Shown here: positions 1 to 64,000 of the stretch, piece by piece
How positions within the stretch are numbered: the first letter of the stretch is position 1
Layout of the letters: the number at the start of each line of letters is the position of its first letter
From: Hemicentrotus pulcherrimus
Lineage: Eukaryota; Echinodermata; Echinoidea; Camarodonta; Strongylocentrotidae
NCBI GenBank assembly: GCA_003118195.1
Contig: BEXV01000001.1
Location: forward strand, 417,955 to 481,954
DNA: 64,000 bases
Direction of reading: 5' to 3'
The notes under the pieces: model-generated
What the model saw: only the letters and a program-made list of their open reading frames with translations
Told to the model about the DNA's origin: nothing
The model's database searches: none
Translations under genes and position numbers: made by a program

Positions 1-332
1 AATTAGGTATTGTTGCATCCGTTGCATCCAATTTAATCTGTGCATTCCTGACTTTTATATTTTAAAGACACCTTTATCCTACTATTACGTTGTTAGTATT
101 ATATCGGTTTGCATTCCATGTGATTTATACGGTCATTTCTTGTTTATAGCTTTTTAAAATGTGCATATGAATGAAGTTAACTGATGATCACATACTTATC
201 ACTGTTTTCATAGACAGATGGTTAAATGCATGCAACTCGAAATAAGTGATCAGTTTCTTCTGATAAACAGTATACCAATCAAGTACTAGAAATGATTAAT
301 TCTTCTTCTTTGAATGTGTTTTCTTTTCACAG

Positions 333-362
333 CGAGAAGCACTCATCCTCCTGCCCTATCAA
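333..362 (+). CDS. Spacer mini-exon 1 (Ser/Thr/Pro-rich)
   Basis: A 30-nt exon between TTTTCACAG and GTAAGT, phase 1 on both sides, reading RSTHPPALS. It matches in size, phase and composition the four other spacer exons of this gene (8840, 11970, 24890, 35430). It would link an upstream domain outside the window to CTLD1. Positions 1-332 are intron with no other recognised feature. The short length makes this call depend on the family pattern. Confidence 0.6.
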
Positions 363-3300
363 GTAAGTCATTAGTTGACATGACTCCATTGAGGAATCCA
401 CCGTACAATGTATTTCTTTGTTTGTTTTTATTTCAGAAGTCAAATAAGACCTGAATAACATCCATAATGGAATTTTAAGTTTCAAATACGGCGGATAAAC
501 CATTTCAGCTGTCATGGTAGAGAATACATCTGACTTTTTTTTTTCATGGAGTCTTTTACGTAAACTGAACATATTTGTCAATGGATAAAGAGATAAATGT
601 GAAAAATCACTACAGTTAAATACCTCGGACAATACAAAATTTCCTCATGTTTGTTTCACGCTTCTAAATCTTTGTTTACGTTTGCCTAAAACGTATTACC
701 CATCTAATATATTTAAGAACACTAGCTTTTATAACTTCTTTGATGTACATTAATTTGTATGTAATTAAGATTTGATTTATTCTTTTTTATTATACGTGTT
801 TATCCTTTATTTTGTGTATTACGATTTATACGTCTTTAACAAAATGAGTAATATTGATATAGTTCACTACAATATTAATAACATACTTTTATTATCTTAA
901 AACGGAACAACCTATATTTCAACATCTAGATGGAAAATGAAATTTGATGCAAAATGAATAATATGTTTATTAAATGAGCGTTGTTGTAAGATGTGTTTGA
1001 TGTTTAAATGAACGTTGTTGTAAGGTGTGTTTGTTGTTTAAATGAACGTTGTTGTAAGATGTGTTTGATGTTTAAATGAACGTTGTTGTTGTTGTTGTTT
1101 TCATTTGTTACCCCTGCAGCGGAGTGTGGGGATGGATGGATGAAGTATGAAGATACCTGCGTGCTTGTCGTCGGGACTAGATTGACATTCGATTTGGCTC
1201 AGGAGTACTGCCAGGAGCGACATGCAAACCTCATCAAACTAGAGAGTCAAGATATGAATGTAAGTCTTCATGCAGACATCTGGCTTTCAATCGGGCTTTC
1301 CGGTCGGGTCGGGTTGTCGGATTACACGGACTTTAATGAAAACATACCCAAATATTCACGAAAGGTCGGGTAAATTAAATGAAAAATAATCACATTTTCA
1401 CATCAAAGTGTCGATCTCTAACCTGTTACGAACTCTTGTGATTATAGATCTAGTAAAAATGTCGGGTCGCGACACGAGTTTTCATAGATTTCTGTAGGTT
1501 TTTCAGGAGTGTCAGGTAAACTAGACCAAACACTTTGGCAAGAGGGGTATATTACACAAACGTTACACCCGACCTTCTGGAATTTTGGCATGACTGTTTA
1601 CAAACGTTAATTTGTGTAACTCGAAGATGCGAAGACACGGTGCAACGAAGTAAGCCCAGATATCTGCATCTAGGTGCTGTGATCATCTAAGACCTAAACA
1701 TTCAAGAAAGTTACACATAAATGGTCATGTAGGTAACAGTCAAATCTTTTAAAACATTTCAAACTTAATCCTTCATAATTATGATGTCACTGAGCATGAT
1801 GTAATAGAAGAATATTTCTGTGTATATCTCAGTTTTAAAGCGTTCACAACTTCCTTTTTTGGGTCATATTTTAGATATTTTCACCAAGTTTTATCTCTGA
1901 TTTTTCGTTTTCATAAATTAAAATTTGTAGAAAGACTTGACTGTCTGTTCACTACATCTTGTAGATGTGTCACGCTCTAGTGGGTTCGTCGGCGGACTTG
2001 ATATGCCTGAGTGCCTTTTCATGGTTGCTCAGCAATTAAAAGCGGTGTAATAATATGTCTCTCAGGCTCTCAGGGAGAACAATAGTTACACTGATTAGGT
2101 TACCCTGGGTAAACAAGACAAATTACTGGTATTATCACAATTTGTTTTACTACTACTACTACTACCTCAATAATAATAATATTCTTCTTTCATTATAGCA
2201 CTTGATACAAATGTCTCTAAGCGCTTTACATATAAAAACTATTACCCCGGTCATTAGATTCAATACTTGTACGCACACAATGTGCACAATCTACAATCCC
2301 TTGGGAAGCATTCCAGCCAGGCGTTATCATTATTATTATCATTATAATTATTATTAGTATTACTTCTATTCATCTATATCTTCTATCTAGAACTGGTTAG
2401 TTGATCAGACTTCCGTCTACAATGAAGTATACTGGATTGGGCTATACGATCGCATAGAGGACAATACATTTATATGGATAGACGGGACCGCACCATCATT
2501 TACGTAAGAATTCATCAAAAACCAACGTGAAGTTTCAAGAGACAAATATTTTCAATATTTTATCCACATTGGCCCTATAAATTGCTTGGATATATTTAAA
2601 ATTACTTGTAGGTCGAATTAAAAAGAACACGTTCAGATATATACATGTAATTATTTCATCTGTAATTGACACACGAAACTTGCCTCCCCTTTTGCTTTAA
2701 TATTGTAAAAACTAAATTGAGCCTAACTCAAGCAAAATTAATTCCTATTATTTAATATAATGAATACATCACAACTATTCATTTACGACTAAGCTTCAGA
2801 AATCTATTTTCGGCTCTGAATAAATTTTGAATATCATTTGTGTGTTCTTTACTGCAGAAAGAGTGATAAACGAGATAACTGTTAATTTGTTATGCTTTTA
2901 GAAATTGGGCACCCAACGAACCCAACAACAACGATGGAATCGGAGAAGATTGTGTTGAAATGCGTGTGGGAGGGGATTGGAATGATGAGCAATGTAGAGC
3001 AGCCAACGCTTTCGTTTGCTCTAAAGGATACGGTAAAACATGTTCATACACTGTCTTTTTTTAGTTTAACAGTGTGCTGCATTTATTTTGAAATTCATAT
3101 CAAGGCAGTATAAAAATCAAACCGTGTAAAATTGACAATTCGACTCTTTCAGTACTATTCACTAGTACTATATTCACAAAAATTCAATGATTCTTTACCA
3201 TTTGGGGCGAAACTAATTTGTTTGTAAAGATTAAAATACCGTCTTGCACAATTTATGTTAATGGAGAAATGTTTTGCTTGATTAAAAGAAAGAAATAAAA

Positions 3301-6300
3301 GTCATCTTTACGCTTGTAAAACCACTCTAACGATTGTATTCAATATTTTGAAAGTCCGGAGTAAAAACAATTACAGAATGACTTAAAAAAACATTACATT
3401 ATCAAATTTTCAGACTTGTTTTCAGTAATACTCTCCATGCACCCATTCCACAGCTCATCCCGGCATTATTTTCGTTGGTGGAAGTCCTTCTTTTCCTCTC
3501 TTCGTGAGATTCACAGTCTAGAACCCTTCACATTTCGCCTCAAATCTATTTCAGCGAAATGAAAGATAATGATTTTACTGGAGGAGCCTAAGCCTTACTA
3601 TGTATTTTGTATTAAAAAGTACATAAACCCTTAAAAATGCTGGGAGTCACCATTATCATCATTACCATTACCATTACTACCACCACCACCATCACCGTCA
3701 TCATCATTAGTTTTCCTACCACTCGCACTCATTGTCCCAGATTCACACGATCTGAACCATCTACGTTCTTTACAGAGGAAATCCCTTTATGCGACATCAA
3801 AGCAGGCTGGGAATCTTTCGGAGATAAGTGCTACCTTTGGGTATCCGACACCAAGAATATAGCCGATGCTACATCGTACTGTACAATGATGGAGGGTTAC
3901 GTCATATCTATCAACAGTGCCGATGAACAAACCTTTGCTACCTCCATGCAGCTACGCTATGCAAACTTACAGTACTGGATCGGACTCAGTGACCAAGTAT
4001 ATCTATAACAAATTTTGTTAAATAAATGTATCGTAATCTTTTGTTAAAGGCATCAGTTTTATGACACATAATTTTATCTGTGATATTTCCGAAGAACATG
4101 ATTTTGGATACTTTTCTCGTCTGGTAATATTATTACATTCGGCAGCTAGATCAAATTATGCTAGTTCATGTATCAGAAAAGTCTCACATAAAATTAACCT
4201 TTTGCATGTGTTGCAGAACTAATTAATAACGAAAATCCTCTATTACTTCTTACCTCAATGTTCTCACCTACTTCAAAGAAACTATGACATTTAACCGTCT
4301 TACATTGTTTTATTATCTATTACCAATACAGGATAACAAAGGTACTTTCACATGGCAAGATGGAACAGGTACTCAAAGCTACAGTCATTGGGATACAGCT
4401 GAAAATGAACCAGATTCTAGGTAAGTCATTATTTATGTAAGTTATTATCAATATCAATTTTATTTTAATGTTATTATTATCATTGTTATTATTGTTATTA
4501 TTATTGATATTATTATCATTATCAATGGCCCGAAAATTTCTAAGAAAGGCGGGGGGGGGGGTCAATTTTGTCAGCTTAAAAATAGGTCGAATCGGCTACT
4601 AGTCGGTGGACAGACTGGTATGATGTCACTACGACTCAAAGCAGATCGGAAAATTTTACGAGCTGAAAACATTAATAGAGCTACAAGGTCAATGCTGAAA
4701 GGCTTGAAAATGATGAACTTCACGCTGTACTATTCCCCGTTTAAAACTACAAATGTGTATTGTACGAGCTATTTTTTGCTCAGTGATATCTAAAGCCTTG
4801 TCAAAAAACATGAGGACCGATCATGAAATTTCAAAGTCTATCAATATAACGATAAAGGTATCTATTGCAGTAACACATTTGCATACTACATGAAACCAAA
4901 ACCACAATTCGTTGAATGTCTTCTTAATTTTTTGCTTCATTAAATGTAAAAAGCGATGTTATTCATCCAGGTGATCAGATAGTGTATATCGACTTAAACT
5001 TGACTCGTTGACCTAGAAGGATAAATAAAAGCTTAGTGAAAACTATTTTTTAAAAACTGAAAATAAATAGATAGCACTGTAATAGTTTATATTCTAACAA
5101 ACGTGTACTTTATCTCCTTTCTTCTAGCGTGTACCCCGCGTGTGGTATGGTACAGGGGCCCAATCCCGATCTGTGGAGCGTGGATGAGTGTACCGTAAAG
5201 AAACGATTTATCTGCGAAAAACCACAAGGTAAAGCAGACAGTTATCTGTTTCCAATATAATATCGAATGTCATTAAGATGCTGCCATATACAGAGGTGGA
5301 TTCAGGATGCTTGACAAGAAAAAGACTTCTCATTTTGTGGAAAGTTTTTCAAAAGAATGCATAATAGGGAGACCACGCAATGCACATTTGAAATTGAAGT
5401 GGCATACACCACTAGCTTTTTTCTTCATTTTCAAAGGATTAACGTAAAAACAAAGTAACCGAACATTGAAATATACACATGATCAACATAATGACAGTAA
5501 ATACAAATATCAATGTTTAGGGAAATACATTTTACACTAAAAAAATAATAACGTAATACCCGTTAAAATATTTGAGAAGTGATTGGATTATCAACACAAT
5601 TCATAATGTACATGGAGATAAATGAAGTTGAGCGTTGTAAAATATTTCGAATAGAAAATAAATAAAGCAAGAATTGTAAAATCCACAATAAGCTGAAATC
5701 AAATAAACGAAAAATGATATTATTTGTGTCGTTATATATCCTGCATTTGCCTTGTTTTTAACATTTCATCTCAGGTACCTGTGCGGATGGATGGACACTT
5801 CATGGGGGAGAATGCTACCAGTTTAATGTGCTAAGGAGAACATGGACTGATGCTAGCTATTATTGTAGTACTCAAGGAGGATGGCTGGGTACCATTTTTG
5901 AGTACGTACAAACCTAATTTAGTCCGAGTTCTGTTGCTGAACCTTAATACTCCTGTTCATCTGTTCTTCCTCTGTGCTTGTCTCTCCATTTTTTATTATC
6001 GTATTGTCCCTACCTCTACCTTATTACATTTTTCCTCTCTTTGTTGATGACCATCTTTCCTATGATTATCCTGTTTCTTCTCTCCATCTCTCCTCCTCTG
6101 TATTAAAACAATCTAATATCTGGTTTACATTGGTACATCCATTCACCCATCTAGGCTGTGTCGTCTTCTGTTCTGGTCTTCTTCTTTGTCCTTTGTCATG
6201 CAATTTTATTATTAATTGAAATTATTTACAATTTGTGTTAAATGCCTATGCATACTTGCTGCTTTATATTAGATTTTAGATAGATATAATTCTGAATTGA

Positions 6301-9300
6301 TTTTAGATAGATATATAGTAACAACTAGAGCACGACTTTTTATGTTTATTCATTATTCATTATCATGACCAATAATTTATTAATTTAATTAACTGAATTG
6401 ACGCTCCTAATATTTAGCACCCATTTACCAGCACGTACGTGATAAATGGATCTTTGTATGAACGCAGCAAAAATGTTCATCTTGTGTAGTGTTGGGGGGG
6501 TGGTGATTGCGCGTGTGGGTTTATGATTTACAGGTGTTTATATGTCAAATCTACTCATTAATGTTTATGAACCAAAAGACGTGACCAAGTACAAACCAGG
6601 GGCGCCAGAGTCATTTTGTAGGCAAACACCAAAAGATTACCGTAACACTGTACCAACTTACATCTCTTTTAAAGAGCATATATTATGTCAGGAAACGTCT
6701 CGAACTGTGTGCTCTGTTTACCATCAGGTAATTACTTTCCTATCTCATTATTTTCCTTTCATTGTAGTGGTGCAGAAAATACTTTCATTGCCGCAAACAT
6801 GGGTCGTCTCCAAGATGAAAATATTGACAGCATGTGGATAGGATATTCAGGTAGGTGTTAATCTATTATCGTGATCGTATAATGCGTAATTTACGTCAAT
6901 AATGCAATATATCAATTAGAGTATATATTTTGTTAAAACGTTATTCCTTTAAAAAATGTCGAAGTGTCGAAGAATGTCTTAAAAGTCGTTTACGTGAGTG
7001 CTAGATTAAGATTCTTGTTTCGATGAGTTTTGTTATAAACAAACATTGCTTAAGTTATGACTTTGCTTTTAAGCACCCTTTTGCATCAAATGTTCATTTA
7101 TCTATTTGATGAGAAAATATTTTCATCTACGAATAAATTTCTTGGGTGATATCGTCCTGAAAACATAGAATTAACTCAGCTTGTCCATCTAAACAAACAC
7201 AGTGAGACCGAGAATTTGTGGAGTAGACCCCCGAAACCACTAGAAGGCTGTAGATGACTGAAAACTGAAAAGATACCTAATGACAAGTGTCACCTGAATA
7301 GGTTTTGATACGTGTTTTTGTAAATACTTGGGAATTTGGGTTAGCATTAATCTACTATTTCAGGTTAAGTATATTAAGCACCCCGTGCTCTTGGTGGATA
7401 CGTTGTGCACGTTTATTCTCTGCACTATTGTCATTGATATTATCATTAATAATATTTCATTAGCATCATTGTTACAATTTCATTCTATCAATATTATTAT
7501 TATTATTATTATTATTATCATTATTATTGTCAGGAAATGTAAACCTTTTATCTTCTCTAGATTATATCAATGATGGCGAATGGGCGTGGGTGCATGAGAC
7601 CAGTTCTACCTATACCAATTGGCCACAACAGCCCACTAATACTTATGCTCAGGCAGACTGTGCCTATCTCGATACAGGTATATATCAACAATTAATATGC
7701 AATCCTAAACGTGAACCAATAACCTAAACATAGTTTAAAACAGCTAAAATGAATAAAGTATAGTATAGTCTACTCACAAGTGGCTTTCTTGTTGATTCAA
7801 TTTTCAATATTTACTTAAAGAAATAATATTCGAAGCTCCCATATTTACTATAGTGTGACGAAATGGAGCCCCTAAAATTCGGAGCAAAAATACAATTTGG
7901 TGATTAGTACATATTTTCGCTATTGAAGTAAGGGATTTGAGACGCCAACAAATAGTCAAACTAAGAGCTTTAAATATTTCATCTACGAAGATATCTTGCA
8001 GTTTCATAATTTACTTTACAGTGTCATCAATTGTGTTAATTCCTCGATATTTAGTGCACTGATGATCACCCATTGTACAGTATAGAGGTCATAGATCATT
8101 AAGGTTTATCAAGGGCGAAAAAGAGGACAAGTAGGTGTGCGGTTGAGTGTGTGTATGTGTGTGTGTGTTCCTGAGTGTGTGCGTGCGTATGTATAACAGC
8201 TCTAAATTACCATTTGAGTTAATATTCTTATGGAAATTGAAACATTAAATTAAGGGGTATGAAATAAAAGCGATCGGTTAAAGACGATCGCATTCACACC
8301 ACTAAAGGTACTTCATAATTATGTCATTTTGTATCATAAACGCCCATTTGGTTTTTTTCGTTTGTTCTTTTTGAAGCTGACAGAACAGGAGCATGGAACC
8401 AAATGCTATGCACTCTATTGGCTGGATTTTTCTGCAAGATCAAGGCTGGTAAGAATAAAACTGGTTATAAATTGATTCGTAATTACCATTGACATCAAAT
8501 TTTTTTCTAAGAATAATTTTTTTCTCCAAGTGAATCGGCTGTCAATTGATAGTAAATCGTATGGAGTCACCCCAGTGCTCACAGGATGCAGGCGCAGGGT
8601 TGGACCATAATTTGGCGACAAATATTAAACCCCAAAATAACAACAACAATAGAGGAGTGTGAGGTAGGGCGAGGGCAATGAATTTATGATTTATTTATTG
8701 TTACGTGAAATCCAATAATCTGGTATTTAAAATGTATATTTCATTATTACAGAAAGGGTTCTAAGATCTGAAGGATGATGTAAGGCAATATTACTAATAC
8801 ATTCTGTTGCTAAATCCTGTTATTTTATTTCTGTTTTAGGATCTACCGTGACACCAGTGACAGCCCCAGAGAGTGAGTAATAATTACATAGTTTAAATCT
8901 TCCAAGAACTTTATTGTTAAATCTCTATGACACTTTAGATTGATCGATAAAGATGTGAGGAGATAATTTATCTAACACGAATAAATATTATTAAAAATAT
9001 TTCATCAAAAGGGGTGAGAAAAAAAATATCCCGACTTTATGAGCAACAGTTTAAAAAACAAAGTTTTATCTTTAAAGGACAAGTCCACTCGAAAAATAAC
9101 TTGCTTTCAATAAAAGCAGAAAAATCATACAAACCAATCAAAAAAAGTTTGAGCAAAATTGGATAACTAATAAGAAAGTTATGAATTTTTGAAAAAGTAT
9201 TTAAAACTATAAAACAGTGAGATTCACAACACAAATTGAATAGATGGTTATCAGTATGTGACGTCATGTCCTCACAACTTATCAATTGCTGTACATAGTT

Positions 9301-12149
9301 TAATCCCATTAATTTCCCTTTTTATCCCCCACAACTAGAATTCCCCATGCCTTTGCCCAGGTTATATGATTTGTATCATATTGCGTGCATGACATTTCTC
9401 AAAAACGTTTATGAATTTGGAAGAATTTATACTATTTTCTGAATATTGTATTTCATAATTATTGATATTAATATAAATAGTTTATCAAAATTCATTTTTG
9501 TTCATGATTTAACTGGACAAAAATTACTCTTTATTTGTGCATCCACACAAACACATATTACTAACAATCTAACTTGGATGCTGGTGTGAAGAAATAGGAT
9601 TCTTAGGGTGAAAATAGGAAATTTATATTATTAATATACAGAAAATAATTAGTGGATAGTGAGGACCATACGTCACAGACTCATGAGTGAGTTGCCAATT
9701 TGTGTAGTGATTTTCAAAGTTTTTCATGTCATTAAAAATTCATAACTTTCTTATTAGTTATCCGATTTTGCTCAAACTTGTTTTGATTAGTTTGTCTGAT
9801 TTTTCTGGTTCTAAAAGTAAGTTATTTTTGGAGTGGACTTGGGCTTTAAAGATAACGATGAATGATGATACTGGTGACCCTTTAATGTTTTAATCTTCAG
9901 AGGTTGGATCATGTGAGCGTGGTTGGGGTCTGTATGATGAATGGTGTTACTACTCTCCCGCTGTCGAGAAGACCTTCACAGAAGCAGAAGCCGAATGTGC
10001 TGCTTTGTTTTCGGGTTCACATCTGGCCAGTATCCATTCCATCGGAGAGCAATCCTTCATCACAGGTAAGAAATCATTATTATCTGATTATAAATGTTAC
10101 ATATCATGACCGAGGAGATTTCTTAGAAAAGAAAAGTAAAGATTAAAATAAATTGAGTAATCTATTTTTATCTGATACTACTGTATTATAGAATTATAGA
10201 AACCATACACGTTTTTAGATTGATGACACAGATCGATCGATAACTATCCGTTTACAGAAAGACTGTATTACATCAACGCTTGGACATGGATTGGTCTTAC
10301 AGATGTAGATGAAGAAGGTACCTGGAAATGGACTGATGGAACTAACGTAAGTTAGCATTGTTTAATGTTGTTTACCCTTCGTACATCTCTCCCTATCATT
10401 GAGAAAAGAAAAACAAAGGTTTAAAATGGCAACTGTAAAGAAAGCGTCTTATCTCGAATACCAAGAAATGTCATAAAAGTATTAGGTACTCGTCGCAATA
10501 ATTAGTTTGAAATATACCAGGTATTTTTTTGCTGTCCAAAGAATAATGAATTCATTACGTTATATTTTCAATGAAATATTGCATTACAAATGGCAACAAG
10601 GTTTATTGGTAAATTTTCAACAAATTGTATTGTTTTTTTTTCTGAAAATTTTGTAAAAGACAAACAAAAAATGCATATAAAACAATGTTATTGTCATTTT
10701 TTTCAAATTTAGAATTTAGATAACAGTTTAAACCAAATAAAGCTATTTTGACTTTTCTCCGTCTTCTCATCTCCCCTACATTACCACCACCTCTCTCTCT
10801 GACTTGTTTTCCTCTTCGTTTCCGCTACAATGTTTCCCTTTCCCGCTATAATATCTTTCCCGCCAATCACCCTTCCCGCCAATACTTCTCGTCCAATTCT
10901 TTGCTTTCCGTACGCTCCTTCTATGGCTTTCATATAGTTTGATTACATAAACTGGACCCCTGGCGAGCCCAGCAATAGTTATAGCAACGAAGACTGTGTC
11001 CACTTAGACGACTACTTTTATAAGATTGGAACGTGGAATGATGTCAAATGCAACAATCTTTACAGATTTATTTGCAAAATGCCAAAGTGTAAGTAGAAGC
11101 CGAGTCACCCTCAGCTGCAAAAAGCATCGTCACGCCAAACTGTTATGCACAATAAAAGTAAATCTCTCGTAAAAAGCGGGGGATTAAGAATTATCATGAA
11201 GGGTTGCCATTAATGCAACATGGCTTCCAAAACGCAAACATGTGAGGAAACAACAAGAAGAAAAGCGAATTATGAATATATCACCAAACCGACAGCTAAA
11301 GAACAGTCAGTAATTTTGTCCCATGTTTGCATCTGGGTGACTCCAAAACTAATTCGTGAGAGACGTGGTAGGAGGTGAGGAGGCGGAGAATAAAACTTAG
11401 CGAAAAAGAATTGCAGCAAATTATTATTGAATTAACTTGAGCGATGCATTACTTCTTTATGAAGACTCAAATTGCGCCTGGTTACAGGACAACCTCTCAG
11501 AATTTGTCTCCATGCCATGTTTTCCGCCTTCTCGTAAAATTAGTACAATTACTGGAATTGGGCCGCTGGTGAACCAAACAATTTCGGCAACGAAGATTGT
11601 GTGCATCTTGGATATTTTGACGACCATCAGATAGGCTTGTGGAACGACAAAGAGTGTCACGAAACTAACAGATATATCTGCAAAATGCCGAAGTGTAAGT
11701 TATCATCCAAGGGCAAAGAAAGAAGCGCCCAAATATTGAATTTTATAATACCTTTTCATCACTTTTAATGTATCAGATTAAGATCACCTGTACGGAAAAT
11801 TAACGAAAGTGATATATTCAGTTGATATCCGATATATGACACTAAACTTATTGCTTGTTCATCTGGGCGAAAGTGTCAATCAGTCGTTCTTTTTCTTTAT
11901 TTTGTTTGACAATTAAAATTGACCTTAATCTGAAAGTGAAATTGAATGCGTTCGTTTAACTCCCAACAGATGACACTGCTCCTGTCACCCAGTCTCCGGC
12001 TATTACACGTAAGTTGTGAAGAAAAAAACATATAAGTAGAAGTAGCATTAGTGGATGCATCAACCATAATTTATTAGTAATAGTAGTAGTATTTAAGGTA
12101 GTTGTAGCAGTTGTTTTAGCAGCAGCAGCAGCAGTAGTTGTAGTAGTAA

Positions 12150-12181
<32 letters not shown>

Positions 12182-12192
12182 ATAGCAGCAGA

Positions 12193-12223
<31 letters not shown>

Positions 12224-15200
12224 CCATTAACCGTAGTATAGATGCTTGTTTTTTTGTTTTGTTTTTTTTTAAATTGTCTATGGTTAAATTAGAATATGCT
12301 TATATACATTAAAAGGGATAACTGATTTCTTGTTTAAGACCTCTCACGCCTTCAAAGTACATGATTATTGCTCTTATTCTTATTTATGTAATTTCTAGTG
12401 CCCTTTAAGCCCTAACATTGCTATGAAGGTAAATTTAGATCCCTTAAGGTGTATTTAGATTAAATACGATCATACCAATTCAGCTCCACTTTCCAAAAAG
12501 AATAAATCCGTAAATGCCATGGAAAAAGAAAATTGTTCGAATAGGATTCAAACATTACGACTTGATCATTGGTGGAAACTAATACATGTATTCGACTCTC
12601 ATTATGACTTCCAATATGGATTGATATATATGGCCTGGTAAAATGTGTATGTTGATATGCAGTCAAAGTGAAGTCGGATCTTAAGCGTGATTAATTAATT
12701 AATTGGAATACAGAGCAATATTGTAATATTTGGTTCTAATAGCTGACAACAATGAGTAATTTCTCACGTGCACTACATAATCTTATGTTACTATTTCTAA
12801 TTTCATTTCATTTCTTTAATTTCTAATTTGTTTTTCAAATATATGGTTTTGTAATTTTGGTTGTTATTTGCTCCTGCCCTCTATTTCAACTTAAACTTAC
12901 TTAAACAGGTGAGCAAATCATTTTTCCCCTTACACTTGCATACCGAGTGTTGTAATTAGCTCAATGTTATTGGTATTTCTATTATTATGATCATTATCAT
13001 TATTGCAATGACGAAATCGTTATCATTATTAGTATTGATATCATTATTAGAAGAAGTATTTTTTATTATCATAATTAATAATATTATTATCATTATTGGT
13101 TTATTATCATTTGTTCCTTCTTCCCCAGTTCCTCCTAGTGGTCGCTGTGGTAGTGGTTGGGTATACGATTCTGGTAGTAATAACTGCTTCAAATATTCGA
13201 CCAGTGGACTGACCTGGCCCATGGCAAATGACCAATGCCACTACGAGGGAGGCTATCTGACTAGTATTACTAACCAAGCTGAATCGGAATTCCATCGCAG
13301 TAAGTATAAAGAAAACGTAGAATTCTGATAAAGATGAGAAAAAGGTTTTAAGCTTTCTCATTCTGTTGACGTCAGTTTGGAAGGTTACCATAGTAAAAAT
13401 GTCACCTGAAAGGGATTTGTCTTCAAATGTCATCATTTTCGAAATGTGAAATACGTCCAATTTTGTGCGCAGTGATTTTTAACAAGACCGATTCAATTTT
13501 TGTCAAAGGTTTCATTTCAAAATTGCCCTTGAATTGATCTCTCGAAAGTCTTTATGATAGTTTATATTATACATTTAGAGATATTACATCTAGTCTGAAC
13601 GGACAATACACAAATTATGAGGAGACCTGCGATAAAAATATGTTGAAGAAATTGATTGATAGATTCGATTATCTACCAAGGAGCTGAGTATTGACAAATG
13701 ACTCAAGTTTCCTCATTTACGAAGTCTATTTTGTAGATTTATAAATATTACACCATCTCATCTAGATCTTAAATTACAGCAGGAATGGAGTAACCTATTG
13801 GAGCATCTTCACTTATTTAAAACAAAATGTTTTAATCAGTTTGCGTGTTCAGGTCTAGTGGACTTATCACCAGACTGTGGATGACAAGGTGATTTATGTC
13901 CTTTGGCAAGAAATTAATCATCGTTTGCCTCTTTTAACGAGATGAGTATACCTAGTTTGGCAGCTTGGCCCGTTCCAGGGTAGTACTGTGTAGGCCTTGT
14001 AAAATCTGCCATGAGAAAATCTTTGGCTAAGTATTTTCCCATCATAAATTCAGCAATTAATATTCTCGTTATTATATTGTAACCGACAGTGTCTGTACTC
14101 TACTACAAATTGAATTACAACATATGGTCATTTTGGATCGGTCTTCATGATACTAATATGGAGGATGGTTATGTTTGGAGTGATGGCGCCCCCGTCTCAT
14201 ATCTCAACTGGGACTCAGGTATGATCATTATTATTATTACTATTATTATTGCTATCATCTTTATTATTACTGTAATATCATTGTAGATGTATCGTGGTCT
14301 AGATGTTAAATCACTTGACTCCCAATTCATGGGTTGAGGGTTCGAAACCCAGCCCGGCACTAATGTCCTTTGGAAAGACATTGATCCACATGGGCCACTC
14401 TCCATCCAGGTGTAGATGGGTACCTGGCAAATGCTGAGGTAATGATGTTTTCAAGGTCTTCAGGAAGAACAACGTTGATGATGATGACGCTTCTTAGGTT
14501 GAATTAATACTATCATCGTTAATTGAATTATACTATTTGTACAGCGCCCTGTCTGTAAAAGAGACTTGATAGTTCTGGAGCCATCAGTGGATATACCAAA
14601 TACCTGTGTGTATACATGATTGTATAGGTGGTCGGCGTTATGATTGCAATATTGATCTGCATGTGACATCATAAGTTATACTTACGAGTAGAGTGGTTCT
14701 ATATTAGCAGATGCACATTCTGAGTTCAAACGAATCAATAATCATTCAGGGTTACTTAATTAAGTGAATTTTAGTAATTTCTTTTCATACAAACTTTAAA
14801 AGGTCGTGGTTTGAGCCACAGCACACAAGGTTGCAGTGCTTCTAACCAACTGGGTGGGATACATAACTCATGTAGTTGGATGCTCAGTACATTCCTATGC
14901 GATGATCACCTGGCTTTATAAAGAGTAGAGTTGGAGAGTATGATGTAAGCATGATAAAAGGTAATGTCGTAATTGAATCCATGACTGGGTGATAAAACAC
15001 TGTAAAACTCTCTGGAAAGGTGGAACATGACAAAATTTATAATTATCATTAATATTTTATATTTTGTTTCATGGGAACCAAACGGTGCATAAAACGCTGC
15101 AGATCACGTTGAGCTTCTATGTCCTGATGGATTATTATTGTACGATTCGTATACCGATGACATTACGTTGAGATCATTATAATAATTATCATTATAACTA

Positions 15201-18200
15201 TTTTATTATTGTTTTCAGGGGAGCCCAACGATGCTTATACCGGTGAAGATTACGTTGAGATCCTATGTGCTAATGGAAAATGGAATGACCTGCATGGAGA
15301 TACATCAATACGTTACTCCTGCAAGAGAAACAGTACGTGATTTTTTAAAAAACACATCTAATACAATCATCTTCGTTGGCTATCTCCATGTATATGTTAT
15401 TGTTACTTCTCCGTTTACCAAATGTGTTGCTTGGTTTAGGGTCAAACATTTTGAGGTTGCCAATGGAAACTTCGTTCTCAAAACTTTCACGTCGTTTGTA
15501 TTGTTTGATGTAGCATTTCATAACAAAACACAAATAGCTGGTTACGATAACTTTATCACGGTTATCATTCATAAGTTATCAGTTTTGAATTAACACTAAG
15601 TAACTAATTTAAGATTAAGTATTTTATTAAGGTTGCCGATTAAATGACAAGATCACCGTCATTTCCATTATGTTCCTATTTATTTTAATATTTTAAGAGC
15701 ATCGTCTTCACTGACTAGGCCCCCCCCCCTCCACCCCCACGCCATGCACAGGCCAAGAAGTGATGTATGGCATAGTAGACATTGTGACGTCATTTTACTT
15801 ATTACATTACATCCAGGTTTCATTACGAATCAGTTCAAAGTGTTCCCCAACAGCCGCTTGGACACGCCGAACTCGATCACCTTCTCCAACGTATGGCCGG
15901 AGGAATGTGCTGCTAGCTGCTACAGTGCTGGTGGAGAAGACTGCAGGTCTTTTAATTACTACCGCAAGACACGGGAATGTTCGCTGCTATCTATCGATCA
16001 GTACTCAGGCTCCGCAGATCTGGTGCCAGAGAATGAAGATCCTTACGATTACTATGAACGAGGTAGGTCTGTCGAGTATTCATAGCGAAGATCCTGGTTT
16101 ATATGAAATAATTCATCTGCTGAAAGCCAGAAGGGAGTTAACACTGTGCCAAATGATATGAGTGAATGACATTCTGACTGTCGAAAGTCGTTCAGATATG
16201 ATGCGGCAGTAAAACAATAATACTGCCACGGACTTATTTTTATGTCAACTGCGCGTAACAAAAGGTCCTGCGTCGTTATCCGGCGTCATATCTGAACAAG
16301 ACCATATTGATGCTCGATGAAAAGCAAGTCATGTATATTATAAAGTTAACATTAAATTAATAATTGGAATAAGCTGCCACTTAGTATTCGTAATTTAACT
16401 GCCCTTCATGACTTGCTCTAAAGACCCAAAGTTGCTCTAAAAACCCATCTCTTTCAAAACAGTGCTATTTAATGATGTCAATGTAGCGTAATAATTTGTG
16501 TAGTTTTAGTTTAGTTTATTTTAGTTAAGAAAGTTATATTTTTGTGATGGTAATATATACAGCGCCATGAGCGTCAGAGCCGGGCGGATACCGGCGCTAT
16601 ATAAATATCCATATTATTATTATACTACGAGTCCTTTTAGATACTGAGCATGTAAAATTCCGGCTCCAATTTCTTTTCCAAAGGAAAAAACTATGCTCAC
16701 CCGCAGATATTTAATTTATGAAGAATTTGTCAAAATATAAAAATCTAATCTCTTGAAGCGATTGACGAAAACTGATAGAACCAAAATCCAAATGGGCATG
16801 CTCAGTTGTAATTCACGGACTTTAACATCAGGTAAGAGAAATATCATTTTATTGCACAAAACATGACCCCACCCTACGGCTTCCAAATTATTCAATGAGT
16901 TTCATCAGTAGGCATCTTCCTTCATGAACTTCCATTTTAAGTATAATTTTTAGTAGACTGATTGTTTAAGAGTATTGCATCATGCATTTTTACTTTTACA
17001 CTGAATTTGTCATCCATTATTATAAGCATTTCCTTATCAATTATTCAGACTTCACAGCTCCAGCCATCCAAGTGCCAACAACCATCGGTCCCTCGTATGG
17101 GTGTGGTAAGGGCGAGACTGGCTACCGCAGCTACTGCTATACCTTGGTCACTTCAGTGTCAACCTTCGATGGCATGCAGAGTATATGTGAACTCCGCAGC
17201 GCTAACCTGGTCTCCATCGCTGATGCTAGCGAAATGAACTTTGTCATTAGCTTGATGCAGACTGGTAAGAAAAAAATAAAACGAAAAAAAAAGAATCTTG
17301 CTAAGATGTTCAGGAGATGTTAAAGATAAGGCTTGAGTTCTTGTCACTACATTGGTGGAGAATCAATCAAAAAGGTTGATTACGGAACACATAAGAAAAT
17401 ATGAAATCAGCGACTGTCAAGATTGGAAATGATCAAAATAAAAATAAAGTGACCCAACCTTGCTGTAAATAATAATAATATTTAATGTTTATATAGTGCT
17501 TAATACAAATGTCTCTAAGCCCTTTACAAATATACTATTGTGGCAAGTAAGTTTGATATTTTGTTTATTATTTTGAAGAGCAATCCTGATCAGGGAAGAT
17601 ATCTAGTTTGATATTTTTTTCAAAGTGACGTACAAAAACTTGAGAAAACTTACAAATTATTCGTCATCTTTACGAAAACTCAAACGTATTTATCCTCGAT
17701 TAGTAGGGCGGATGCTTGCTTGGAAGTATAAGTAAGCAAGACCTGTGCAGACTCCGTCTCCAAATTAAGTGAGTTTAGCTCATATGTGAACAAATCAAAC
17801 AAAAGATCGTGGGTTTGTATTCAAGTTCAACCCAGGCGGATGATTGAAGCCTGCGTTGTTGTATTGATGTGCCCCTCCTCCAGTTTCAGACGCAGGCTTT
17901 GTTACAGTTGAAAACACTCCTCCCCTCGCATAGGATGTTAACTAAAGGCCACATGCAGAGGACAGTCTCCACCTTTGTACGTTAAGAACCCACTGCACTA
18001 TTTGTATAATAGTAGGTCCACCTGCACACCCCATTCAGTTATACCGGGAGCAGAGACTCAGAGCGTGCCAGTGATACAATTCGCTTTTCGCCTCCCAGGC
18101 GGACAAATACTTAATAATAACAATAATAATAATGGTTTTACAACTCTTGTGGATTTATGTATTACCTTTATAATCATTTTGATTATTACGAGTGGAAGAT

Positions 18201-21200
18201 CACCCCTTCCTCCGGAAAACAGAAATGCATTCACAACAACACTCTTCTGATCTGTTTTCGCCATAACAGGCAATACCGCGAGCACTACGATAGGCTCAGC
18301 TTGGTTAGGTCTATCTGACAAGGCAAGTGAGGCGTCGTACGCTTGGAATGATGGTAGTGAGGTCACCTATACAAGCTGGGCCGCAGGACAGCCTCAGAAT
18401 AGTGCCAGTGACGAAGATTGTGTCATCCATGATATCAACGTAAGTTTTGAATCCTTTATGGCTAGCTCTCATAAATGACATAAATGGTATTCTCAAAAAT
18501 ATAAATTTATCAATCCTTAAAGATCTATTGTTGAAGCTTTGGCTTTATGTCGGCACCTACGATCTCCTGCTTGTGTAGCTGTTTCGTATGCGATTTTTGG
18601 GGTTTTTAATTACTTAGATTGATAGGGTCAGCCTCATGAAATTGTTGTGAATGCATGTTATTTGAACCAAGGAAAACAATGAGTTAACCAATCAAACATA
18701 ACTTTATTCCTAGCTGGATGGCTGGCTTGATGAGTCTTGCACAGGAACCCAACATTACGGCGTCTGCAAAACACCTAAAAAAACTACTAATGTTGTAGCA
18801 CCAGTAACTGATGGCTGCCCAACAGTAAGTACAGCCATAGAACATTCTTACATACTTGAATACATACTTCTATGTAATACATAGCAATTAACATAGCACG
18901 AGGGTCATTCTTCACCCACAATGACAAGTTATGACTGTATATCACTGTACACTGAATTAGTGGTTCATATCTAGACTAGATATTCAGATCGTAATGCTTT
19001 AATAGCTCTACCATCTGAATGATGGTATGCTATCACCAGTTTAGTTGCCATTTGCTAGTGTAAATGTTCCTATACGAGTCGGGGCTGGTAGTTCCGAGGC
19101 ACGAGAGCGTTACAAATTATTGACTTCCATAGATTGTGTACACGTGACAACGTCTAAGGACAAGGCTAATTAAGGCCAAGGATCCGAAACCAGACTTGAA
19201 TACAGCACTGTTTCTTATTCATCATGTTTAGTAAAAAAACAGGATCGAAGACTCCGATAAGTTATTGGCTCTAATCACACAATTCGTCCAGGTAGTGTTA
19301 TCTAAGATATGTCTGTTAAAATTAAGTATAGGTAATGCTTACCATGTGTTTTGTTTTAAGGGGTGGATGAAGTACATGTCGTCGTGTTACCAGCTTGTAA
19401 CTAACCAGAAAACTTGGATTGATGCAAACACAGACTGTGTGAATAAAAATGGTAGACTTGCCATCATCAATAACAAGTAAGTCATTCTGTCTATCAACAG
19501 CATATCCTTTTAGCGTATTTGCCCCCGCCGAAGACTGTTTTGTACACGTTTGTATGTTATCACAATGTCAAAGTACATTATGCTTGAAGGAATACAATAT
19601 TCTGGGGAAATTATGGACATTAATTGCATAATCGAGAACCTACTCTTTACATGCGAACGAAGTACCTTAATTAACTTGAAAGGGCCTTGAAATTTTAACC
19701 GTCATGTTTGACAGGTCTCTACTGTCTTCTCCTGCTCCTTTGCGCTCTACTCATTTCCCCATTTATGTACTTGCTCCATCTGTTCACCTTACTTTCCACC
19801 CATCTTCCCTCCCATTCAGCCCCTTCTCAACCTTTCATGATTACAAATAACCATTATGCATTTGCAGACGACATTGAGGCATTTTGTTGAGAGCAATTAT
19901 TAGCTGATTTTCATGTTACCATTTCAGATACGAGCAGGCATATTTGGCTTCAGTAATGGGCGCCATTTATACTTACTCTTTCGACTACTGGATCGGATTG
20001 AGTGATACAGATATTCCGGGTACTTACCTGTGGGTGGATGGCTCGTATCCGACACTATCCGCTTGGGCACCAAGTCAGCCGGGTAAGCGTCATCGTTAGG
20101 CTCGGTTATGTATGACGCGGTTTGTTGAAACTGTATCAACTGCGTGAAGCAAAGTATGTTACAAACAACATACAGACAAAAACGCAGCGGTTTATACCGC
20201 TGTATACGCCTACCGGGAAACATCGCTATTTAGATTTGTACAGCATGTGCGTTTTAATCTGATAAAATGTTGTATATTTTTAGCATATGGCCTTTTAACT
20301 TGTCTTCAATATGAGCCTTGTGAGCATAAATGATGTTTTATAATAAATCTTCTGAACATGAAATAACACCGAAGTAGGACTAGAGAAAATTATGATGACG
20401 AGTTCAGTTTTTTAATCTCTTTATTTAATAAAGAATAAAGAATAAAGAATTCATGATCATCATCATGAATTCAAATGTATCAATGGTTTTAAAAAGTATG
20501 GCGGTTTGACATAAAATGATATCAAACACCAGAAAAACAGTAAAGTACTACAACAGATGCATACATACGATTGTTTTAATATATCTCAAAACCCAATGAA
20601 ATATTGCTTAATGCGCTTTAAATGATGAACTAATGCTCACCAGACATTAGACCAAAATTAGAGTTTAGATTGAGGCAAGCACCGGGTTTGATGTTATGAT
20701 AGTATTGCATGACAAAACCAAAATTATATGATCATAAAACGTTTTGTGATTCATATTTTTGTGACTCAACCTATTTTCTTTATATTGAAATATATTGATC
20801 TCTCTCTCTCTCAACCAGACAACTATTTGGGTGACTGCGTGGCTTTGATAAGTGCTGCGGATGGGGTTGGTAGCAACGTAGCAGGTCTATGGTTTGATGA
20901 GAGATGTTATAAAGAACATAACTACATCTGTGAGAGGCCAGTTGAGGGTACTACCGACACCCCTTACACCCAAGTTCCAGTCACCGTTCCATCTAATGCA
21001 GGGTGCACCGATGAGAACGCCATAGGTTACGGTTCAAATTGTTTTATCGTAAGTTCTGCTTATTTCTTCAAGTCCTGTTTACATTATGTCGTGATTGTAT
21101 TTTGAACTAAATAAGTGGCAAAATGGGGATGAAAAAACAGCTTTTTACTGAGCATTAATAAGACTTTATCATGCCACTCTGTACAGGAGCCTAACATTGT

Positions 21201-24200
21201 ACAAGCCTTAGGCTTCTCAATGTTTACATTATTCTTTGTTTTTTATTTTATACATATTTCCCCCGAAACAAAACGCCCTCTCAAATATACGGATTCTTAC
21301 GATTTGGCCATTATTACGAGCTATTTACGGTTAATTAAGGATTATTACGAGTTAATACTATGTATTTACAGCACTAAAACTCCACGATTTGTTACGATTT
21401 GTCACTGATAACTACAAGAAACTGATATTTTTTGAGCTTTTTACGGATTGATCGGAGCATATAATGGAATGTTACTATTCATCGAAGCTTTTTCTTGTTA
21501 GTTACGACCTGTTAACGTGTTTTAATGAAGGTTTTACGAGTTAGTTACGAGTATTTACGAGTCCTTATGATGTTGCAGCTTTTACACCTTTCACCAAATC
21601 GTAAAAAATGCGTAAGAATACGTAAAGTATACGTATCTATTCGTAAAGTACTCGTAACTACAGATAACGTGCTCGTAATAACTCGTACAAATCCATAAAG
21701 CCATCGTAACACAACCCAAATGAAATCTTAAACAACACGTAACACTCGTAATAATCCGCAAACAAATCGTTAGTTTACGGATTCTTGCGAGCAGTTAACG
21801 GAGGGTTACGTGTTGTTGCGAGAAAAAAAAATCCGTGTATGTAAAGTAGATTAGTAAAGTACATTATACCTAATTTAAGTTATCAATACTTATTTTTATG
21901 TTATTTTTCAGTTTGAATGAATATAATTTGCTTTTATTTAAATGTGAAACAAATAAACTTCAAACTTCTAGCCATTTGAAAGGGGTCCCGTGGAGCAGAT
22001 CACTTGGGACCAGGCTAGAACATATTGCCAAAAAATGGGAGGTGACTTGGCCAGTTTCCAAACCAAAGAAGAGGAAGCCTACATAGTGAGCAGTTACACG
22101 CCGACGTAAGCCATTTATAATATTTCTTGTTTAATAACGAATTGGTCAAGCGATTAAAAAATATTTCTACTATAGAAGAACGACCCTTTGATTATCTATC
22201 ATGTTTGTGACGTCAGAAAAATGTCTAACTATTTTCCCGCTCACATGTAGCAAAGTGATTAAAGCAATCAGTACTCATTACAAGGGTCATGTTTGAGTTG
22301 GTACGCTCAGTCATTCCTAGAACAAATATTATACATTTAAAGGAAAAAAGGCAGGAACTCAAAGATTTTTAAAAAGTTATAATCCTTACTCTCAGGACCC
22401 ACACATTTCCTAACAATCCACAAGATATACAACTACATGTATATAACATCATTCAACTCTTCAACATGGATTGTTTTTCTATGGTTTACTTATATCAACC
22501 ATGTTTCAAGATAAAAAAAAAAAAATGATCTATTGTCTATTTGGAGGTTTAATTTTACCATGTATTAATAAATTTAAGAAAAGATATTACAAATGGAAAA
22601 AAAATCATGAGAAGTTAATCTATTCCTTAACAGTTACAACGCGAAAAAGAATCATAATCACTTGTAAGTGAGTAAAATATATGATAAACGATTAGATGAA
22701 TGATTAACGTTTATGATCTGCAGAGATCCTGATACAGCCAGCTATGGATTCTGGATAGGACTCAACGACAAATCACTAGACGGAGGTAAGTAAAGATAGG
22801 CTGAGACCAATAGCCTATCAGACTGACACCCCATGAGTACGGCAGCTCACGAGACCGACGTCCCACGAGACCGACAGCCTACGAGACCAACACCTCACGA
22901 GACCAACACCTTACGAGACCGGCAGCTCACGAGACCAACACCTCACGAGACCAACACCTCACGAGACCGGCAGCTCACGAGACCAACACCTCACGAGACC
23001 GGCAGCTCACGAGACCAATACCTTACGAGACCGGCAACTCACGAGACCGGCAGCTCACGAGACCAATACCTCACGAGACCGGCAGCTCACGAGACCAATA
23101 CCTCACGAGACCAACACCTCACGAGACCAACACCTCACGAGACCAACACCTCATGAGACCGGCAGCTCACGAGACCAACAGCTCACGAGACCAACACCTC
23201 ACGAGACCAACACCTCATGAGACCGGCAGCTCACGAGACTAATACCTCACGAGACCAACACCTCATGAGACCAACACCTCATGAGACCGGCAGCTCACGA
23301 GACCAACACCTCACGAGACCAACACCTCATGAGACCAACACCTCATGAGACCGGCAGCTCACGAGACCAACACCTCATGAGACCGGCAGCTCACGAGACC
23401 AACACCTCACGAGACCGGCAGCTCACGAGACCAATACCTCACGAGACCGACACCTCACGAGACCAACACCTCATGAGACCGGCAGCTCACGAGACCAATA
23501 CCTCACGAGACCAACACCTCATGAGACCGACACCTCACGAGACCAACACCTCACGAGACCAACACCTCATGAGACCAACACCTCATTAGACCGGCAGCTC
23601 ACGAGACCAATACCTCATGAGACCGGTCGATCACTAGACCAACACCTCATGAGACCAGCAGCTCACGAGACCATCACATCATGAGCCCGGCAGCTCATGA
23701 GACCGACAGCTCATGAGACCGGCAGCTCATGAGACCGGCAGCTCACGAGACCGACACCCCATGAGATGATAGCCTACGGACCGATAAGCCACGAGACCGA
23801 CATCCCAGCAGACAGACACGCCATGAGACCGACAGGGGGAGGGGTTTACTTTCAATTTACTGATTGCTGCATAATGTAGAATGAGAAGTTTTGAGGGGAT
23901 ATTTTATTGAAATTAAAGAGGGATAAGAAAGTGTGTGTGGGATAGATATAGAGAGGGAGGGAGGGGGTAGGGGGTAGGGGAATAAGATATTAAGAAAGAT
24001 ATGGCGAGGAGAATATTTGCCCCTTTTAATACCTTTCTTTCTTTTATTTCTATTTTTTGAATATGCTTATTTAGGTTCCTTACTTTACGATATGCTTTAA
24101 TTGCCTCGTACTTGTAAGGTATTGTTTAACAACGCCTAATCTGAGATGCATGGAATTCCTGACTGACTTAAAGGTTTATAATTATAATTGCAGCATGAAC

Positions 24201-27200
24201 TAATTCCAGGATTTTATTTAGAATTTGAGACAATAATACCCAATCCCTTTAATCAAATTTCCCTTCTATCATATTTTAGGTTACATTTGGAGTGATGGTA
24301 AGGCTGTAACATACGTCAACTGGGGAACCGGTGAGCCTAATGATTTTGATGGAACCGAGAACTGTGTCGAGATGTTTTTCAGTGGACGAGGATGGAACGA
24401 TCACGTATGCACTTCCACCAGAAGCTTTCTCTGCAAAGTACCGAAACGTGAGCATAAAACACTCAGTCTTTGAAACGAAATTATATATTATTATTTTCAA
24501 TTATGGCCACATTTTGATATTGAATAAAAAGATCGAATAGAATATAGGGACTTGACTTGAATTTACTTCAAGTTTTTTTAGGAGAGAGGCCCATATTTTA
24601 TTTGAATAGTTTTGTGGAATTTCTACACACTATCTTTGGTATTGTTAAAGAGTGGATCAAACTAGTTATTTATGTGATTTAAAATGATAAATCTATTTCA
24701 AAGGGCCATGTCGGTTTTAAAATGTTCAAAGGTTAATACAGAGATTGTTCAGTAATTTGGCCTGGAAATGAACCATCTTTTTTAGAGGGGTTATGTAGGA
24801 TGTAGGACTCTGTGAGGTCTTAAGGATATTTATCTTTTGGTATCCTGATCATAACAAACGTCTCTTTTTGAATTCTTTTTACTTTACAGAAATCAAAGAG
24901 CCCACTACAATTCCACCAAGTAAGTTTGGATTTTTCCTTCTTATTTCTGCATACAAATTGCATTAGATTAAAAGAGATTAAGTTACAGACTATTATTAAG
25001 AACGAATGTCTAATACATACAGCACATCTGAAGAAAATGTTCAGTTTGAGGCTCCATAGTAAATCGCATAACTCTGGGTGTAATTTTTGATTTAATAATC
25101 TGTCAACGATTATTACACATTTTAGCTCATTTTCAATATCAGACTTCCAATCTCACACTTGTAGGCAGCTTGGAGAATCTGAGGAACATTTTTGTTGTTT
25201 ACTTGTAAAATTTCCTTACCCCTAAGCCAAATGATAAGTTGCCGCCTCTGAGTTGAATCCTAACAGCGGAAATTACTTCAGTGAAAGATAATTAATGTAA
25301 CCCACACCAAAAGGGGAAACGAGGACTTAAAATCTAGAGCTTGTTTTACGGTAACTTCTTATTTCATGAAATGAGACTGTAATATGGAGGATACTGTAAT
25401 ATGGAGGATACTGTAATATGGAGGATACTGTAATATAAAGGATACTTTAATATGGAGGATACTGAAAGTGAAAGTGTTTGCAATTACCATGCTTTCATTG
25501 TGACTCAAATTCATGTAAGGAGTATGTATGATTGACAGATAGGAATGCTTTTCAGAGATCGATTATCAAGATTTATTTTGTATTGTAATTATCATTGATA
25601 AAAGTAGTAATTGTTAGTAAGCACTAAAGTAGTATTAGTAGTATTAGTAGTAGTAGTAGTAGTAGTAGTAGTATCAGTAGTAGCAGTAGTAGTATTTGGA
25701 TAGTAAGGTTGTCATTATCATCATCCTTGTCATATCCCATTGCCGTTATTACTACATGTATCACAATATTAGCATCATTATAACCAGCCCATATTACAAC
25801 AATTATATATATCCAAGTAATTCAAACACCGTTTTTTTTAAACGCTAATCTTTGTCATCATTGTTGTACAGTCGGGACGTGCCCTACCGACTCCGACTGG
25901 CAGTATTTCCCGCCATATTGCTATTACTTCAGTGACGTTGCTGGGTCAAACGATAGACTAAGCTGGACAATGGCTGAAGATTTCTGCAACCAAAAGGGAG
26001 GTCACTTGACATCAATCACAAGCAGCACAGAGAACAAGGTTCTCATTGCAATGGTATGTATACAAATCAAATCAAATCACATCTATTGAAATAAAATCTA
26101 CGACTTGATATACAAGTGCTGTAATGAATAAATTCAAAACACAGGTAGCTAATTAATAATTGAAAGTTAATGAAGTAACTTTGTATACATAACATACTAG
26201 ATTAATGAATATGCAATATTTGGGACTACCATCAATGTGCTAGTAATAACAAAGAGAAATCAACTGAGTTTCAAATCAATGTTTAAAAAAAAACATGTAC
26301 AGTATGAGTCGTGGTGTAACCATTTTGTCACAGGTGGGAGGGGAGGAGAGAAGGGCAGCTCAAGCGAATATGCCATTATTAAGTACGAATCTGGGGCTCA
26401 TGTTTGTTGACAGATTCCAACCAAATATCTAAAAAAATAAGCCCGTAAGCTTTTGGCTTCGCTCACTTTAAATTCTATCTACTAAATCGACTGAATTTAC
26501 AAAGCTCAGAGCGGGTGATCTAAAAAAAACAAGATAATTATTAAAAAAAAAGGATCCACACTGTTGCTTTATGATGTTAGCGATGTAAGGTAGTAACTTA
26601 TAAGAATGTGAACGATATCCACAGGTATACTGTAGGCCTATATGTAATATGAAAATAACTTATCTTACTAAGCATATTTCTTTCTCTTGCACAGGCTCCA
26701 ATAATTGGTGTGAACTACTGGATTGGTCTTCGTCAAGAAACTGCTACAGGAAGTTTCATGTAAACAGAAAAACTTCTTTTTTATATACAAGTTCAAGTTC
26801 AAGTTCAATTTGATTGATCATGCACAGTTACAAGGCATACAATTCGTTTTACGGCTGTTTCTTGAATGTATAATAACATCAATTAACAAACATGATTTCC
26901 TTAGTACACAATCAATGTCATTCTTATATAAAAATGCATGTTGATTGCTCAAAATCTGATTTATGAAAAGTGATTTTAGTAATTAGTTACATTGCATCAT
27001 ATCAAACTTGAATACAATGAAATGTGCAAGTCATTGCTCCTTAACGATAGACTTGCTCAAAACTATTCATGTATACGTATATGTTATTCTTATATGTAGT
27101 TTGTTCGTGTTAAAGAAACACGAAGCAATCGACCAATTTATGGTTATTTCGTCATATATTTTTTAACAAGATTAAAGAACATGAAACTAAGAGAAAGATT

Positions 27201-30200
27201 TCACATATTGGTATTAATTTGACCAAACGTTTCGATGACTAATTAAAACAATCAATGTCAATGTTGAAATGCTTTTAATGATAGATGGTCAGACGGCTCT
27301 TCATATACTTACGAGAACTGGGACAGAGGAGAGCCTAACAATCACAATGGGGAAGAATTGTGCGGAGAAATATATCGCTATAATGGTAAGAGGAGATTTA
27401 ATTATAAAGTATAACTTTTTTAAACAATGAATATAGATGTAAGAAATATAATCTGCCGTCTAAAAGTCATGTTTCTTCATATTTTGGAACCGTTCTTTTC
27501 ATTGTGGAAAAAAGACAGCTGCATGGGGTATGTAACTAAAGATGGAAGAATAGCTTGGCAAACACTATTATGCAGGAAGAACTATTAGGAGAACATAGAA
27601 GGGCAGAGCAATTAACATATTGACTTATAACATCAAGCAATTAAAATAGCAATTAAGGTTAGATCGTAGCCGGTATGCAAACAAGTGAAAGAGTCGTTTC
27701 GTTTATAAATACATAATAATGTTCTCTTCTTTCTATCTCTTCATCTATAGTTCTTTCGTTCTTCTTTTTTTTGTTCTCTCTATATCCTGTCCCTTCTTGT
27801 CTCCTTCCCCTCATAAGCTCTTCTTTAGAATTCTCTCTTTCTTTTTTTGACATTACCCCCTAAGTCTCTCCCTTCTTGAAGGTCTATCAACGAAATAAAC
27901 AATCCCTTGAATGATTGATAGAATGTATAATGGATGTATCTACCTTAAAATGCACTGAATGGTACTCAAATAAGAAAAGGTTAATCAAGTAGTAGCCTTA
28001 TATCTATCTGATGGGTAATTAATATCAATAAACAATAACATTTTGTCAAAACTGTTGCATTGATAAGGTGCTATTGGTGAGTTGCTGTGGCTGATGACTA
28101 TGCATACAAGGAGAGGAATGAGCATTGATGATAAAACGAAAGAGACAGGGAAATGAAATATAATCTGGAGAGGGAAGAGAACGAGAAAGAAGAGGAGAGG
28201 GGGATAGAACACGCTCGTCCTGTACTACATGGTCGCTCTTCTTATTCTGTCGTGTTCACATCTTAAATGTATTAATAAACACTGCAAATCTTGTCCAGGT
28301 CTGCAGGAAAATGGCGTATGGAATGATGCAGCGTGTGGGGTCAATACCCCGTTCATTTGCAAGAGGATGGAAGATTCTGTTAACCCAGTCACAAATGCAC
28401 CAACCGAAACCCCTACCGGTGGATGTAGTGATGACTATTTCAAATACTTTAATAGGTAAGGCAAAGGCGATCTCAAAAATTTTTGAGAAATAAACTGCAA
28501 TACCCTAATGTATGTCTCAATGAAATCATGTTCGGGTTATGAGTTGTATCTGTAAGTAATATATGATACTGTTATTCTTTTCAACAACAAAAATCTAACG
28601 AACGAAACACTACAATATCTATATAACAATATAATTCACGTTTATGTAATACTAGCCTACTCTGAGAGTATGGAACATTACCGTCAAAAAAGCAACCAAA
28701 AAAAAAAAAACATTTAGCGAAGGGTAACTCTCCCCCATTCCTTTGACTAAACTTCCGATATATACTCTCTATTGAATCGACAGGTGTTACAGGATGGGAG
28801 GTTATGAAGAGACCGATCGATACAGCTGGCATGATGCTAGAACCTTGTGACAGGGTGAAGGAGGAAATCTAGTCGGTATCCATAGCCAACAAGTTCAGTG
28901 TAAGTTGTGTTATACCTCGGCCACAACCCGAAATCGATCCTAAACCTATTCTTAACCAGCCGATTACTAAACCATTAGGGGTATTATAAATTATTTTCGG
29001 TCTGTTTTCAGTCTGATATCGGTCTCGGCGGTGTGTCCGGGGTTTAAGTATTAATTCTCAGTCCCCCTGCCAACAGGCCAAACCGAATCCAGATTGTCTC
29101 CTAACCAACTTTTTTTGTTTTAATAATTATTTTAAAAACAAAATCGGCCTCGCTATAGCGTGACTGAGTTATAGCCCGTGTCCGAATTATATAGCTCGGT
29201 GCATGAATAGAATAAAGAGAATTTAATGTAGGGTCTATAATTTTTTCTTAATTTTTTTTTCTTCATAATTAACGCATTTGGTAAGGCGGCAAATTTACCG
29301 GATTCACTGGGGGAAAATAACTATATGCATGGAATGATTCAATGTTTTAAGGAGTAATTATGAAAAGTTAAAGCTATTAGTACTTACTTTTGTAACGTAT
29401 GTCTTTGCCATTATGGCTCTTAGATCATAATCATCAGTACATTTGTTTAAGTTTGATATTTAGCAAGATGGTGAACGGAGAGTATAACAAATCACTAAAA
29501 ATTGCGTAAGATAGAGAATATCTCAATTAAATTTCTTGTTCAAATTTGTTATTTAAAAAAGGAAATGCTATGAAATTGTGAATAAGATGCAATAGGCGAT
29601 TTCGTCTTATACTTTCTTACAGTGAGTTTGGAGCTATCCATCTTTGTTTATTTGTTAATGAGCATAATAGGTATGATGGGGTTACCAAAGTTCGCGGAGA
29701 TTTTTTGAAAATATTAGGAAATGTGATATTCGATCCATGATGTCTTATCTTCTACACAAATTTATTGAGTTCAATTGTTAACAAATGGACGGCAGGTTTT
29801 TGACTACAAATTGGTGCAAATAAAAATGTTATCGACGAAGAATTCTGGAGATTTCGCGATTTAAAACTTGGATGTCGAATTGGCATGCGCTGCAATTGAC
29901 GAAAAAGTAATTAATGACTTATGAATTAATTGCATAATTTGCACGGAAAAAAATATCACTAAATTAGTTGGTATTAATTTTTACTCACAATTTTGATGAC
30001 ATCTCCTCTCGATATTAAAATTCTTAGACCTCTGTTGGTAACTTCAAAAGACCGCAAAATTTGCCAATATTTCGTCAATATTTTCACAATTTCACACCAA
30101 ATCTATAAAAATTTCATCTTCAGGTTATTTTAGATTACTTTTTCCATTAGTGGTAGCGGATTTGTATATATTTTTTATAGATAATGAACTAGGGTCACGC

Positions 30201-33200
30201 GCTTACTATGGTCACACCGATAAACAGAAAGTCGTTGATATGTCATGATAGCGTCATTAGAATTATTCATGTTCTATCACATATTAAATCTTGGTTTTAT
30301 TATATTTTTGACTTTAGCACTACTAACATCTATGCTCTTGGACATAACGGGAGATGTTTGGATCGGGTTTTCGGATTCAGGATCGAATGGTCAGTATCAC
30401 TGGACCGATGGAAAACCAGCAGTGTACACGAACTGGTTTCCCGGTGAACCGACTGGACATATTTCCCTACCTGGCGCAGTAAGTACTACAAGGAAAATTC
30501 AACGGTAGTTTTTTTTTTAAAGATCAGATTTAAAACAAATGAACGATATCGCAGCGAAAATGGCAAATATCAAACTCAATAGCAAATACTTTCGAGAAAT
30601 TAAATAAAGGGAAATGCCAATACCCCATTGTATATCCCATAGCAACCATGTTCGGATTAAGCTTAACATTGTATTCATGTTCGCACATTATAAGAAAATC
30701 ATGGACAATGCAATTGACAGTGGCTAAGATTAATTTTGCGAAAGTCTATGTGATCGTGTCATGAGGACATGTCCTCAGAGTTTTTTCTTACCACAATTTG
30801 CCCAAAAGCCGTATATTTTACCTTAAAATGTGGAAAGTGTTTCATTTGTGTTCCTCCATCATGTCTAAGATACACGTTACTATTTCAACTAAATTGATTT
30901 GTTTTTATGAATGTTCCTTTTCACATCTGTTTTGATGTCATTCTACATTCCTATATTTTTGTTTCCACCAGCCTGTTCGCGACTGCGTTGAGATGTTGAA
31001 CCAACAGTGGTATGCTGGCATGTGGAGTGACTCGGAATGCTCTAATGCTATCGGATACATGTGCGAGAAAGACTTGGGTATGTTTCCAGTTTGAACATTT
31101 TTCCTTTTACTTAATTTATCTAAACGCAAATATTGTAGCAGGTTCTTCCATATTAAAGAAAGAATATACAAACGGTGATACCGTAAACTTCCATTAGTAA
31201 AGCTATTCTCGAGGACTATAACCTTAAATTGCACATCCTCGAAGACAGCTAAACTCGAATGTTCACAACCCACGAGCGAGTATTATACCTTTGCTTCTCA
31301 GTCATGCAAAGCTAAACAAAGAGAACGTGATTTTTTTCCTCAAAAATATAAAGCAGTTCTCGATTACCCTTTCTTCCGTTATAAACGAAGTATCTACCAG
31401 TGGTAGCGTCGTCAAGTGGTCTAAATACTTGACTGGAAATACAAAGATCGTGTGTTCTAGCCCCCGGAGCGGCACTAGTGCCCTGGCAAATGCATCATAG
31501 TCTGTATCTGTCATTCACCATCAAGGTGTTAAATGGATAGCGTTTATAAGAAACTCCCTAAATGGTGCGAGAACGAAATTCGGTAGCCTAGCTAGAGCCG
31601 ATGCGTCATGAACACCTGATACGATAGATAAGAACGCTAAAAACAAATTCAGTATCGCTAACATACACTGTCTCATGAATAGAAGGGAGGGGAGCAGCTA
31701 CGGCGTCCACCTAATTTTGTATTCCCTATCCTAAATACCTTGAGGGAACAAGGGGATATTCTTTTTTCTTGCTTCACGACCACGAGGTCAGCATAACAAT
31801 TTGTTTGTGTACCTGGTATTTTTTAGATCCTAGTGCTTCTGATAATCCACCTGAGGACAAATTTTGTGATGATGTTTCTTAATACAAATACGGCGACTCC
31901 TGCTTCAAACTTGACACGACCAGGCGTACCTACACGGGTGCACAAGAATTATGCAAGAATGATGGCGGCAACCTGGCTAGCATCACAGATGCTCATTACG
32001 AAGCTTTTGTAGAGTATCTGCTGTACTCAAGGGGAGTATCAGATGCTTGGATCGGCATGACGAATGTGGTAAAATGTCTTGATATTGTCAAATGAAATAA
32101 AGTTTGATTGATATGAAATGGTTATTGGTTAAAGATGTGTGTTAGTCCAGCTGTCTCACTTTACCTATAAACTGATCGTTAAGTTAGATTTCATTTCCGA
32201 GAGGTAAATAAGAATTGACTGATAAACGTCTGTAAATAGCTCTCTACTTTTCTTCTCTATTTATCCTTTTGTTCTCTTGTTTGGGGCAATACATTTCCAT
32301 CTAATATAAGTCAACTTTTTACACTACAAAAAAGGATAATACGAATTGTCTGCGAAATTCAATCTAAAACTTACACTTACCCTCTATTTCAAGAATTGAA
32401 ACTCTTAACCAACAACAACATTTTTCATTTATAATAGTATATTCAACCATCTCTCGAAATGATTTTAAATTGTTTTTTATTATAATCCTAATAAACAAAT
32501 CTGTCCCATTAAAATAATCTGTATGAAACATTTATATCCCAGACAGTACAGTATAGTTTCAACAAAATGTTTACATCATTGATTCAGGGCAGTGCCAATG
32601 CTGTTCATTTTGCATTTACTTTATGCATACGATGTCACTCTTATATGACACGTCAAAAACCATGTCAGTCACTGACGCAGTCCTGAGTTATCAAAATATA
32701 AAGCCTATTGTAAAGAGGGAATTCATCTACATTTAAACCGCCTCTGATCAGGCACTCGGCACTGGAACTTAATCGGATCGGATGTATTTCATTTAGAAAG
32801 AACTAATCCTACCTTATCCCTCCACCCCCTTCCAGGATGGAAAATACCAGTGGGCCGACGGCTGGCCAGTACTCGTCTCATTTTGGGGTGACGGAGAACC
32901 AAGTCAGAATGACGGAGAAGGATGCGTCATTCTTACTGATGCACCCTCTTGGGATGACACCAGCTGCGCCGATCTTCATCCTACAATGTGCCGAACCACC
33001 AACGGTTAGTAACCACTTTTGGATGTTAAGCATGTCCGTAGCTAGTAATAAGCGCATTAACAGTTGTCTAACGCGATCGCAAAGACTTTCAAAACATAAT
33101 TGTAAGACCATCGTTGTAATGATAGCATAATTTCAAATGGTGACGGAAACACGTCTTCCAGCTCTTCTTAAAGCCCCAGTCCCATACAAAGCAGGACCAA

Positions 33201-36114
33201 TACGGACGAGCACGGACCACTCCGGACCATCCCGGACCATGGTCTGGGGTGATCCGGGATGGTCCGGGATGTTTTGTTCAAAGAATCGCAACCGCCGACC
33301 GTCTCCCCGGACCCAACACGGTACCACTAAGGACCGCGCCCCGGACCACCTCGGTGCCAACACGGTGCCAACACGGATGACACCGGACCATCCCGGTGTC
33401 AACACGGATCATCCCGGACGCCCCGGTGTCAACACGGATCGCCCCGGCAGAGCCCCGGATCATCACGGACCGCCCGTGCTGCTCCAGGGTGATCCGAATC
33501 GCCACTGTGCTGGGTCCGGGATCAACCGCAGGGGCGCCGGGGTGATCCGGGGTCAATAACTCACTCCCGGCGCCACTAGTACTACGGATGACCCCGAACC
33601 CAGCACGGTGGCTACACGGATCACCCCGGATCAAACCCCGGACCACCCCGGCAGTTTTTGACCGTCAAAAACATCCGGGGTCGACTCCCGGACCGCCCAG
33701 GACCATCCAGGACCATCCAGGACCATCCAGGACCACCCAGGTGCCAACACGGTGTCAACAAGGACCGAATCCCGGATCACCCCGGATGGGGTCCGGGATG
33801 GTCCGGGACGGTCCGGGACGTATATGGGACTGTAGCTTTAAGTGTAAGACAGTGTAAAACAAAATCAAAGCATATAGAGACTACGATTCTTTTCGTTCAA
33901 TCCGCTTTAAACTAACAGAATACTCATTGTAGACATTCATTCATTCACTTTTGTTGTCCTCTTATTGGATCGAACACCCTGACGGCAAAAGCTGTTTTCT
34001 ATATGATTTCTCAACTGCAGCACAACCACCTGACCCAGTCGAGGAACTTCCTGGATACTGTCAGAGCGGCCAGACAGCGTTTGGTGGCTATTGCTACTAC
34101 GTCCCTGATGGTCTGGTGTTCACTGAGTGGTATACAGCTAGCTACCAATGTCAGCAGATGGGAGGTGAACTAGCCAGTATCCACAGCAAGGAGGAGAATG
34201 AGTTCATTCGTGACCTGGTACAGACAAACATCGGCAAGAGGAATGTATGGGTTGGCCTGGAACGAGGACCATCAGGTACAATGTAGAAAAGTGCTGCATA
34301 CGATTCCAATGGATTTACCATGAGACTATGACTAGACCTTCATACTTACATTTTCATCTTGCCCTTGTGTATATCATGTAGTCCGGCTGTCCCCCCCCCC
34401 GTTACCCAAAATGACCCCAAATGAAGTCCTTAAATTGTTTCATTGTTTCACTTCTTCAAAAGAGAAATGACCCACACTCTTCAGGGGATATGTTATTTAT
34501 AACTTTGTGATAAAAAATGCTAATTTACTTTTTTTTTAACCCGTTACATTCCTTTACTCTATTTGGGTTGTTTCCTTCCATTCTACAGATGGGTACCTTG
34601 AGTTCACACATTGGAATGACACCACCCCTGTAGATTATGTTCATTGAGAAAATGGAGAGCCTAACAACAATTCTAAATTGCTTAGTCATTTCTTGCATTA
34701 CCTATTAAGGAGATATGAACCATATTTTTCAAGATAGGGAAATGTTCTTTCTAACTTTTGCATTAAGAAAAAAGCGTTTTACAAATTAAATTTTTTAAAA
34801 AAAAGTTATTTTACTTTCCACTGTGGGATGTTTTTTCTCCATTCTAAAGGCGGGTTCACAAACTGGAATGACGGCACCCCCGTAGATTATGTTCAATGGG
34901 ATAATGGTGAACCTACCAACGACTGGAGGGGTAACCAGGAAGACTGCGTCGAAATTTACACCAATGAATTCGGCACGTGGAAAGATGAAGTCTGCAGCAC
35001 TGGATCATCCTACATCTGCAAAATACCTAAATGTATGTCACACGTGTTCTTATACCGCAATTAAAAAAAAAGGCTTTACTAGCCTTCATAAGCTATTTTT
35101 GTTGTTGTTGACAATCTATTTACTCTTTTTTGATGATTTGTTTTAATCCAGAAGAGTACTTTGTCATATGTGTAACGGATTTACAGCTTTTACCAACTAT
35201 GCAACATAACGTCAGTCTGTTAGTGTAAACTTTACAACATCCATCAGAGTAGAATATTTGAGCGAGATTCGCTACTCTTATATTGTTTTACTAATGGTAT
35301 TTGTAAGTATTTGCTAAGTATTCCAAATGACTACAATGGTGTAAAGGGAAATGATGATGAATAACAATAACTTCATTTATGCAAGATCAAAACCTTACTC
35401 TTTTGACCCGTCTACGATTTTCTTCACAGATGACAATACCACAAGAACGGAGCCTGTGAGTAACCAAGGTAATTATACCTAGTCATTGTAATTATCCCTT
35501 ATTACTCAGATATTTCTTATATATATTGTCAGCTCCTAAAATAATTGATCTTTTTTTATCAATAACCTTAAGGAGCCGGGAAATATCATACCTTGTCAAG
35601 GTAAAAGGTAAAAGGAGAACATACTCCTCCAACATCCATCATCTGCCCCATCTCCCTACTTCTTTACAACAACGCTAAAGAAATTATTAACATTACATTT
35701 TTAAAAGACTTTCTTTCATGTTGAAGTAATTGTGAGTCATCAGTACTCAAATACGTTATTAGTCAGCTTTCATGAGTAATTATCCTGTTTAGGATTTTGA
35801 TTTTTTTTTTAAATTTTAAATTCCATACACTGTAGATGTTATTCATTCTCGGTCTTCTGATAGGTCTTTCGGGTGGAGCGATCGCCGGCATCGTCATCGC
35901 TTGCGTTCTCATTGTCACCGTGGTCCTCCTCGTCGTCGGCTACATGATGGGCATCCGCAGCGTCCCCAAACTTGGGTCCTCATCATCGTCATCCTCGCCG
36001 TCAGCGAACAAGGACACGATCCCGACACCGACGTCTGGATTCGACAACGTTATGTATTCTCCTGACTCGAACGAGAAAAAGATCCAGATGGATCAAGCCG
36101 GGAGTAACGCTTAA
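333..36114 (+). CDS. Multi-CTLD transmembrane receptor, mannose-receptor-like (3' portion, 43 joined exons plus one alternative exon)
   Basis: Forty-three exons with GT-AG borders and matching phases join into about 1934 codons ending at TAA 36112-36114. Domain order: spacer, CTLD1-5, PAN/apple, CTLD6-12, spacer, transmembrane helix, cytoplasmic tail. Vertebrate mannose-receptor-family proteins are type I endocytic receptors with 8-10 CTLDs after a cysteine-rich and an FN2 domain. Here at least 12 CTLDs are present and the N-terminus lies before position 1. Domain borders are mostly phase 1, typical of exon-shuffled extracellular modules. Several CTLDs keep EPN and WND, the Ca2+/mannose ligands; others do not, so mixed or lost sugar binding is expected. 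Two in-frame stops (28848-28850, 31880-31882) interrupt the model. I infer a surface pattern-recognition or endocytic receptor; ligands cannot be read from sequence. Confidence 0.85.
972..1095. repeat. 34-bp tandem repeat, about 3.5 units
   Basis: Units of AAATGAACGTTGTTGTAAGA followed by TGTGTTTGATGTTT, ending in a GTT run that abuts the pyrimidine tract of the CTLD1 acceptor. Confidence 0.85.
1120..3032 (+). CDS. CTLD1 (three exons), EPN/WND type
   Basis: Exons 1120-1259, 2391-2503 and 2902-3032. The first begins [13 protein letters not shown] (start of the C-type lectin fold), the second has YWIGLYDR (the WIGL core strand), the third has [24 protein letters not shown] and FVCSK. All conserved cysteines are present, with the EPN triplet and WND that coordinate Ca2+ in mannose-type sites. 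Sugar binding is therefore plausible. Introns of 1131 and 398 nt hold only an ACT/ATT microsatellite and a dispersed repeat near 2170. Confidence 0.9.
2170..2235. repeat. Dispersed repeat fragment (AATACAAATGTCTCTAAGC type)
   Basis: TTGATACAAATGTCTCTAAG followed by CGCTTTACAT after an AAT run; the same sequence recurs at 17469-17530. Confidence 0.6.
3776..5228 (+). CDS. CTLD2 (three exons), degenerate sugar site
   Basis: Exons 3776-3996, 4332-4420 and 5128-5228. Landmarks are [66 protein letters not shown]. The fold cysteines are kept, but the triplet context is NEPDS and WND is replaced by WSVD, so classical Ca2+-dependent mannose binding is unlikely. The exon start at 3776 follows TTCTTTACAG; an earlier AG at 3739-3740 was rejected because phase 1 from CTLD1 plus the family alignment fit 3776. 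Confidence 0.88.
5775..8448 (+). CDS. CTLD3 (four exons), QPT type
   Basis: Exons 5775-5901, 6768-6850, 7534-7677 and 8377-8448. They read [15 protein letters not shown], then [18 protein letters not shown], then GEWAWVHE and NWPQQPTN with ADCAYLD, then GAWNQMLC and FFCKIKA. The domain is split over one more exon than its neighbours. QPT and WNQ replace EPN and WND, so mannose binding is doubtful. Exon 4 is only 72 nt, supported by phase and by the two final conserved cysteines. Confidence 0.85.
8840..8872 (+). CDS. Spacer mini-exon 2
   Basis: A 33-nt exon, CTGTTTTAG acceptor and GTGAGT donor, phase 1-1, reading [11 protein letters not shown] Thr/Pro-rich linker between CTLD3 and CTLD4, likely O-glycosylated and extended. 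Because it is phase-symmetric it could be skipped without changing the frame. Confidence 0.75.
9076..9845. mobile_element. Foldback/MITE-like element with ~120-bp terminal inverted repeats, TTAA-flanked
   Basis: TTAA at 9072-9075 and 9846-9849 flank ends AGGACAAGTCCACTC and (inverted) AGCCCAAGTCCACTC. The inverted repeats run about 120 bp, sharing for example AGTTTGAGCAAAAT and GGATAACTAATAAGAAAGTT, at an estimated near-90% identity by eye. The centre is AT-rich and non-coding; the small frame at 9037-9309 lies inside the repeat. Located in the intron before CTLD4. Confidence 0.85.
9901..11694 (+). CDS. CTLD4 (two constant exons plus one of two alternative terminal exons)
   Basis: Constant exons are 9901-10065 ([15 protein letters not shown] ... 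[15 protein letters not shown]) and 10258-10346 ([21 protein letters not shown]). The C-terminal third, carrying the Ca2+ site-2 loop, the EDC cysteine, WND and the final cysteine, is encoded twice, by 10938-11088 and 11544-11694. Either exon restores a complete CTLD and gives phase 1 to the next spacer exon. The intron before the first constant exon contains the inverted-repeat element at 9076-9845. Confidence 0.9.
10938..11088 (+). CDS. CTLD4 alternative exon A (EPS loop)
   Basis: 151 nt, phase 0 in and 1 out, CATATAG acceptor and GTAAGT donor. It reads [31 protein letters not shown] and RFICKMPK. It aligns end to end with exon B, sharing the same length and the same NEDCVHL and ICKMPK anchors, but has EPS where B has EPN and a different variable stretch before WND. 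It is intact, with no stop in the used frame. The upstream tract repeats TTTCCCGCC-like motifs (10835-10885), serving as a pyrimidine tract. Confidence 0.88.
11544..11694 (+). CDS. CTLD4 alternative exon B (EPN loop)
   Basis: 151 nt, same phases as exon A, with AAAATTAG acceptor and GTAAGT donor. It reads [34 protein letters not shown] and [11 protein letters not shown] and WND are complete, so this version is predicted to bind Ca2+ and mannose-type sugars. The 455-nt intron between A and B (11089-11543) holds no other recognised feature. Splicing A to B would shift the frame and give a TGA at 11570-11572, so the two exons should be used one at a time. Confidence 0.88.
11970..12008 (+). CDS. 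Spacer mini-exon 3
   Basis: 39 nt, CCCAACAG acceptor and GTAAGT donor, phase 1-1, reading [12 protein letters not shown]. Thr/Pro linker between CTLD4 and CTLD5. The following intron carries a TAG/AGC microsatellite and a TTAA-type element (about 12309-12895). Confidence 0.75.
12117..12232. repeat. TAG/AGC trinucleotide microsatellite
   Basis: Runs of AGC then TAG repeats with interruptions, intronic. A similar TAG run occurs at 25620-25695. Confidence 0.9.
12309..12895. mobile_element. TTAA-flanked inverted-repeat element, copy 2 (opposite orientation)
   Basis: Shares a long homologous segment with the inverse of 41205-41390 (for example TTATTGCTCTTATTCTTAT and ACGATCATACCAATTCAGCT). The left end AAGGGATAACTGATTTCTTG follows TTAA at 12309-12312. 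The right end, near TTAA at about 12888, is degenerate and approximate. Lies in the intron between spacer exon 3 and CTLD5. Confidence 0.6.
13129..15332 (+). CDS. CTLD5 (three exons), EPN/WND but lacking the inner disulfide
   Basis: Exons 13129-13299, 14090-14218 and 15219-15332. They read [44 protein letters not shown], then [17 protein letters not shown] and KWNDLHG ... YSCK. EPN and WND are kept. The cysteine normally in EDC is Tyr here and the one normally three residues after the Asp of WND is Gly, so the inner C2-C3 disulfide is missing on both sides; an extra Cys appears in EILC. A dead duplicate of the last exon lies just upstream (15074-15180). Confidence 0.87.
14293..14425 (+). repeat. 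tRNA-derived SINE fragment
   Basis: GTGGTCTAGATGTTAAATCA resembles a pol III A box and D-arm; GGTTCGAAACC at 14339-14349 is a near-perfect B box, followed by a non-tRNA body (GTCCTTTGGAAAGACATTGA). Intronic in CTLD5. Confidence 0.6.
15074..15180 (+). pseudogene. Dead duplicate of the CTLD5 loop exon
   Basis: Aligned with the live exon at 15219, this stretch reads EPNGA, a TAA stop at 15090-15092 where the live exon has Tyr (TAT), then [13 protein letters not shown] against [13 protein letters not shown]. The acceptor CAG of the live exon is CAT here (TTTCATG against TTTTCAG), so it cannot be spliced at that site. A further fragment at 15150-15175 repeats the ACCGATGACATTACGTTGAG segment. The copy already lacks the EDC cysteine, so duplication followed that loss. 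Confidence 0.7.
15817..16062 (+). CDS. PAN/apple domain exon
   Basis: A single 246-nt exon, phase 1-1, ACATCCAG acceptor and GTAGGT donor. It reads [14 protein letters not shown], then [33 protein letters not shown] and DQYSG. The C-x3-C, EDCRSFNY and ECSLLS pattern is that of PAN/apple domains, which bind proteins or carbohydrates in plasma kallikrein, HGF and many invertebrate surface proteins. It is unusual inside a run of CTLDs. As a complete symmetric exon it could be inserted or skipped without a frame change. Confidence 0.8.
16560..16625. repeat. SINE-like 3' tail (GGCGCTATATAAAT plus ATT run)
   Basis: AGCGCCATGAGCGTCAGAGC, then GGGCGGATACCGGCGCTATA, TAAATATCC and an ATT run. This hairpin-like GCGC tail ending in a trinucleotide run is typical of interspersed repeats in this kind of genome; family not assigned. 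Confidence 0.5.
17049..18824 (+). CDS. CTLD6 (three exons), QPQ type
   Basis: Exons 17049-17264, 18270-18439 and 18714-18824. A Pro/Thr-rich lead ([15 protein letters not shown]) precedes [58 protein letters not shown] and GWLDESC ... [11 protein letters not shown] and WLD are atypical, so sugar binding is uncertain. The last exon also encodes a [14 protein letters not shown] linker and the first cysteine of CTLD7, so two domains are fused in one exon with phase 0 boundaries. Confidence 0.86.
17469..17530. repeat. Dispersed repeat fragment, second copy
   Basis: AAT run, then ATAGTGCTTAATACAAATGT and CTCTAAGCCCTTTACAAA, matching 2170-2235. Intronic in CTLD6. Confidence 0.6.
19361..20938 (+). 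CDS. CTLD7 (three exons), QPD type
   Basis: Exons 19361-19476, 19928-20082 and the first part of 20819-21048; the leading Cys comes from the preceding exon. It reads [65 protein letters not shown] and NYICERP. QPD is the triplet linked to galactose-type binding in this family, though WND is WFD here. The QPD codons are split by the intron at 20083-20818. Confidence 0.86.
20819..21048 (+). CDS. Fused exon: end of CTLD7, Thr/Pro linker, start of CTLD8
   Basis: 230 nt, phase 1 in and 0 out, CAACCAG acceptor after a CT run and GTAAGT donor. It encodes DNYLGDCV ... NYICERP, a linker ([17 protein letters not shown]), then [16 protein letters not shown]. It joins two domains in one exon, so it cannot be skipped without breaking both. 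Confidence 0.88.
21285..21830. mobile_element. Palindromic element of TTACGAG / CTCGTAA motifs
   Basis: The left half carries repeated TTACGAG and TTACGG words (for example 21314-21320 and three within 21534-21562). The right half carries their complements CTCGTAA and CCGTAA (around 21650, 21672, 21745). GGATTATTACGAGT near 21341 pairs exactly with ACTCGTAATAATCC near 21745. The halves thus form a long imperfect foldback. No coding capacity. In the intron inside CTLD8. Confidence 0.65.
21972..24447 (+). CDS. CTLD8 (remaining three exons), EPN/WND type
   Basis: Exons 21972-22105, 22724-22785 and 24280-24447. They read [74 protein letters not shown] and FLCKVPK. All landmarks of a Ca2+-dependent mannose-type CTLD are present. 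The second exon is only 62 nt. The intron 22786-24279 is largely filled by the 16-bp minisatellite. Confidence 0.9.
22800..23835. repeat. 16-bp minisatellite, about 60 units
   Basis: Tandem 16-mers of two alternating flavours, CACGAGACCAACACCT and CACGAGACCGGCAGCT, with scattered single-base variants (TACGAG, CATGAG, AATACC). Because 16 is not a multiple of 3, all frames stay open for long stretches and give artefactual frames at 22833-23156 and 23281-23589. It begins 15 nt after the CTLD8 exon that ends at 22785. Confidence 0.95.
24890..24919 (+). CDS. Spacer mini-exon 4
   Basis: 30 nt, ACTTTACAG acceptor and GTAAGT donor, phase 1-1, reading IKEPTTIPP. Thr/Pro linker between CTLD8 and CTLD9. 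Its donor phase would also allow direct joining to 34021, bypassing CTLD9-11. Confidence 0.75.
25376..25465. repeat. 17-bp tandem repeat, about 5 units
   Basis: GATACTGTAATATGGAG repeated with drift (ATATAAAG, ACTTTAATATGG). Intronic, between spacer exon 4 and CTLD9. Confidence 0.85.
25620..25695. repeat. TAG trinucleotide microsatellite
   Basis: Interrupted AGT/TAG run in the intron before CTLD9. Confidence 0.9.
25872..28389 (+). CDS. CTLD9 (four exons, the last shared), EPN/WND type
   Basis: Exons 25872-26053, 26695-26759, 27285-27385 and the first part of 28299-28455. They read [81 protein letters not shown] and PFICKR. EPN and WND are both intact. The fourth exon continues with a Pro/Thr linker ([14 protein letters not shown]) and opens CTLD10. 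Confidence 0.88.
28299..31077 (+). CDS. CTLD10 (four exons, first shared), interrupted by in-frame TGA
   Basis: Exons 28299-28455 (end), 28784-28899, 30318-30478 and 30972-31077. They read [24 protein letters not shown], a stop (TGA 28848-28850), [56 protein letters not shown] and GYMCEK. The stop sits exactly where the family has its invariant Cys (CTLD9: DFCNQKGGH), one base from TGC or TGT. Phases and splice sites on both sides are good. EPT and WSD make sugar binding doubtful. Single exon skipping would shift the frame. Confidence 0.8.
31400..31500 (+). repeat. tRNA-derived SINE fragment, degraded
   Basis: GTCAAGTGGTCTAAATACTT and GATCGTGTGTTCTAGCCCCC resemble the A- and B-box regions of the fragment at 14293, with more substitutions. 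Intronic before CTLD11. Confidence 0.4.
31827..33004 (+). CDS. CTLD11 (two exons), interrupted by in-frame TAA
   Basis: Exons 31827-32068 and 32836-33004. They read a Pro/Ser lead, CDDVS, a stop (TAA 31880-31882), [65 protein letters not shown] and TMCRTT. The stop occupies the position of the conserved Trp in the opening C-x3-GW-x6-C motif; from TGG that needs two changes. EPS and WDD suggest altered sugar binding. The second exon also reads open in other frames; those are shadows. Confidence 0.8.
33172..33837. mobile_element. GC-rich TTAA-flanked element built of CCCGGATC/GGTCCGGGA repeats
   Basis: TTAA at 33168-33171 and 33838-33841. The left end AGCCCCAGTCCCATAC matches the inverted right end AGCTACAGTCCCATATAC. 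The interior is far richer in G+C than its surroundings and consists of imperfect GGACCATCC/CGGATCACCC units, including a 10-bp run of GGACCATCCA (about 33703-33735) and a hairpin pairing 33222-33236 with 33253-33267. Long open frames on both strands come from the repeat and are not genes. In the intron between CTLD11 and CTLD12. Confidence 0.75.
34021..35032 (+). CDS. CTLD12 (two exons), EPT type
   Basis: Exons 34021-34275 and 34850-35032. They read [45 protein letters not shown], then [40 protein letters not shown] and YICKIPK. Cysteines are complete; EPT and WKD replace EPN and WND. A truncated duplicate of the second exon lies between the two (34589-34680). Confidence 0.88.
34589..34680 (+). 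pseudogene. Dead, truncated duplicate of the CTLD12 loop exon (EPN version)
   Basis: After a good acceptor (TTCCATTCTACAG, matching TCTCCATTCTAAAG before the live exon) this reads [21 protein letters not shown] at 34646-34648, then ENGEPNNNS. The live exon reads [12 protein letters not shown], Trp, DNGEPTNDW. The stop is one base from TGG. Homology ends near 34680, so the EDC, WxD and final cysteine parts and a donor are missing. It shows that an EPN version of this loop once existed beside the EPT one. Confidence 0.75.
35430..35468 (+). CDS. Spacer mini-exon 5 (juxtamembrane)
   Basis: 39 nt, TCTTCACAG acceptor and GTAATT donor, phase 1-1, reading [12 protein letters not shown], with a possible N-glycosylation sequon (NTT). 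It links CTLD12 to the membrane anchor. Confidence 0.75.
35864..36114 (+). CDS. Terminal coding exon: transmembrane helix and cytoplasmic tail with FxNxxY
   Basis: Acceptor CTTCTGATAG at 35854-35863 keeps phase 1; an alternative AG at 35834-35835 puts the sequence in the wrong frame. It reads [14 protein letters not shown], then [15 protein letters not shown] (one hydrophobic helix), a basic stop-transfer IRSVPK, a run of seven Ser, then [13 protein letters not shown] and a Gln/Asp-rich end, stop TAA. GFDNVMY fits the FxNxxY pattern of the mannose receptor tail (FENTLY), a clathrin-mediated internalisation signal. Type I orientation follows from the extracellular CTLDs. Confidence 0.85.
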
Positions 36115-39100
36115 CCAGTCTCGTACGTGCAGTTATATTGTCATGTAATCACTGATGGTTCGGTCAGTTATCTTGTAAGTAGTACACTGCATAACTAAAT
36201 CACTAACACTGCTGGTGTGTTTTGATTGACGATACTTAATCAAGGGAGTGTAAATTAAAGAAGATGATTCAAAATGTCTTCAGAGTTTTTGTATCAAATA
36301 TTTTCAGTATTCTAGTATATACAAGTGTAATTAAGAAAATATTTTCTACTCTCTCTCTAATACTGTCATACTCCCTTCTCATAATTTACAGTTTACACTA
36401 CTATAAATCTCCAATTACACTTATTTTTATATATGTACAGAACTAGGGTTCGTGATATTCCTCCAAATGTGCGTTCTTTCATTTAATCGGTTCAAAAATT
36501 GTCTATACACTTGCATTTTCATTATAGCATTATCCATCATCTAGAATAATCTTAGGCAGTTTCTTTTGAAAGGAGGTTGTACAATAATTGCTAAGTATCG
36601 GCTCTAATGAAACCGTGATAAGAGTTCAAAGAGATTAGGTATGACATTTCAGTGATGACATGACTATCGTACTGAAATACCATTCATCGTATTGAAACGG
36701 CCGGAAATGATTTTTATGCCATGTATTGTGCATGATCAATAACATTAAACTTGAACTTGATTAAAAACATTGAAATGGGAACAAATATTTCCTGTGGGTG
36801 GTTTTGTAAACATGAATGAATTTTGGAATGTTGCCCATGTTTAATTTAGTGTACACTTGTAATCGATTTACTAGCTAATGAACAAAAATTTTCTTATGAT
36901 TTGCATCTATTTTCTTACCATCCATATTACTTAAAGATGGATACATGCGGGGCTCTGCAGTACATGGCATCACTTTATATTCAAGTTTTGTTTTATCTGT
37001 ACATAGAGATTGTAATCATCGTTTGCTACTTCATACAAGCTTCATTTACCTTTCTCCATTTCGTACATTGATCAAAATGACGTCTACATTATTCCCATTA
37101 ATAATCAAATGAGTTTTTTTAAAACTCATATGCTAAAAACTTTTGCTTACATTGCAATATTTTCCTTGCAAACACAAGGCAGTGAAACTACCTGTTTATT
37201 TTGATTTTGTCAATCAGTTATTGTAACAAGCAAATTCAATTATAAAATGTAATATGTTAACGAATTAAACTATCTACATGGTTGTTACATTTAACACAAA
37301 ACTTGTGATTGTTTGTATTTCTGTTCATAATGTGCCGACATATTGACTGTCCTGAGGTGGGTAGGAAGTGTAAAATATTCAGATCGGCTCAACTGAAGTT
37401 TATGAGATAATGGGGTATCATAGGATGAAAAGCTCGACAATGTCAGCATTTTGGTGGCCTTTTGGTTATTGTGCTATATCCCCCCTTTTTATGGCCAAAT
37501 TCGCATTTTGTAGATGATATCCTACAAAAACTGAAATGGGTTTTGGGTAGTTGTCCTTACCCTGGTAACATGATTTTGGAGATCTCATCCATCCTTCCAA
37601 ATTTGCTGGGGGATAGGAGGACGGGTATCCTATAGTTATTCCCTACCTCCCTTTTCGCTTTCACACTTTTTGTCAACACACAACAATGAATGGATGGACC
37701 TTCAAAGGTTCAGGTAAAGGATATGTATTTATTACATAGTTGTTTCTTGGATACGCAATAAAATCTAGATTTTAGACACTAAGGTTTCTGCTACACAACA
37801 ACCTTTTTGGTTGGTTAAGAATCTACACAAACAATGCCTTTATTCACAACAATTCAAAAATGATCAAATTGAATCTCATTTCGATAGCTTTATACTTTCT
37901 CATACATCTTGCAGGAGGTTACAAAACAGATCAGTTATGTTAATCAGCAAACAATTTGATATACTTTACTTGGAGACATCTTTTGGCAACTTTAAAAAAT
38001 GTTTAGCGATTAATCTCGCGTAATTGGGCGGACCCCAAGAATATCCCTGTTGTCATAAATAGTAGCTGTCAAAAGGTGATTATAAATGCATGCACAACTT
38101 GACTTTGTATACAACCATGTAAACATCCTGATACTATCATGAATTTAACTATCTCTCCCTCCCTGCTTCTCTCTGTCCCTTCTCTTCCCATGCTCTTTTT
38201 CCATCTTTCTTCCTTCCTAACCTAATTAGTATGTATCGCTTCATATTGTATGTATTATTTCATTCTCGAAAGGACGTCCCTTAAAACTAATGCTTACCCC
38301 TTTTCTTTATATTACACGTCATTATCATACATTAGCATTTATAAGGTTGTAAATTTAAATATTTTGATGTATACGGAATAAAAAAACATCAAATCAAATT
38401 GAACCAAATCAAATCAAATTAAATATGAATTTCTGTACCAGTCGCATTTACTGTACTGCCTTGTAATAGGCTATAAAATCAACATAATTTGTAGCAGTAC
38501 GGGAACAAATATTATTGAAACAATAGAACATTTCATTTTATTTTGCAAGAACCTTTTCACAATACTGATCAGATGCGAACATAAATAATTTGTTTAAGGT
38601 GAATGAAAAATCACATCCCAGACACATCATTATGCTGGCTCCAATGTTTTTTAGGTAGAAATCATATATTTACAAAAGTTAAGTATTTGATTGCCTGACA
38701 CACCCAACCCCGAATTAATCAATTGATTAAATACGCCACAGATAAATAATCATACTCTGTCTATTATAAGTGGACAGATTTGGTCCACCGATCTATGGAG
38801 CGCCAAGTGTGAATTTCCTCATCCTAAAACAATCGCAATATTTCTGTAACTAACTGAACAATTAGTCATATCAACATGGAAGCAATCTTTAGGTTTCATT
38901 TCATGACTTGATATATTTCGTTTTTTCACTTAGTTGCAGAATTTCAGTAAGTTTGGGAACAATAAACAGCTTGATATTTTTGCTGTATATTCATCATGGG
39001 ACAAACTTCATGAATAGGATCCGACGTCTATTTTTAGTACATGACAGAGGCAAAATACATCAATGTAACTACTGAGAACATTTTTGTTGAAGAGAAAGAA

Positions 39101-39507
39101 GGGCTAAAAGGAGTACAATATTTGGGGATTCTTATTCTCAGAAAAAAACATGTTGCTAAAGTACTCTGAAAGATGATGAGATATACACCTAGGTGTCATA
39201 TCTGGCAAGTGCAAATGGACCAGAGGGGCAAGTAGAGAAAGAGTTTCGGTTTAAATTGAAAACATGCCTACTTAGTGATATAATATATGCTACGTTGCAT
39301 TTCTATAATCAATAAGCTGAGAATTCATTATCTCATTATATAATGTTACAGAGGTAAATTGACACAAATATTAGATGTAAAGTCATATCATCTTGTTTTG
39401 TATTTCTTGTTCAAACAGTAATTATTATACTTATTGGACACACATGACACTTGGTTCTAGTACTATATATGATATATTTGGGCAAGGAATCACTGTTGGT
39501 CGCAGAA
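36115..39507. other. 3' untranslated and convergent intergenic sequence
   Basis: No open frame here looks coding. ATTAAA at 36744-36749 and AATAAA at 37757-37762 are candidate poly(A) signals for the receptor gene. TTTATT at 38537-38542 is a possible minus-strand signal for the exon at 39508-40130. AT-rich simple runs (AAATCAAATC near 38385-38415) occur. Nothing else recognised. Confidence 0.5.
36744..36749 (+). terminator. Candidate poly(A) signal of the receptor gene (ATTAAA)
   Basis: ATTAAA 630 nt after the stop codon; a canonical AATAAA occurs later at 37757-37762. Which one is used cannot be decided from sequence. Confidence 0.3.
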
Positions 39508-40130
39508 CTACTCGTTCTTCTCCTCCTCTCCGGTGTTGTCAGTGGAGCCTTTGGTGGAGCGATAATGACATATGTTGACTACTCCGTTGTAGGTGCTTTC
39601 TTTAGTCTGGCTGAGAGCACCAAACCGACCCTTGCTGGCCACCCCTACATCAACTGGTTTCTCTGTGCCCATAATGACTGCCTGTGCTTGCCCATTGGCC
39701 GCGAACTCCAGCTTGGTGAAGCTGTTGCTAGATGCGGTATTGGTTGGAGCAACGACCTCTTCAACTGTAGTGACATCGTGTTCCGGTGTTGGCGGGAAGC
39801 TCACATTCTCATCTTCTGCCTTAGGACTGTCGATAGGTGTCGCTGTTTCCTTGTCATTTTCATCATCATCATCATTCGGCTGCTCGAGCACCTCGTCGTT
39901 GGAGAACCCATTCTCAACATGACCGTTGCTGCCAAAGACCTCATCCTCACCCACGAACTCCTGATCATCAAGGACTTCGCACGGTGAAGGAAGACCACTT
40001 GAGGTGTCCTCGAAGCTGTAGAATGCATTGAAAGGATAGCCGTAGCTCTCAGCCTCTTCGGACATCGCACGGCGACCCATCTTTTTCCGGTAGTTCATCA
40101 GCTTTTTCAGACATGTTTTTTTATCTCGTC
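39508..40130 (-). CDS. Unassigned terminal exon: acidic, PEST-like hydrophilic tail
   Basis: Open on the minus strand from an acceptor (CCAACTCAG, exon starts at 40130, phase 1) to the stop at 39508-39510, about 206 residues. It opens with a basic KKTCLKKLMNYRKKMGRR, continues YPFNAFYSFEDTSSGLPSP and becomes acidic (NDDDDENDKE, IDSPKAEDEN, PPTPEHDVTTVEE). GC content is clearly above the flanks. I do not recognise the protein. No phase-1 donor that would splice to it is evident in the decarboxylase catalytic exons, except after 45971-46037, which would truncate the enzyme. It could be an alternative C-terminus, or the last exon of another gene with upstream exons I could not find. The plus-strand frame over it (39451-39987) is judged a shadow. 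Confidence 0.5.
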
Positions 40131-40838
40131 CTGAGTTGGAAATAACGAGAATTTAGAAAGGGTTTTCGAAAAATTAATGATTACTTCTTCTACAAGGAAT
40201 TATCCGATAGCACATGATCAGGTTCCTCGTAAGCATACATCGTTGTTTAGATGCACTGCAGCTATCCTTGATCAGGTTGGTGACAATTTGTCACAATATC
40301 ACAAATTACTGACCATTCACAATTTTTCTAATGATGTTAAAGAGTTACATTAAACTGTGAAATACATATATCTGTACATATTTATATGATTGTTATCTTT
40401 CCATTGCAAAAAAAAATCTCAATCATTAGAAGGTTTCACGAAACAAGCAAAATTTAATAACTTTCACAGTTATGTGCCATCAGATAAGTGAATTCTTAAA
40501 TCGTGACTAAGTTCATGTGCAGACTATGTCTACATATTATTTATTCTGAATTAGGTATATTTTGAAGGGGGGAGGTACATGTAGTTGAGTGCGAATAACG
40601 GCTCATATAAAAATAACCAAAAACGTAAACGTAGACACATTTAAATTGATTAAAAAATATATGTATACTTTCTGGTTGCGTATTTTCAACAACAACGTTG
40701 ATTTGACAGGATTTCATTAAAGTGTACTGTCTTTTGAATACAAAAATGCAAATTAAATCATATCTCCTTAAATGACGCGTCAAAAATATCACAAGCATAA
40801 ACTAATTGATAAATTGGAGAGGTAGATGTAGACGTTAA

Positions 40839-41391
40839 AGGAATAGTTGAGTTCTGTTGCGGAGGGCGATACACTAAATAATTTTGTTGAGAGATAATGA
40901 AAAACTGAGTGTCAAATTTGAAAGCACATAATATTGAAATGTAAAAATCATCTTTGTTTGATCAAAATCGGTTCAGAGACGGCTGAAATATAACGATTGT
41001 TAATACTTGTGTACCACCACAAATATTAGATATTTTGAAAAACCGTTGAAAAAAAAACACGAAATAACGCCTTTTACGTCGTATTTCAGCCAATGTCGTT
41101 GTTGGTTTTTTTGTTGGCGTTTTCTTGTTGCTTATATTACCCACAATTAGCTGACTCATGTATTATTACTTTTAATTAAATAATTAATTAACGGTCACCA
41201 TTTATTTTGGAAAGTGGAGCTGAATTGGTATGATCGTATTGGCTAAATTTCACACATTTTGGGGTCTAAAATTACCTTTATAGCAATTTTAGGTTCTAAG
41301 AGGGCACTATAAAAGTCATAGATAAGAATAAGAGCAATAACCATGCACTTTAAAAGCATTTGCGGTCTGAAAACAGAACTCAACTATCACT
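40839..41391. mobile_element. TTAA-flanked inverted-repeat element (MITE-like), copy 1
   Basis: Flanked by TTAA at 40835-40838 and 41392-41395. The left end AGGAATAGTTGAGTTCTGTT matches the inverted right end AGTGATAGTTGAGTTCTGTT. No coding capacity. The right half (about 41205-41390) is the reverse complement of 12310-12510 inside the receptor gene, which proves it is dispersed. TTAA target duplications are typical of piggyBac-type elements; family assignment is inference. Confidence 0.75.
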
Positions 41392-41718
41392 TTAATGCAA
41401 TAAATTTCGCCAATTTACTTTAAACCCAAAGTCATGTGATGACCGAGTCTAAGTCCTCGCGGGACCGTTCAAACATCGAGTCCTACAAAACTGACTTCTA
41501 TGCACACACTTTTACGAAACATAGTAGTTGTAGTATTCAGCAGGGAAACATAGCTGAGTAAATTAAAGGCAAAATCATAATAGGGTTAACACCACTGTAG
41601 TATAGGTATAACACTTACTATTGCGATTTAAACAAAATGTTTTTTTTTGTTGTTATAAATCATATGCTATAGAGCATTCTAAAGTAAAGCTATAAGCAGA
41701 AGACTAGAGGGGCTAATA

Positions 41719-41724
41719 TTTATT
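41719..41724 (-). terminator. Candidate poly(A) signal of the decarboxylase gene
   Basis: TTTATT on the plus strand (AATAAA on minus), about 180 nt downstream of the stop codon. Confidence 0.4.
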
Positions 41725-41905
41725 TAAAAAACTAATGCTTTTTCAGCTATTATTCACACAATATATTGAACACAGATTTTACTGAACTTGATATAAAAGC
41801 TTCTATAAAATAAAAAAATTCTATAAGAAACTAAAAATAAAATTAAAATAGTTTAAAAAGAAAGGAATGTGCCATGCGGGCGGGGTCTCACATGTACAGC
41901 AACTA

Positions 41906-42349
41906 TCATGCAAGCACAGCTTCCAGCTTGCCTGGTTTGAAGATCGGTGGTCCATTTGCCCTCTCCTCCATATTCATTCCTTCCATCTTCTTAGCCAAAC
42001 TTTCGGTCTCCTCGTCTTCCTCCTTCGTGTCCTCATTGTTGTTTTTGATGTAGATTTCTTTCCGGTTCTTGAGGACATGGGTGGCAGCCGGTGCACCGGT
42101 AAGGTTGAGGGCACCGGGCCAGGATGACATCCGCGTGGGCACGTTGGCCACGAATTCTGTAGAAACGAAGATTTCGCGCGCCAGGGACTGGATGAGACGC
42201 CAGTCCTCCAAGATGTCATCTTCGGTGGTCTCTGTTGACGTCACAGTGAAACGAATGACGTAAAGACCCTTGATGGAGGCGGGTACAACGTAGATCTTGC
42301 CAGAGAAATTGAGACGGCGTAGAAGCTCCTGCGTCAGTCCATTCGGTCC
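41906..42349 (-). CDS. Decarboxylase terminal exon
   Basis: Acceptor TAAACAG, then [44 protein letters not shown] and a charged tail ([19 protein letters not shown] ... KLEAVLA), stop TGA at 41906-41908. The tail past the catalytic fold is about 85 residues, much shorter than the extension of vertebrate HDC. Confidence 0.92.
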   Translation of the reverse strand, partial: GPNGLTQELLRRLNFSGKIYVVPASIKGLYVIRFTVTSTETTEDDILEDWRLIQSLAREIFVSTEFVANVPTRMSSWPGALNLTGAPAATHVLKNRKEIYIKNNNEDTKEEDEETESLAKKMEGMNMEERANGPPIFKPGKLEAVLA

Positions 42350-45300
42350 CTGTTTATGAATCATATGCACTCACAGCGTTATTGCCACTGAATGTACTAT
42401 TCTTTTGGGGGTTGGAAAATCATGCCGTAGAGACGTTGTCTCTGGAAATGTGGACATTTTAAAAACCAATACCAGGACCCCGTCTTACAAAGAGTTACGA
42501 TTGATCCAAATCAATCGTAAGTCCTCCAATTAATCGCAAGTTTGCAGTCTCCTATCTCTTATGTACATAGTTACGATTGATATCAATTGCACATAAGTTA
42601 CGATTGATATCAACTATTTGTAAGATGGGGCCCAGGTGACATAATAAGGCCTATCTGAAAGATCACTTCACTCCATATATTCTGTTAGGAGCAAGATAGA
42701 AGGGCGTTAACTCATATACTTTCCTGCAGAGTCGTTCTTCTAGCTACAAACAGACGTAATTACACCAAAATGAGATATTAACTAAATCATACCACTTGTG
42801 TTCTTATCTTGGCTGTATTGGTATTCTTGTTATCGTGCTTTTCTTCAAGGAGATAAACTAAATATTTTTAATTGTGTTATCCTTCCATCTAATTTTATGG
42901 TATCATTTTGTAGACTTTTGTTTCACGTTTTGTGGCAACACAATTCTAAATTCAAATTCAACTTAACTTACCTTCAGTCTAAAGACAATCAAACCAAGGA
43001 TTCTCTCGGCTGGTATTTCAAATGCAGCATCATTTAAAACTAGTTTCTCAAAGTAATGACCTAGGCGAACGCCCTGCAAATGAAGGATATCAAGATATAA
43101 TTATTTTAAACAAATATTATACCACCACTCTTACAATCCATCGTTATCTTGACTGCCAGGTATATTGTTCTCCCACAACATAATGCGTCAGATATTCTAT
43201 AAAAACGGGGTTTTGAGAGTTCCATGTTTCTAAATTTCAATAAGTGCAGCGATTGGGCAAAACTTTAGACTCGTGATCAGACCTGCACTTTAATAAATTG
43301 TTATTGTTGGTAGATATTTATTTATTTGTTACATTTTAATGTAATTTTACGTATATATGTGATTTACGTATATCCTTTTGATTTCACAATAACTCAATCC
43401 TAACCTTTAAAACCCATACCATTACAAATGCGAGGTACATGTATCTTACCCGACGGACATGCTCCTGAAGTTTCTTGACACCAAATGAGCGTAGCACAAA
43501 CCAGAGCTTGAGGGAGCGGAAGCGTCGACTGAGTGGGATCTGCCAGTGCTGTAGATCGCAAAACCAATGTAGATAGTGATACAGAGATCAGGTAGTAATC
43601 ATGCTAGTTGAATCTTATTCAATTCAATTCAATTCATTTATTTGTTCAACCATCAAAATAAATATACAATCAAAATAAGTTACATCAAGAGTTTAGAAGA
43701 ACACAACGATTTTTGGTGACCCCGGAGAAAGCAGGTCTTCTAAAAAAGGGCCACCAAATTGAATTACATAACAAGATCAAAAATACTTATACAACCAAAA
43801 CAAATCATCATCGAACATTAATATAAACAAGGAAGAAAGATAAGTACACTTCTGGCAGCAGCACCAAAAATCTATATCTACATGTGTATATAAGAGCATT
43901 AAAAGAAAAGAGTCTAGAAAAAAAAGCGAGAAAAAAGAAGGATGTATATCATTTCGATTTAATTAAATTAACCTTTGCTATGTCACCATACTCAGGGACG
44001 TATTTCACCAGCCTTACTGTTACAAAGAAGACAAGGACATTCGTGATTTCAAAGACAACGTGTCAGTGCTAAGAAAAAAGCCACGATGTTCATTACCACA
44101 TTTAATGATGAATAACAAGTCAATAATCATGAGTTTAGTCGTGAATTGTTTTGATAACGACGACGCTTTGAATGCTAATGATAGTGTCGATTTATGTGTA
44201 AGTTCAGTGTATTTTGCTATGTAAGTTTAACACAAATTCACCACAGTTGTTTTAGCATACTCTATGATGCAGGAATAAGGTATACCAGAGCTTGGATCAG
44301 ACCAAAAAACAAAGAAATGCCGACTGTGATGTAGTAGTTCGTTAATTTATCTTTTGATCTGGTAACATTCGGGATAGCAAGATAAAATGGACATGCACAT
44401 ATACATGTAGTACTCACCATGAAATCAACGGCAGATCCCTGTTTATCATGGCGGAGGTAAAGCGGCTTGACGCAGAATGCCTTCTCTAGTGTCTTGCTGT
44501 CACGTATCCTAAAATGAGACATTCAAATGAGGGCAGTAATTGAATTTATTTGCAAGAGGAGGCCATTTATATATAGTGAATATGGTACATTGTCTAGAAC
44601 AGACGTACCTGAGTACTAGTGAAACGTAGAATGCCTATGGGGAGCACGAACATGCAACTGAGTTATTACACACCAGCATAACTTTAATTTGCAAAATTGT
44701 AGTGCGGTATATGCTGTGGCAATTTCCTACACTAGGCGAATTTCCAATTTCAACCTTGGGTACAAAACCAAACCCCACCTAATAGCCAATTTTGACCCGA
44801 ACCGATACCCTAACATTAACTCTTTATCTCTAACGAAACAGAGAGCAATAGTTTTCGCCTGAACATTCGGAACATTCGTCAGGCAGCGAGTGATTTTTTT
44901 GTTTGTTTTAGATCGTAAAAAACATTGCTCTCCCAAACAAAATATACCTGGTAATTTATATCACAGAGAAATGAACCTTCTAGTCATATCCTTACAGACT
45001 GACTGATTTGTGATGATATATGAATATAAACACTTTACAAAATTAAGATAGCTCTATTACTCATTTTCGGAATGAAGCATCCTTTAATATAATTACATCC
45101 TTTCGCAAATTGAGGGGGGGGGGGTATTTAAAATGGTATTGAATGAAGAATATATATACTAGGTCCATTATTACATATAAGAAAATCAGAACTGGAGCAA
45201 CGGTTTCACGCCTTGTACAGTTAAACACACACATCATTTGCAAGGGGTTCCTGGTGATGCAGGAAAGCAAGAATACGGATAAGGCGGGAAGATGGACAGA

Positions 45301-48300
45301 CAATGAAGAGTAAGATATAAATGTGCGAAACTCACCACATGGCAGTGCAGTCGAAGTGAACCATAAGCCATTTACTGGGATTGAAGGCAAATGACTGAAC
45401 CGTTTCTACCCCGTGGAGATGGCCACGGAACTCCGGACACAAGAATGCTGTACCGGCGTAGGCCGCGTCCACGTGCAACCACAAGTTGTCCCTTTCACCT
45501 TATTAGAGTAGATTGGTGTCAAACAATACATAAAGCATGTTAGAAGCCATGTGTAGCACCTTTCCAAGTGTACACAAATTACAATCGTGTAACTCCGTAA
45601 GATATCAATCTACATTATATAAAGAGGCCAAATTATACCAGTATCCCGCTAGAACTACATACCATGAAGAGGAGAGAGAGAGAGAGAGAGAGAGATCATA
45701 ACAAAACATTTATCAAATAAATTATTCATGATACACTTACCAAGTTTTTTATTTTGTAAATAATTCAAAAAATGACTTGTAAAGGTAATAAACAAAGGTT
45801 CTAATTCAACCAGCCCATCTCTCTTACTTGAGTTACGAAAACTAGAAAAAAAACATCAGATATACAAGGTGTTTGAATAATTCAACTTTTATCATAATAA
45901 TTATGATAATGTGATGATGTAATGAATTGATTTTAATTGGTTGCTTAAAGAGTTTAGTTTCTATACTTACAGATTTCGCTTAACTCAGCGAGATTGTCGA
46001 ATGCACACGCCCCTGTAGTGCCTAAGGTGGCGCAAACCTGAGAAGATAAAGAAAAACTTTCATTAGTCTTGGGGTATAATAACCTGTAGTTTAACTCTAG
46101 ACTTTATTAAGCCAAGGCTCGAGGCAGAAGACAGCAGGAAAATGTGTAAAAGAATCACTTTGATTGAAAAAAGTTACAGCCTACTTAATAATGAGTAGAT
46201 TTTTCCACATAAATTATTGTGTGAAAAAGAAAAACAATCACTACTCCGGTTATTGGCCTACCTGCTCCCAAGTTAATAGTAATTGTACCATTATCGTTTA
46301 ATTTCTATTTCAAAACACAAATATACGCATAATAAATATTTTTCAATCGGCGAAGTGAATACGAGACACTCGTCTGGTCTTTTTTTTTNGGGGGGTCCAG
46401 GGATACTTAATTACAAACATCCATTAAACAAAACGGATTTCATTGCATGTTACTGCAATTCCCACTATCTACTCCTCCTTTATTGTGTAGCTTTTGTATT
46501 TGCCTGATCTATCTTATGTAGATTTGAACTTACAAAGAAAGGTACCAGGCCTCTCTTCCTGTCTTGTTCGATTGCAGCATGAAGAGCTTCTCCACGTAGG
46601 CTGAGTTTCTTATCTGATGGTACATGTCTTAGCTTCACCATGGCTATCACTGCGTTCTTCTCTAAAGATGAGTGGGCCTACAAAATAATCAATATGCAAA
46701 TATTCAGATTTCTATTGCTAATCATATCATCAATATTTCAAGATTAATCTTTTAATTACGATTCAATGAATGGATATGCAGATTCATCTTTTCATAGCAT
46801 TTTCATTTAAGATAAAAACCAATAGTAATGTGATGGGGTATATGACAACGGATCCGCGGTCGGCATCCTATACCTTACCGAATGGACCACAAACTACGAT
46901 AATATAGATGTCCAATACTATCGCATATCAAATCAATTTGATGAAACAGTGCTTTTTATCCCACAATTCTTTTTTTCATCAAACAAAAAAACCGAGATCA
47001 GACAATCAGTCTCTATGACATGATAACACAGGTCACAAAATGTCAGTCAGTGAATAAGCGATCAGCTGAGAGGGTCATAGGGAGAGAGTTGGAAGGTTCT
47101 TTACCTGATCAGAGCAGTAAGCAACAAGCTTAGAGCATATGACGGCTTCATCCATGCCTTGGTATTCTGGTTTCTCCTGGAGACGAATGATAGCATCACG
47201 TCGAGCAGCAAACATGGACACCAAGGTGGCCTCACTCATAGTCCCCTGAAAGTATCACACAAAACACGGGTTGGCATAATCGAAAGATTGGAGTAAAATA
47301 AACCCACCAGTTTGTAAGAAGAGAACATGCATGTTTTGCTGGGTTATATATTACCCACTATTGAAAAGGAGTTAATTTTTACCTAATTCTAGGCACATTT
47401 AACCCATTATTTTCTAAGTTTAACACAATATTGGATAAAAGTTTGCTTTAACTGTTAGAAAAGAGTGTTGAATTTTCAAGAAAATACGATAAAGAATTCA
47501 CAATTCAGAATGAATGAAAGAGCACTAAACGTCAATCGGAAATCAAAAGGAGGGATTGAAACAAAATAAAGTCATGAAGACTTGCTAAAAGGGATATTAT
47601 TTCTATTATTAGTTCATTAATTATTATTACTAAATATTTATTCGAACACGTTTCGCAAAGACTGAACTAAACACGTTATACAAAGATTTTAATAAATTGT
47701 ATATACATATTACAATTGTGAAGAAGACATATTGAATTAAATACCATATTACGTGAAATACTACATTAATACAACTGTAGATAATGAATATCAGATGACA
47801 TGTTAAAAGATTTTAAAAAAATAAGAGTTCTAAACATAGGAACACCATACAAATCTGAAACAGGCCCCGATATTACAAAATTGTTGGATAATTATTAAAA
47901 GTTTTGATTCGTATGATGATTAATAAGTATATACATTTCGTAAATATAATTTGTTCAGTTTAATTTATAGGTATAACCACGATTGTCACAACATATTTTT
48001 TTCAAATGAAACAGCAAAATTTTGAGTCAGTTTTTTCTTTACGACTCAAAAGAGAAGGTAATTTTAGCCTTTTTGAGGGCGATGATATTATTTAGGGGGA
48101 AACAGGCATTTTTTTCAAATAAAAAGCATTTTCTAACAACTTGTAAAACCATTTGTGCTACACAATGTCATTTTATCAAGATCCAGTTAGTTTAATCAGT
48201 GTCTACCTATCGCATCGCACATGGAAAGCTCTACATTGAGTGCCTGCCTTCTGTACCCGAAGTTCCCACAAAATTTAGACATTACAATCTAATATCGCAA

Positions 48301-51300
48301 GTCTCGTTGAAGGTATAAAGGTGCAATTAGAAGCGAAATCTAGTAACAGGTAAATAACAGTTCTTTTACTCTTTTAAATCAGCAGTCTACATCATATCGA
48401 TCGGGCAGGGTAGTTGATGACCAAAAATATCTCAAAAAGAAGTCACTCGTGATAAATACATATTGATCAAAAAGGTATTTAGGGCATACCAACACTCCCT
48501 GCGGATCTTATGAACATTTCTTTTGATCGTACTAACAGCAGCATGCTTACACATTTGGATTTAAATACCCATCGTGGCATTATCATAACAATCCGTCGGT
48601 ATTCTTGTGAATTTATCACACGAATATATACTCAGACAGCCAGCATGGTTCATTACTAATTCGATCAAAAACACTTTGGATTACCAATGTATCTACACGA
48701 GGATCTCCAGGAAATGATTTGCGTGGCTGATTTCCTCAAGTTTCTTTTTTTAGGACTTGGTTTCGTCATCACCCAAACAGTGAGCCGTCTCCTTCAAAAT
48801 TAACCTATTTCATGCCGACAGTGGGTAATATTTGCTTGCTATTATGATATGTAGACCGTGGTGAGACAAGGATAGGGTTAAAGGGAAATCGTATGGGTTC
48901 CAGGTGCTAAGTCGAACGTGAATCATTAAAGGCGTCACTCCACGCCTAGCTAGCCTGAGGCAAATCGACCTTTGGGCGTTGTGTACCAGTCACCTGGGTT
49001 GATTTACACACCCGAGTAGACTTCCAGAAACTTATTGGCTTCAGGAGCTCTTTCAGGCCCTATATCTGAAGGACGATATGGTGATATAACGTGGAAGGAA
49101 TCCTCGCGGAAGACAAAGAGTTAATGAGCTGCGCGCTAGACGTCTTGGAAAGCTCACCTGCGTCCTCTATAGGCAGGCTTAATTTCCGCTGGAGGACGCG
49201 GGGAAGAAAATGGAAAGAGTATGTTCCTGTTTGTTGCCGCCTTCTTTTCTTGACTGGGTTTATTGAATGGATTGTGGGCAAAGCAGCTGATTTCAACCAT
49301 GTGGCAGAAAACTGCTTTGCATGATGACGTCACCGATTAGATAACATGTACGTTGAGGAAGCCATACAGTGACGGTAATGGCTGTTGACGCCAACATAGC
49401 ATGTCAGACCAAATTTAGCTTCACTATCTATCTTTATCTTTCCTAACATCCTGGTACTTATCATCATATAATCGTTCCTCTCTCTGATAAACTTACAGCA
49501 ACTTATTTTAAATCAGCGGTACATGAATTAGAATCAGAATATTTCCAAGCAATCATGCGGAAAAAAAGTATTATAACAATGTTTTATCCTCATTTTGTAT
49601 TGTTCATGAAGAAAAAGGATGCTCAGATTTGTGTTACTTAAAGAGGCGTATGGAATAATTAACGTGAATGAAATATACTAAAAATCTTTTGCGAGTTATC
49701 TTCTTTTCCTCAAAGTGTTTTTGTTTTTGTTGCATGCTCAGTTTTGAATCTAAACTTGTTTTTCTTCGGATCTTGAATCGAATATTTCGGAATAATATTT
49801 TCTCTGAAAGGTCAAGGGCTGAAGATATTTTAACTATTAACAACTTTGTATAAAAAAGAGGAACAACCAGAACACCTTGACGTAAAAAACCGTATACACT
49901 ATCTCGCCTAAGCCAGGGTTGTAGATTTCATAAACACCTGCTAATACTGTCGATGAAATTGTTATCAACTGGACCAGTTATGCATGTCGAAACAACAGAA
50001 AACCTTATTATTTAACCACTGGGGATAATTTTCATACATCAAAGCAAAAATGCAGATGTATTCTAACTTACCTGAAGCACGCCCCCTCCAGTGTTTGTTG
50101 TGTCACGGTGTGTGAATGTACTTGGGAGACCAATCAAATCAGCTGTGGAATAAAAGGCAAGAGCATCAAAATTATCGTACCCAAGTAGTAACCCATTCTT
50201 TAACCAGCCCAAATACTACCTTGGATAAAATATAGATATTGAAAAATGAGAAATCTATATAAAAACAAAAGATTAATCAGTATGTGTGATTTAAAAATAA
50301 AATTGATCGGTTTTATTTAGTCAGGGACAAACACAAAACATCTATTCATAAAGCAATATCTTTGCTTTGCATTGATCGTTAGTTTTTTCGAGTTATCTTG
50401 CCAAATAGAATTCTTAGACCGCTCTGCCCCCTTACCCCCCCCCCCCCCCCCCCCCCCNNNNNNNNNNNNNNNNNNNNNNNNNNNNNNNNNNNNNNNNNNN
50501 NNNNNNNNNNNNNNNNNNNNNNNNNNNNNNNNNNNNNNNNNNNNNNNNNNNNNNNNNNNNNNNNNNNNNNNNNNNNNNNNNNNNNNNNNNNNNNNNNNNN
50601 NNNNNNNNNNNNNNNNNNNNNNNNNNNNNNNNNNNNNNNNNNNNNNNNNNNNNNNNNNNNNNNNNNNNNNNNNNNNNNNNNNNNNNNATGATTCCAGAAC
50701 CTTGCAGATGCTTGATGCTAGATGATCAACCTTTTCTGATTGATTCCACAACGTTTCTTTCACAATGCAATCGCATGACCATTACTGGTCTTTACCTTTA
50801 ACTTTGAACCCTGAAAATGTCCCTATACCACCATCAAGGGAGTAATAGCGAACCCCTAGGTGTGCATTTTCAAATGCTTTTGCACCTTTGAAGGTGCGTC
50901 AAAGGAACATTTTCATGTCATTACGCACCTACTCGGTTGTAAGAAATTAGTTCAATATGCACCCTTTTCGGCTCTGCTACTGGGCCTTTTTGGGGTTAAC
51001 TATTTATATTCGATTTATGTTGTATATCTACGATGTGACCCAGAGATTATAGAAATCAAATTTTCGATCGGACTTGGGGATATCCTTTAAAGTTTTGAGA
51101 GAATATTCACATTCTACAAAACATGAACCTTAAAAGAATTTAGGATTCGGTACCCTTGTATTGTCCTTACAGGGTAACATATCGTACGACGACAAAGTAC
51201 ATGTATATACGTAGAAATGTAGGAAAACTGCATATTAATTAAACGAAATGACATGCACTTACTGCTAATGTCCTAGAAGATTAATGCAGTGTGCCTAGGA

Positions 51301-54300
51301 ATGGTTGCGTGCCTTGATAGGTTCACCAGGAGAAGTGGACGGCTTTTGGGGATTAGACCTTTTAATTACATGCGTGGAGAAGAGTGCGGTAGATTGTAGT
51401 GAGATGTAGTGGCAATCCATGGTTGCATAGGAGCATGGAGAGTCAATTGTCAGCATCATTGTGCGTGTTAGGACCATTTGACTACCTGAAGGATGATCTC
51501 CCCGGGGTTTAATATCCGATTTAACGGATCTCATTCGTTATTGTTCTTTTGACAATCTAAAGGGATTCGTGGTATTAGCTGGTCGTAGGGTGGGGCTTGA
51601 CTGTTGATTGTCTTACCTCGCTAGCCTTGTTTGTTTGTTGTAGTTGTTTTGAGAGTGATAGGCATCTGATTTAATTTGGTGTAAAATGTTTTTTTTTTTT
51701 GTTCAATGATGTTGGGGGAGGGGTCTGAGCTTAGGATGACCCAATTTGTCATATCTGTGTTGGGCGGATCTGTCGAGGTAGAGGATGTTTCTAACATACA
51801 CTGCATATTTCATATCTATTCTCATAAATGTTATTATTGCTGTTGTTAAATACAAAATGATATCTTATTTTTCTAGCTTTGTTTATCCATTTCATTAAAA
51901 TTGTACGCTTTGCAACCCTCTGATTTGTGGTTTAATAAAACAAAACTATTTTGCGGATTGAAAAGAATTTTGTTTTGGACAAACCAGGATAGAACAACTT
52001 CCACGAATAATGATCCCCAATCATTTTTATACATGTATAGTTTGTACAATTGTAACTGGTCAAAATGTGTTTTATGTTTGCCCGATTAAACACACTGTAA
52101 TTTCATAAAAATGAAATAAACAAACATTCTATCATAGTGTTCATCATCTTTAGGAGGGTATATCATGAGCTCATACCACAAACATATTACTTCCGTTTCT
52201 GCTTTTTTCAATTAATTCAAAATGTCAATGTCAAAACAAATCCAAGGTTACGCAATTCCAAGTGATGTCATACCAATCCAGTTACCAATGCTCGTGATTT
52301 AATTATTCAGAGATTTAGTGCAATTAGGGGATATGAATATGATATGATTAAAGGTTGATGTTTTGACTCGTTATACGGCTTTTCGCGTAATGAAGGCCAA
52401 CTTTTTGTTTATAATAATTTTTTGTGTGTATCACAATATCATTTGCTTAACGAAAGGTTCGCCTTCAATTCATAATGTGCCATACATCATTAAAAACCTT
52501 CTTATGTGGGGTTTTACAATAGATATAATGCCGTTTGAAGGAACAAAATTGAATTTAATCCAACTGTTCATTTGTTATTGGCAGTGATTTGCTACATCGG
52601 ATGACTCATGGCATCAGACAAGTTATAAATAGGAATAAAGAGCATACAGGCTGCCTACAAGCTTCCCCAACCTTACTACTGCCTAGGTTTTAATATTCGT
52701 TTAAAAGATTAAACAAGAAAAAGACCTTTGTTAGATTTGATCACAAGACCTTTGCATGGTTTATTTCCGTATAAAAAATTGTCTTAACATTATATTGAAA
52801 TACATAAGTGTAACTTTTTTTTATAGGCATAATAGATCTCAACGTGGAGAAAAAGAATGTGATATGACAACACGATATCATTCCGCAGACTTAAATGAGA
52901 AGGTCAGTGTATCCATTTTATACTTGAAGCGGGATGATACTCTAAATATCAAATCCATTCATTATAGCAATATGACACATGAAATATATCAATTTCCCCT
53001 TTCGAATATACCGACATTTACAGCTATGCCTAGACTTTCCCGCTCAAATAAGACAATAAATTTAGACGCAATTCAACGTCTGCTTCCAAATACCCATTTC
53101 AACCCAAAGCAGGCCCAGATGACAGACCATAAAATATTATATACTGCTATCTGTCTCTCTTCTCTCTCTCCCTCCCCTTTCTCTCTCTCTCCCTATCTCT
53201 CTCTCTCTCTCTCTCCTCTCACACATAACCCTAAACACTTATATTTCAACCTTTCTTTTTTTCTCTTACTTTCCTTCATTACTTTATCCCTCTATCATGA
53301 TTTTCTCTCTTTTCCCATAAAATTGTGCGCGCTCCCCCTCTCTCTCTCTCTCTCTCTCGCTCTCTCCATATATCAATGTTTCTCATTTCTACATCTCTTT
53401 CCCTAATCTTGCCATCTTCCTTTCATCTATATTTGTTCAAAATTTCAATTTTCCTCCACCCCCTCCCATTCCTCTCACTCTTTTTCACATCTTTTCTCCC
53501 CTCTTTCTTTTTATATCGACATAGAATTCTTCTTTTCCGTTCATCCTAATTTCTCTATCCCTCTCTCTTTCTTTTTTTTTTCTATCAATATATTTATCTA
53601 TTCATCTATCTATCGGGTGAGCCCATCTCTCTCTGGTACTACTTTCCCTCTCTCTATCTCACCCCTACCCCCTTCTCTCTCTCTCTCTCTCTCTCCTGAA
53701 GATATCTACCTATGTACGGCTTTCATGTTTAGAGTGGAAAGTGTTTTATAAGTGGAATTCATTTTCTTTTTTTATTAGTGTGTGGTAAAGTTAATGTTTG
53801 ACGTCACTGTGATGATTTTTAGATCCATTTCGAAGCATGGTTCAAATCGTGTGTGGGTAAATGTGGTACGTGGGTGTACGACGCCCGGTTGGGTGATGAT
53901 AACGATAAAGCTAGCACATTCACCCATGGAATGTTATTAATGAGGTAAACTGACTAATATTTGCAACTATTGTGAACTAGTGATTAATATTCCTTGGCAA
54001 TACTGTCTCTATAGCAATGTCATAACTCTAGTCTTTAATCTGAATTAGTCTTTCACCGTGATAACAAAGAAAAAAAATCGATGTTATTATTTACAACATA
54101 ATCAGATTTGTAGGGCTAATCCAATTTAGTTCGTTCACAATAATTACTGTGGTTCTGTGTTTACCGATTTATGAATCTACTGATATTCAATATGACAACC
54201 CCAATCAAAAAGGGTATTAATAATTCGTCCCTATGCCAGCACCAATTAGAGTTGAATGGCCTTTTAAGATTAATCCTCTTTTTACAGTTCGTCATTCATT

Positions 54301-57300
54301 AAGTTCGTAGTAATACGACCGGCGATTAATTTGATCAATGAAGGTGGCATTTTCTTCATCAGGTTCAGCGATGTCCATGTTCGGATAATCCTCTCAAAGT
54401 ATCATGAACAGAGTATAACAGGCAAGCTGCATGATCGGCATTTGAATGGCGATTGTAATGCTTAAAATTGTACGAGGAAGTGAGAAACGAACCACTCTTT
54501 AATAAGGGAAAAAATCTTGTTTAATTTTGAATAAGAATATCAAGAATTTGTACACTTTATTCAAAATGCGATGAGAAGGACTTTGGTAATGATAAAATAG
54601 AGAACTTCATGGAAATTACATCTTTCTGTTAACTTAATATCATCTTACTCATCACCTTATGAATCCGACAAATGCTAGATGAGCGCTTTTGAGAACAAAA
54701 GAAAATGTTTTACCTAAACGTCATTTTTTCTAAAGCTTCATTTTATAATTCAAGCGCATGGAGATTGCTAGTTCCGACTCAAGCACAAATATAAAAATTG
54801 AAATAACTCTTAGGAAACCTAACATTCACTTCTACGGAACAGAAAGTTATGTAGGTGACGTAAGATAAGTAGGAGCTTACTTCATAGTCAGAGAGAATAA
54901 CCATTAAATCCTAATCTTCATATCAAAAAAGAAATCCTTCTACATTAGAAATCCATTCCTAATCGCCATTCCGGAGGACATGACTAATTCTGTTTTTTTT
55001 TTTTTTTTTTTAAGTTTTGCTTAATCTGCACATCAAAGATTTATAATTTTTAGCTTATTGAGAGCTAATTGCTTGTGAAAATCTTTCTAAATTGAAATGT
55101 CAAAAGTCATGCATTTCATGCACAATGGAAGACAATTGATAAAAGGATTCATTATGCGATCCCATAAAAAAAAACTGAACAGAGAAAACACCGGTAAGAA
55201 ACAGCAATGGAAGATTTGAGAGCATGTCGAGTCGTTCTTCTCTCTTATTTCATGGCCATGTTTCGCCCATTTTTCCTGCCGACCCTATTCCTATCGGGAG
55301 TTGCCCAGTTTCAGCTGCGCTCCCGCCAAAAATAGGAGTACGCTTTATTTATTGACGGAAATTGTTCCTCTGCCGTAAATCGATATCAAATTAACGTGTA
55401 CAAAGGAGAGAGAGCCCCCCGGACAAATTCCAACAAGGGTCTGTATCTTTCAAAAAGTCTTTTTCCCCACCATGATACAAAAGAAAAGTTAAAATATTAT
55501 GTATTTGAGAGCCTGCATATTGCCTGCAAAGACAACATTGTCATGCGACATTGTGCAATGTCGGTTCAATGATATGGTCGGACATATTAGTTTTCTGAAG
55601 TGTGTCAAAGTGTGATATTCGTGAGCTCCATTCATAACCACACCGTTTGATCTCTATTATCTTTCCGCATGGGGCCTCATTTTAACGGTCTCGGCGGGAC
55701 AAGTAGACAGGGCAATTGGTTAATTTGTTTGCGCGAAATATGATTCAAACTCAATATGCGTTATATTTGGAGCGTTTTAGATGGCAATTTGAGAATAGTT
55801 TGATGGTTATAATTTAATTCATACTTCACGGCGATGAAATTGTTTCTGGTTCTTGAAAATGTGTTTGCAAATGCAAAATTTAAGTGAGGACATGAAATGA
55901 TGAATAAGCAGTTTATGACGATCACGTAATAGAAATTGTCTAAACGTGTCTCTCAAATTACTTTTTAATCTTAATACACACAAAATTTTAAACAATATAT
56001 AATGACCTCATACATTTCAAAAATTTCCAAGTTACACAATCATGTCAATAAGCTATTAAGATATAAAGTTCCTGGAACCGACATTAAGCTATATAATATG
56101 ACATGTCCAAATAGAAAGCTGGCGGTGGTTCTCTTTTAGGAGTCAGGGAGGAGAACATTCGGGAATCCCATCTGTCGTTATTTGACATGCTTCTTAAGTA
56201 TTGGAAATTTCTGAAATACAAAACTGTTGGCGATTTAAAAAGGAGAAGGATAATCTTTTTATAGAAATTGATTTCGTTATTGAACTTGTCTAAAAGAATA
56301 GTTACTTAAATCTGAACAGAGATAATGATGGGCAAGTTAAACCGATCTGCAAGTTGAATTGAATAAAAATTGAGAACAATTTGACAAACGAAAACGTTGA
56401 AAGTTTTCTAAAAATCTAAGAAAATAATGGTATATAAAGTGTCGCAAAATGTCATGGAGCAGTGATATGTACCACATAGGCTGTATGCAAATAAGCAAGT
56501 TGATGCTGTCACCCCCTTACTATTCCCTATATATTTTGTTTTTATAATTGTTTTTGTTTTTAGTACACACTTGTATATTTGTATAATAGTTTTCCTTATT
56601 ATGTAATGGTAATTTTGCACACATTCCATGAGGTGCCAAGCCATGATTTACATTCCCAGAGTGATGAATATGTTAAATCAATGTACAGAATGGATAGAGA
56701 AATGTTAGAGATGACATCATTAAATCTATCAAATTGCAAATTGGCCGGACTTGCCCTATAAGGACATAAAAAGTAAACTATCATTCAACTGCGGACGTTG
56801 GTCAGTGTGAATCTCAACACATTTTTGATCAGACGTTTTGCATCAAAGTTGAGCTTAAATTGTTACTCCTTTAAAATAATCTTTGAAATTTTCATTTCAT
56901 TTTTTTTTTCAGTACGTGGGTTTATTCTGATATTTTTTGGCCTAAGCGCCTCTTCCCCGCATTTACTGTATTTATCGGCTTCACACTCCTGTACAGGTAT
57001 TTCCTTTTGGATAACAATTACAACAGGTGAATTGAACAACTAATACCATTCCTTTCCCCATATAAATAAAAGAAAATGAACACTATAAAGTAGAAATGTC
57101 TGAAATTCCTTTCTTTCCGCTCCTTGGGATTCCCGATTGAGGAGCAGGTGGATATGTAACCAAGCAGACAATTCATGAATATTGTCGCCTCAAATCAATT
57201 TATTTTCTGCATCACACTATATGAATGTGTGTTTTAATCTTTCCGTTCGCACGTGATTCCAACGCCCGTTGCTTGCGATATATTCAACATTATCGATCTA

Positions 57301-60300
57301 TATCAATGAAATGATTATGTCAACGCAATACTGACCTTTTCTCTTCCGTAGTTAAAAAATCAATATTAGAATAAAGATGTCATGTGAATATATACGCTTG
57401 GTTCAGGAGAATGATAAAAATCTATTCAAGTTTCATCTTTTCTACAAAAGTGCAGTTCTAAATGTATTAAAAGCTTGGACAACTTCAGACGTTTTGTCTA
57501 TGCCCAATATTACTTTCAGTGTTTTGGCTGTCCTAATCATAAATGTAAGTATGATAACGAAATCCTGCTGTTCAGAATACAGAACAACAACAAGAAAGGA
57601 GAGCAACTCACTATTTTGTTTCATATCTGTAAGACACCCTTGAATGGTTAACAATACTAAATAAACGTGTTTTTTAAACATTGGACCAAAGTTGTCTTTA
57701 AGGTAGTACGGTTTTCTTAAGCAGTCAATGGAGACGAATTTCATGACCTCCATAACTTTACCACTAAACTCTGCGGAAAATCAGTAATAAAGAAGATATT
57801 CAATTCTCCCATGTGAACTCTTTCAAATATCATCTCAATCCAACAAGAGAATTCTTTCGGGGAAAGTAGCGAATTAAACACTTAAATTCTCCAACTTATG
57901 ATTCATATTTCTTTTCTTCTAATGTTTATAGTCAGTTGATTACTTTTCTATTTACCCATGTCTCGTGATTCTCACAGGCCGTCCATCACCCTCCAAACAC
58001 ATCCGTCATCTTTCCCCCACGATGCATTGCGATCCCGACATGTTATTTCATACTTGATTGAAAATGGAGTCAAATTCGGCTTAGAACTGTAATTTTCTCA
58101 ATCAAAATCCCTCGAGGAGTGGGGGCAGTTGAAGCAAGGAGGAAAAGGTCACTGTGAGAGCACCCACACAGACAAACACGCACATACACACACACACGCA
58201 CACAACCACGCGCTCGCACACACACGCAACCTAGAGACGGATTTGCACGAAGATCCTTAGGTAGGCCTGTCTTGATATAAACCTCAGCTTTAATCTACAC
58301 CGTACAAGCATTTGACTGTAAATGTCCAGGATGATGGTATTAAAATCAAATTATATATTTTACATTAAAAATACTTCTTAGTTTTTTCTACCTGGACTAG
58401 TATTTGAATTCAAACTTTCGAACCTATAAAGAGTCCCATCGTATGTTTGTGTGTCCCATTGTTGTACTTATGAAAACATTACACAGTTTCCTTATGTAGC
58501 ACTATACTTCCCCTTATTTACCATATCATTCTTTTATTTATATATTTGTGGCTTAAACCCCGTAAATAAGATCAATTGATAGATCTGTATTGAAAAACAA
58601 GTCAGAAAAAATCTTGGAACCAGCGGGACTTGAACTTGCATCTACTGCTTGCCGGGCAGTGACTCTACGACCAGGCCATCACAGGTCCATGGCACATCAT
58701 TCTTATAGACCTATCTAGTTTATTTCCATCTAATTAACATTTCTAAATTGTAAACTACTTTATAATTGACCTATGTATCTTATTTGTACAACTGTATGTT
58801 TGATGTTTCCCTGCTTTAGCAAATCCATTGTCCTGGGCCATATAATTATGCTATGATATGTGTTATATGACTCTTCAATTATGATCTATTTGCACTAATG
58901 TCTATTTTGATTTTGAAATTAAATGCTTATATATCTTCGACATTTCTAAAAATCAATTAAAATAGAACTCTCTGTTATACGTGTAACATTATTTAAAATT
59001 CAACCTGTTTAAAAAGCAGGACACGTTTCCCCCTAGAATATAATATTTTTAAAAATACATAAAAATTGATTGGGAATATCTTATCTAGATCAAAGTTTCT
59101 TCGTTTGTCACCTGATTGAAAACAGAGTGTAGAAAGTATAGAAAATAATCAGTAAACTGCAATGTAAAACTGAAAAGTAATAAATGTTCTTCGTTTTCAT
59201 GATCCAAGCCACTTAAAGCGTGGGGAGAAAGATATAGTTTTAAGATTTAGTCTTCGTGCTATCTGACAGTTCATTCTACTTTTATAAGCCGCCCGGGACC
59301 GTCTATATATCCTATTACCTTTATTTAATATTCAATGCTTTTTGTGTGAGAATACCATGCCAACAATGATGTCCATTCCTTTGCATTATTTATCTAAAAA
59401 TTCTCAGGTTCTGAAACTGATCCACAAATTTAAACTTACCCAACCAGTCCATCACGATTTTCTCCAGCTCGGTACACGCGGGACTAGATGCCTACAAATA
59501 CAATGAGAAACGGTGAAAACGAAAAGTCATGTAGAGTAAACAGAAATAAAGGTTATTAAAACAAATGAAGCCATAACTTTAGTTTTCAAATCCTGCAGAA
59601 TATTCTTTGTCATTGAATGGAAGCGTTAGCACATGATATTCTAATTCTTACAAACCTGGCTATGGATAAAAATTGACGAACGAAAGTAGATTTTTGCAAC
59701 CTAAATACAATTTTTTTTTTAATTGTAAAATTAATTGATGCATGTATTCTTTTAAATAAAAAATAATACACAGTCGTCGAAACAGTCAAATCAATTTGTA
59801 ATACATATATACATACATGTTCTTAAACATTAAACAAGGTCATTTCTGAAGATTATTTGTGATATTCAACGGCATATTCGTGAATTATGTGTGGTAACAA
59901 GCATTCAATTTCAAAAGATATGCCGTTCTTTGAAGAGTTGCATAATTTGAAAAGAAAATAATCACAAATTTAATTGAACATCAAATACAACCCATTTAAA
60001 GTAAGTACACAGGCAAATTAGGCTTTAATAAATCCATTTTACAGAGAAACCCTTGCTATCAGTGCATTTGCCATTATAATACACCATATAAATCAGGTTA
60101 TACAATTGAAAGTGATAAGCACGTAAAGTAGAATATAATAAAATATGATATAAATATGTTAGTGAATATCGTATCGGCTGAAATCTGTCACTTGATACTC
60201 AACCATTTGTGTAAACCATGTGAATTCTGTATTGTCAGATGAATCTTACCCCGTTTCACAAATCAGTCAAACCGAAATTAAATCTATTTCATGTAAGTTC

Positions 60301-63300
60301 AAAAATAGTTACAGGTAAACGTTGAAGATAAAATCCACTAGAATCGGAACTTTTAATCTCCTTCATTCTATTAACAAAGAAAAAGATGAGGGGCTAAATA
60401 TAGCTGATGAGGAGTCGATTTTCCTTCCTAAGAATTTTGATAGGAAAGGTGTTTATGAATGACTGACACGTAGAATTATCAAGGGCACTATCTGTGCTGC
60501 TAAATATCGCAACAGGCGACGTATTTCACTACGATTCATTAGTTATTCATCAAGTTTATCCTCTGTAAATCCAATCCATCCATCTTCACGTCGGAAACGC
60601 ATTGAACTGTAATTGGCATTGAGAACAAGCTGAGAGACAACCCTGGCCCCACACAGATCATCTCAGGTTGTAGGGGATCTAACAAGAGATCTGGTCGTAA
60701 AACACCTGCTGCTTTATTCCCAGAATTCACGATGGTGGTGTCGAGGCGCCATCTTATTTAAAATTAAGGCGTTGTCATAATCACGCCAAATTGTAATTAC
60801 CCTGTAATTATGATTTTGTAATCACCGTCATGCGAAAATCCCAAATCAAGAACGTGAAACGAATGATGTCAAATTATGATACCGTGATATTTAACCAATT
60901 ATTGAAGTCAATGAAATCTTACCTAAGATACTATTGCCTACGTAAAAATATCTTTTACTGGCCACTTATTGAGTCTAATATTGAGCTTTGGTATTGGCAA
61001 AAGGCTGGCTCAAACTGATTTCTGAAATGGTGGATTATTTGAACAAGGAAAAAAAAATGACTTGCTTTAAACTAGTACATTGTAAGGACTTCTAAAGCTC
61101 CTTGTCTTCAATTGATAATCACTCAGCCTATTTCTTTCCTACTAAAATCGTCCGATGGATGCTATCCAACCCAAATAAATAATTACTCTGAACGAAAGAA
61201 CAAAAGTCAGAGAGGCAGAACAGTCAGAGAAGCAAACTGATGAAAGTTTCAATTAAATCTTACTAAATATAAGAAAGTTATGGAATTTTGAAAGTTGTAA
61301 TCACTATCCGTATGGGCACTTAAAAATTGCTGAAGCGATAATGCCAATTTGATGTACATGTAGTGCCGGACTACTCTCCCATCTTTTCCATCATATACAA
61401 TGATAACAATCTAATTTTGTTAAAAGTTCATAGCTTAGGAGGGTCTATTCATTTTAGACGACCTATAAAAATATGATAGCTGTAATATATTTTAAGTAGT
61501 GCCCTAAGAGAGAAATAAGACAGAAATAAGTGATATTTTTGTACAGGGCAAATGGGAGAGTTACCCACGTCCTACGTCACAATCCATTAACCAAACTACC
61601 AATTTGAGATTCGCATAGACTTAGTGATCTCATAATATTTAAAACATTCATAACTTCCTTACTATTGGTCCGATTTATTTAAAATCATATATTTAAAAAG
61701 CAGATATTTGTCTGCTTTCATACAAATGGAATCATTACAAGGGTTGGATTGATATGTAAGCATAAACATGCTTTCTTTAATAGCAGTCAGGTTATACGAA
61801 CAAACCGTCAAACATTAAGGGGTATGGAATAAATTTGTAAAAGGGGTGTATAAAGAAGGCGAGTTCTTACCCATGTGAATCCCAAACAGCAGATACCATC
61901 AGCTAACATGTCTCCAAGCATGGACGGATAGGAGGTAAGAGCGGGGAAGTAAGCGTGCATGTGAGGGCTTTGCCAATGTGTAATCTGGATGAACAATGAA
62001 AGTAAAGTGGAATTGGAATCTGACAAAGGACATGAGAACACAAAGTACAAGTATGTGTGTATGAGAAAATTACACGAAGTATATTATACGTAATAAACAA
62101 CTGTACTCATAGGATTTATTAAAAATTAGATTTAGACACCTGAAATACTATATCATGTTTGCTTCAATGGTTTACACTAGGTTTAATTCTTAGTTTCATT
62201 TGCTTCGATTCACAACACATTTTGAAGGCCATCAAATACTAGAAAGCTACATTGCAACGTTCAACGCACTTTGCCGAGAAAAAAAATGCACTCAGCATTT
62301 CATTTTATTTGGATAAGCAAAGTTAAACATACACATTCTCTTTATCATTGCATCATAACATACAACATGACCATTATCAAGTAGCCAGGAAACAAAAACC
62401 CATTTTTCAGAAATGGCGCTGATAATGAAAAAATCAAGAGAGCGGAAATCTTAAAAGCAATATTTTTAGATATCACTGAATTATAATTATTCTCATTTTG
62501 GAATCGTCGAGGGAGCATTTGGAGCTAATGACTACCCGTCTGCTACTGAAAGTGAACCTATCAAGGCTTAGATAGAACTGCATTTCAATTTAATCGTATG
62601 ACGTCATTCGTCAATGTATTGACTGGATTTAAGAGGAATATTGTAATGTTCCTCAAAATTGAAATATGATTTCGAGCGAAGAAGCATGATGACGTTGAAC
62701 TTTACAACAGGATAAATACTGATAAAATCGAATGCCGCGTATCAGAAAGAGAAACTCATTTGAAGTAAAAGCAGCATTCGGTTTTTGTCACCAAATTTTG
62801 AAGATGCCAGACATTGTTGGATTTATATGACTTCAATGAGTTAAAATAGTCATGTAATTGCTTTCAAAAACACTGAGCGATTGAAACATATCAAGATGAT
62901 AAGGTCACCTTGTGCAGCTTTCCCGAGTCTAATATTTGAAACAAACTCTTCGACAGTATTTTCACTGCGTAGAGAAAGATGAGAAACCAATGGGACCCTT
63001 CTGAGAATGCTTTAATTTTTGTACGAAGCAGATACAGGGAAAATAAATGATATGCGATCCACTTAATTTACCGAAAATCGCACATACTATTCCATTCCAT
63101 TTCGATTTTCATGTAAACGTACATCGCAGTGAGAAACATCATAGATCTTGTGTAAAACTTGACGTCATTTCGTATTCCAATTTTGACAAGGTACGGAAGT
63201 ATAGACTCCATAATCCCAGTGAATAGGGTATTTCACTTAAACGGAATTTGATGACATCGAGAAAGTCATCTTGCTCCCGCAAGCGTGGAATATGAAGAGG

Positions 63301-64000
63301 GTAATTGGCTGGAGCACTCAGCAATGCAGTGTCATTTAACACAATGGCTCCACCATTTCGTTCTCAATGACAACCCATAGTGACATTGCAATGCACAAGG
63401 CGTCTACTGTTTTGCTTTTCTCATTGTAACTAAAATGATACTTTAAAAGATTATTTGACCTATCATTTCACAACTAAATCTCAACCATTGAAGGATTTCA
63501 TGATCCTAAGCACTTAGTTGCTGGCTAGAAATACATCGACGTTTAACAATAAATAAATACTAGTCGAATGGGCTAAATACATGATTTTGTTTTCAGGTTT
63601 CCATTATTGTCATTAAAATACCACATATTTTGTAAAGATTAATCTAACCATTGCTTCACAATGCAAAATGAAATATAGAATACGATTTTTAAAAAATTCA
63701 AAAATCAACTCAATGGAAAGCCCAATCCCATCACTTATTGAAAGCATGGTCGGATTGGAATGTGTGCACATTTGGACAGACGATGCACAAGGCTTCTAAA
63801 ATTGCTTTAAATTCATTTTATCAAAAGCTTCGCGATCGTGTTATAGATGGAACTAATACAGTTTGGTTAAGATGATGATTTTATATGAACAGATTGGTAT
63901 AGTTCGAATGAAAACTCTAAACATGCGATAGGCATAATGTCTTACTTTGTGTTGACAGTGATATTAGGACTGGTCGACTTACCCCTGGCATGATGACCCT
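41906..64000 (-). CDS. PLP-dependent group II decarboxylase, tyrosine/histidine decarboxylase type (12 exons, 5' part outside window)
   Basis: Twelve phase-consistent exons give 501 residues from RVIMPG to the stop at 41906-41908. This family makes amine transmitters (tyramine or histamine) from the amino acid in the cytosol, using PLP bound to a lysine. Seen: [82 protein letters not shown] (PLP Lys 45371-45373), [18 protein letters not shown] and [17 protein letters not shown]. Ser in PLSRRF, where DOPA decarboxylase has Gly (PLGRRF), and NPSKW rather than NPHKW, place it with HDC and TDC. Details such as [12 protein letters not shown] and LKRLN-like LRRLN recall arthropod tyrosine decarboxylase slightly more than vertebrate HDC. 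The N-terminal 70-80 residues lie beyond 64000. Confidence 0.92.
42472..42634. mobile_element. Short MITE-like inverted repeat (CCCCGTCTTACAAA ends)
   Basis: The left end GGACCCCGTCTTACAAAGAG matches the inverted right end GGGCCCCATCTTACAAATAG. The interior repeats TTACGATTGAT-type words. About 160 bp, in the decarboxylase intron 42350-42971. The end sequence looks like a common short element of echinoderm genomes, from memory rather than a search. Confidence 0.6.
42972..43073 (-). CDS. Decarboxylase exon: [15 protein letters not shown] ... LIVFRLK
   Basis: 102 nt, phase 0-0, acceptor TTTGCAG and donor GTAAGT. C-terminal domain of the fold. Confidence 0.92.
43450..43548 (-). CDS. Decarboxylase exon: [20 protein letters not shown]
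   Basis: 99 nt, phase 0-0. Holds the Ser (codon 43528-43530) at the position of human HDC Ser354 / DDC Gly354, a known determinant of substrate choice. Confidence 0.93.
44418..44508 (-). CDS. Decarboxylase exon: [20 protein letters not shown] ... AVDFM
   Basis: 91 nt, phase 2 in and 0 out. Corresponds to the mobile catalytic loop; the Tyr of PLYLRH is the conserved loop Tyr needed for decarboxylation rather than oxidative deamination in this family. Confidence 0.92.
45336..45498 (-). CDS. Decarboxylase exon with PLP lysine (NPSKW)
   Basis: 163 nt, phase 1 in and 2 out. [10 protein letters not shown] carries the Asp that pairs with the pyridine nitrogen and the adjacent Ala; NPSKW carries the Schiff-base lysine (45371-45373), followed by [10 protein letters not shown]. 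Confidence 0.94.
45669..45695. repeat. GA dinucleotide microsatellite
   Basis: About thirteen uninterrupted GA units in the decarboxylase intron 45499-45970. Confidence 0.95.
45971..46037 (-). CDS. Decarboxylase exon: [22 protein letters not shown]
   Basis: 67 nt, phase 0 in and 1 out. ATLGTTG and AFDNL are the conserved strand and loop next to the cofactor; [11 protein letters not shown] favours HDC/TDC. Confidence 0.92.
46534..46677 (-). CDS. Decarboxylase exon: [13 protein letters not shown] ... RGLVPFF
   Basis: 144 nt, phase 0-0. AHSS contains the His that stacks on the PLP ring in this family. LRGEAL and RKRGLVPFF follow. Confidence 0.93.
47105..47245 (-). CDS. Decarboxylase exon: [16 protein letters not shown] ... 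AYCSDQ
   Basis: 141 nt, phase 0-0. The segment equivalent to G-S-A-S-E-A-T in DOPA decarboxylase is GTMSEAT here, a phosphate-binding loop of the PLP site. The exon ends in AYCSDQ. Confidence 0.93.
47246..50071 (-). other. Decarboxylase intron with a GC-elevated patch
   Basis: Mostly AT-rich. Positions about 48890-49330 have higher GC and several CpGs, a TGACGTCA palindrome at 49325-49332 and, on the minus strand, a strong donor-like GGACGCAG/GTGAGC at 49152-49165. A small minus frame (49060-49296) overlaps it. It may be an alternative first exon, but there is no proof. Confidence 0.35.
50072..50142 (-). CDS. Decarboxylase exon: [10 protein letters not shown] ... TGGGVLQ
   Basis: 71 nt, phase 1 in and 0 out. 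TGGGVLQ leads into the PLP-phosphate-binding region. Separated from the preceding exon by a 9.3-kb intron that includes the assembly gap. Confidence 0.92.
50458..50687. other. Assembly gap (230 N) bordered by poly-C
   Basis: A run of N immediately after about 22 C residues; frames spanning it (50317-50763 and others) are artefacts. A single N also occurs at 46389 in a T/G homopolymer. Confidence 0.98.
53150..53700. repeat. Long CT-rich low-complexity tract
   Basis: CTCTCT runs at 53153-53220, 53336-53366 and 53670-53696 in a pyrimidine-rich background. It generates spurious Leu/Ser-rich frames (52756-53406, 53325-53549). Confidence 0.9.
58163..58230. repeat. CA-rich microsatellite
   Basis: Interrupted ACACAC/CACGC run in the large decarboxylase intron. 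Confidence 0.9.
58612..58686 (-). tRNA. tRNA-like sequence, probably a pseudogene or SINE head
   Basis: On the minus strand, GGACCTGTGATGGCCTGGTC opens the unit; the anticodon arm is ACTGC-CCGGCAA-GCAGT (loop triplet GGC, would be Ala) and the T-arm B box is AGTTCAAGTCCC. Position 33 is C rather than the universal U, and the acceptor ends pair poorly, so a functional tRNA is unlikely. Confidence 0.35.
59440..59491 (-). CDS. Decarboxylase exon: [17 protein letters not shown]
   Basis: 52 nt, phase 0 in and 1 out, donor GTAAGT. The family signature SPACTELE is intact. Confidence 0.92.
59492..61870 (-). other. Decarboxylase intron
   Basis: About 2.4 kb, AT-rich, containing the degenerate inverted-repeat element at 61200-61740. 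No gene recognised. Confidence 0.6.
61200..61740. mobile_element. Degenerate inverted-repeat element related to 9076-9845
   Basis: The left part contains TATAAGAAAGTTATGGAATT and the right part CATTCATAACTTCCTTACTA followed by TGGTCCGATTT, in inverted orientation, as in 9076-9845. The interior has a CCTACGTCAC stretch resembling CATACGTCAC in that copy. Ends are eroded and not located precisely. In an intron of the decarboxylase gene. Confidence 0.45.
61871..61984 (-). CDS. Decarboxylase exon: [14 protein letters not shown] ... CCLGFTW
   Basis: 114 nt, phase 0-0, donor GTAAGA. Encodes the conserved [19 protein letters not shown] and LGFTW segments lining the active-site entrance and substrate pocket in HDC and TDC. 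Confidence 0.93.
61985..63982 (-). other. Decarboxylase intron
   Basis: About 2.0 kb of AT-rich sequence. The small frame at 63139-63342 shows no family motif. Nothing else seen. Confidence 0.6.
63983..64000 (-). CDS. Decarboxylase exon (partial at window edge): RVIMPG
   Basis: Eighteen bases read RVIMPG before donor GTAAG; this matches the IMPG/VTHW junction of the family and continues in phase 0 into 61984. The exon extends past the window. Confidence 0.8.

Follow-up and report, generated by a model that had tools for sequence, protein, structure and literature searches.

A putative mutually exclusive exon pair for the sugar-binding half of one lectin domain in a sea urchin gene of the mannose-receptor family

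How recognition widens in animals without antibodies is an open question, and the usual answers are many genes and many alleles. The vertebrate members of the mannose receptor (MRC1) family have N-terminal cysteine-rich and fibronectin type II domains, and the family carries many C-type lectin domains (CTLDs) in a row. A CTLD that binds sugar in a calcium-dependent manner has EPN or QPD, a Glu before Asp-Cys, and WND. The insect immune gene serpin-1 has interchangeable exons of about 44 to 50 residues, each of which supplies the loop that sets specificity to a common scaffold, as the available portions of PMC10513286 describe. Tropomyosin (PMC1431707) and OGDH exons 4a/4b (PMC7969005), also known to us from portions of the papers, each have a duplicated exon pair, a long AG-free and pyrimidine-rich acceptor, and a frame that punishes errors. 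The Hemicentrotus pulcherrimus gene described here would resemble serpin-1 in its interchangeable loop exons, and it resembles tropomyosin and OGDH in the features just named. Among the papers listed in searches of the open-access literature on C-type lectins and alternative or mutually exclusive exons, we found none in which a CTLD loop is swapped by such exons.

The window is the whole stretch of DNA that was analyzed, 64,000 nucleotides of one contig (positions 417955 to 481954). Its positions 2391 to 36111 match, exon by exon, the Strongylocentrotus purpuratus protein P0021 ("macrophage mannose receptor 1"), with 35 hits of at least 75% identity. Summed over 30 of the 35 hits, 1468 of 1563 residues are identical; the sum leaves out exon X2, a hit containing a 4-residue gap, and three others that extend into intron sequence. 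By these matches, the window belongs to a strongylocentrotid urchin near to, but distinct from, the S. purpuratus reference. Pfam gives 14 Lectin_C stretches each in P0021 and in P0020 of Lytechinus variegatus, 12 each in P0003 of Lytechinus pictus and P0029 of Diadema, and one PAN domain in each of the four. Modeled with either X1 or X2, the two exons at issue, the window chain is open for 1110 residues over 25 exons and forms a row of C-type lectin domains. Positions 35863 to 36111 match P0021 residues 2128 to 2210 at 92%, and encode a predicted C-terminal membrane anchor, with a hydrophobic run judged by eye, and a cytoplasmic tail. By its sequence, the gene is a predicted transmembrane receptor of the mannose-receptor family. 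Neither the cysteine-rich nor the fibronectin type II domain is in the Pfam results for P0021 and P0020, with the true start of P0021 possibly missing. Therefore, the window gene is a family relative and not a strict MRC1 orthologue. A paralogue lies upstream on the same strand (loci L009 and L010) and is orthologous, by its exons, to L. pictus P0003.

Features of the window gene around the exon pair and its broken counterparts
Feature	Positions	Strand	Remarks
Exon 4a, first part of lectin domain	9901-10065	+	Phase 1 to 1; P0021 98%
Exon 4b, WIGL part of domain	10258-10346	+	Phase 1 to 0; P0021 100%
AG-free stretch before X1, 77% pyrimidine	10743-10935	+	Function predicted
X1, long-loop exon, EPS version	10938-11088	+	151 nt, phase 0 to 1, AG/GT
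X2, long-loop exon, EPN version	11544-11694	+	151 nt, phase 0 to 1, AG/GT
Exon 4d, shared downstream linker	11970-12008	+	Phase 1 to 1
Exon 5a, start of next lectin domain; contains TGA 13210-13212	13129-13299	+	
Broken upstream copy of exon 5c	15045-15131	+	Acceptor AG changed, in-frame TAA; 66/87 bases identical to 15191-15277
Broken upstream copy of last domain's long-loop exon (34850 on)	34564-34668	+	In-frame TGA, acceptor AG kept, similarity stops early

The domain that carries X1 and X2 is the sixth Lectin_C domain of P0021 by our own count along the sequence; its name in the earlier note, CTLD4, is a count from the window edge. AG/GT borders and joining phases hold in 4a, 4b, X1, X2, 4d, and 5a. 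Exon 5c ends with a GT donor at 15332; position 15335 is in the same phase and has no GT. In the next lectin domain (14090 to 15332), the usual EDC has its Cys replaced by Tyr, and no Cys follows WND. The proteins of S. purpuratus and L. variegatus likewise read EDY in the domain after the X1/X2 domain. The missing Cys pair suggests the joint loss of one disulphide. The intron before 4a contains, at 9066 to 9855, an inverted repeat whose arms measure 42, 80, and 28 nt and are 82 to 93% complementary; this repeat looks like a small transposon with inverted ends.

The earlier note described X1 and X2 as intact exons sharing the anchors NEDCVHL and ICKMPK, one with EPS and the other with EPN. We found the coordinates, lengths, phases, and motifs to be as described. 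Each exon also completes the same CTLD, scoring 88.9 bits (X1) or 82.6 bits (X2) against Pfam Lectin_C over profile positions 2 to 107 of 107. One of three forward frames is open in each, and it is the correct frame. Their DNA alignment scores 40, a value to be compared with at most 15 among 1000 shuffles, and both exons find matches in proteins from other species across the same stretch. Therefore, the likeness of X1 and X2 is not due to chance. Their equal length hides compensating indels, an extra codon before NEDC in X1 and an extra codon after CVHL in X2 in alignment A1, with the gaps placed differently in a second alignment. X1 and X2 are thus homologous, adjacent exons of the same phase that each complete the same domain, as the members of a mutually exclusive pair do.

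It had also been claimed that exactly one of the two must be chosen. This is too strong. Using both in one transcript does lead to a TGA at 11570 to 11572, and joining 4b to 4d, with only X skipped, leads to the TGA at 13210 to 13212. However, 4b, X, and 4d add up to 279 nt, and a transcript without all three stays in frame, so the frame alone does not compel the choice of exactly one. Both exons might therefore be used without forming a strict pair, either with X1 as a poison or rare exon that tunes expression, or with the 4b-X-4d block skipped to give a shortened receptor. The early stop produced by X1 plus X2 would fit the former, and long AG-free acceptors are known in decay-linked exons, for example PTB exon 11 (PMC1431707, in the portions available). 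The in-frame joint skip fits the latter, and the S. purpuratus model P0009 reads without 4b, X, and 4d together. However, P0009 is not RNA evidence but a gene model in which further joins are irregular. An exon that acted purely as a poison would not have to conserve its protein, yet the lectin sequence of X1 is kept, both in its Pfam score and in its few replacement differences. We consider non-strict use quite improbable. Separately, exon 1a is 17 residues longer in P0009, where it reaches into the intron (1260 to 1310); the window is open there, and this may be an alternative donor.

The age of the pair and the constraint on it were estimated from synonymous (ps) and replacement (pn) differences. 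Synonymous differences are saturated, with a ps of 0.80 between X1 and X2, 0.85 between X1 and the paralogue's exon, and 0.90 between X2 and the paralogue's exon, whereas the corresponding pn values are low, at 0.23, 0.20, and 0.23. Seven usable pairs of constitutive exons from the window gene and the paralogue gave ps values of 0.48 to 0.79 and pn values of 0.17 to 0.44; an eighth control pair, 3a, is void (wrong frame), and its row raises the pooled pn of 0.29. The pn between X1 and the paralogue is lower than that of six of the seven pairs. By this comparison of sequences, X1 is no looser than constitutive exons. The mismatches at codon positions 1, 2, and 3 are 12, 8, and 28 between X1 and the paralogue, and 19, 10, and 24 between X1 and X2 (49 codons each).

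A collapsed or false duplication, which the earlier note had named as a possible refutation, is excluded by a DNA identity of only 67% between X1 and X2 together with the saturated synonymous sites. That saturation also rules out X1 as an allele, a false duplicate, or a recent copy from the neighboring gene; taken with the few replacement differences, it indicates that X1 is not an old relic either. The assembly could still have created X1 as an artefact, by taking in an allele, a false copy, or a misplaced piece of another gene. It is a draft, there are 7713 N in the 10 kb directly upstream of the window, and single nonsense codons at conserved places suggest base errors. However, divergence argues against an allele or false copy, X1 is equally far from the neighboring paralogue's exon, there is no N in window positions 1 to 46388, and a search of the 414-Mb assembly with X2 as the query gave no nearer source of X1. 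An artefact is thus very hard to credit.

The nonsense codons deserve a closer description. Within the window gene there are a TGA in place of a conserved Cys (28848 to 28850) and a TAA in place of a Tyr (31880 to 31882). One exon of the paralogue (L009 9251-9421) contains two stops, and another lectin locus has one (L006 720-950). At the stop sites of these three loci the related proteins have Cys, Tyr, or Phe, and the lectin exons are otherwise intact. The stops may be assembly base errors, alleles, or beginning pseudogenes. If the gene is dead in the sequenced animal, the constraint would record the history of the pair and not its present use there. Beyond the gene, on the minus strand, are open reading frames of 214 and 154 codons (39508 to 40152 and 41906 to 42370). 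They looked like the end of an amino-acid decarboxylase, an identity that Pfam did not support, as it places no family in either frame.

We then compared the pair with the exons of relatives, outside the assembly as proteins only and within it through the neighboring paralogue, which has one copy. X2 is 86% identical to S. purpuratus P0021 and 76% identical to L. variegatus P0020, and a stretch of 15 residues is common to X2 and the proteins of both species. Therefore, the X2 type dates back at least to the Strongylocentrotus-Lytechinus split. Among the matches listed, those closest to X1 are L. pictus P0003 (74%) and Diadema P0029 (71%), with no other proteins among them. The single exon of the neighboring paralogue is of the X1 type but has EPN (L009 8440-8587; 96% to L. 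pictus). A remnant second copy was not detected in the two introns flanking that exon, where scores were 10 to 13 and shuffles reached 15 to 21 (200 each). The proposed check for the same pair in relatives showed X2 in the proteins of S. purpuratus and L. variegatus; protein-level searches found X1 in no protein of this gene among the matches listed. A tree of 12 exon rows of about 50 residues left eight of nine inner branches open, starred none, and did not separate a grouping of X1 with the paralogue from one of X1 with X2.

X2 differs from S. purpuratus at 7 of 50 residues, compared with 0 of 84 in 4a plus 4b (Fisher p 0.0008); against the gene's other exons, the p value in this comparison is 0.03. 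The seven changes are at exon residues 13 to 15 and 36 to 41, two clusters just past EPN and WND. There is no excess of change relative to L. variegatus (12/50 versus 14/84 in 4a plus 4b, p 0.37). Fast evolution of X2 is suggestive only.

X1 could also be an ancestral exon that was recently silenced when X2 took over, with decay from EPN to EPS begun and the frame open by inertia. Both the paralogue and Diadema have the X1 type, the annotated exon is X2, and the gene loses other spare exons. Moreover, of 12 homologous exons compared, X1 alone lacks EPN, which counts against the pair and can be read as early decay. We simulated neutral change from the paralogue's exon, with 5000 runs at each distance, and scored as passing the runs that stayed stop-free and kept at least 35 of 49 residues. 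Of these, 45% passed at 0.10 substitutions per site, so X1 may have lost its function recently. However, the share that passed fell to 2.1% when the distance was 0.233 substitutions per site and to 0.1% when it was 0.30. The X2 type is shared by S. purpuratus and L. variegatus, so the decay of a displaced X1 could have begun as early as their split. The low pn between X1 and the paralogue, the strong donor, and the unusually long acceptor stretch that X1 still has also speak against silencing, which we regard as unlikely. There is good support for regarding the two exons as real, alternative, and maintained by selection, given the low replacement relative to saturated synonymous change, the intact signals, the broken copies elsewhere in the gene, and the atypical X1 acceptor.

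The AG exclusion zone of X1 spans 193 nt. Across the 41 acceptors of the gene that were measured, no other zone exceeds 114 nt and the median is 41 nt; the 77% pyrimidine threshold was chosen after the stretch was seen. AG gaps of at least 193 nt number 2 of 1950 in window positions 1 to 36200, and the other one (224 nt, 5929 to 6152) precedes no exon that we recognized. Branch-point-like yTnAy sites before X1 are at -136, -169, and -187, with none between -15 and -135. The nearest such site of exon 3a, at -172, is farther than that of X1, and X2 has one at -85, outside its own 41-nt AG-free zone. In humans, the available portions of PMC1431707 count 838 of 67,334 introns with AG exclusion zones of at least 100 nt, and 68 cassette exons among 235 exons with such zones, where 47 were expected. 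A long AG-free, pyrimidine-rich acceptor like that of X1 would be expected if an exon is regulated and its branch point lies far away, and suggests that X1 may be such an exon. We infer that X1 is spliced into mRNA.

No device that would enforce the choice emerged from the sequence. The three branch-point-like sites nearest to X2 are at least 263 nt from the X1 donor, distances that rule out steric exclusion, for which the threshold is about 50 nt in the portions of PMC7969005 available. Competing intron pairing did not stand out in any of three intron pairs with 40 shuffles each: the values were -125.8 versus a mean of -131.6 (sd 8.3), -70.8 versus -73.6 (4.6), and -96.7 versus -86.7 (6.5), with shuffles of the third reaching -100.6. 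The most economical mechanism would be regulated competition between the exons, with X1 governed by its pyrimidine stretch.

The long-loop exon includes EPN or EPS, EDC, WND, and the last cysteine. The predicted site of X2 has EPN, EDC, and WND, and that of X1 has EPS with EDC and WND. X1 alone has an NWT sequon, and the paralogue's exon has NNS. Human DCIR has EPS, and the part of PMC3679074 available reports that it binds glycans with fucose and mannose, so a site with EPS is not necessarily dead. A ligand switch through EPS versus EPN is plausible.

Built-in controls for the pair are the two broken copies of other long-loop exons within the gene and the neighboring single-copy paralogue. 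In a comparison with six related proteins, we found three long-loop exon pairs, and only X1/X2 is intact on both sides. The 15045-15131 copy aligns to its live exon with a score of 45 (maximum 18 in 500 shuffles), and the 34564-34668 copy with a score of 48 (maximum 15 in 500 shuffles). Their mismatches at codon positions 1, 2, and 3 are 4, 4, and 5 over 19 codons and 3, 2, and 8 over 23 codons, respectively, and the third-position excess in the latter suggests that it may have served until lately. Thus, the gene has generated spare long-loop exons repeatedly. We are evenly divided on whether a mutually exclusive EPN/EPS swap, together with this repeated birth of spare exons, two of them now dead, amounts to an exon-level birth-and-death system that diversifies a pattern-recognition receptor.

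We consider it probable that X1 and X2 arose by an ancient duplication and have both been kept by selection as a mutually exclusive pair. In this scenario, the exon for the long-loop, sugar- and calcium-binding half of one CTLD was duplicated long ago. X2 would be the usual exon, as in the annotated relatives, and X1 the regulated one, controlled in a PTB-like manner through its 193-nt pyrimidine stretch and distant branch point. Wrong double or zero inclusion would be discarded as mRNA with a premature stop, so that frame and nonsense-mediated decay would act as proofreading. A single receptor would thereby have two exchangeable sites, a mannose type with X2 and, with X1, a site in which the Asn of EPN is replaced by Ser, as in human DCIR. 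If true, a lectin whose binding half is swapped through splicing would add another route to wider recognition.

Among known systems, the mannose receptor family, represented by P0021 and P0020, shares the row of C-type lectin domains, and the window gene follows P0021 to the C-terminal end. However, the window gene has a second intact long-loop exon for one domain. Human DCIR (CLEC4A) shares EPS in the binding site, and its structure 5b1w is among the matches of both the X1 and the X2 version. In DCIR the domain is fixed, whereas in the window gene EPS would be one of two splice choices. OGDH differs in its distant branch point, which lies 25 to 41 nt from the donor of the first exon and imposes steric exclusion (PMC7969005, portions available). 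In the window gene the long stretch precedes the upstream exon, X1, so that this device cannot apply. Insect serpin-1 differs in its serpin fold, in the terminal position of the exchanged segment, and in its many exons, compared with two versions of an internal lectin exon here (PMC10513286, portions available). On our comparison with the described part of that system, the serpin-1 loop exons are the nearest known principle to the one proposed for X1 and X2.
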